Of a stretch of DNA of 36,302 bases, positions 1 to 36,302 are shown piece by piece. Location: NCBI RefSeq assembly GCF_017982655.1, contig NZ_JABXYX010000077.1:1-36302 (forward strand), in the 5' to 3' direction. Under the pieces are notes generated by a model. It was not told where the DNA came from, did no database searches, and saw only the letters and a list, made by a program, of their open reading frames with translations. The first letter of the stretch is position 1. Every line of letters starts with the position of its first letter. Source of the stretch: Brasilonema sp. CT11 (lineage in GTDB: Bacteria; Cyanobacteriota; Cyanobacteriia; Cyanobacteriales; Nostocaceae). The translations under genes and the position numbers were made by a program.

Positions 1-2
1 CT

Positions 3-242
3 TTGTCTAATCAAGATAATACCTCGATTTCAGATAATAATATTCACGATCTTGTTCGTTCTCCCTGGGCTGCAGGCTATCCGATCACCGGTGTTTATCT
101 GGATCAGGCAAGTGGAGGAATTACAGTCATAAGAAACAAAATCGATAATGTTCCTATGCCAATGTACACACACAGCACTCAAAATAATAACGTTATCGAG
201 GGTAATTCGCCTAACACCGTGACGACTAATAACGACTCGTAA
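3..242 (+). CDS. C-terminal end of a right-handed parallel beta-helix protein (partial)
   Basis: The reading frame is open to the left edge, so this is the tail of a longer gene; the TTG at position 3 is not a credible start. The roughly 79 visible residues are rich in Asn and Ile with the spacing typical of PbH1 beta-helix coils (ISDNNIHDL, ITVIRNKIDNV, NNNVIEGN). Such proteins are often secreted polysaccharide-acting or surface proteins. The adjacent glycosyltransferases fit a polysaccharide locus, but the substrate and catalytic function cannot be seen from this fragment. Confidence 0.6.
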   Translation: MSNQDNTSISDNNIHDLVRSPWAAGYPITGVYLDQASGGITVIRNKIDNVPMPMYTHSTQNNNVIEGNSPNTVTTNNDS

Positions 243-256
243 GAAACCCTGTGATA

Positions 257-1480
257 TCAACACCCAGTACTTGTCAGGACTTGTTCATAGCGTTTACCTG
301 CGCTTTCCCAAGTAAATTCCGTTTCTACTAATTGTCTGGCGTTACGAGATAATTCTGTTCGCAATTGCGAATTTTCAAATAATTGACTGATAACAGTAAC
401 GTATTCTGTAGGCTGATTTGCTCGTAATGCTCTGGGTGGTATATTTGAACCATCTACACTTAGTCCTTCTAAACCACGCTCACTTGCTACGACTGGCACA
501 CCTGCAGCCATCGCTTCTAAAGTTTTATTTTTAATACCAAATCCCGTTCGCATTGGCACAACACAGACTGTTGCTTTGTGCAAATATTCTACCATTGAAG
601 GAACACGCCCGGTTACAGTAATTCCGGGTTTTTCTTTGAGTGCTAAAACTTCTGGTGCAGGACGAGAACCAACAATATCAAAAGTGGTATCTGGGTAAAG
701 CTTTTGAATTTCGCTTAAGACTTCGTTGCTAAAAAAGCAAACAGCATCAATGTTTGCTAAATTATCCATTGCACCAATGAAAATGATGCGATGTCCGTTT
801 GGATCATGAGTGCGGTAGGGAAAAGAAACTAAATCTACGCCATTGGGAATAACTTGAATTTCGCTGTTCGGGTTAAATTCTTGCATCTGAATTCTATCTT
901 CTTCTGTTGTCACCACAATTGCTGAGAATTTAGAGCAGTAGCGTTGTTCATAACGACGCAAAAGTGGTAGATAGAGTTTGTCTCGAAATCTATTTTCCGA
1001 AATACCCGTTTTTAGCTGGTTGCAACAAGTACCGTAGACTGAACTATGAACATTAACTATAGTTCTAAGATGTTTTTGAAAGTGAGGTTGCACATAAATT
1101 TCATTAACGCTGTGTTCACAGGTAATAACATCACATTTCCCCGCCTCCACGAAGTTATCAACCCAAGTCTGCATCTCGCTTGAGTAACGGTTTAACACAC
1201 TTGGCGGTGTTCCTTGTTGTATAAAAGAATAAAAGCGCTGGATTTTTTTTAATATTCTTCCAGATTCACTCGTGTCTTGAGGGCGATTAAAAACAATTAA
1301 GTTATCAACACAATTCCGTAATTCTAGTACTTCTGTATCTGTCACATCAGGCTCTCGTTGAGTCACTAGGGTAATAGCATGATGTTGACTGAGATACTTG
1401 AGTAAATGAAATGTCCTTACCTGGGTTCCGCCTCGTGTAGGAGGATAGGGGAAGGTGGAAGATAGCATTAAGATGTTCAT
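257..1480 (-). CDS. Glycosyltransferase family 4 (GT-B fold)
   Basis: This 407-residue protein begins MNILMLSSTFPYPPTRGGTQ, the usual N-terminal strand and Gly-rich loop of GT-B enzymes. A C-terminal nucleotide-sugar domain has the E-x7-E type segment GFGIKNKTLEAMAAGVPVV, with GFG/E positions expected to contact the donor phosphate. The length is normal for the family. The N-terminal pattern (RTFHLLKYLSQHH) resembles glycosyltransferases of exosortase or exopolysaccharide loci, but that is only a resemblance. It most likely acts in the cytoplasm, adding a sugar to a lipid-linked glycan. It is convergent with the beta-helix gene (14 bp gap). The donor and acceptor cannot be deduced. Confidence 0.85.
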   Translation of the reverse strand: MNILMLSSTFPYPPTRGGTQVRTFHLLKYLSQHHAITLVTQREPDVTDTEVLELRNCVDNLIVFNRPQDTSESGRILKKIQRFYSFIQQGTPPSVLNRYSSEMQTWVDNFVEAGKCDVITCEHSVNEIYVQPHFQKHLRTIVNVHSSVYGTCCNQLKTGISENRFRDKLYLPLLRRYEQRYCSKFSAIVVTTEEDRIQMQEFNPNSEIQVIPNGVDLVSFPYRTHDPNGHRIIFIGAMDNLANIDAVCFFSNEVLSEIQKLYPDTTFDIVGSRPAPEVLALKEKPGITVTGRVPSMVEYLHKATVCVVPMRTGFGIKNKTLEAMAAGVPVVASERGLEGLSVDGSNIPPRALRANQPTEYVTVISQLFENSQLRTELSRNARQLVETEFTWESAGKRYEQVLTSTGC

Positions 1481-1493
1481 AAACCTAATTATA

Positions 1494-1528
1494 GGAAACA
1501 GGGAACAGGGAACAGGGAACAGGGAACA
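1494..1528. repeat. Heptamer short tandem repeat (GGGAACA)n
   Basis: Five consecutive 7-bp units are visible, the first degenerate (GGAAACA) and four exact GGGAACA. This is the short tandemly repeated repetitive (STRR) sequence class common between genes in filamentous cyanobacteria. It lies just upstream of the glycosyltransferase start codon. A related GGCAACA run occurs at 30280-30307. Confidence 0.85.
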
Positions 1529-1574
1529 AGAATCTACAAATGTAAGTAGCTCAACCTAATTAAACGTAAAATGT

Positions 1575-1636
1575 CATTACGTTAGCGCAGCGTGCCCGGA
1601 GGGCATACGTAACGTAGTGAAGCGAAGTAATCGCAA
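1575..1636. repeat. Extragenic palindromic repeat
   Basis: The core TGCCC-GGA-GGGCA (1593-1605) is flanked by imperfect outer arms TTACGTTA and TAACGTA, so the single strand can fold back. GC-rich extragenic palindromes of this type recur between genes in Nostocales genomes. The rest of the 1481-1806 gap is AT-rich with no coding potential, and presumably carries the promoter for the gene starting at 1807. A purine-rich AAAAAAAGGATATTTTAGG precedes that ATG. Confidence 0.5.
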
Positions 1637-1806
1637 AAACTCTATCTTATATTTTTCAAGGTTGACCTACTTACTTTTTTTTCATAATTTATTTAGGATG
1701 ATTATACATATGATATGACTTACCATTACATATGTTTAATTATCATTTTCAGAATTATAAATAGATTTTTTTATAAAATACGTAAATAAAAAAAGGATAT
1801 TTTAGG

Positions 1807-2838
1807 ATGGAAGATTTTGGGATTTACACACTAGCTAATGATATTGTTTATAATCAATTAGTGGCATTACTAAACAGTATTGAAGTGAATGTTAGCCCAA
1901 AGATTCCGATTTGTATTATTCCCTATGATCACAGACTAGACCGAGTGAAGCTAGAGGTAAGTTCTCGACCTAATGTCACCTTGTTTGAGAACAAAAGCTC
2001 AATGCAACGCTGGGAAGATTTTTATAATCAAGCTTGGAATGCCCATGCCCAAGCTAGCCAGCTAAAGCAAGGTCATTCTAGAAAATGGTACAAACAAAGT
2101 AATTTATTCAGGAAAATGTGTGCGTTTGATGGCAACTTTCAACGATTTGTGTTTTATGATGCCGATAGTTTGGCAATGAGTTCACTGGATAGGGTTTTAC
2201 AAAAGTTAGACCACTACGACTTTGTGTTTGATGATTGGGAACATGGCAAGTCAACTCCTGTTGCAGCACTCAAATTTGCTCGAATTGAAAAGGCAATCTG
2301 CTTGCCAGAATCTCAGGTTAGACCACTATTACATTGCTCTAGTTTCTTCGGTTCAAAACAGGGAATTTTTGGCAAGGATGAGCTAGAGATGCTAAGAGAG
2401 TGTTTGGTGGAAAACCAGGAGTTTAGCTGGATAAATGAACAGTCTTGGTGGTGTGATGCAGACTTATTTAGTTACATGACATTGCGATGCAAGCGCCCAC
2501 TCTTTAACTTTACCCTCAGCCCCAATGGGCTAGACATAACTGGCAATTGTGCCGACGCCGACCCTTTTATCAATATTAATAATGTTCTCTACAATCAAGA
2601 TGGATTAAAACCGATTCATCGCCTGCATTACATGAATTACCCTGCAATTGATTTTACTCGGTTGTGTCAAGGCGAAGACGTTGAAATTCGTTACAAAAAT
2701 GAATTTTTATACTATCGATTTCTGAAGGAAGCAGAAAAAAGACCTAAGCAACTTAAACCACCTAATATAGCAGTGAAAACCAATCGATTCGTACAAAAGG
2801 TTAAGAGTAGAATTCAAAGAACTATTTCTGAAGTTTAG
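1807..2838 (+). CDS. Npun_R2821/Npun_R2822-family glycosyltransferase-like protein
   Basis: The protein is 343 residues and begins MEDFGIYTLANDIVYNQLVA, which I recognise as the start of a cyanobacterial family named after two Nostoc punctiforme proteins. A GT-A style DxD is visible in VFYDADSLAM (about residues 117-126), followed by a second acidic segment (DFVFDDWEHG). This fits a metal-dependent nucleotide-sugar transferase fold, although no member's activity is known to me. The C-terminal 30 residues are basic. It lies 26 bp before a GT2 gene on the same strand, so the two are probably co-transcribed and work on the same glycan. Confidence 0.75.
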   Translation: MEDFGIYTLANDIVYNQLVALLNSIEVNVSPKIPICIIPYDHRLDRVKLEVSSRPNVTLFENKSSMQRWEDFYNQAWNAHAQASQLKQGHSRKWYKQSNLFRKMCAFDGNFQRFVFYDADSLAMSSLDRVLQKLDHYDFVFDDWEHGKSTPVAALKFARIEKAICLPESQVRPLLHCSSFFGSKQGIFGKDELEMLRECLVENQEFSWINEQSWWCDADLFSYMTLRCKRPLFNFTLSPNGLDITGNCADADPFININNVLYNQDGLKPIHRLHYMNYPAIDFTRLCQGEDVEIRYKNEFLYYRFLKEAEKRPKQLKPPNIAVKTNRFVQKVKSRIQRTISEV

Positions 2839-2864
2839 CTTTTGTCAACCTTACTATTACAAAA

Positions 2865-3812
2865 ATGCCTAAAGTCAGTGTTTGTATTCCGACTTTTAAT
2901 CGTGTTAATCTGCTGCCTTTCGCAATTGAAAGTGTACTCCAGCAGACTTATCAAGACTTTGAATTAATTGTTTGCGATGACGGTTCTCAGGATAGTACCC
3001 CTAAACTCATGTCGGAGTACACAGATAGCCGCATCAAATACATCCGTCATCAGCAAAATATTGGCAAAAGCAATAATATGCGCTCTGGCTTTGATGCTGC
3101 AACGGGTGAATATTTTATCAAGTTTGATGATGATGACAGGTTAACTTCAGATTTCCTATCACGTACCACAGCAATTCTAGATAAAAACCCCAATATTGAT
3201 TTTGTTGGAACTGACCACTGGGTGATTGATATTAACAATATCCGAGATGAAGCAAAAACACAAGAAAATTCTCGGCGTTGGGGTAGAGCGAATTTATCAA
3301 AAGGTGTTGTTGATAATTTACAGGAAGTTGTCTTTGTTAATCAAAGCTTTCAAATTGGCGCAACCTTATTTCGTCGTTCAGCCTTGCAAGAATTAGGATT
3401 TATGCAGCCTAATTGGCAAAATTGTGAGGATAATGATTTATTTGTACGGCTGGCTTTGGCAGGAAAGAAAGGTTATTATCTCCCAGAATTGTTGATGGAA
3501 TATCGCTTCCACGCACAACAACAAGGTATTGACAGGGCAATTCCTTATTTGACAGATAAGTTACGGTATTTGGAAAGTTATCAATTTGAATCGGAAAAGC
3601 TAGAGAAAATTAGGCTACAGCGTCTTGCAGAGACACAATTATTGTTAGGTTTACGGTTGATTTCAAAAGGTGAAACGCAAAAAGGAAGAGAGTTAGTTTT
3701 AGCAGGGAAGTCTTTTTCTCCTGCTAAGGCGTGGATTGGGTTGGGATTGTCGCTGTTACCTGTGGGGTTGCGTTCTTTGGTGTTTGATTTGGTGAGAAGG
3801 ATGAAAGGGTAG
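2865..3812 (+). CDS. Glycosyltransferase family 2 (GT-A fold)
   Basis: This 315-residue enzyme starts with the GT2 signature MPKVSVCIPTFNRVNLLPFA, followed by CDDGSQDST (UDP-binding Asp) and the DxD-type metal site FDDDDRL near residue 90. The segment NCEDNDLFVRLALAG supplies the later ED catalytic-base region. The length fits a single-domain inverting transferase with a short C-terminal helical tail and no obvious membrane segment. It closes a two-gene unit with the gene at 1807. The sugar and acceptor are unknown; the neighbours suggest an extracellular polysaccharide or glycoprotein glycan. Confidence 0.88.
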   Translation: MPKVSVCIPTFNRVNLLPFAIESVLQQTYQDFELIVCDDGSQDSTPKLMSEYTDSRIKYIRHQQNIGKSNNMRSGFDAATGEYFIKFDDDDRLTSDFLSRTTAILDKNPNIDFVGTDHWVIDINNIRDEAKTQENSRRWGRANLSKGVVDNLQEVVFVNQSFQIGATLFRRSALQELGFMQPNWQNCEDNDLFVRLALAGKKGYYLPELLMEYRFHAQQQGIDRAIPYLTDKLRYLESYQFESEKLEKIRLQRLAETQLLLGLRLISKGETQKGRELVLAGKSFSPAKAWIGLGLSLLPVGLRSLVFDLVRRMKG

Positions 3813-3832
3813 GGGAGATGCAATTATTACAT

Positions 3833-4612
3833 TTACTGACTTTGTGGAAATGTTGGAGCAGGTTGGTTAGTTAATTTTGGCATAAATTGACTGATAAGGA
3901 AAAGTGTAGCTAGAGTTAATGCAATTGACAAAGCTGCAATCACAATAGGATTATTTCTTCGCGTGCTTAGTTTACCTTGTGTATATGCTGTTTTGGCTAT
4001 ATCTATTTCACGCCTAGATTGTTCTAAAATTGATTGGAGAGCATTAATATCCTCATCTTCTAGTTCTCTGAATTGCTCTTGCCTAAAAACATTCTCTAAA
4101 ATTTTCACTTTCTCCTCTGGAGATGCTTGAGCAAGTTCTCTCTTGAGAATATCATAAGGATTAGTTTTCCTTACAGGTTGTGATGATGCGGTTTGAGGCA
4201 TTGAAGATTGTTGCCGTTGACTATTTTGTTTAAAATATTTTTCATGAAATCTCTGTAAGTTCTCGTGCTTGACAGGTTGTGATGATGGAGTTTGAGAAGT
4301 TGGTGATTGAATTGGACTATCTTGTTTAATCTCTTGTTTCGTAAAGCTATATAGGTTATTTTGTCTTGCAGGTTGTGATGACTTAGTATCAGAAGTTGGC
4401 GATTGAGTTGAAGGACGTTGAATATTGCTTACTTGATTTGTCTTCAATAACCATCTATAGTCACTGTCTTGATCCACCAAGTGCTTTAATGAAGAGTATA
4501 GGTAGTGGTTTATCTCTCTTCTTTCAACTCCAAGCTTATTAGCAATTTGTATTGCTCTTAGAGGAGTACCACGCTTTAAAATTTCAATAATTTTTGATTC
4601 TAAATTATCCAT
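3833..4612 (-). CDS. Tail-anchored protein with Z-alpha-like winged-helix domain
   Basis: I do not know a named function for this 259-residue protein. Residues 1-57 form a predicted winged helix. The recognition-helix segment RREINHYLY (31-39) lines up with KKEINRVLY of human ADAR1 Z-alpha, keeping Asn (N35) and Tyr (Y39) at the same four-residue spacing, and a Trp (W54) ends the wing. The two wing prolines of Z-alpha are missing (SDYRW) and the wing is about three residues shorter. A polar linker holds three copies of a roughly 33-residue unit beginning SSQP (78, 110, 143). A helical segment follows, then a hydrophobic helix at 221-244 with almost nothing after it, which is a tail-anchor layout. 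It lies 201 bp downstream of the ParB-like gene, same strand. Any generic wHTH is an alternative reading. Confidence 0.6.
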   Translation of the reverse strand: MDNLESKIIEILKRGTPLRAIQIANKLGVERREINHYLYSSLKHLVDQDSDYRWLLKTNQVSNIQRPSTQSPTSDTKSSQPARQNNLYSFTKQEIKQDSPIQSPTSQTPSSQPVKHENLQRFHEKYFKQNSQRQQSSMPQTASSQPVRKTNPYDILKRELAQASPEEKVKILENVFRQEQFRELEDEDINALQSILEQSRREIDIAKTAYTQGKLSTRRNNPIVIAALSIALTLATLFLISQFMPKLTNQPAPTFPQSQ

Positions 4613-4813
4613 ATTAGCCCCCGATATGCATATTTTATAATGATGCTGAGATCGCTATTCCATTCATAAGACTTGTTTTCCGGATATTTTGATAAAGAAT
4701 AGGGTAATACACTACGCATTAAGTGCTAGGAGTGCAGCTTTTCATAAGTAGATGCAAAGGCGCGAATAAGTTGATGAGGTGCGTTACTATGCGCTACCGC
4801 AGACAGTCTATTA

Positions 4814-5560
4814 CTAAAGAAATAAAAGTCGTGACCAACTGTCAATAATCTCAACCATTTTCTCGCTAGTTATACCTTTAACCTGTCTGTTCCCATTAGT
4901 GACTTTTACTCGTGCAACTACATCACTCAAAGAGGCAAACTTTTTCTTTTTGCGTTCTTTATCTACACTTTCAGCAACTTTAGCAGCTGCTTGAGTCGTA
5001 AAACCGGCACTTATTAATCTTGGAGTTAGTTCAGATAAAATGAGAGTATTAAATGCCTCTAATGGTTGAATCTGTTTAGGTATCTGACCCTCAAGATGCT
5101 TTAGTTTATCATCTAGTTTATGTCTTTCTTGTGCCAGTTCAGACCTTAACTCATTTATTTGCTTTTCAAGACGCAATTCAATATTTGCTATACGTGATAA
5201 TTCAGAATTCTTTATTGCCGGTGTGGTTTCTACTGATGATTTATCGCCAGAGTCTGACCTTTTGAGGATTACGGCTTGCTTTAATACTGCTTCTTCTTTA
5301 TCAGGTGAGATAATTAAGGCATTGACTGTTTCACCTTCGCTAGGATTTTTTTCTCTAGCTCTTACAGCTGCATAGTATTCAAAATGTCCATCAATTACCT
5401 CATATTTTTCAAATCCAATCTTTTTTAAAACTAATGGTTTAAGAATTCCTCCAGACTCTAATATCGTATTGGCAAGAATGTCTAAGTCAGACTCTATAAA
5501 ATTTGAACGAGGAACACTTGAAGTAACGCTTGCAACATCTACCATTAAAAATGTAGTCAT
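4814..5560 (-). CDS. ParB/Srx-fold protein, atypical ParB partner
   Basis: The 248-residue protein has an N-terminal ParB/sulfiredoxin-like domain (about 1-95): a 'where to go next' segment ILKPLVLKK, followed by YEVIDGHFEYYAAVRA. The usual ParB GERRxxA box is replaced by GHFEYYAAV, closer to ParB-like nucleases and Srx-type CTP/ATP folds than to chromosomal ParB. There is no obvious central HTH. Residues about 110-170 are charged and predicted coiled coil, and the C-terminus (SLSDVVARVKVTNGNRQV) looks like a short helical DNA- or protein-binding module. Its ATG overlaps the TAA of the upstream ParA fusion by one base (TAATG), implying coupled translation and a shared job in DNA segregation or a derived system. 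Confidence 0.7.
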   Translation of the reverse strand: MTTFLMVDVASVTSSVPRSNFIESDLDILANTILESGGILKPLVLKKIGFEKYEVIDGHFEYYAAVRAREKNPSEGETVNALIISPDKEEAVLKQAVILKRSDSGDKSSVETTPAIKNSELSRIANIELRLEKQINELRSELAQERHKLDDKLKHLEGQIPKQIQPLEAFNTLILSELTPRLISAGFTTQAAAKVAESVDKERKKKKFASLSDVVARVKVTNGNRQVKGITSEKMVEIIDSWSRLLFL

Positions 5561-6939
5561 TATTTCATCTCCATTTTGCTTAAAACTTCCACTGCTAAAA
5601 ATTCAAACTCACCAGCAGCCTGATTTGCTGAAGGTTCATTTTCAGCATAATCAAGGATTGATTTTGGGTTAGGTATTTCCATGTTTCCCATTGGTATAGT
5701 TTTGTTAATGCAGGCTGATAAAGCTGTTCGTTCAGAAATAACACTATCCAGAAGTGGTAGAGCGTAACGCCCCGGAATCGCACTTTTATGTTTGGAAAAT
5801 GTATGTTTAAGATACTGAGGATTAGTAGAAATTTTAGATGGAAGAACACCCAAAATAGTAATAGGTGATTTTCCTAAACCTTCTTTATTTTCATTAATTT
5901 GTTGTTGAATAAAGGTTTTCACACTCGACAATCCTTGATTTGAAAATGGTTTTAAATCTGAAGGGATTATTAGGTAATCAGCAGCTGTTAGTGCAGCTTC
6001 TGCATACACATCTAATGATGGAGGAGTGTCGATAATTACAACATCATAGTCATTTTTTACTTTTTCTAATTTTTTTGCTAGCCTAATTCGACTAGCTCCA
6101 AATCCAACAAGTTTAGACTGATTTGCAATTAAGGTAATATGTGAAGGAATAACATCAATTTCTGGTTTATTAAACAACTTAGATTGCCGTACAATATCTG
6201 GAATAAAATTAAAATCGCTCTTTTCTAATAAGTGATAGACATTACGGTCTTTTAAATCATCATCTTCTTCAAATTGAAATTTAACTAAACCTGTAGCAAA
6301 GGTTGTATTTGCTTGTGCATCTATATCAATCAATAGGACTCTTTTGCCTTTCTTCCTAAGTGCTGCTGCTAAGTTAATAGCAACGGTGGTTTTACCTACT
6401 CCACCTTTGTGATGGTAAATAGCAATAGTTTTCATTGAATGTTGCCTCTTATTTTCAAAACCGTTAATAAAAATATTTTGCGCTTCTAAAAAATCTTTCG
6501 TCTGTATTTTTGTAATATTATCTCTACCAATTAAAGCTTTGATTTCATTGAACCTTGTATTAACTTCCTTACCAGAGCAATGAAATACTAGCTGAATATC
6601 GTGTTGTAATTTTTGATATATTCTGATTTCTTTACCATTAGTGAGAAGTCCATAAGGCACATTCAAGTTTGTTAAATAATGTTTGAGTCGGTAAATATGA
6701 TTATTTAAATTTTGGTTAGGGTGCTTTGCCTCCATTACTACACTCACTGGTGAGTGAGTGTCTAACACAAAGGGGATAACTTGTGCATCAAATGCTAAAA
6801 AATCCAAACGGATGCTACCAACTGCAACTTCTTGATGCCAGGTATCGGGAGTATACCCTAACTGCGGTAGCAAATATTGAACGATTAGTTTGCTTTCAAC
6901 TTCGCTCTCATTGCGGCAAAGCTCAGGATTAAAAGTCAA
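5560..6939 (-). CDS. HsdR-N-type PD-(D/E)XK domain fused to ParA ATPase
   Basis: This is a 459-residue fusion. Residues about 10-120 match the type I restriction HsdR N-terminal nuclease fold: RLDFLAFD supplies Asp46 and VVMEAKHP supplies Glu70-x-Lys72, a plausible PD-(D/E)XK active site. Residues 169-459 are a ParA/MinD ATPase with deviant Walker A HHKGGVGKTT (178-185), Walker A' LLIDIDAQANTT and Walker B VVIIDTPPSLD. M169 could serve as an internal start for a stand-alone ParA, but no stop separates the domains. ParA dimers bind DNA and drive ParB-bound cargo. Fusion to a nuclease domain suggests DNA recognition or damage coupled to segregation, or a defence role. The upstream 222-bp gap is divergent with the gene at 7162. 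Confidence 0.82.
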   Translation of the reverse strand: MTFNPELCRNESEVESKLIVQYLLPQLGYTPDTWHQEVAVGSIRLDFLAFDAQVIPFVLDTHSPVSVVMEAKHPNQNLNNHIYRLKHYLTNLNVPYGLLTNGKEIRIYQKLQHDIQLVFHCSGKEVNTRFNEIKALIGRDNITKIQTKDFLEAQNIFINGFENKRQHSMKTIAIYHHKGGVGKTTVAINLAAALRKKGKRVLLIDIDAQANTTFATGLVKFQFEEDDDLKDRNVYHLLEKSDFNFIPDIVRQSKLFNKPEIDVIPSHITLIANQSKLVGFGASRIRLAKKLEKVKNDYDVVIIDTPPSLDVYAEAALTAADYLIIPSDLKPFSNQGLSSVKTFIQQQINENKEGLGKSPITILGVLPSKISTNPQYLKHTFSKHKSAIPGRYALPLLDSVISERTALSACINKTIPMGNMEIPNPKSILDYAENEPSANQAAGEFEFLAVEVLSKMEMK

Positions 6940-7161
6940 TTTATTTTTTCCTCTGAAAAATAGTTCTTACCAATAACTTTTTACTTGTTCGATTATGGCA
7001 TGGTTATCTTTATTTTGTCTAATCAAATACACTTTTTTTGTATAAACTATACAATATCAATGCTCAGTTACATATCTGTTATTAACTTTTCTCAACGGTA
7101 AAATTATATTAGGCAAAATATACTTGAATTCAGGATTGAAAAAATTTGTGTGGATTGAGTT

Positions 7162-8034
7162 GTGGGAATTGATCAAGTACTACTACCTTATCGAAAGGAA
7201 ATCTTAGAAATTAGTGCCAAATACGGAGCTTATAATGTCCGAGTTTTTGGTTCCGTCGCCAGGGGAGAAGCAAAACCAGAGAGTGATGTAGATTTTTTAT
7301 TGGAGGGACAGCTGATAGAAGCTGATTTATCTGATCCAAAAACATGTCACTTTTTGGTAGGGGGGACAACTGGGAGTGGGAAGAGTGAGTATTTGCGTTC
7401 GCGAAGCGGGCGCTCTGCGCCATCGCTCCTCCTCAGTCTTATCTTGCGTCATTCCCCTGCACATTTACAAATCGCTCTGGTTGATCCTAAACGAGTGACA
7501 TTTCCTGAGTTTGAGCGGATGCAGTGGTTGTATTCACCCGTTGTGAAGGAGAGCGATCGCGCTATTGAACTGATGCAAGAACTCGTCACAGAAATGGAAT
7601 CGCGCTATCAACGGTTTGAAAAAGCGAAATGCGCTGATTTAAGTACTTATAATCAACGTTCTCCTCAGCCTTTGCCTAGAATTGTCTGTATCTTTGATGA
7701 ATACGCTGACTTCATGGCGGAGAAAGAATCCCGCACAGCACTAGAACAAAGTATAAAACGACTTGGTGCAATGGCAAGAGCAGCCGGAATTCATTTGATT
7801 ATCGCCACTCAACGCCCAGAAGCTGGTATTGTCACCCCAATTATCCGCTCAAATTTACCAGGAAGGGTTGCACTGAGAACTGCTAGTGAAGCAGACTCAG
7901 CTATTATCTTGGGAGGTAAACAAACAACCGCTGCTCGGTTATTAGGAAAAGGCGATTTGCTTTATCAAATGGGCGCTCAATTGTACCGCTTACAAAGTTT
8001 ATTCGCGAGTGATATTCGGCTACCGTTAATATAG
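7162..8034 (+). pseudogene. Chimera: MNT nucleotidyltransferase head joined to FtsK/SpoIIIE motor tail
   Basis: Residues 1-48 are the start of an MNT-type nucleotidyltransferase (MntA-like antitoxin family) with the canonical GS-x10-DxD motif (G30-S31, D42, D44), cut off right after it. From about residue 50 the chain becomes the C-terminal motor of an FtsK/SpoIIIE protein: [20 protein letters not shown], Walker A 67-75, Walker [13 protein letters not shown], then ATQRP. No HEPN toxin partner follows. A GC-rich repeat at about 7399-7425 adds eight or nine residues just after Walker A. The start is GTG with no clear ribosome site. I infer a deletion that joined two unrelated genes. It remains open, so expression as a chimeric ATPase cannot be excluded. 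Confidence 0.6.
7399..7425. repeat. GC-rich repeat inserted in frame within FtsK-like coding sequence
   Basis: TCGCGAAGCGGGCGCTCTGC and the following CCATCG resemble the short GC-rich interspersed repeats of Nostocales. They encode SRSGRSAPS between SEYLR and LLLSLILRH, interrupting a helix that is otherwise continuous in FtsK motors. The length is a multiple of three, so the frame survives. Confidence 0.5.
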
Positions 8035-8266
8035 CCCAAGTTTACGCTGTTAACACACAGAACTTTGCCGATTTAAAATGGCGATAAAATAAAATATTTA
8101 GCAATCTTTTTGGAATGGTTGCCCTTTTCACTGTAAGTTATGAACAGAGACCAATAAAAATTAACTATAATTAAAGATGTAGTAGCTGATAGTAATTTAA
8201 TATTGCATTTTACAATGTGGCTTGATTAAAAAAGTCTTCTCCAGCATCTAAAACGTAATCATAACA

Positions 8267-9694
8267 GTGAACAAAATCAGAAATTTGTGGAGAAATATAG
8301 ATCCATATTCGTTACAGTTACGCCTAACAATTGGTATTGCTGCATTTTCAGCTTTAGTATTAGGTAGCCTCGCTACATGGACTAGTTGGAAAATGCAGCA
8401 AATTTTAATTGATAGTCATAAGCATAACATACAACAAATCGCCGAGCGCTTACCGCGAGATGTGCAACTTTATAGTCAAATGATGCAACCGGAAACAGGG
8501 TTGGAAAAGGCTATTAATAACTTGGCGAATACCAACACATTATTATGGCTAAAAAATCCGAATGATCAAATATTAGTCAAATCAGCTACTTTGGATTTGT
8601 TATCTAACTCTACAGTAGGTGAGTTAATGTCTCTGACGAAAATGCAGATTAAACCACAAGTTTACAAAGTTAACCAAAGCTACTTTGTTTTGAGTGGTAG
8701 TTCTGTACAAGTGCAGGGTAAGTTGCTGGGTGAACTATTTGTAGTGCAGGATATTACCCGCGAACAAACAATGTTTGTGGTAATGGTGCAGAGTTTAGCG
8801 ATTACTAGTATTTTGGCAATTATTGTTTTAACAGTTGCGATCGCATTTTATATCAAGCGTTCTTTGCAACCTCTACGCCAGCTAAGTCACATGACTTCTG
8901 TCATTTCCACTGAAGATTTAGGACAAGCACAACTGTATCTGGATAATGCACCTAACGAAGTCAAAGAATTAGCTCAAACCTTAGCCATGTTGTTATCACG
9001 TCTCTCTCAATCTTGGCAGCAAGAACGAGAATTTGTGAGTAATGTTTCTCACGAGCTACGTACACCTTTGACGATTGTACATGGTTACTTGCAAAGCGTT
9101 TTGCGACGGCAAAATAACTTAACCCCAACCCAACAGGAAGCTTTAGAAACCGCAGCCTCGGAAGCTGAACGCACTATCCATCTGCTACAAGATTTACTTG
9201 ATTTAGCACGGGCAGATAGCGGTCATTTATACTTGAAAATCCAACCTTACGTGCTGAATGATTTAGTTGAAGAAGTTGTGGTCATGGCAAAGAAATACAG
9301 CGATCGCGTAATTACAATCGAGTCAACAATTTACCCAATAGAGGTGAAAGCAGACTACAGTCGCCTCAAACAAGTATTACTGAATTTGATTGATAATGCT
9401 GTTAAGTATTCTGAAGTTGGTACACCGATAATTTTCAAGTTAAATCAACTTCAGGACAAGGCAATTATTCAAGTGTGTGATCAGGGTTATGGTATTCCTT
9501 TGCAACACCAAGCGCGTATTTTTGAGCGATTTTACCGCGTAGACGAATCCCGCAGTCATGTGACTGGGGGTTGTGGTTTAGGTTTATCGATTGTTAAGAC
9601 ACTTATAGAAAGTATGGGTGGTAGTGTAAATGTGCAATCGAAGTTAGGGGAAGGGAGTACGTTTACAATCAGTTTACCGGTTACGATTTCATAA
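8267..9694 (+). CDS. Membrane sensor histidine kinase
   Basis: The 475-residue protein has a membrane segment near residues 22-42, an extracytoplasmic sensor region of about 130 residues, a second membrane segment near 170-197, then HAMP (about 198-250). HisKA follows with the H-box FVSNVSHELRTPLT (phospho-acceptor His262). The HATPase_c domain has the N box (LLNLIDNAVKYS), G1 (VCDQGYGIP) and G2 (GGCGLGLSIVK). It autophosphorylates and passes phosphate to a response regulator, which is not encoded nearby, so it is an orphan kinase here. The start is GTG at 8267. The 232-bp gap upstream holds no gene. The signal sensed cannot be read from the sequence. Confidence 0.92.
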   Translation: MNKIRNLWRNIDPYSLQLRLTIGIAAFSALVLGSLATWTSWKMQQILIDSHKHNIQQIAERLPRDVQLYSQMMQPETGLEKAINNLANTNTLLWLKNPNDQILVKSATLDLLSNSTVGELMSLTKMQIKPQVYKVNQSYFVLSGSSVQVQGKLLGELFVVQDITREQTMFVVMVQSLAITSILAIIVLTVAIAFYIKRSLQPLRQLSHMTSVISTEDLGQAQLYLDNAPNEVKELAQTLAMLLSRLSQSWQQEREFVSNVSHELRTPLTIVHGYLQSVLRRQNNLTPTQQEALETAASEAERTIHLLQDLLDLARADSGHLYLKIQPYVLNDLVEEVVVMAKKYSDRVITIESTIYPIEVKADYSRLKQVLLNLIDNAVKYSEVGTPIIFKLNQLQDKAIIQVCDQGYGIPLQHQARIFERFYRVDESRSHVTGGCGLGLSIVKTLIESMGGSVNVQSKLGEGSTFTISLPVTIS

Positions 9695-9735
9695 GTGATT
9701 CCAATATTATCGAAGTTTAGATCCGCAAAAATAAA

Positions 9736-10458
9736 CTACAACCCTGCAAACCACTCATAACCCTGATCCTCCCAGTAGCCAATAGCCGGCAACAAATTGC
9801 TGACTAGCATAATTTGGGTCACCCACTTGCTTTGTTTATAGCCCAGTTTGATTGGAGATGCTAAGCGTATGGGCGCACCATTCTCAGGTAACAATGGTTG
9901 TCCATTCTTTTGATAAGCCATAAGAGTTTGGGGATGCATAGCAGAAGCAATGTCCCAGCTTTCGTAGTACCCATCAGCAGATTTAAAGTAAACAAATCGA
10001 ACATTTGCTTTCGGTTGAACCAAAAATAATAAGTCTCGTAGTCGCAAGCCTCCCCATTGCACTATCGCTGACCAGCCCTCAACACAAATGTGGCGAATTG
10101 TCATTGAAGTTAGCGGCAGTTTTTGAATATCCTTCATGCTTAACTGCATCGGATGATTAACCTCACCATTAATGGTTAGGCGAAATTTTTCTGGGTCAAT
10201 CTCGGGAGTAAAATCAAACGTATTGACTAGCAGGGCATTAGGCTCAATTGCACTGGCAGGAAATTCAGGAACAGGTTTTTGCGGATTCAGTATTAAGGTT
10301 TCTAGACTCTGGTTGAGAGGCTCAAAGGTTTTATCCACAATGTTGTCAAACAAACTGGATGCACAACCGGACAGAAGTAAACCAGCTCCAGAAAATCCAG
10401 ATAATTGAAGTAGTTGACGGCGGTTTAAAAGTCTATTTGGACGTTGAATTGGACTCAT
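9736..10458 (-). CDS. Tat-exported molybdopterin oxidoreductase, sulfite-oxidase fold (MsrP-like)
   Basis: The 240-residue protein has a twin-arginine signal (NRRQLLQLSG, R13-R14) followed by a lipobox (LLSGC, Cys32), so it is probably a Tat-exported lipoprotein. The mature part matches the oxidoreductase molybdopterin-binding domain of the sulfite oxidase/YedY group. RHICVEGWSAIVQWGG contains Cys125, the expected molybdenum ligand. Relatives such as MsrP reduce protein methionine sulfoxide in the periplasm using electrons from a membrane haem protein. The next gene upstream encodes such a protein (9 bp gap). The specific substrate is inferred, since the family also includes sulfite and other sulfoxide enzymes. 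Confidence 0.85.
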   Translation of the reverse strand: MSPIQRPNRLLNRRQLLQLSGFSGAGLLLSGCASSLFDNIVDKTFEPLNQSLETLILNPQKPVPEFPASAIEPNALLVNTFDFTPEIDPEKFRLTINGEVNHPMQLSMKDIQKLPLTSMTIRHICVEGWSAIVQWGGLRLRDLLFLVQPKANVRFVYFKSADGYYESWDIASAMHPQTLMAYQKNGQPLLPENGAPIRLASPIKLGYKQSKWVTQIMLVSNLLPAIGYWEDQGYEWFAGL

Positions 10459-10467
10459 AAAGTACCT

Positions 10468-11076
10468 CTACCAAAATATGGAGTTAATTAAGCGAAAACC
10501 TCCTACTTTTAGTCCTAAGAAGGAGTGTAAAATCAAAAATATAGCTACCAGCGGAATGGTGGCAAAATGAACGACTCGCAAAACTTGCCAGCTACCAAAT
10601 AGGTCAACTATCCAGTGGAACTGAGCAGGTTTATACATGCCGATCCCGCTGAATATCGCAAACAAAAGAATCGGAATGATCACAGTGTAGATTAATCGAT
10701 GCCAGACATAAATTTTGCGTTTTGGATTTTGACTGACTTGCAGTGCTTTGAGCTCATTAGCACCAAAAAAGCGACGCTTCCAACGTTGAGTGAGAAAAAT
10801 ATATAGCCCGTACCAAAGTAAATTCAGTGCAAACAGCCACATAGCAGCAAAATGCCAGTGTCTACCGCCTCCTAGCCACCCTCCCAGCAAAAACAGCGAC
10901 GGAAAGTGCCAACCGTCACGCCCACCAAAAACTGGATTAGCATTGTATATTTGTAGCCCACTGGTAATCATTAACAGTAAGCTAATGATGTTGAGCCAGT
11001 GAAATATCTTGGCTAACAGAGCTTGATTTGGTTGCCCTCGACTTCGCGACTTTTTAGCAGGAGTAGACGCCTTCAT
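10468..11076 (-). CDS. Cytochrome b561-type membrane haem protein, electron partner of the Mo enzyme
   Basis: The 202-residue protein has a basic N-terminus, then about four hydrophobic helices (roughly 26-46, 76-96, 126-147 and 166-187). Histidines within them (HWLNIISLLL, WHFAAMWLF, WHRLIYTVI, VVHFATIPL) are positioned to bind b-type haems. This is the prokaryotic cytochrome b561 / Ni-Fe hydrogenase b-subunit family. Located between ccdA-like and Mo-oxidoreductase genes on the same strand, it most likely feeds quinol electrons to the exported molybdenum enzyme, as MsrQ does for MsrP, although it is not an obvious MsrQ orthologue. Confidence 0.82.
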   Translation of the reverse strand: MKASTPAKKSRSRGQPNQALLAKIFHWLNIISLLLMITSGLQIYNANPVFGGRDGWHFPSLFLLGGWLGGGRHWHFAAMWLFALNLLWYGLYIFLTQRWKRRFFGANELKALQVSQNPKRKIYVWHRLIYTVIIPILLFAIFSGIGMYKPAQFHWIVDLFGSWQVLRVVHFATIPLVAIFLILHSFLGLKVGGFRLINSIFW

Positions 11077-11128
11077 AATAATTCCATCTCTACAATTTGA
11101 GGTTGGTGACTAAAAATGTATTGTGAGT

Positions 11129-11821
11129 TCATAATGGCAAACTGGGAAAAAATGGAGCTAGCCAAAGTTGCAGCTGGACATCCCAACCAAAGAGAATTGC
11201 GATTGCACCAACCGCTACCATCACACCCCCCACTCTTTGCAAAACCATGCTATGAGACCGCAATCTCAGTAGCTGTTGACCCAAGCGCCGACCCCCGTAC
11301 GCAAGTGCTATCAAAGGTAATGCTGCCCCAAAACCATAGACAACAAGCAAAACAAAGGCATCTGCAATCTGATGTTTAACTGCTGCCAAAACTAAAATGC
11401 TACCTAAAACTGGTCCTGCGCAAGGTGTCCAGAGCAAGCCAAGCTGAGTTCCTAGCCAAAACTCTCCCCTTAATCCCATACTCACAGGCTTTCTGGTTCC
11501 TTTGCCTACTCTGAAGTAACTGAATAAACGGTAACTCCACTTAGGAAAAACTGCCAGAATCCCCATAACTAAAAGCAAGAAAATCGCTACAGTTCGTAGC
11601 CCACTAGCTAGTCCTGTAAACCAGCTCGCCGTCACTCCCAAAAGACTACCTGCGACAGCAAAGCCTCCAACCAACCCTGCTACTAAAGCAACAGGACCAT
11701 AATCATGAGACTGAAGCGAGCGACCGACAAGCACTGGGAGTATAGGCAAAACACAGGGCGACAGCACAGTTAAAAATCCTCCCAGCAGTGCAAGACCAGC
11801 CGATAGAATAGAAACAGCCAT
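11129..11821 (-). CDS. CcdA/DsbD-type thiol-disulfide electron transporter
   Basis: The 230-residue polytopic membrane protein has the CcdA hallmark cysteines in two related helices, LSPCVLPILP (Cys23) and WTPCAGPVLG (Cys134), and about six hydrophobic helices. This family moves reducing equivalents from cytoplasmic thioredoxin across the membrane to extracytoplasmic thioredoxin-like proteins. The redoxin gene ends only 4 bp upstream, so that protein is its likely partner. Cyanobacteria also carry CcdA for c-type cytochrome assembly; this copy sits in an operon dedicated to other redox functions. Confidence 0.88.
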   Translation of the reverse strand: MAVSILSAGLALLGGFLTVLSPCVLPILPVLVGRSLQSHDYGPVALVAGLVGGFAVAGSLLGVTASWFTGLASGLRTVAIFLLLVMGILAVFPKWSYRLFSYFRVGKGTRKPVSMGLRGEFWLGTQLGLLWTPCAGPVLGSILVLAAVKHQIADAFVLLVVYGFGAALPLIALAYGGRRLGQQLLRLRSHSMVLQRVGGVMVAVGAIAILFGWDVQLQLWLAPFFPSLPL

Positions 11822-11825
11822 TGGC

Positions 11826-12419
11826 TTACCCTAGTAACTGACGGATTGTTTGCTCAGTTTTCTCATACGCTCCTTCCCCGATATGGTCATAGCGCACCAA
11901 CCCCTGACGGTCTGCTAAAAATAAATGAGGCCAATACTCGTTGTTAAAAGCGTTCCAGGTTTTATAGTCGTTATCTAAAGGAACCGGATAGGTAATTTGG
12001 TGTTGGCTCAACGCTCTTTTAACATTGTTTACATTCCGCTCGAATGCAAACTCAGGAGTGTGAACCCCAATCACCTTAAGTCCTTGCGCTACAAATTGTC
12101 GATGCCAACGAACAACATAGGGGAGAGTCCGCTGACAATTGATGCACCCAAAAGTCCAGAAATGAACCAATACAACGTGATCCTTGAGATTTTGAGTTGT
12201 TAGGGGTGCAGAATTTAGCCACTGATTTATGCCCTGAAACTCAGGTAAAGCTTTAGTTTCAGGCTCACCAGCAGCAACAGCAGTTGAGTTAATACTTGAG
12301 GAAGTAGAGCCATGAGTTCTTCTCAAAACTATGTCAAGGATTGGTTGTGCACTTGCTAGCATAGTTCCAATCCCAAAATAAGATAGCAACTGGCGTCGCC
12401 GTAACAAATTCTTATTCAT
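11826..12419 (-). CDS. TlpA-like exported redoxin with CINC active site
   Basis: The 197-residue protein begins with a twin-arginine-like signal (LLRRRQLLSYFG) and a hydrophobic stretch. The mature domain is a thioredoxin fold of the AhpC-TSA/redoxin type with VHFWTFGCINCQRTLPYV, giving Cys92-x-x-Cys95. The CINC motif is typical of the TlpA-like family found next to CcdA. It should be reduced by the CcdA encoded 4 bp downstream and pass electrons to extracytoplasmic disulfides or sulfenic acids. Its ATG lies inside the last codons of the preceding small ORF (8-bp overlap), implying translational coupling. Confidence 0.87.
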   Translation of the reverse strand: MNKNLLRRRQLLSYFGIGTMLASAQPILDIVLRRTHGSTSSSINSTAVAAGEPETKALPEFQGINQWLNSAPLTTQNLKDHVVLVHFWTFGCINCQRTLPYVVRWHRQFVAQGLKVIGVHTPEFAFERNVNNVKRALSQHQITYPVPLDNDYKTWNAFNNEYWPHLFLADRQGLVRYDHIGEGAYEKTEQTIRQLLG

Positions 12420-12633
12420 TTGATTCTGCCTTTAATGCCACTGGTGCAGCAAGAATTCCAACTCCTAAAACTGAAAGGCTAACCAATACTTGATTCAGCA
12501 CGATTTTGGTAACTTTCAGAAATTGTTTGCTTGTGTTGTATCGATTACTATAAGAGTTATTTCTGAAGCCAACATTAAAAACACATAAGAAGTTGCCTGA
12601 GAAGATGGTGAGAATTCTGCAAGGAACTTCCAA
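12412..12633 (-). CDS. Small leader ORF ending in an exported-signal-like helix, possibly a truncated gene
   Basis: The 73-codon ORF overlaps the redoxin start by 8 bp. Its last 33 residues (TKIVLNQVLVSLSVLGVGIL then AAPVALKAESNE) look like a complete signal peptide with a cleavage site after ALKA. Only about four residues would remain. The first 40 residues look non-coding. I suspect the 5' remnant of a small exported protein whose mature part has been lost, or a leader kept to couple translation. No function can be assigned. Confidence 0.35.
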   Translation of the reverse strand: MEVPCRILTIFSGNFLCVFNVGFRNNSYSNRYNTSKQFLKVTKIVLNQVLVSLSVLGVGILAAPVALKAESNE

Positions 12634-13048
12634 ATATAGGAGGGAGCAGGCAACGCCTAGAGCGTCAGCGGCTCGACTGAACGGAAGCTGAGCGGCGTCG
12701 AAGCTTCGCCGAACGTCCGAACGGGAACGCTTAACGCTAAAGCGGGTAGTTTTTTGGGATCTGGAATTCCTTTCTTAGATGATGAGATGCTCGACCGTAA
12801 AAATTCAGGTTTGGGGATATTGACAAGTGTGATATCAGAGGCGGACTATCACAATTATGGAAAAGACCTGTCTATATCCCCCACCAAAGTACCGCTCACT
12901 GCTATAATCTTGACTGCTTCAATTAAATAAGCGTCACTGAGGTAATACTCTTGATTATTTAAAAATATTAAACTTCGCAAAAATTTTCTCTCTATAACGA
13001 AAGATTTGCGTTAAGTAGATGAGAAAGCTCTAGTAGAGGAATTAACCG
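12634..13048. other. Intergenic region with GC-rich repeat and a possible short ORF
   Basis: Positions about 12657-12740 hold a GC-rich, partly self-complementary block (CGTCGAAGCTTCGCCGAACG) of the kind dispersed between genes in filamentous cyanobacteria. After it comes a short plus-strand open frame (see 12787-12930). The last 110 bp before the ParA gene are AT-rich and should hold its promoter; TAGAGGAATTAACC gives an acceptable ribosome site before ATG 13049. Confidence 0.5.
12787..12930 (+). CDS. Possible 47-residue ORF of unknown function
   Basis: An ATG-initiated frame encodes MLDRKNSGLGILTSVISEAD and on to ILTASIK before TAA. The frame is open further upstream back to about 12659 (including GIPFLDDEM before the ATG), and its residue composition looks protein-like rather than random. 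I recognise no family and see no clear ribosome site. It may be a small peptide gene or the remnant of a decayed gene read through the upstream repeat. Confidence 0.2.
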   Translation: MLDRKNSGLGILTSVISEADYHNYGKDLSISPTKVPLTAIILTASIK

Positions 13049-13987
13049 ATGGGATATGTCATTGCGACTGCAAATATGAAGGGCGGAGTTGGTAAAACCA
13101 CCCTCACTGTCAATATGGCTACTTGTTTAGTCAAAAATCATAACAAGCGGGTGCTTGTCCTTGACTTAGATAGCCAAATTAGTGCCACACTCAGTCTTAT
13201 GTCTCCCGTAGACTTTGCTAAACTTCGCAAAAACAGACGGACATTGAGATATCTGATAGATGACATTATCAACCCCTCGTCAAGGGCAAAATTGACAGTT
13301 CGAGATATTATTCAGCCTCAAGTTTGCAATCTCCCTGGACTAGATTTATTACCAGGAGATATCGACTTGTACGACGAATTTGTCGTCTCAGAAATGCTGC
13401 ATCAACAAGCAGTCAGTTTGGGTGAAAATGAATTTGAAACGATTTGGAATCGTTTTGAAAGAGTTTTGCTCGCAAAAATCTTAGAACCCATTCTGCAAGA
13501 ATACGATTTTATCGTCTTAGACTGCGCTCCTGGATATAATCTTTTGACTCGTAGTGCTTTAGCAACTAGTAATTACTATATACTTCCTGCTAAACCAGAA
13601 CCACTATCTGTGGTGGGTATTCAATTGCTGGAAAGACGCATCGCCCAGTTAAAAGAAAGTCACGAACATGAAGCACATATAGATATACAAATGCTGGGAA
13701 TCATCTTCACAATGTCTAACGCTAACTTTCTCAGCGGCAGATATTACAAACAAGTCATGCAGCGCGTTCATCAAGATTTTGGTGATGCAAAAATTTGTCA
13801 GACACAAATACCAGTTGATGTGAATGTTGCTAAGGCAGTTGACAGTTATATGCCGGTTGTTTTAAACAATTCCAGCACAGCAGGGTCAAAAGCATTCTAT
13901 CAATTAACTCAAGAGTTATTGCAAAAGCTAGAGTATGCCGAGCGTGAAAAGCAGCAAAAAACAAATTTAGAAGTCGCTACACCGTAG
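13049..13987 (+). CDS. ParA-family ATPase (orphan)
   Basis: The 312-residue ParA/MinD-type ATPase has deviant Walker A NMKGGVGKTTL (Lys11 to Thr18), Walker A' VLVLDLDSQISAT and Walker B FIVLDCAPGYN. No ParB-like gene adjoins it, and it lacks the N-terminal HTH of type Ia plasmid ParA. Orphan ParA proteins position cellular cargo (carboxysomes, chemosensory arrays, DNA) by dynamic nucleoid binding; which cargo applies here cannot be told. It is distinct in sequence from the nuclease-fused ParA at 5560. It is convergent with ileS, separated by a low-complexity GAGTGAGG-rich stretch (about 13993-14035). Confidence 0.88.
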   Translation: MGYVIATANMKGGVGKTTLTVNMATCLVKNHNKRVLVLDLDSQISATLSLMSPVDFAKLRKNRRTLRYLIDDIINPSSRAKLTVRDIIQPQVCNLPGLDLLPGDIDLYDEFVVSEMLHQQAVSLGENEFETIWNRFERVLLAKILEPILQEYDFIVLDCAPGYNLLTRSALATSNYYILPAKPEPLSVVGIQLLERRIAQLKESHEHEAHIDIQMLGIIFTMSNANFLSGRYYKQVMQRVHQDFGDAKICQTQIPVDVNVAKAVDSYMPVVLNNSSTAGSKAFYQLTQELLQKLEYAEREKQQKTNLEVATP

Positions 13988-14094
13988 AACAGAGGAGTGA
14001 AAGAGTGAGGGAGGGAGTGAGGAGTGAGGGAGTAAGAGAAAAGAGTTATTGAGCATTAATTTTTCCCTCCTTCCCTCCTTCCCTCTTTCCTGTT

Positions 14095-16968
14095 TTAAAA
14101 CTCCCCTGCTAAAGCAGCAACACAACGTTCACAAATCAGGGGATGTTCGGCTGACTCTCCGACATGAGTTGAGTAGTTCCAGCAGCGATCGCACTTCTGC
14201 CCCTCTGCGTTCACAATTCCAATTTCCCATGCATCGGACTGCAATTTGTACTCCAATCCTTGCACCGCTTCCGGAGAATCCAATAACTCTACCTGTGAGG
14301 TAATGAACAGGTAACGCAGTTCGTCTATTCCATTCTGAGTTGTATTCAGTGATTTTACTGTGGAGCCTAACTGCTCATCTACTACAGACAGTAGCACCTT
14401 AGCTTCCAGAGATGAACCAATCATTTTCTTGACTCTGGCTTCTTCCAGCACTTTATTCACCTCAGTGCGGAGTTGTCGCAATTGCTGCCACACTACTGCT
14501 AATTCTGGATTTCGCCACTTCTGGTCCAACTGCACCCAACCAGCTTCAAACACTGACTTGTAAGGTGTTTTATACGGGATAAATTGCCAGATGTCTTCTG
14601 CCATATGGCATAACACAGGGGCGATCGCCCGTGCTAAATTTTCCAAAGCAATCTTCAGCACCGTTTGACAACTGCGACGCCGGAAACCATTTGGCGCACT
14701 GATGTACAGCCGATCCTTAGCAGCATCCAGATAGAAGTTGGATAAATCCACCACGCAGAAATTCTGAATTGTTTGGAAAAAGCGGAAGAATTGGAAACTT
14801 TCAAACGCTTCTGTCACTTCCTGAAAGACTTCCGTCATGCGGTGCAGCATATAGCGATCAAGCTGCGGTAATTCCTCGAAGGGTACTGCGTCTTTTTCTG
14901 GATCAAAATCGTGCAAGTTACCCAACAAGAACCGCGCTGTATTGCGAATCTTGTTTCTGATATCCGTCTGTTGCTTGAGGATATTTTTACCCAGAGGAAC
15001 ATCTGAGGTGTAATCTACCGATGACACCCATAAACGCAACACGTCTACACCATAGCCCGGTTCTTCTTTTTGATTTTTTCCACCCTCAATAACGACTCTG
15101 GGATCAATCACATTTCCCAGCGACTTACTTTGCTTGCGCCCTTGCTCATCTAAAATAAAGCCGTGAGTCAACACCGTCTTATACGGCGCACAATCGTTAA
15201 CCGCTACACTGGTGAGCAAACTCGACTGGAACCAACCGCGATGCTGGTCTGAACCTTCCAGATACAGATCAACAGGATACCGCAACTCTGGTCGCTGTTC
15301 TGCCACAGCTGCCCAAGATGAACCAGAATCAAACCACACATCCATCGTATCAGTCCCCTTACGGTAAGACCGACCGTTGTTGCGGTATTTTTCTGGTAAT
15401 AACTCCTCAACTGAAAGTTCCCACCAAGTATCAGAACCCTTTTCGGCAAATATTCCTTGAACATGGGAGATTGTTTCCTCATTCAGCAGCGGTTCGCCGT
15501 TTTCTTGATCATAGAAAACAGGAATTGGGACACCCCAACTGCGCTGACGGGAGATACACCAGTCAGAACGTTCTGCAACCATTGGCGTGATGCGGTTTTC
15601 ACCTTGGGCGGGAATCCATTTCACAGTGGCGATCGCCTTGAGTGCCTCATCCCGAAATCCTTCGACTGAAGCAAACCACTGTTCCGTAGCCCGGAAAATC
15701 GTCGGTTTCTTCGTCCGCCAGTCATAAGGATACTTGTGAACGTAAGCTTCCTCTTTCAACAGAGAACCTGCCGCCGTTAGTGCATCAATCACCGCCTGGT
15801 TTCCATCACCCAGAACATTCAACCCAGCAAACGGTCCCGCCTCTTCGGTAAAATTGCCATTGTCATCCACTGGCGCAAGGATGGGCAAACCGTACCGCTG
15901 ACCTACTATGTAGTCTTCTTGACCATGTCCAGGAGCAGTGTGTACCAAACCAGTACCCGACTCAGTGGTAACATAATCACCGCCGATGACAATCGGACTT
16001 TCGCGGTCAAACAAAGGATGACGGTAAGTTGAATGTTCTAAATCTTTACCTTTGACTGTGGTTTTTACTGTTAGCTGAGTTCCCAGAACTTCAGACAGAC
16101 GTTCCACCAAATCAGCAGCAACGATAAGATATTTAAATCTCACTTCCTCAACTGGAGAACTCACCTCTACAACTGCGTAATTTAGAGATGGATTAAGAGC
16201 AACACCCAAGTTAGCGGGAATTGTCCAAGGCGTTGTTGTCCAAATAGCCACACCCAACTCTGGCAAAAATTCTCCAAGTGCAGGTTTTACCGCCTCCGCT
16301 AAACTCGTCATTGGGAAAGCCACGTAGATACTACGCGAAGTGTGACCTTCCGGATACTCCAATTCAGCTTCTGCTAGTGCTGTTTTAGAACTGGGACTCC
16401 AGTGTACTGGTTTCAGACCACGATAGATGTAGCCTTTTAACACCATCTGTCCAAAAACACCAACTTGAGCCGCTTCATATTTCGGCTTGAGAGTTAGATA
16501 CGGATGTTCCCAATCACCCCAAATACCATAGCGTTTGAAACTTTCACGCTGTTCATTGACTGTAGATAGGGCAAAATCTTTTGCTTTGTGACGCAGTTGC
16601 AAAGGCGTCAAGTTTTGCCGTTCTGCCGACTTCATATTCTGCAACACTTTTAGTTCAATCGGCAAACCGTGACAGTCCCAACCAGGTACATAACGAACTT
16701 TACGCCCGCGCAGCAGTTGATAGCGGTTAATAATGTCTTTAAGAATTTTATTTAAAGCATGACCAAGATGCAGAGAACCATTTGCGTAGGGTGGTCCATC
16801 GTGCAATATAAATAAATCGCCTGGATTATTTTGAGACAGGCGTTCATAAATTTTATTTTCTTCCCAAAACTTCTGGATTTCTGGCTCCCGCTTGACAGCG
16901 TTTGCGCGCATATCAAATTTAGTTTTGGGTAAATTTACTGTATCTTTGTATTTTCCAGTTTCTGTCAC
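14095..16968 (-). CDS. ileS: Isoleucyl-tRNA synthetase
   Basis: This 957-residue class I aminoacyl-tRNA synthetase charges tRNA-Ile and hydrolyses mis-attached valine through its CP1 editing domain. The HIGH-type motif is HLGH (67-70, in PPYANGSLHLGHALNK) and the KMSKS-type motif reads KQSKS (in GRKQSKSLGNVI, about residue 612). The C-terminal zinc knuckle is complete (CDRCWNYSTHVG, then CERCV). Length and domain order match bacterial IleS. It is transcribed divergently from the sulfate-binding protein gene, with a 276-bp gap shared by both promoters. It is a housekeeping gene, useful as a chromosomal anchor. Confidence 0.98.
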   Translation of the reverse strand: MTETGKYKDTVNLPKTKFDMRANAVKREPEIQKFWEENKIYERLSQNNPGDLFILHDGPPYANGSLHLGHALNKILKDIINRYQLLRGRKVRYVPGWDCHGLPIELKVLQNMKSAERQNLTPLQLRHKAKDFALSTVNEQRESFKRYGIWGDWEHPYLTLKPKYEAAQVGVFGQMVLKGYIYRGLKPVHWSPSSKTALAEAELEYPEGHTSRSIYVAFPMTSLAEAVKPALGEFLPELGVAIWTTTPWTIPANLGVALNPSLNYAVVEVSSPVEEVRFKYLIVAADLVERLSEVLGTQLTVKTTVKGKDLEHSTYRHPLFDRESPIVIGGDYVTTESGTGLVHTAPGHGQEDYIVGQRYGLPILAPVDDNGNFTEEAGPFAGLNVLGDGNQAVIDALTAAGSLLKEEAYVHKYPYDWRTKKPTIFRATEQWFASVEGFRDEALKAIATVKWIPAQGENRITPMVAERSDWCISRQRSWGVPIPVFYDQENGEPLLNEETISHVQGIFAEKGSDTWWELSVEELLPEKYRNNGRSYRKGTDTMDVWFDSGSSWAAVAEQRPELRYPVDLYLEGSDQHRGWFQSSLLTSVAVNDCAPYKTVLTHGFILDEQGRKQSKSLGNVIDPRVVIEGGKNQKEEPGYGVDVLRLWVSSVDYTSDVPLGKNILKQQTDIRNKIRNTARFLLGNLHDFDPEKDAVPFEELPQLDRYMLHRMTEVFQEVTEAFESFQFFRFFQTIQNFCVVDLSNFYLDAAKDRLYISAPNGFRRRSCQTVLKIALENLARAIAPVLCHMAEDIWQFIPYKTPYKSVFEAGWVQLDQKWRNPELAVVWQQLRQLRTEVNKVLEEARVKKMIGSSLEAKVLLSVVDEQLGSTVKSLNTTQNGIDELRYLFITSQVELLDSPEAVQGLEYKLQSDAWEIGIVNAEGQKCDRCWNYSTHVGESAEHPLICERCVAALAGEF

Positions 16969-17076
16969 GATTTCATGCCAAGGAATAGTAATGTCTTCTC
17001 ATTATTATCCATGAGAAAGACTTTAACGTGTCATTTAAAAAGTCAGCTTATCTGCCTGCTGAAATCCTTATACTTG

Positions 17077-17094
17077 CCCTCTATAAATAGAGGG
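17077..17094. promoter_or_regulatory. Short perfect inverted repeat in ileS/sulfate-transporter intergenic region
   Basis: CCCTCTA-TAAA-TAGAGGG is a 7-bp-arm palindrome located between the two divergent genes, 151 bp before the binding-protein ATG. It could be an operator or a small hairpin. There is no T-tract on either side, so it is not a classical terminator. No known regulator site is recognised. Confidence 0.35.
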
Positions 17095-17244
17095 GTTCCC
17101 TACACCCCAAATTATTTTGCCAAACACAAAGAAAATTCGTATGATTTCTCAACTAAGATTTTTGTAAGATTTTAAGAAAATTTTTACTTAGATCTGTTGT
17201 AAAGTCATAGCATCTTAATTTACGAGTTATCTGGAGCTGTATTT

Positions 17245-18315
17245 ATGAGAAGGCGTTCTGCATTACGCGCCTTGCTGTTTTCTGCTGGGTTTCTAATTCC
17301 TGCTTGCACTCAAACGCGCAATATCAATCAAAACCAGGCATTAACAACCAATCAAATCCAAAAAATTGCTACCAAAACGGGAACAGTTGAGCTAACTTTG
17401 GTTGGTTATGGAGTGGCTAAAGCGCTTTACGCAAAAGCCATTCCAGCATTTCAGCAGGAGTGGAAAGCAAAAACCGGTCAAGATGTCAAGTTCAAAGAAT
17501 CCTATGGTCCCTCTGGAGCGCAAACCAGAGCTATTTTGAGTGGTTTGCAAGCTGACATATTGGCTCAAAATCTCCAAAGCAATTTAGATCCTTTGGTCGA
17601 AAAAGGCTTTGTCAGCAAAGATTGGAGTCAAAGATTACCCAATCAAGCTTCCCCCGCAAGCACAGTTATGGTTATAGTCACAAGACCTGGAAACCCCAAA
17701 AAAATTCAGGACTGGAAAGACCTTGCTCGTGATGGTATATCTATAGTAGCAATTAACCCTCAAACTGGTGGCAATGCTCGATGGGGTGTCGTAGCAGGCT
17801 ACGGCTCAATTCTCAAGTCTCAAGGAGAACAAGCGGCACAAAATTATCTCAAAGGTTTCGTCAAAAACATTAAGACGATGGTGAGTAGTGGGCGAGAGGC
17901 GACAGATACGTTTGTGAAAAACAAAATTGGTGATGCACTCGTCACGTTTGAGAACGAGATTATCTTTGCCAACAAGGTGATTCCTGAAGATTATCCTTAC
18001 ATTGTGCCAGCGAGTAATATCCAAGTCGATTTTCCCGTTACTGTTGTTGACAAGGTTGTGGATCAACGAGGTACTCGCGAAGTTGCAGAAGCATTTACAA
18101 AGTTTTTGTTTTCACCCAAAGGTCAACAAATCTATGCTCAAGCAGGCTATCGTCCGAATGAGCAACAAGCATATCAACAAAATGCCAGACAGTACAAGTC
18201 TGTGAAAACCCTCTATAAAATTGCTGATTTTGGCGGTTGGAAGCTTGTGAATCAGAAACTTTTTGCAGATGGCGCGTTGTTTGACTCTGCCCAAGCAGAG
18301 GCTCGAACGCGGTAA
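17245..18315 (+). CDS. sbpA: Sulfate ABC transporter substrate-binding protein
   Basis: The 356-residue lipoprotein has a basic start MRRRSALRALLF, a hydrophobic core and a lipobox (IPAC, Cys21). The mature sequence has the sulfate/thiosulfate-binding signatures VELTLVGYGVAKALYAKAIP and FKESYGPSGAQTRAILSGLQ, and ends in the usual lobe that closes over the anion. It captures sulfate outside the membrane and delivers it to CysT/CysW, encoded immediately downstream (5 bp to the next gene). No cysA ATPase gene is in the window, so the ATPase must come from elsewhere. In cyanobacteria this operon is normally induced by sulfur starvation. Confidence 0.94.
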   Translation: MRRRSALRALLFSAGFLIPACTQTRNINQNQALTTNQIQKIATKTGTVELTLVGYGVAKALYAKAIPAFQQEWKAKTGQDVKFKESYGPSGAQTRAILSGLQADILAQNLQSNLDPLVEKGFVSKDWSQRLPNQASPASTVMVIVTRPGNPKKIQDWKDLARDGISIVAINPQTGGNARWGVVAGYGSILKSQGEQAAQNYLKGFVKNIKTMVSSGREATDTFVKNKIGDALVTFENEIIFANKVIPEDYPYIVPASNIQVDFPVTVVDKVVDQRGTREVAEAFTKFLFSPKGQQIYAQAGYRPNEQQAYQQNARQYKSVKTLYKIADFGGWKLVNQKLFADGALFDSAQAEARTR

Positions 18316-18320
18316 TTTTA

Positions 18321-19193
18321 ATGTCAGCTATCTCTTCGACTCTATCGACTCAGCGCTTTAATCGATCACTTTTGCAGGGTTTAGCCCTGACGTACATTAG
18401 CTTTATTATTCTTCTGCCCTTGAGCGTCATCTTCCTAGAAGCTTCCAAACGCTCTTGGCAAGAATTGTGGCAGGTGATCACAGCTCCTGTTGCTGTGGAA
18501 GCGTATAAACTTTCCTTTGGTGCTGCTATACTGGCTGCCTTAATTAATAGCGTCTTCGGGGTTATTCTTGCCTGGATACTCGTACGCTATGAATTTCCTG
18601 GCAGACGCTTAGCAGACGGTTTGGTGGATCTACCTTTTGCCATGCCTTCTGTGGTTGCTGGAATTGCTTTAGTCTCTCTCTACGGATCTGGTGGTGTTCT
18701 CGGACATTACCTTGATCCTGGAACATTCTTAGGAAACAGTTTACAACAGCTTGGTATCAAGCAGGTGAACTTGACCTCATCTGTGTTGGGAGTTGTTTTT
18801 GCTAAAGTTTTCGTAACGCTTCCTTTTGTCGTCAGAACCGTGCAACCCGTTCTCATGGAGATTGAACCAGAAGTTGAGGAAGCAGCACATACCTTGGGAG
18901 CAAATGCTTGGCAAACGTTTTGGCGAATTATTTTTCCGCAATTATTACCTGCAATTTTGACAGGGTTTACGCTGGCTTTTGCGCGTGCTGTTGGGGAGTA
19001 CGGTGTCGTTTTGATAATTTCCGGTAATATTCCTTATGAAACGATGATTAGTTCTGTCTACATCTACCGTCGATTGGAGGAATATGACTATAGCGGTGCA
19101 ACGGCGGTGGCGATCGTGCTTTTGCTGTTTTCTCTAGTCATTTTGATTTGTACCAATCTCTTGCAATGGTGGAGTCGGCGGTATGAGAGGTAG
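18321..19193 (+). CDS. cysT: Sulfate ABC transporter permease CysT
   Basis: The 290-residue inner-membrane permease has about six helices. The EAA loop that docks the ATPase reads EEAAHTLGANAWQTFWRIIF. The sequence EYGVVLIISGNIPYETMISS near the C-terminus is characteristic of CysT/CysU. It forms the channel heterodimer with CysW, whose start overlaps this gene by 11 bp, indicating coupled translation. Confidence 0.94.
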   Translation: MSAISSTLSTQRFNRSLLQGLALTYISFIILLPLSVIFLEASKRSWQELWQVITAPVAVEAYKLSFGAAILAALINSVFGVILAWILVRYEFPGRRLADGLVDLPFAMPSVVAGIALVSLYGSGGVLGHYLDPGTFLGNSLQQLGIKQVNLTSSVLGVVFAKVFVTLPFVVRTVQPVLMEIEPEVEEAAHTLGANAWQTFWRIIFPQLLPAILTGFTLAFARAVGEYGVVLIISGNIPYETMISSVYIYRRLEEYDYSGATAVAIVLLLFSLVILICTNLLQWWSRRYER

Positions 19194-20028
19194 CTTACAA
19201 GCAAAGCAACAATCATTTCCTTGGGGACGCTATTTGTTAATTGCTATTGGTTTGTCTTTCTTAGCGATCGCCGTTGTTTTTCCTTTATTGAATATCTTTT
19301 ATCAAGCGTTTGCTCAAGGTATTTCAGCTTATTTGACAGGAATTAGAACACCAGAAGCTCGTCATGCTATCTTTTTAACTATGGCGATCGCCTTAATTGC
19401 GGTTCCCATGAATACTGGTTTTGGGATTTTAATTGCCTGGATTTTAGCGCGATACTCCTTTCCCGGTAAACTTTTGTTACTCTTAATTATCGATTTGCCA
19501 TTAGCCATTTCACCTACTGTTGTCGGTTTAATGTTCATCCTTCTTTACAGCCAAACTGTAGGTATCTTTGGTTCTTGGTTAGAAGCTGCAAATATAAAAG
19601 TTATCTTTGCTCTACCTGGGATGATTTTGACAACCATGTTTGTCACCTTTCCATTTGTGATACGAGAAGTACTACCAACGCTGCAAAGTATGGAACTTGC
19701 ACAGGAAGAAGCAGCGCAAACACTAGGAGCAAATTCCTGGCAGACTTTCTGGCGCGTGATTTTTCCTTCTATTCGCTGGGCTTTACTTTACGGGGTGATA
19801 CTTTGTACTTCTAGGGCAATTGGAGAATTTGGAGCCGTCTCGGTTGTCTCAGGTAAATTGATTGGAGAAACGAACACCCTAACATTACATATAGAACGAG
19901 TTTATAGCGAATACGATACAATTACCGCCTTCGCTTGTGCGTCGCTTCTAGCTTTCTTAGCATTATTGACCCTAATTGGACAAGAGTTGCTGCGAACAGT
20001 AGAAAAACCAAGAGATTTTATCCGATAA
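19183..20028 (+). CDS. cysW: Sulfate ABC transporter permease CysW
   Basis: The 281-residue permease is paralogous to CysT. The EAA loop is EEAAQTLGANSWQTFWRVIF, and the C-terminal segment EFGAVSVVSGKLIGETNTL is a CysW hallmark. It has about six membrane helices. It is the last gene of the sulfate operon here, followed after 59 bp by a strong hairpin (20088-20128). It carries two HIP1 octamers, so it is compositionally native. Confidence 0.94.
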   Translation: MRGSLQAKQQSFPWGRYLLIAIGLSFLAIAVVFPLLNIFYQAFAQGISAYLTGIRTPEARHAIFLTMAIALIAVPMNTGFGILIAWILARYSFPGKLLLLLIIDLPLAISPTVVGLMFILLYSQTVGIFGSWLEAANIKVIFALPGMILTTMFVTFPFVIREVLPTLQSMELAQEEAAQTLGANSWQTFWRVIFPSIRWALLYGVILCTSRAIGEFGAVSVVSGKLIGETNTLTLHIERVYSEYDTITAFACASLLAFLALLTLIGQELLRTVEKPRDFIR

Positions 20029-20087
20029 CGAATCTTACTCCCTTCGCGCCAGAAGAATACTTATTTTTGAACCGTACCAGGTGCAGC

Positions 20088-20128
20088 GGAAAGTTCTGAG
20101 CCTCGCTCCGCGAGGCTCAGAACTTTCC
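20088..20128. terminator. Perfect 19-bp inverted repeat downstream of cysW
   Basis: The arms GGAAAGTTCTGAGCCTCGC and its exact complement are separated by the 3-nt loop TCC. The hairpin is strong in RNA of either strand, but no T-tract follows on the plus strand (AAGACAG). It may act as an mRNA 3' stabiliser, an attenuating terminator, or be a mobile palindromic repeat. The rest of 20029-20597 is AT-rich with no convincing gene; the last part must hold the promoter of the gene at 20598. Confidence 0.6.
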
Positions 20129-20597
20129 AAGACAGAGAACACAGACACAGGAGTAAATTAGTGAAGTCAAAAACTCATTTGTGAAAAATTGGTTAGGATG
20201 AGGTTCTTCGTTTTTTCTAAGTGTTCATTTTAACAGAATATCAGCCGTGCCCTATGCATAGAAAATTTAAGATTGTATTAATATTCCTTGAATTTCTTCA
20301 CCAACGGATATCAAATATTGCGATTATTCTATAACCTAATGAATGGACAAATAATTATGGAAGAATGTACAAAAGATAACTTTCGCAGATAAAATTGCCC
20401 TAGTAGAAGAAAGTAGGGGAGCAATATATTTCCTCGTTGCCCAAGCTGATTCCCATAATTTGGTGAATGTTGTGCTTACGGCCTCAGTCTGACGAATCTT
20501 GGGGCGTCTACCACAAAAGCCCATTGCCAATCACTGGCAAACAAAGAATTTGTTTTTGCTATTCCGTAATTCACAAAATACATCTTTAAGGAATTAG

Positions 20598-21743
20598 ATG
20601 AATACGAACGAATCAAATGCCAAGGGAAACATTATCTGTGGCTCGTGTACCTATGATGAAAATCCTAAAACAGCTAAACACTGTCAAAGGTGTGGTAAGC
20701 CCCTTATTATTGCTTCTGTACCTAGCACACAGAGAATGACTAGCTCTACACTGTTCAAGAGTGAGATTACTTTATCAGTCATAGTGTTGCTGCTTTTTAG
20801 TCTAGGAGGCTACTTTCTTTGGCAGCAAGTTCAATCGTCAGCAACTCTCAGCAATGAGAAAGTTTCTGCCAACACCTCTTCTGACATCCAATATTACACT
20901 TCCATGAAGGAAGTTCCGAAGGTGCCAAACGGTACATTCAACTTTGGTGGTTCCCTGATTTTTGCATCATTAGTTGCTCAAGGTACACACAAGGCTATTA
21001 ACCAGGCTTACCCGAATTTTGTCCTACGCTACACTGACCCAATTGACAACCAACCTGGTACTGGTAAAGGAATTGAGATGCTGCTCAAAGGTCAACTGAG
21101 CTTTGCTCTGTCCGGTCGTCCCCTTGAGAATGCTGAGTACAAACAAGCAATTGAGCAGAGTTTTAAATTGGATCAGGTAGCAGTTGCCATTGATGGGCTT
21201 GGCTGTTATACCCATCCAAATATTTCCATTCCTGGACTGTCGGTGACTCAACTCCAAGCAATTTACACGGGCAAAATCACTAACTGGAAAGAAGTGGGGG
21301 GACCAGACTTGCCGATTGTCCCTTTTAGTATCAACGTTAAAACCACCGCTTTACTCAAAACACTTCTTGGTTCAAATGTTGGCAATCTTAGCCCTAAAGT
21401 ACGCTCCAGCCGGGACTACACTGTACTTGTTCGTGATGTTGCCTCTACTCCAGGAGCAATTGGTATCGGCGCAGCAATGCTAGTTGCCACTCAGCAGACG
21501 GTTCGCCCTGTAGCCTTGGCTGCTGGTAACACGAACAAGTATGTATCAGTCACGACTGATCGTCATAAACTCAATATGGCAGCGTTCCGGGATGGCTCGT
21601 ACCCTATAACCAGGTACTTGTATATCATCATTCGCCGGGACGGTAGAGCAGATGAACAAGCTGGAGTTGGCTATGCTAATCTGTTGCTGTCTAAAGAAGG
21701 TCAACAATTTGTTGAAAAAGCAGGCTTAGTACCAATACGATGA
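20598..21743 (+). CDS. Zinc-ribbon, membrane-anchored PstS-like phosphate-binding family protein
   Basis: The 381-residue protein starts with a cytoplasmic zinc ribbon (CGSC at 14-17, CQRC at 29-32), then one membrane helix (about 54-75). A PstS-family periplasmic-binding domain follows (VPNGTFNFGGSLIFASLVAQ, GLSVTQLQAIYTGKITNWKE, STPGAIGIGAAML). In this family the domain binds phosphate or a similar oxyanion. Here it is anchored by an N-terminal signal-anchor rather than being a free lipoprotein, and no pstCAB genes follow, so sensing or scavenging is likelier than classical uptake. Its TGA overlaps the ATG of the PHP-domain gene (ATGA), linking it to a putative phosphoesterase. Confidence 0.82.
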   Translation: MNTNESNAKGNIICGSCTYDENPKTAKHCQRCGKPLIIASVPSTQRMTSSTLFKSEITLSVIVLLLFSLGGYFLWQQVQSSATLSNEKVSANTSSDIQYYTSMKEVPKVPNGTFNFGGSLIFASLVAQGTHKAINQAYPNFVLRYTDPIDNQPGTGKGIEMLLKGQLSFALSGRPLENAEYKQAIEQSFKLDQVAVAIDGLGCYTHPNISIPGLSVTQLQAIYTGKITNWKEVGGPDLPIVPFSINVKTTALLKTLLGSNVGNLSPKVRSSRDYTVLVRDVASTPGAIGIGAAMLVATQQTVRPVALAAGNTNKYVSVTTDRHKLNMAAFRDGSYPITRYLYIIIRRDGRADEQAGVGYANLLLSKEGQQFVEKAGLVPIR

Positions 21744-24118
21744 CTCAGGAAAACTACATATCAAACGACAACCTTGATTCATTGCTCGGAGAGTATACTC
21801 ATCCCCAGGGATATCTAGAGTATGTCAGCAGCTTACCGTTTCTAGGTCGTTTGCACTGTTCAACTCGACAAATTGAGGCTGGAAGTTGGCAGGAAATTCT
21901 ACTTGATTACGAAGTCGGTGCTTCTGGTATTGCAGACGGTGCTTGGATAAAAGTAACGTTCAAATTTTACTCAGATTGGGGACTGTTTCAGACGGAAGAT
22001 CCCAAGGGGGCTAACTATCTTTCAGCAGAATATCAAGCCCGCCCTTGTCTTCCTGGTGAAAGTCCCGCAACGGTGCAGTCACTTAAAGTTCGGTTTGACC
22101 AGAAGGGACATGAACGTCCTTATCAAAAGGCGATTATTGTAGATATTGTCGATGGTTACATCAAACCAGGTGACCATATTTTGATTCGGTTGGGCGATCG
22201 CCGCGCTGGTGGACCAGGAACAAGAGTACAAACTTTTGTTGAGCAAGGTTTTCGCTTCCGTGCTTACATTGACCCGGTTGGCACCTCTCGCTTTGCCGAA
22301 ATTCCTGGTGATATTGTGATTGATATTGTGCCAGGATCTCCAGCTAAACTGGCAATTGTGACTGGGCGACTTGTGAAAACAGGTGTTTATTTCCCAGTAC
22401 GAATACGCACAGAAGATGTTTGGGGCAATACTTGTTGGGGATTGGGAGGACAACTGCGGTTAACAGATTGTAGAACACAACACGAGCAAATATTTAACAT
22501 ACCAGAGCAAGGTTGGGCGGTGGTAAAAACTAACTTGACTCTGGATGCTGATGAAGAAACAATACTACAAGCTACTTTAGTAGGAACTGAGTTACAAAGC
22601 GCTCCCACTCGAATCACAGCAGATAGTAACTTGGCTTATCCTCGTGCATTTTTTGCCGACCTTCATGTCCACTCCAACAACACAATAGGAACGAATAGTA
22701 CAGAGTATAATTTCGCCTACGGTAGAGATGTGGCGGGGTTGGATGTTTTGGGTTATACGGCGAATGATTTTAATATTACTGAGGAGCGCTGGAAGGAAGA
22801 TGTAAAGCTATGCCGGGAAGTTACCCAAGAAGACGAGTTTCTTTGTTATCCCGGTACAGAATGGTGTGGGAATTCAGCGGCGGGGGGCGATCGCAATATT
22901 GTTTTCTTAGGCGACGAAGTGCTATTTCCCTATGATCGCCAAGGAAAGCTGCTTCGCTCTTTTGAGTGGAATGAAGATATGAAAGCAAAGCAACTGCTTC
23001 CTGGCGCTTGGCCTGTAGATAAGCTTTACGCTGGATACATTCATAATCCAGAACAGCACCTGCTTATCCCCCACATAGGCGGACGACGTGCCATTTTAGA
23101 CTGGCATCACCCCAAACTGGAACGTTTGATAGAAATTGGTTCGTCTTGGGGACACTTCCCTTGGTTTTACCAAGACGCCATCAGTCGAGGATATAAGGTT
23201 GGGGTGTCAGCGAATGGCGATGAACATCGAGGGCGTTGTGGCGGTGGTGTTCCTGGGACAGCGGTTTTTGGAGTCAATGGTGGACTAACTGGGGTGATTT
23301 CTCCTTCGCTGACAAAGTTGGATATAAGTCAGGCGCTGCGTTCTCGTCATACCTGGGCGACAACAGGCGATCGCTTAGTTGCTTTGCTTTGGTCGGGATC
23401 ACACATTCAAGGAGATGAATTTACTGCATCCGATTCAGTTACCATTCACTATCGATTGCTAGGTACAACCGGCTGGGACGAAATTGCAGCACATACCCAT
23501 AATGGTTTACTGTGGCATCGCAACCTCCAACTTGAAGCAGGTTACGCTGCAAATAAAATTCGCCTGCGCTGGGGTGGTTCACGGATTAAAGACCGCTATC
23601 GTTGGGCTGCATGGCATGGAACCTTAAAATTTTCTCATACATTAGTTCACAACTATCAACCTTATGGTCTAGAACATCCAGAGGAATATGTTAGACGAGA
23701 TGGTGAACTCAAACTAGAGTTTTGCTCTGATACCTACGGAGATTCTGACTCTATTGAAATGGAACTATCTGATTTACTCCACGCTCACTTCCAACTGTAT
23801 GTTGAAATCGATAGTTACATTAAGGTGGGAAGTCCACTACAGCGCAATCCTTATATCCATTGCCCAGAATTCAGGTGGGAATTCTCTGGCAAAGACCTTT
23901 TTAACCAAGGAATTCTGCGGCAAGAATTGGGAGGAGCAGAACTTTTCATTGCAGTAGAACGCTTGAGTGCAACTCCTATGCCAACAGATGTTAGTGGCAG
24001 TTTTACTGTAGAACCTCAGTCGAGTCCTCACGGTTTTGTGCCAATCTATATTTCAGGTCGTCAGGTTGATGATTCCAAAGTTTGGACTAGCCCTCTGTTT
24101 ATCATGTTTGAGAACTGA
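21740..24118 (+). CDS. Large PHP-domain putative metallo-phosphoesterase (DUF3604-like)
   Basis: The 792-residue protein has about 300 residues of beta-rich N-terminal sequence, then a PHP-type metal site starting with ADLHVHSNN (H310, H312). CYPGTEWCGNSAAGGDRN (about 367-384), LIPHIGGRRAILDWHHP (about 440) and SANGDEHRG (about 492) supply further His/Asp/Glu ligands. PHP enzymes are usually multi-metal phosphoesterases; the pattern resembles DUF3604 proteins, whose substrates are mostly unknown. No signal peptide is visible, so it is probably cytoplasmic. Coupling to the PstS-like gene (4-bp overlap) suggests work on an organic phosphate or similar anion, which is inference. A hairpin terminator begins at its stop codon. 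Confidence 0.7.
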   Translation: MTQENYISNDNLDSLLGEYTHPQGYLEYVSSLPFLGRLHCSTRQIEAGSWQEILLDYEVGASGIADGAWIKVTFKFYSDWGLFQTEDPKGANYLSAEYQARPCLPGESPATVQSLKVRFDQKGHERPYQKAIIVDIVDGYIKPGDHILIRLGDRRAGGPGTRVQTFVEQGFRFRAYIDPVGTSRFAEIPGDIVIDIVPGSPAKLAIVTGRLVKTGVYFPVRIRTEDVWGNTCWGLGGQLRLTDCRTQHEQIFNIPEQGWAVVKTNLTLDADEETILQATLVGTELQSAPTRITADSNLAYPRAFFADLHVHSNNTIGTNSTEYNFAYGRDVAGLDVLGYTANDFNITEERWKEDVKLCREVTQEDEFLCYPGTEWCGNSAAGGDRNIVFLGDEVLFPYDRQGKLLRSFEWNEDMKAKQLLPGAWPVDKLYAGYIHNPEQHLLIPHIGGRRAILDWHHPKLERLIEIGSSWGHFPWFYQDAISRGYKVGVSANGDEHRGRCGGGVPGTAVFGVNGGLTGVISPSLTKLDISQALRSRHTWATTGDRLVALLWSGSHIQGDEFTASDSVTIHYRLLGTTGWDEIAAHTHNGLLWHRNLQLEAGYAANKIRLRWGGSRIKDRYRWAAWHGTLKFSHTLVHNYQPYGLEHPEEYVRRDGELKLEFCSDTYGDSDSIEMELSDLLHAHFQLYVEIDSYIKVGSPLQRNPYIHCPEFRWEFSGKDLFNQGILRQELGGAELFIAVERLSATPMPTDVSGSFTVEPQSSPHGFVPIYISGRQVDDSKVWTSPLFIMFEN

Positions 24119-24160
24119 ACTACCGACACTTTTGCAAGGCGTGAGTGACGGTAGTTTTTT
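24118..24160 (+). terminator. Rho-independent terminator after the PHP-domain gene
   Basis: AACTACCG (24118-24125) pairs with CGGTAGTT (24149-24156), and the right arm runs into TTTTTT ending at 24160. The intrinsic terminator begins at the stop codon and separates this unit from the convergent ycf66. Confidence 0.8.
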
Positions 24161-24175
24161 GGTTACATTTGCTAA

Positions 24176-24949
24176 TTAAGAGTTTTGACTTGGAGGATTT
24201 GGTGGTACTTGCTCAGGAGGTGTTTGTGCTGGAGGAGCAAGTTCAGCGTCGGGTGCTACTTCCTCAACAGAGGGTGTTTTTTCCTCAATTTTGGTCTGTG
24301 CTTGAGCCGCTTCCACTAATTCCGGCGATGGGGGATTTGGTGGGACTGCTTGCGGGATCACCTCTACAACTGGAGGTGCTGGTGCTTCTGCTGTTGGAGT
24401 TTTTGCTTTGGTATCAGTGGTAGCAGGTGGGGTAACTGGTGGTTGCTTTGTGACTGGAGTGCGTCCATCGACAACTTCAACCTTTGGTTTGGCTGTGGGT
24501 GCAGGAGTTTGTGCCGTTTTAGACTTTTCAGGTGTCTTTTTATCCACAGTTTGAACTCGGTTTTTCAGCCCGGAAAAACTACCAACAATACTTTTTGGCA
24601 ATTGAACAAGTTTTTGTGGAAGCGACAACCCAGAGACTTGCTGTTGAATGTTTGTTTTTACTGTTTCAGTGCTGGGTATCTGAGTTTGTTGTATCTTTGG
24701 TGTGAGTTGACGACGTAACGACAGCGTTTGCCAGCCAAACCAACCCAAAAGAGCCACACTAGCCACATGACCCAGCAAAAGACCCCCAGTAATGCGTTGG
24801 GCAAATATCCATAAGACTAAGGCGTAGAACAGTCCTACACCACTCAAAATAAAATCATTCTTACGGTGGATTTCAGGAAAAAAGAAAGCTGCTATGTAAA
24901 GTGCTACACTTCCAAGACCGACAGTCAACGCTAGGATATATGCCAGCAT
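24176..24949 (-). CDS. ycf66: Ycf66 family protein
   Basis: The 257-residue protein has three N-terminal membrane helices (about 2-22, 33-52 and 57-73). It starts MLAYILALTVGLGSVALYIA, then FFFPEIHRKNDF, which I recognise as the Ycf66 family of cyanobacteria and some plastids. The following 180 residues are low-complexity, rich in Pro, Thr, Ala, Lys and Glu, and probably disordered. The biochemical role of Ycf66 is unknown. It is the only gene in the window tying it so directly to the cyanobacterial/plastid lineage. Confidence 0.88.
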   Translation of the reverse strand: MLAYILALTVGLGSVALYIAAFFFPEIHRKNDFILSGVGLFYALVLWIFAQRITGGLLLGHVASVALLGWFGWQTLSLRRQLTPKIQQTQIPSTETVKTNIQQQVSGLSLPQKLVQLPKSIVGSFSGLKNRVQTVDKKTPEKSKTAQTPAPTAKPKVEVVDGRTPVTKQPPVTPPATTDTKAKTPTAEAPAPPVVEVIPQAVPPNPPSPELVEAAQAQTKIEEKTPSVEEVAPDAELAPPAQTPPEQVPPNPPSQNS

Positions 24950-25175
24950 TTTGTGGTTACTCCTTACTGTGTCATTTCACTAGGGATTTGGGATTGAAGA
25001 TGAGAAATTGGGAGTAGAAGTACTCACTCAAAAGTATCTAGTCCCCCCATCGTTATAACTAAATAACTAAATATCTCAATTTTGCAAATTTTGCCAGAAA
25101 GTTGTTGAATCAGATACAAATTAAAATTTTTTATCTGTGTAGGTTCAATATTTCGGGTATGTTTAAGAAGTCTTA

Positions 25176-25259
25176 ATGTCTTCTTTAGGAGATAAGCAGA
25201 AATCTCGGATTACCCTTGAAGATAAAGAGAATCTGCAAGAGTTAGCCAGAATTTTATGA
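25176..25259 (+). CDS. Possible 27-residue upstream ORF coupled to gnd
   Basis: ATG at 25176 opens MSSLGDKQKSRITLEDKENL, then QELARIL, and stops at TGA 25257-25259, overlapping the gnd ATG as ATGA. The peptide is highly charged and protein-like. Such an overlap is typical of translational coupling, so the frame may be a regulatory leader or a small protein. The rest of the 24950-25255 gap shows nothing else I can name. Confidence 0.35.
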   Translation: MSSLGDKQKSRITLEDKENLQELARIL

Positions 25260-26752
25260 CACAGCAAAGCTTTGGTGTGATTGGTTTAGCTGTTATGGGT
25301 GAAAACATCGCTCTAAACGTTGAGCGTAACGGCTTTCCAATCGCAGTTTACAACCGCTCGCGAGACAAAACTGATAAATTCATGGCTGAGCGTGCCCAAG
25401 GAAGAAACGTTAAAGCTGCTTTTACTTTAGAAGAGTTTGTGGCTTCTTTGGAACGTCCCAGAAAAATTTTAATCATGGTGCAAGCAGGTAAACCTGTAGA
25501 TGCAGTGATTGCTCAGCTCAAACCCTTGCTGGACGAAGGCGACATTATTATCGATGGTGGCAACTCTTGGTTTGAAGATACGGTTCGCCGCACCCAAGAA
25601 CTAGAACCCGCTGGGTTTCGGTTCATTGGTATGGGCGTCAGCGGTGGTGAAGAAGGAGCACTCAATGGTCCTTCATTGATGCCAGGAGGTACGCAAAGCT
25701 CTTACCAGTATCTGGAGCCAATTTTTAACAAAATTGCCGCTCAAGTCGATGATGGTCCTTGCGTGACGTATATTGGTCCTGGTGGTGCAGGTCACTACGT
25801 CAAAATGGTACACAACGGCATTGAGTACGGCGATATGCAGCTGATTGCAGAAGCCTACGATTTACTGAAAAATGCTGCTGGACTTGACCATAATCAACTC
25901 CATGAAGTTTTTGCCGAATGGAACACCACGGACGAACTCAATTCGTTTTTGATTGAAATTACGGCAAATATTTTCCCCTACATTGACCCAGAAACAAATT
26001 TACCTCTGGTAGATTTGATTGTTGACGCCGCAGGTCAAAAAGGGACTGGACGTTGGACGGTACAGACTGCGTTGGAATTAGGAGTTTCTATTCCGACAAT
26101 CATAGCAGCGGTGAATGCCCGCATTATCTCTTCTTTTAAAGAAGAGCGCGTAGCAGCATCCAAGATCCTGACAGGTCCAACTGGCAAGTATGAGGGAAAT
26201 ACCCAAGAGTTTATCAACAAAGTGCGGGATGCCCTCTATTGCTCGAAAATCTGTTCTTACGCTCAAGGAATGGCTTTGTTAGCTACCGCGTCGCATACGT
26301 ATGTTTTTGGATTGGATCTGGGTGAAATGGCGCGGATTTGGAAGGGTGGCTGTATTATTCGTGCTGGATTTTTGAACAAGATTAAGAAGGCCTTTAGTGA
26401 AAATCCAGCGCTGCCTAACCTCCTATTAGCTCCTGAATTCAAGCAGACGATTCTCGATAGACAAGATGCTTGGCGTGACGTGTTGGTAACAGCAGCAAAA
26501 CTGGGAATTCCAGTGCCAGCATTTAGTGCATCTTTGGATTACTTCGATAGCTATCGTCGCGATCGGTTGCCTCAAAACCTCACACAAGCTCAACGCGACT
26601 ACTTCGGGGCGCATACCTACCTGCGTCTGGATAAGCCTGGTGCCTTCCACACTGAATGGACGCCAATTTCTGAGCAGTCCGTGTCAACTTCAACACCAAG
26701 ACAATTGGAAGCTGACCTACCAACTACACCTCCAGCGTCTTCAAAAGGCTAG
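25256..26752 (+). CDS. gnd: 6-phosphogluconate dehydrogenase (decarboxylating)
   Basis: The 498-residue enzyme of the oxidative pentose phosphate pathway converts 6-phosphogluconate and NADP+ to ribulose 5-phosphate, CO2 and NADPH. The Rossmann start is FGVIGLAVMGENIALNVERN. The substrate region shows IGMGVSGGEEGALNGPSLMP and YVKMVHNGIEYGDMQ, with the catalytic Lys and Glu expected there; DAAGQKGTGRWTVQTALELG is in the C-terminal domain. About 20 extra Ser/Thr/Pro-rich residues follow the usual C-terminus. In heterocyst formers this pathway supplies reductant for nitrogen fixation. It is followed by a strong terminator. Confidence 0.97.
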   Translation: MTQQSFGVIGLAVMGENIALNVERNGFPIAVYNRSRDKTDKFMAERAQGRNVKAAFTLEEFVASLERPRKILIMVQAGKPVDAVIAQLKPLLDEGDIIIDGGNSWFEDTVRRTQELEPAGFRFIGMGVSGGEEGALNGPSLMPGGTQSSYQYLEPIFNKIAAQVDDGPCVTYIGPGGAGHYVKMVHNGIEYGDMQLIAEAYDLLKNAAGLDHNQLHEVFAEWNTTDELNSFLIEITANIFPYIDPETNLPLVDLIVDAAGQKGTGRWTVQTALELGVSIPTIIAAVNARIISSFKEERVAASKILTGPTGKYEGNTQEFINKVRDALYCSKICSYAQGMALLATASHTYVFGLDLGEMARIWKGGCIIRAGFLNKIKKAFSENPALPNLLLAPEFKQTILDRQDAWRDVLVTAAKLGIPVPAFSASLDYFDSYRRDRLPQNLTQAQRDYFGAHTYLRLDKPGAFHTEWTPISEQSVSTSTPRQLEADLPTTPPASSKG

Positions 26753-26777
26753 AGATTTTTAGTTGAAAATTTTGCGG

Positions 26778-26808
26778 GTGACTCTGAAAAACTCAGAGTC
26801 ACTTTTTT
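26778..26808 (+). terminator. Rho-independent terminator of gnd
   Basis: GTGACTCTGA (26778-26787), loop AAAAC, TCAGAGTCAC (26793-26802), then six T. The 10-bp stem is perfect and lies 25 bp after the gnd stop. Confidence 0.92.
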
Positions 26809-26960
26809 CAATTGCATAAGGCGCAGATAATTTTTGTAGGGGCGGCGTTTTCCTGCCCTTTAGAATCCCAAAGCCCCTGTTGTCGCAAATGGCGTCTAAC
26901 AAAGCTATAATCTGTTTAACTTCACCAGTTCTGACAACTGAGTTGGTGAGTTCTTTGTTG

Positions 26961-28463
26961 TTAAAGCTTCACGCAGACAGATTTGACCTCTGTGTAAAGC
27001 TCTAGGGCATTATGTCCCATATCTCGACCCCATCCTGACTGCTTGTAGCCGCCAAAGGGCAGGGCAGCGTCAAAGATGTGATAGCAGTTAATCCAAACCG
27101 TACCAGCACGCAGTTTAGACGCTAAACGATGAGCTTTTGATATATCGTTAGTCCAGATTCCTGCTGCCAAGCCATAAGTGCTATCATTGGCTACCGGGAC
27201 AAGTTCATCCACGTCTTTAAAAGGCATCGCCGTTACGACTGGACCAAATATCTCCTCCTGTACCACCTTCATTGTCTGCTTAGTATCAACTAGCACTGTT
27301 GGCTCCACAAAATAGCCCTGGTTGCCAATGAGCTGTCCACCAGTTACTGCTTTTGCACCTTCAGCAAAACCTGACTGCATATAGCCATAAACTCGGTCAA
27401 GTTGCTCATCAGAGATCAGTGGTCCCATTTCTGTGCTGGGATCAAGTCCTGGTCCAATTTTAATTTTCTTCGCTTCGGTAGCAACACCTTCCACCACTTG
27501 GTCAAAAATATCTTGTTGAATGTAAAGTCTTGAACCCGCATTACAACATTGACCATGATTGAAGAAGATGGAATTGGCTGCGCCCTTAATCGCCATCTCT
27601 AGATCAGCATCTTTGAACACGACGTTGGGTGATTTACCGCCTAGTTCCAGAGAAACCTTTTTGAGGTTACCAGCAGCAGCTTGAACAATCAATCTACCCA
27701 CTTCAGTTGAGCCAGTAAAAGCAACTTTATCAACATCGGGATGTGCAACTAGGGGAGCACCTGCAGTTTCACCATAACCAGTCACAATATTGACGACACC
27801 ATCAGGAAATCCAGCTTCACAGATTAATTCGCCTAAGCGAATAGCTGAGATGGGGGTTTGTTCGGCTGGTTTCAAAACGATTGTGCAGCCAGTAGCTAAA
27901 GCCGGACCTAATTTCCATGCAGCCATTAACAAAGGGAAATTCCAAGGAATAATTTGCCCGACAACTCCAACAGGTTCGCGCACTGTGTAGGCAAAATATT
28001 GAGTGCCAGCAGAGATGGGAATCGTATTTCCTTCAATTTTTGTCGCCCATCCTGCCATGTAGCGAAACAAGTCAACCGCACCTGGCACATCGGCAACACG
28101 AGCAACACTGATTGGTTTACCATTATCCAGGGATTCTAATTCGGCAAACTCTTCCAGGTTTGCTTCTATTAAGTCTGCTAGTTTCCAAATTAGTCGTCCG
28201 CGTTTTGAAACAGTGAGTTTTGACCAAGAACCACTTTCAAACGCTTGACGTGCAGCTTGTACGGCTCGATTTATATCTTCGCTCTCACCAGAAGCCGCAT
28301 GAGTAATAACTTGACCTGTTGCCGGATTATATACGGGAAAGGTTTGACCACTCGCAGACTCAACCCATTTTCCCCCAATCAGTAGTTTCAATGGCTGGGT
28401 TAAAAACTTCGTCACTTGGTCGCGCAGAGGAATTCCAACTGCTTCTTGAACTAAAGTTGACAT
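26961..28463 (-). CDS. NAD(P)-dependent aldehyde dehydrogenase
   Basis: The 500-residue ALDH superfamily enzyme oxidises an aldehyde to a carboxylate. It has IIPWNFPLLMAAWKLGPALA (cofactor site), FTGSTEVGRLI, SLELGGKSPNVVF with the general-base Glu, and FFNHGQCCNAGSRLYI with the catalytic Cys (about residue 300). The C-terminal GGYKQSGWGRDMGHNALELY is typical of class 1/2 and retinal/betaine-aldehyde type enzymes. The natural substrate cannot be inferred. It is single-gene, convergent with gnd. Confidence 0.93.
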   Translation of the reverse strand: MSTLVQEAVGIPLRDQVTKFLTQPLKLLIGGKWVESASGQTFPVYNPATGQVITHAASGESEDINRAVQAARQAFESGSWSKLTVSKRGRLIWKLADLIEANLEEFAELESLDNGKPISVARVADVPGAVDLFRYMAGWATKIEGNTIPISAGTQYFAYTVREPVGVVGQIIPWNFPLLMAAWKLGPALATGCTIVLKPAEQTPISAIRLGELICEAGFPDGVVNIVTGYGETAGAPLVAHPDVDKVAFTGSTEVGRLIVQAAAGNLKKVSLELGGKSPNVVFKDADLEMAIKGAANSIFFNHGQCCNAGSRLYIQQDIFDQVVEGVATEAKKIKIGPGLDPSTEMGPLISDEQLDRVYGYMQSGFAEGAKAVTGGQLIGNQGYFVEPTVLVDTKQTMKVVQEEIFGPVVTAMPFKDVDELVPVANDSTYGLAAGIWTNDISKAHRLASKLRAGTVWINCYHIFDAALPFGGYKQSGWGRDMGHNALELYTEVKSVCVKL

Positions 28464-28653
28464 ATTAATCTCCTTTTTATCAAGTTGTCATCAACTGAAC
28501 TTGCATTTTTTTACCTTCAGTAAAACTCGTCAATCCTGTTTACTTGATTTGTAATACAGAAATTTAGCTTAGAGAGCTTTTCTTCCATAATTCTTATTGA
28601 ATTATGCTGAAAGTGACAAAGGAGGATTAAAAATCTGTACTACCTAGATTGTT

Positions 28654-30117
28654 CTAACTGAGGGTTTGAGCTTCATCAACGACAAATAGTCTACCTGCCC
28701 GACGAATAGCTTCAGGTTTGTGAATTTGCAGGAACCTTAACACTCCGATGCCCAGCAATAGCCAAATTAAGACGATAACTGGTGCGAAGTGAAGTGGTGC
28801 TGGTGGAGGGGGATAAAGCGTGCCAACTAGAACACCAGTAATCGTGATCATCGAAAGCCAAGGTAGCAGAGTATGACGCAACCAACCAAAGCGTGTAGAG
28901 TTTTGCTTTAACTGAGTGCGGCGTGTTGTCGATAAATATCGAAAACACGCCAAACTAGTCAATCCATAGATCGCTAGAGCCGCCAGTGTTAAGACTGTTC
29001 CCAGAAAACCAAACGCCTGAATCGGTGTCCACAGCATTCCCAACCCCAGCCCCACAAACGCAGAACTGCCACTCAACAGGAAAATGGCATTTGTCGGTGT
29101 ACGATAGGTAGGATGAATGTGCGCTAACCAACGGGGAAATAGTTCTTCTCGACTGATGGCATAGACAATTCGAGCAGCAGCGTTGAGAAAAGCAACGGCA
29201 CTGGCATATCCTGCCATAATTCCAGCAAAATCAATCAATAAGGCGAACCCATTGCCCCAAGCGTGACGTGCGATCGTATCGAAGGGGGCAGCATCTTGGG
29301 TAAAGGCTGCCATGTTATGAATCCCATATCCCAGCGTTGCCACATATGACATCAGTACATAGAACATGCCCACTAACACTAGGGTGATCACCGTCGCTTT
29401 TGGAATTGACTGTCGGGGATTTTGAACTTCTTCACCCAACGTAGTTGCCGATTCAAACCCGACGAAACTGAGGATGGACAAAATGACACCAGCAACCAGG
29501 TTACTATGCTGTGGTAGTCCCGTCAGCGTGAAGGGTACGAGTGTCAGTTGTCCGGTTTTGCCAGCTTGCATGAGTACGATGAGCGCGAGCAACAGACAAA
29601 CGCCGAGTTCAAACATCAATAGCGTCAGATCCAATTGCAGCGAGAAGCGAATGCCGCGATAACACACTGCCCCCACGATCAAAGCGAACAAGCAATACCA
29701 TAATGTCCAGTTTAGGTGTACGTCAAACCAGTGCAGCAAGAGTTCTTGAAAATTCGCACTCATTACTAGAAAGACAAAGGCAATAGTTACGCCAAAGGAA
29801 ATTAAACTCAACCAGCCAGCGAGAAAGCCCCAGCTTACTCCTAATCCCTGAGTCACAAAGGTATACAACGAGCCGCTCGTGGGAAACTCGGCTGCCATCA
29901 TGCTGATTTGATCAGCAACTAGCAAAGCCACCCCAAAACCAATAATGTAGCATAATGGCATTGCTGCGCCGACGAGTCCCGCTTGGGGAATGGAATTAAA
30001 AAAGATGGCACCCACTGGAGACATTGCAGCGATAGCCATGACGATCGCATGGCGCAATTGCAGCGTGTTGCGTTGCAGGTTTGGGGGTTGGTTTGAAGAA
30101 TTTGTAGCAGGTGTCAT
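28654..30117 (-). CDS. APC-superfamily amino acid permease
   Basis: The 487-residue membrane protein has about twelve hydrophobic helices. The APC signatures include AIVMAIAAMSPVGAIFFNSI (unwound helix 1 region) and SFVGFESATTLGEEVQNPRQ (helix 6 and the following loop), as in amino acid/polyamine/organocation transporters. It probably imports or exchanges amino acids or amines. It lies 190 bp upstream of the aldehyde dehydrogenase on the same strand, which might hint at amine catabolism, but the gap is long enough for separate promoters. Confidence 0.88.
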   Translation of the reverse strand: MTPATNSSNQPPNLQRNTLQLRHAIVMAIAAMSPVGAIFFNSIPQAGLVGAAMPLCYIIGFGVALLVADQISMMAAEFPTSGSLYTFVTQGLGVSWGFLAGWLSLISFGVTIAFVFLVMSANFQELLLHWFDVHLNWTLWYCLFALIVGAVCYRGIRFSLQLDLTLLMFELGVCLLLALIVLMQAGKTGQLTLVPFTLTGLPQHSNLVAGVILSILSFVGFESATTLGEEVQNPRQSIPKATVITLVLVGMFYVLMSYVATLGYGIHNMAAFTQDAAPFDTIARHAWGNGFALLIDFAGIMAGYASAVAFLNAAARIVYAISREELFPRWLAHIHPTYRTPTNAIFLLSGSSAFVGLGLGMLWTPIQAFGFLGTVLTLAALAIYGLTSLACFRYLSTTRRTQLKQNSTRFGWLRHTLLPWLSMITITGVLVGTLYPPPPAPLHFAPVIVLIWLLLGIGVLRFLQIHKPEAIRRAGRLFVVDEAQTLS

Positions 30118-30430
30118 ATCCGAGGGTGGTTTTTTTGCTGATATCTACAATAGTGCTTATAATCCGTTAATGGAAAAATCAGCACAATTTATTGCCCGAT
30201 CCCTGGAGTGGACGACACCAATCTCAAATAATCATTGTATAGGAATCCGGTTTGATTTTTGAATTGACTCGTAGAGGTAGGCAACAGGCAACAGGCAATA
30301 GGCAACAGGGAAGAAGCAATAAAGGTGTACGGAGTTTTTTTCAAAAATTAAATAGGAGTCCTATATTACCACTTTATTAATACGTAAGTCCTAAATACTA
30401 TATAACATTCCATAATTGACAATATATCAA
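30118..30430. other. Intergenic region containing a GGCAACA heptamer repeat
   Basis: Positions 30280-30307 hold four 7-bp units (GGCAACA, GGCAACA, GGCAATA, GGCAACA), an STRR-type repeat related to the GGGAACA run at 1494-1528. Otherwise the stretch is AT-rich and contains the promoter region of the permease; no gene is seen. Confidence 0.7.
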
Positions 30431-31588
30431 TCATTCACCTTTTTTATACTTAGCCTTTAATTCTTCCAATTCTTCATCTATTTTGCTTTTACTAACATTC
30501 GCTTGGGGTGTTTGTGGCTGAGGCTGAACATTAGGACTTTTATTGCTTTTGGATTTTCCACCTTGAAGAAAGAGAGTTTTCATTTCGTCTAATTCTGTGT
30601 CTATTTGACTCCTCGCTTGATTGGTAGAAACAGGTGTGGAAATAGGTGTTGATGCAGTAACAGGTTGTACTGAAACGACGGGTGTTGGAGGTAATTGTGG
30701 CTTTTGGTCTAAGTCTTTGAGGACTTGATCTACAGTTTGGTAACGCCGAACGGGAATGCTTTGTAGCATTTTGTCTAGGATACGGCTCAACTCATTACTA
30801 ACTGGGCTTGTGATATATTGTCGCCAAATCCAAGCATCGTTGTTGATATCGTACAAGTCAAAAGGAGAGCGTTGAGTTAACAGATGAACACAGGTGACAC
30901 CTAAGCTGTATATATCACTGGCAAAAATGGCCTTTCCTCTGATTTGTTCAGGAGCAACATATTCTGGACTCCCAATACTGGTTCCTGTTCGGTTTAAAGC
31001 TGTGTAAGTCGCTTCTTTAGCAGCACCAAAATCTACTATAACCAGATTCCCGTTGCTTGATTTTATGTTTGTACGACGAATAATATTTTCTGGCTTAATA
31101 TCTCGGTGAATGACTTGTCTAGCATGGCAAAATTGCAGCACTGGTAATAAATCATTCAGCAGTTGCCGAATTTGAGTTTCATTAAATGCACCTTTTTGTT
31201 GCAATTCCTGGGCTAAGTTTAGTCCGTCAATAAATTCTTGTACAAGATACTGCCGATCATCTTGAGTGAAATAAGCTAATAGTTCTGGAATTTGAGGATG
31301 CTTGCCCAATTCATCCAAGCGCATTGCCTCTTGGGTAAACAACTCTACTGCTTTCTGAACTGTACTAGTACCTTGAGCTTGGGGGTAGAATTGCTTAATG
31401 ACGCAGCGTGGTTTGGATGGCTTATCCTGATCTACAGCTAAGAAGGTTCTGCCAAAACCACCCTGTCCTATTGGTTTGATGGCACCGTAGCGCTCTTTAA
31501 GCAGTAACTTGGAACCACACGTGTGGCAAAATTTTTCGTGATTGATGTTAACAGGGTTGGGGCAATTGGGATTTAAGCAATAGCTCAT
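30431..31588 (-). CDS. Serine/threonine protein kinase with 4-Cys prefix domain
   Basis: The 385-residue protein begins with a cyanobacterial 4-Cys zinc prefix (Cys4, Cys9, Cys21, Cys24). The Hanks-type kinase (about 34-300) has the Gly loop IGQGGFGRTFLAVD, VIKQFYPQ (Lys), catalytic loop VIHRDIKPENII and metal loop IVDFGAAKE, so all key residues are present. The C-terminal region is Pro/Ser/Gln-rich with two related helical pieces, SQIDTELDEMKTLF and SKIDEELEELKAKY, probably for protein contacts. No membrane segment is visible. The target is unknown. Confidence 0.92.
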   Translation of the reverse strand: MSYCLNPNCPNPVNINHEKFCHTCGSKLLLKERYGAIKPIGQGGFGRTFLAVDQDKPSKPRCVIKQFYPQAQGTSTVQKAVELFTQEAMRLDELGKHPQIPELLAYFTQDDRQYLVQEFIDGLNLAQELQQKGAFNETQIRQLLNDLLPVLQFCHARQVIHRDIKPENIIRRTNIKSSNGNLVIVDFGAAKEATYTALNRTGTSIGSPEYVAPEQIRGKAIFASDIYSLGVTCVHLLTQRSPFDLYDINNDAWIWRQYITSPVSNELSRILDKMLQSIPVRRYQTVDQVLKDLDQKPQLPPTPVVSVQPVTASTPISTPVSTNQARSQIDTELDEMKTLFLQGGKSKSNKSPNVQPQPQTPQANVSKSKIDEELEELKAKYKKGE

Positions 31589-32022
31589 GTGACAAATATG
31601 GCTTTCACGTAGCCTTGATACGTTGGTCTACGCTTTCATATGTTTTTATTTTGCCACGTTCAAAGATGATGGAGAATATTGGTCAAAAATATTTTAAGAA
31701 GAACTCAGTTGTTAGAACCCAGAACAGGCTAGCCCCTAAGGGGGTGCACTCAAAGGACGTCTCGCTACGCCCTCCAGAATACATCCCCACTAAATAAATG
31801 CACGGGGATTTCAATAATGACCGAAGAAAGAACTCAGAACACAGAACTTAGTAGTCAGAATCAGAAACGGGAAAAAGGGTACAAGCCCCTGTTTTTTAAA
31901 CATGAAAGTACGTGTTAAATGTACTTGTATATACGTAATACTGAAGTTGAGCCGTCCTTGTTCAAATCCCCTAAATTTATTTATGGGGTTGGGCTAATAC
32001 CAACGAAAAATCTGCCAGCCTC

Positions 32023-32089
32023 CGGAAAAATCGCCCCATGAAAAGTCGTGATTTTTGTATACCAGTTGACAATTGGGGCGATTTTTCCG
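32023..32089. repeat. Inverted-repeat element with 16-bp perfect arms
   Basis: CGGAAAAATCGCCCCA (32023-32038) is the exact complement of TGGGGCGATTTTTCCG (32074-32089), with 35 bp between. No coding content. It may be a small palindromic mobile element or encode a structured RNA. Confidence 0.7.
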
Positions 32090-32175
32090 CATCAACCGAG
32101 GCTTAGAACCCGTTAGTTGTAATGAGGCACCGCAGTTTTTCCGGGTTTGGTGAAACGGATGTATTCTGAGTTCTG

Positions 32176-32295
32176 ATACTAAATCCGCTTTTAGAACCCC
32201 CTTTTAACCCAGGCGATTAGAAATCGCGGCTACACAAACGAAGTCCGCCTACGCGGACTAAATAATAAAGGGGGTATTATATCCGGATTTAGTAT
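32176..32295. mobile_element. MITE-like element with TA-flanked terminal inverted repeats
   Basis: The ends ATACTAAATCCG and CGGATTTAGTAT (32284-32295) are exact complements, and a second inner pair ACCCCCTTT / AAAGGGGGT (32196-32204, 32267-32275) extends them imperfectly. The outer TA dinucleotides fit IS630/Tc1-type insertion. The interior contains GATTAGAAATCGCGGCTACA and GTCCGCCTACGCGGAC, the latter a hairpin common in Nostocales extragenic repeats. There is no transposase, so it would be non-autonomous. Confidence 0.65.
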
Positions 32296-32470
32296 GAGTT
32301 CTGACTACTGAGTTCTTCTTAAGCCGTATTTCTACAGGTCTACTTAATGAAATTCATTTTTTATTTTCTCATAAAATAAATACATTTTGTATAATTTTGT
32401 TACTGATACTTCTGGAGCGTGTAGTGGGGCGCAACCCATTCTGACTTCTAAATTCTGAATTCTTTGTGGG

Positions 32471-35068
32471 TCAATTTTGAAGTATGGAACGCTGACTTTT
32501 TAGTTGGAGGAGTGTTTTCCAATCTTGTAAAGCATTCTGGGTCCAAAGCCAATTTTTCCCCAATTCTTCGACCCCAAAATTGACTGGGTCATCTTTAACG
32601 ATCATTTGACGTAGCTTGATGGCTTCATTGAGATATTGCTGGCGTTTTCCATCTGGTTGGTTGTTTGCAGTTTTATACAAACCAATAGCTAACCCAGCAT
32701 AAGCTGTTAAAGCATCCCGAGGCACTGGCTTTGAAGATAAAAATGTTGTCGCAGAAGCGGCAGATTTGCTCTGCTGCTCTCTGACTGCGAAACTCAATGC
32801 CTTAAACCAAGAGTCATTTGCTCGGTTAAGGTTACCTTGTGCGTAGTAGGCAAAGCCTAAAGCATTATTATACAAAATTGAGTCTGGTTGAGCCTTGAGC
32901 GCACTTTCCCAATAACGACGTGCATCATCGACGCTGTATCTATTGTCTCCTGTCTGGATAAATTGCCATGCTAATCGCCCTTTAAGGAAATAGACTAATG
33001 CATTGTCTGCAAACTTTTCGGGAATCGCGTTAAGGGCGGCTTGAGCGTTAGGAAGTACATTACGATTAAGCAGTTCTTCGACAGCCTGTAGTCCTGTTTG
33101 CAAGTCGCCTTGACTCAATTTGTCGGTGGCGATCGCACTGACAGCTTTAGTTTCAGTTGTTTTAAAATTGGCTTGTGGGGTACTGCCGGTTTGTTGTTGA
33201 GACGTAGAAGAAAAAACCGGTATTTGTTGATTATGTGACCACCAATTTAAACTGACAACGGCTGCTATGGCGCAAAGTGCTGTTCCTGCAAGGGCGATCG
33301 CACTCACTCCTATACTATCCCGCGAGACTCTACGTCTTTTGCCTTGTTTCGGTTTTGCTGTTTGTGTCCGCCGAATAGTGGTTGTCTGAGCTAATGGCTG
33401 GACATTTGAGTTTTCCCAATCTTCTGGCAAGTCCAGCTCTTGTTGGCGACTCAGTTCACTATTGGAGGGAAGTTCGCGAGGATCTGCGCCCTGCTGTCTA
33501 CCATAGGATGCGGCTTCACGAACTTCTTCCCACATCCCAGTATCATTTTCCAGCGAAGCTATTTCACCTGAAACTTCTTTATCATCAAGACTATCTTCCC
33601 CAAATTGCACAAGTTCCGCTTTCATGGAAGATTGCTCAGATGTGTTTTGTTTATCTAGCTGGCGGAACAAATCTGAAACAATCGCTGAATCTTCTTCATA
33701 AGTTGGGTCATCGTACTCAATTTCATCAATCAGGTCGCCCCAGGTTTCTTCGCCTAGCAAGTCTAGATCATCGAATGAGTCTCTTGCCAAAGATGAGGGT
33801 AACATATCCTCAAGAGGTAAAGGCATACTGGCGTCGTTTGCCTGCTCTGAGTAAATTATTGCTGATGTCTTTAAAGATGGATTGTACTCGTTAAATAACT
33901 CCTCATCTTGAGGTAACGATATTTCTGGGCTAAGATAGCCGTCAAATCCTGGCTGGAGATAAAGAATTGGTAGTGCCCAGTACAGTTGGTGGGAACCATA
34001 AGCAGCAATTAATCCTTGGCGCATCCGACTCACGCACAAATCCACAGGATACCCGTGAGAAAGGTTGCGGTAAAACAATTGTGTTAGCAGTAGTGCTACT
34101 TCATCCGGAATGCGTTCTGACATTGCCAAAACACTCCTGATGCCCCGCCTGACCAAGCTTTCTGTCAAATTACGTTCCCCTGTGTCTGTTACTCCACCAG
34201 AGGAGGTCGCTGCATATGTTCCCAGGCAGGAGTTAAACACTGCCATTTGGATATTATTGTTGACCAACAAGCCAGCTAAGTCGTCACCACTGAGGGTTTC
34301 CCTTAAACCAGTTCTGCTACTGACAAGATAAATTTCTCCGCCGTTAGGACTGATGTTACTGTGACCAGAGTAGTGCAGAACGTGGTATCGTCCTTGTTCT
34401 AGGGCTTGTGTCAATTCTTCTCGCCCTGGTTGTTCTAACAGGGTCAGTTCTATGTGCGGCAGATAATTGCCGCTTTCGCCAGGCTGAAGTTCCGCTTGGA
34501 GTTTGATGGCTTCTTGTTTGAGCAAATCTAGACGCACGAGATCTGTGGGAGAAGCAATTGCCATCAATACCTTTAGCCCGCCTTCCTCTGCTGGTGCTGG
34601 CATACCTGTTGACGGCAAACGAGACGTTCTACCAATGCCATTTTGGTAGCGAGAAAAAGCGATATAAGGTCCAGTCGCAATTGGGCGATCGCCTGCATGC
34701 ATGACTTCCCAAGGTAGACGTGCTAATTTAGTATCTTTGAGCCCTAATCGCAAACGCAACACCTGTTGGTGGTTTTGGGCTATTCCTTGTGCCGTAATCC
34801 AACTATCTCTGAGAGTGCCTTGAAACAGTGCATTATAAAGTTGCTGACCCAACGCTACCAAGTTGACGGAGTTTCGTGCTAGAGCATCTCCCTGTAGCAC
34901 CGACTTCAACGGGTCATTCATCAAATGTCCCGCAGCCGTCAACCAATCACCCACAGGCCAAGTCACCAGTTCTTCTGCTAATGGCACCCCAGGCGCGACT
35001 TGTTCCGTGCGCACCAAGTAGTCATTTTGCCCTACTGGGGTTACGGAAATGTGAAATTCCTGGGTCAC
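32471..35068 (-). CDS. hetF: HetF, CHAT-domain caspase-like protease needed for heterocyst development
   Basis: The 865-residue protein has an N-terminal CHAT (caspase HetF associated with TPRs) domain with the catalytic pair in HYSGH (His236) and VFNSCLG (Cys281). An acidic, probably disordered linker (about 385-560) and a basic stretch lead to one membrane helix (about 586-609), then a TPR-containing C-terminus (about 665-865). HetF is known to be required for heterocyst formation and for normal cell size, acting with PatA and HetR. The assignment rests on the domain order plus the NsiR1-like array upstream, the arrangement known in Nostoc/Anabaena. The start is GTG at 35068, with AGGAG seven bases ahead. 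Confidence 0.85.
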   Translation of the reverse strand: MTQEFHISVTPVGQNDYLVRTEQVAPGVPLAEELVTWPVGDWLTAAGHLMNDPLKSVLQGDALARNSVNLVALGQQLYNALFQGTLRDSWITAQGIAQNHQQVLRLRLGLKDTKLARLPWEVMHAGDRPIATGPYIAFSRYQNGIGRTSRLPSTGMPAPAEEGGLKVLMAIASPTDLVRLDLLKQEAIKLQAELQPGESGNYLPHIELTLLEQPGREELTQALEQGRYHVLHYSGHSNISPNGGEIYLVSSRTGLRETLSGDDLAGLLVNNNIQMAVFNSCLGTYAATSSGGVTDTGERNLTESLVRRGIRSVLAMSERIPDEVALLLTQLFYRNLSHGYPVDLCVSRMRQGLIAAYGSHQLYWALPILYLQPGFDGYLSPEISLPQDEELFNEYNPSLKTSAIIYSEQANDASMPLPLEDMLPSSLARDSFDDLDLLGEETWGDLIDEIEYDDPTYEEDSAIVSDLFRQLDKQNTSEQSSMKAELVQFGEDSLDDKEVSGEIASLENDTGMWEEVREAASYGRQQGADPRELPSNSELSRQQELDLPEDWENSNVQPLAQTTTIRRTQTAKPKQGKRRRVSRDSIGVSAIALAGTALCAIAAVVSLNWWSHNQQIPVFSSTSQQQTGSTPQANFKTTETKAVSAIATDKLSQGDLQTGLQAVEELLNRNVLPNAQAALNAIPEKFADNALVYFLKGRLAWQFIQTGDNRYSVDDARRYWESALKAQPDSILYNNALGFAYYAQGNLNRANDSWFKALSFAVREQQSKSAASATTFLSSKPVPRDALTAYAGLAIGLYKTANNQPDGKRQQYLNEAIKLRQMIVKDDPVNFGVEELGKNWLWTQNALQDWKTLLQLKSQRSILQN

Positions 35069-35437
35069 AACTGCTCCTGTTTGCCTCCTAAATCTGGTTT
35101 GAAACCCGAAAGTTTCAAGTCGATGTTTTGCTTTTTCTTATACCTTAGATGCATCCTGGCACTGATTGTTTCTGGTTCGTGTCGTTTTGCTCATCAGCTT
35201 TAAGCTGTAAGGATTCACAGATCCACGAGTCATAATTCATGCTGTCTTCTCTTACGACTAGTTTAAAAGTCTCGCTTTGATTGCTTCAACCTTTGGAGTA
35301 TCGCAACATAAAAAATTCTTGGTTCATAAAACTACATCCCATAGATTGAGTTCTTATACTACAATTTTAAATTCTGAACTAATCTTCTTTCATAACTTTA
35401 TCCGGATCTTGTCAATTTAGCCCAGAACTTTCTTACT
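35069..35437. promoter_or_regulatory. hetF upstream region between the gene and the first NsiR1-like unit
   Basis: These 369 bp have no coding potential. They should contain the hetF leader and perhaps its promoter on the minus strand, as well as the first array promoter at the right end. No clear hetF -10/-35 could be picked by eye. If the hetF transcript begins further right, its leader would be antisense to NsiR1-like copy 1. Confidence 0.45.
35401..35406 (+). promoter_or_regulatory. TCCGGA (DIF-type) box of NsiR1-like copy 1
   Basis: TCCGGA lies about 34 nt before the conserved GGTAGATG start block. In Anabaena, TCCGGA near -35 marks promoters active in differentiating cells. The downstream spacer has no strong -10. 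Confidence 0.65.
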
Positions 35438-35493
35438 GGTAGATGCACCTTGATCTTTACTCCCATGTAGGCTAACACCTTTTGGGAGTTTTT
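35438..35493 (+). ncRNA. nsiR1: NsiR1-like small RNA, copy 1
   Basis: It begins with the conserved block GGTAGATGCACC and ends in a terminator hairpin, CTCCCA (35460-35465) pairing with TGGGAG (35483-35488), followed by TTTTT. The middle differs most from the other copies: CTTGATCTTTAC replaces CCTGATAACTGA. It is closest to hetF and divergent from it. Confidence 0.7.
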
Positions 35494-35676
35494 CTGTCTT
35501 TACTGATTTTATTCTCAAGCTAGGAATAGGAGGGTTTGGGGTCTTTTGGGAAAATCATTTACCTACATCTCTACATCAAAATTAATTTTCTGGTGATCAT
35601 TAACTCATTTGTTCACACCCTGTGAGTTTTGTTGATCACTCACAAAAAATCCCAATTATTTTTCTATACAAAATCA

Positions 35677-35710
35677 TCCGGAGAAAGTCATTATCTCTAG
35701 AACATAGTAT
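35677..35710 (+). promoter_or_regulatory. DIF-type promoter of NsiR1-like copy 2
   Basis: TCCGGA at 35677-35682 is followed by TAGTAT (35705-35710) as a plausible -10, just before the RNA block at 35712. The intervening GAGAAAGTCATTATCTCTAG is nearly identical to that of copy 3 and contains a small GAGA/TCTC inverted repeat. Confidence 0.75.
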
Positions 35711-35711
35711 T

Positions 35712-35772
35712 GGTAGATGCACCCTGATAACTGACACCCCTAGTGGACTTTCGGCTACTTGGGGTTTTTTTT
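35712..35772 (+). ncRNA. nsiR1: NsiR1-like small RNA, copy 2
   Basis: The conserved GGTAGATGCACCCTGATAAC is followed by a GC stem (CCCCTAG against CTA and GGGG) and eight T residues (35765-35772), a classic small-RNA terminator. The length of about 60 nt matches NsiR1 of Nostoc/Anabaena, which is encoded as tandem direct repeats upstream of hetF. Confidence 0.85.
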
Positions 35773-35893
35773 ATTTTTAGTGGATGTTGAACTTTCACTA
35801 CAGAACTACTGATAAAAATCTTTATTTTTTGTCTTCTGCTTTTCTTTCATAGTAGATAAAGGCAAAATTTTTTCCTCTATTTTGCAGAATTTC

Positions 35894-35927
35894 TCCGGAG
35901 AAAGTCGTTATCTCTAGAACATAAGAT
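35894..35927 (+). promoter_or_regulatory. DIF-type promoter of NsiR1-like copy 3
   Basis: TCCGGA at 35894-35899, with TAAGAT (35922-35927) as a possible -10. Spacing to the RNA block is the same as for copy 2 (33 nt from box centre). Confidence 0.75.
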
Positions 35928-35928
35928 T

Positions 35929-35985
35929 GGTAGATGCACCCTGATAACTGACCCCTAGTAGACTTTCGGCTGCTAGGGGATTTTT
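35929..35985 (+). ncRNA. nsiR1: NsiR1-like small RNA, copy 3
   Basis: Nearly identical to copy 2. The terminator stem is a perfect 7 bp, CCCCTAG (35952-35958) with CTAGGGG (35973-35979), followed by A and TTTTT. Confidence 0.85.
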
Positions 35986-36062
35986 CTGGCTGACACAGCT
36001 ATAGCTTTAATTTTCGCGCTTTTTGTTTCAAATACTTAGTTATTTTTCAAACATACAAATCA

Positions 36063-36120
36063 GGAATGCATCGTGATAACTCACTTCTTTAGTCGGCTGC
36101 CAGAAACTGAGATTATATTT
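36063..36120 (+). ncRNA. NsiR1-like unit, copy 4, degenerate
   Basis: GGAATGCATCGTGATAACTC is recognisably the same start block with several changes. The terminator stem is weakened (CTTTAGT region against ACTGAG) and the T-tract is broken (GATTATATTT). No TCCGGA lies upstream. It is probably a decaying copy. Confidence 0.5.
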
Positions 36121-36174
36121 ATTTTTAACACAAAATACATTTTATTTATTTAGTTTTTTAGAAAACATAAAATC

Positions 36175-36238
36175 TGTAGATGCACCCTGATAACTCACTT
36201 CCCTAGTTGGCTACTCGCTGCTGGGGATTTATTTTTTT
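36175..36238 (+). ncRNA. NsiR1-like unit, copy 5, without DIF box
   Basis: The TGTAGATGCACCCTGATAAC block and a terminator (CCCTAG region with CTGGGGA, then TTTATTTTTTT) are intact. The region about 35 nt upstream is AT-only with no TCCGGA. If transcribed, it would use a different promoter class or read-through. Confidence 0.65.
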
Positions 36239-36270
36239 GATACAAAAGTGGCGAGATTTAGCAGTTTTTG

Positions 36271-36302
36271 TCCGGAACACCCTAGTTATTCATAGAACAT
36301 AG
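36271..36302 (+). promoter_or_regulatory. DIF-type promoter of a sixth NsiR1-like unit beyond the window edge
   Basis: TCCGGA at 36271-36276 is followed by CATAGAACATAG, closely matching the spacer of copies 2 and 3 (CTAGAACATAG). By the same spacing the RNA would begin a few bases past 36302. Confidence 0.65.

Follow-up and report, generated by a model that had tools for sequence, protein, structure and literature searches.

ParA and ParB proteins move DNA and cellular cargo. In ParABS loci the gene for a deviant-Walker ParA ATPase is followed, within one operon, by a gene of ParB_N fold, and the pair of genes described here is built in the same way. Its ParA, however, carries a nuclease domain, while its ParB-like partner has neither the GERRxR arginines nor a recognised HTH or N-terminal ParA-binding tail, and its C-terminus is HhH-like, Rho_N/SAP or of a third form. 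The nuclease belongs to the same Pfam family, with D...E-x-K, as that of HsdR in type I restriction (HSDR_N, PF13588/PF04313). In HsdR it accompanies a helicase, whereas in the pair it is joined to ParA instead, and neither HsdM nor HsdS was recognised by eye among the neighbours of the pair. A membrane-bound nuclease that cuts phage DNA at injection has reportedly been described in one published study.

The ParB-CTPase fold is also found joined to other domains and, in phages, alone (about 100 aa) (PMC12704722). The portions of that paper available to us name a DUF3850 fusion as the only one consistently adjoining parA, and they mention no nuclease-ParA, Rho_N or HhH partners. The exonuclease-FtsK (exo-FtsK) operon that the pair appears to displace (see below) combines an AAA ATPase with an FtsK motor and a nuclease domain, as do the HerA/FtsK-centred systems for capturing invaders, as far as the available part of their description goes (PMC12839542); PglZ, DUF4007 and DUF6079 of those systems are absent from the Pfam and PADLOC results for its three genes, and the pair itself lacks a motor of that kind. 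Finally, the polyvalent phage proteins that are injected and carry ParB domains (PMC5512222, available in part) resemble a tail protein of phage A-4L in having a ParB-like domain, which was compared solely with the host family and general ParB models.

The window (the whole stretch of 36,302 nucleotides analysed) contains the features listed in the table.

Features of the locus, in window positions
Feature	Position	Strand	Remarks
Nuclease-ParA fusion gene	5560..6939	-	459 aa, TTG start; ORF calls and Pfam
HSDR_N-type PD-(D/E)XK domain	6565..6939	-	Fusion residues 1-125
Catalytic-type residues of the fusion	E15; D46 at 6802-6804; E70 at 6730-6732; K72 at 6724-6726	-	
ParA ATPase domain	5563..6435	-	Fusion residues 169-459; KGGVGKTT, DIDAQAN, IIDTPP
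ParB-like gene	4814..5560	-	248 aa; TAATG couples it to the fusion
ParB/Srx-fold N-terminal domain of the ParB-like protein	5249..5560	-	Residues 1-104; GHFEYY instead of GERRxR
Variable C-terminal domain of the ParB-like protein	4826..5065	-	Residues 166-245; HhH-like in the window
Accessory third gene	3833..4612	-	259 aa; winged-helix-like N-terminus, C-terminal hydrophobic segment
Exonuclease-FtsK remnant	7162..8034	+	FtsK C-terminal part only, behind a short nucleotidyltransferase-like start
Resident ParA, outside the pair	13049..13987	+	Closing gene of the gene4-AAA-exoFtsK-ParA operon; 294 aa in most relatives

The ORF calls returned the three minus-strand genes of the first-pass annotation at the places it had given. 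The fusion and the ParB-like gene have base 5560 in common, as the TAATG coupling implies, and the third gene lies 201 bp from the ParB-like gene. The annotation had also read the lack of HIP1 sites in this 3.1-kb patch as consistent with horizontal gain. The sites are indeed lacking but their absence carries no weight, with only about 1.2 expected there. The window has 14 in all and includes longer HIP1-free stretches (1-7552 and 23375-33128), and we have rejected the gap as proof of transfer.

The proposed joining of a PD-(D/E)XK/HsdR-N domain to ParA was borne out by profile searches: Pfam matched HSDR_N_2 to residues 17-110 of the window fusion (31.1 bits, cut-off 25) and AAA_31 (ParA) at 187 bits, with no helicase above cut-off. 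The top Foldseek match of the ParA domain was ParA 8ray_A (E 9.2e-16). Residue conservation was read from 61 dereplicated full-length fusions (79 of 91 fusions kept at a length of at least 440 aa, then 61 at 90% identity). The Asp46, Glu70 and Lys72 pointed out earlier are each identical in 59 of these, two members (L087 and L092) having all three changed, and E15 is identical in 56. The deviant Walker A motif of ParA type, KGGVGKTT, is unchanged in all 61 and likewise in another set of 37 members, and the DxD..QAN stretch is invariant or nearly so. Between near relatives, dN/dS was 0.04-0.30 for the first 120 fusion codons (15 pairs having the nuclease domain) and 0.04-0.28 for the ParA protein (16 pairs). 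By these measures the nuclease-domain residues are under purifying selection, cleavage itself being predicted.

The partner matches ParB_N (35.1 bits, cut-off 26.3), and its AlphaFold model (mean pLDDT 89.9) includes a small helical domain besides a coiled coil. Foldseek matched the N-terminal domain to ParB-CDP (6sdk), Noc and sulfiredoxin, and in the alignment to Noc the GERRWR of Noc stands opposite the GHFEYY stretch. This substitution, first noticed in the window as GHFEYYAA replacing GERRxxA, is a trait of the whole family and not a local oddity: among the 74 of 86 partners used, arginine occupies nucleotide-box positions 60, 61 and 63 in 4, 0 and 0 cases respectively. The earlier impression that no clear HTH is present also holds, with no Pfam HTH family at E<=1 in the window protein and none among the matches listed for 46 partners (25 of 182 families). 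LG(R/K)GL, the N-terminal ParA-binding motif of ParB (PMC12704722, available in part), is absent by eye: in the window protein, as in the consensus of the family, the first strand comes at the very start, a reading that leaves out the longer N-termini of a few members (L078, L092).

The C-terminus of the partner takes three forms, at times differing between close relatives. In the window it gives weak sub-threshold matches to DUF655/HHH_6, while in relatives this HhH-like form is replaced by Rho_N/SAP (Rho_N up to 47 bits) or by a third form without a Pfam match. In 6 of 22 partner pairs compared, the C-terminal domain trails the N-terminal domain in identity by 30 points or more. For example, L015 and L016 have 96% identity in the fusion and 95% in the partner N-terminal domain but 40% in the C-terminal domain, and the corresponding values for L043 and L085 are 90, 90 and 33. 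Swapping is not general, however: it was not seen in the other 16 pairs, and in L028/L030 the N-terminal domain is the less alike part. Partner dN/dS was 0.13-0.74 (15 pairs).

Searching cyanobacterial genomes, as the first-pass annotation had advised, recovered ParA of the window's fusion family in 57 of 386. The nuclease domain is present in 48 of the 57, the N-terminal domain being unmatched in nine, and a partner match in 54; six further genomes gave weak partner matches only. A wider genome-contig search yielded 75 loci of the family, the last of them (about L101-L114) being ParA-level matches only. The ParB-like gene adjoins the family ParA in 85 of 90 loci (drawn from two collections, with some genomes counted twice, for example L013/L045 and L021/L051), and the two genes are clearly a recurrent unit, even in one nuclease-less lineage that retains ParA and partner. 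This breadth disposes of a one-genome artefact. Ordinary plasmid partition was rejected as well: no place in the 5000 best plasmid records covers 80% of the fusion query, and at least 15 pair loci lie on contigs 3 to 9 Mb long. Nor does any place in the 168 matched phage records reach that coverage.

Outside cyanobacteria the pair turns up sporadically, in a small number of phyla; that of Desulfobacter, for instance, gave one genome in 198 at E<=1e-80, namely the search centre itself. Horizontal spread of the fusion family is likely, not on the strength of HIP1 but because members of five other phyla sit inside the cyanobacterial part of the ParA tree (modest support; 100 rows, undereplicated). 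Neighbouring genes were taken as the longest non-overlapping ORFs, uncurated, and flanking names such as ileS and glycosyltransferase were assigned mostly by eye. In the eight non-cyanobacterial loci that were read, the neighbours look by eye housekeeping-like with no defence island; the expected company of other defence genes did not materialise.

The third gene had been put forward as a member of the system, which would read nucleic acid at the membrane. It adjoins the pair in 9 of 90 loci and in the window, and was found in 3 of 243 genomes of the window's taxonomic order, each time beside the pair (G167, which holds it in L018, is not among the three, being unsampled or missed). Most loci of the fusion thus do without it, and we treat it as a rare accessory and not as a core part. 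Detection at the membrane is not supported, because it depended on the third gene being core. By eye, the winged-helix-like N-terminus and the C-terminal hydrophobic segment can be retained, but the Z-alpha likeness cannot (19.2 bits, below the Pfam cut-off of 21). In PADLOC its C-terminal stretch matches ZorC (3.7e-7).

Against the PADLOC models, the fusion owes its only matches to ParA and to weak Cas4-like stretches (PDC-M28B 2.6e-10, Cas4b 0.0015), and the ParB-like protein has no match at E<=1. No PADLOC system matches the pair, in keeping with the first impression that no named system has this composition, and searches of open-licence PMC papers gave no description of nuclease-ParA fused in this way and accompanied by a ParB-like protein. 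Set against these two sources, the gene pair is undescribed so far.

A second family of HSDR_N-ParA/ParB-like pairs (type 2) exists, whose partners show, by eye, the same three C-terminal forms as type 1, the family of the window. In one genome (G121) an SF1-helicase part, whose best PADLOC match is MkoA of Mokosh (1e-33), is joined to a type 1 ParA, and this fusion adjoins a second HSDR_N-ParA pair.

In several genomes the pair lies, in opposite orientation, at an operon whose order is gene4-AAA-exoFtsK-ParA (synteny of 48 regions) and whose exo-FtsK gene is cut short. The resident ParA of this operon forms a clade apart from the fusion ParA in the ParA trees. Pair and exo-FtsK alternate at this one locus. 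They also exclude each other by genome: in the window's taxonomic family exo-FtsK (counted as present when the ORF was about 690 aa or longer, G305 being borderline) occurs in 1 of 19 genomes with the pair and 20 of 24 without it (p=2e-7, kinship ignored), G051 and G233 being counted though they lack the AAA and gene4 neighbours. At least one of the three modules (type 1 pair, type 2 pair, exo-FtsK) is present in 41 of the 43 genomes of the family and exactly one in 40; type 2 was searched in 373 genomes, not 386, and a copy in an unsampled genome could be missed. The two module-free genomes are G385, where decayed remains of exo-FtsK, AAA and gene4 lie next to the resident ParA, and G078, with nothing recognisable of the modules.

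The remnant beside the pair in the window is 81% identical to residues 687-926 of a 931-aa exo-FtsK protein and matches FtsK_SpoIIIE (119 bits) and NTP_transf_2 (31 bits). Similar remnants occur in L062, L173 and L174, and with L168 and L169 this makes six of 35 pair loci that have an exo-FtsK relic, the window included. Conversely, no pair relic was found at the site in 22 exo-FtsK loci, where two short partner C-terminal matches lie elsewhere (L160, L179). Reciprocal loss of two coexisting modules is therefore disfavoured. Since relics are found in one direction only, repeated and seemingly one-way displacement of the exo-FtsK operon by the pair is the favoured reading of these comparisons. 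The exo-FtsK protein also matches SspH at about 1e-66; as proof of a defence role this is weakened by a control FtsK-like protein of G091, which matches SspH at 2e-39.

Mobile elements carry parts of the partner. A lone N-terminal domain on viral contig L115 is 71.6% identical to that of host L024 over its full length, a partner-like N-terminal domain lies inside the tail protein of phage A-4L (39 bits), a protein treated in none of the papers listed for that phage, and decayed pieces occur on two mobile elements. This is the entire record: viral contigs scanned with four queries (A1, the lone domain, that of A-4L and a single host N-terminal domain) gave no further copies, and of 40 stretches there that fitted a pattern for the whole pair none proved to be a relative.

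The explanation we prefer, tentatively and at slightly less than even odds, is a two-gene system in which a nuclease carried by ParA would be guided against invading DNA by a DNA-reading partner. ATP-loaded ParA dimers would coat DNA without sequence preference, the nuclease being kept idle. The partner C-terminal domain would bind a particular form of DNA (ends, junctions, single strands, incoming or unpackaged DNA), and its N-terminal domain would dock on ParA, leading to ATP turnover and local cleavage. Invading DNA would be the most likely target, because constraint on effector and motor contrasts with fast change in the reading end, and because mobile elements carry stripped docking domains, possible decoys that would occupy the ParA-nuclease. 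The displaced exo-FtsK/AAA operon would perform the same task by different means. The near-constant pairing, the second family with its like partner forms, the helicase-fused ParA of G121 and the apparent displacement of a nuclease-translocase operon also favour this explanation; the limited extent of C-terminal swapping, the nuclease-less lineage that retains ParA and partner, and the absence of a PADLOC match count against it. We are more hesitant about the wider proposal of a new anti-invader class in two families, in which ParA, bound to DNA and gated by ATP, would carry a restriction nuclease, a swappable ParB-like adaptor would direct the cuts, and cyanophages and plasmids would bear decoy domains, one of them in a possibly injected tail protein. 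The mobile-element evidence for decoys is thin.

The main rival is housekeeping: either the exo-FtsK/AAA operon or the nuclease-ParA with its partner would process trapped, broken or tangled chromosomal DNA. The occupancy of the window's taxonomic family is nearer to that of a conserved cell function than to that of a patchy defence system, and the mutual exclusion of pair and exo-FtsK, their replacement of each other at one locus beside the resident ParA, the chromosome-handling families to which FtsK and ParA belong and the neighbours outside cyanobacteria all agree with it. We nevertheless consider it somewhat unlikely: rapid change and domain swapping in the partner would be unusual for a core function, phages carry partner domains, the pair is sporadic in distant phyla and confined to a minority of cyanobacterial genomes, and G078 and G385 manage without any module.

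Intact ParA motifs, the ParB fold and its coiled coil, together with the variants in which no nuclease domain is matched, would also suit ParA/ParB-like positioning or partition, with the nuclease-like domain merely DNA-binding or structural. This is improbable, given that the E/D/ExK residues are kept in 56-59 of 61 fusions under purifying selection, that neither the arginines of the CTP box nor a recognised HTH is present in the partner, and that the 5000 best plasmid records gave no well-covered place. The inverted insertions and truncated exo-FtsK genes could instead reflect a selfish element whose nuclease aids insertion into, and breakage of, the resident operon in the manner of a homing endonuclease. 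That is very improbable: copies also lie away from the operon (L163-L167, L176 and the non-cyanobacterial loci), the breakpoints of broken exo-FtsK differ among loci, and L058 and L059 hold both pair and exo-FtsK intact.

In this locus a restriction-type nuclease domain rides on a partition motor, and exchangeable DNA-binding ends have been fitted to the partner of that motor. If invading DNA is cut, a partition motor would have been turned into an immune nuclease and the pair would offer a clear test case for phage decoys. If chromosomal DNA is processed, this would explain why relatives of Nostoc almost always retain one of several unrelated nuclease modules. Whichever reading holds, the exclusion pattern makes the function open to genetic testing.

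The ORF check placed three minus-strand genes where the first-pass annotation had them (table). Pfam recognises HSDR_N_2 (31.1 bits, cut-off 25) and an AAA_31 ParA ATPase (187 bits) in the 459-aa fusion, and ParB_N (35.1 bits, cut-off 26.3) in its 248-aa partner. The Z-alpha domain once proposed for the third gene was not borne out, since the z-alpha match of its product lies below the cut-off. Residues 9-67 of this protein match 622-680 of the 687 positions of the ZorC model (PADLOC, 3.7e-7). The host genome (8.79 Mb, 411 contigs, the window being one contig of 36 kb) holds 20 further matches to the fusion, all to ParA-type stretches only.

Features of the window and of related loci
Feature	Locus	Coordinates (strand)	Description
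Nuclease-ParA fusion	window	5560-6939 (-)	459 aa
ParB-like partner	window	4814-5560 (-)	248 aa
Third gene	window	3833-4612 (-)	259 aa, winged-helix-like N-terminus
Chimeric ORF	window	7162-8034	About 47 nucleotidyltransferase-like residues that run in frame into what is left of a lost exonuclease-FtsK gene, its C-terminal FtsK part
Mixed cluster	L184 (genome G121)	5079-12665	SF1-helicase C-half fused to type 1 ParA; helicase N-half with endonuclease-like start; frame-broken type 2 pair; DUF2779/Cas4-like ORFs
Exonuclease-FtsK operon	L152 (one of L141-L158)	8229-14810	gene4, AAA_16 ATPase, exonuclease-FtsK, ParA of 294 aa
A-4L ORF27	L116	1975-7125	Tail protein with a ParB-like domain; its final 170 residues match the PHROG 'ParB-like partition nuclease'; YHGT...GTYFS stretch ADP-ribosyltransferase-like by eye, no Pfam match

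The proposal that the fusion and the ParB-like gene form a recurrent unit holds: the two adjoin in 85 of 90 loci (L011-L100), the exceptions being cut by contig ends (L055, L087, L098) or having partial fusions (L099, L100). This 'type 1' ParA occurs in 57 of 386 cyanobacterial genomes (E<=1e-40); the nuclease domain is also matched in 48 and gives no match in nine (G011, G111, G118, G121, G123, G151, G213, G247, G360). A profile of the ParB-like family matches 60 of the 386 genomes, 54 of them among these 57. Three type 1 genomes (G080, G118, G360) show no partner match, and six genomes (G056, G101, G119, G129, G326, G340) give weak partner matches with no fusion. The genome_contigs collection added 75 loci (about L101-L114 being ParA-level matches only), with Desulfobacter, Desulfobacteraceae, Electrothrix, Thiotrichaceae, Riflebacteria, Bacteroidales, Synergistaceae and a Chloroflexaceae MAG among the hosts. 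In neither the 5000 best plasmid records nor the 168 phage records with a match does any place cover 80% of the fusion, and contigs of 3 to 9 Mb carry at least 15 copies.

The pair exists as two families. Type 1 has conserved catalytic and motor residues and has lost the ParB nucleotide-box residues. Of 61 members left after dereplication, 59 keep each of the nuclease residues recognised earlier (D46, E70, K72), and 56 keep E15. W34, P74, G97 and N101 are invariant, and conservation exceeds 95% at many other N-domain columns. The nuclease assignment rests on sequence, because the AlphaFold model of the fusion (mean pLDDT 79.5) is poor at residues 42-63, 149-166 and 211-217. dN/dS is 0.04-0.28 for the ParA protein (16 near pairs) and 0.04-0.30 for the first 120 codons (15 near pairs with the nuclease domain).

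In the ParA tree, eight non-cyanobacterial members (Thermodesulfobacteriota, Pseudomonadota, Riflebacteria, Bacteroidota, Synergistota) and the cyanobacterial MAG L080 form one group inside the cyanobacterial members (support 89/95, not starred; 83/49 for the eight alone); the Chloroflexaceae MAG L082 stands separately. Members lacking the nuclease domain (L091, L093, L094-L096 and a tandem copy in L163) are scattered among members that have it, which makes loss of the domain likely, though the root of this tree is not fixed. The tandem second ParA, beside the fusion in L163/L045, is 66% identical to that of the window.

The second family (type 2), met in G121, combines HSDR_N-ParA with a ParB-like gene bearing Rho_N (37.5 bits). 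A query with it hit 43 of the 373 genomes searched; judged by place, the hits are type 2 itself in 16 and type 1 genes in 27. The partner adjoins the fusion in 14 of 15 fetched regions (exception L218), and D...E-x-K is seen by eye in all 13 listed proteins. The partner C-ends appear, again by eye, Rho_N-like (L216, L219-L221, L229, L230), HhH-like (L222-L225) or of a third form (L227, L228). Types 1 and 2 cluster together, apart from the resident ParAs and those of the outgroup (94/92, not starred). Four type 2 genomes (G011, G121, G151, G247) also carry a type 1 ParA, always without HSDR_N.

The AlphaFold model of the partner (mean pLDDT 89.9) comprises a ParB/Srx-like N-domain, for which Foldseek finds 6sdk, Noc and sulfiredoxin, a coiled coil and a small helical C-domain. 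The GERRxR arginines are absent (R at 60/61/63 in 4, 0 and 0 of 74 partners). With a permissive Pfam threshold (E<=0.5), all of 46 partners match ParB_N, while 10 match Rho_N, 9 SAP, 20 HHH_6 and 18 DUF655. The C-domains differ between close relatives; their identity falls 30 points or more below that of the N-domains in six of 22 partner pairs: L015/L016 (fusion 96, N-domain 95, C-domain 40% identity), L043/L085 (90, 90, 33%), L066/L081 (94, 92, 52%), L024/L025, L069/L070 and L083/window. The other 16 show no such drop, and L028/L030 is reversed (N 50 vs C 61). Partner dN/dS is 0.13-0.74 (15 near pairs).

Host-like N-domains also occur on mobile elements. The best PDB match of profile A1 is not a ParB: it is the tail protein of phage A-4L (9k3a chain B, 1717 aa; E 1.3e-8), whose residues 1338-1406 score 39 bits with the family N-domain model and give no match to Pfam ParB_N. 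On viral contig L115, whose genes include portal-like, head-like and amidase-like ones as judged by eye, an N-domain of 101 aa stands alone and shares 71.6% identity with the host protein of L024. Decay has left N-domain pieces on plasmid pOSC7112.03 and two more, in tandem, close to an integrase-like gene of L135. Beyond two A-4L records, a tblastn search of the phage collection gave a single weak match, and four viral-contig scans with N-domains gave nothing besides A-4L itself and L115, which recurs as L118.

The pair displaces another nuclease operon. Many Nostocales carry, on one strand, gene4 (at most a sub-threshold winged-helix match), an AAA ATPase, an exonuclease-FtsK gene (exo-FtsK; DNA_pol_A_exo1 97 bits, FtsK 134 bits) and a resident ParA, whose kind adjoins exo-FtsK in 15 of 22 regions; this operon is itself undescribed in the literature searched. 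The type 1 pair frequently lies within or beside it in opposite orientation, and the resident ParA is present in 11 of 17 fetched type 1 regions (L161-L177), sharing a strand with the pair in L175. The operon may be intact with the pair ahead of gene4 (L058), or have every gene present with the pair between exo-FtsK and ParA (L159). Elsewhere exo-FtsK persists as an N-terminal remnant beside the pair (L168, L169) or a C-terminal remnant only (window, L062, L173, L174), is absent with AAA retained (L161, L170, L171), or is absent with gene4 and AAA (L162, L172, L177). Between G199 and G284, of the same genus, about 2.1 kb of exo-FtsK is replaced by the pair, and both flanks align. In L221 a type 2 pair neighbours this same resident ParA; the type 2 pairs of L229 and L230 neighbour a ParA that belongs to its clade.

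Among the 43 genomes of the window's family covered by both searches, 18 have the pair only, 20 exo-FtsK only, four neither, and one (G300) the pair with full exo-FtsK (Fisher p=2.3e-7, kinship of genomes ignored); the G300 fusion is split into two ORFs at Walker A. Because type 2 is present in G074 and G191, both from the 'neither' group, at least one of the three modules is present in 41 of the 43 and exactly one in 40, as far as searched. Module states alternate within genera g2, g5, g7 and g14. Exclusion is not absolute: both modules occur in L058, L059 and L084 (its fusion cut by a contig end), and all three modules are present as pieces in G121. In the two genomes with no module, the resident ParA has beside it decayed exo-FtsK, AAA and gene4 pieces (L244, G385) or unrelated neighbours (L243, G078).

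We found no description of a nuclease-ParA with a ParB-like partner in open-licence PMC papers. In the portion of a ParB-fold survey consulted, a DUF3850 fusion is the only one consistently adjoining parA (PMC12704722); portions of papers on phage ParB domains (PMC5512222) and HerA/FtsK systems (PMC12839542), and of PMC7159879, were consulted as well.

The ParB-like protein would act as an adaptor that directs and triggers the ParA-borne nuclease. That its target is the chromosome, which it would process, seems rather unlikely to us; the near-full occupancy by modules in the window's family and the housekeeping-like surroundings of the pair elsewhere speak for it. We favour, tentatively, invading DNA as the target, because the reading end of the adaptor is the variable part and the docking part is carried by mobile elements. 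Enteric bacteria offer a precedent in their allelic restriction loci, where one of several systems occupies a single site; the ParA-borne nuclease may likewise be directed at invading DNA.
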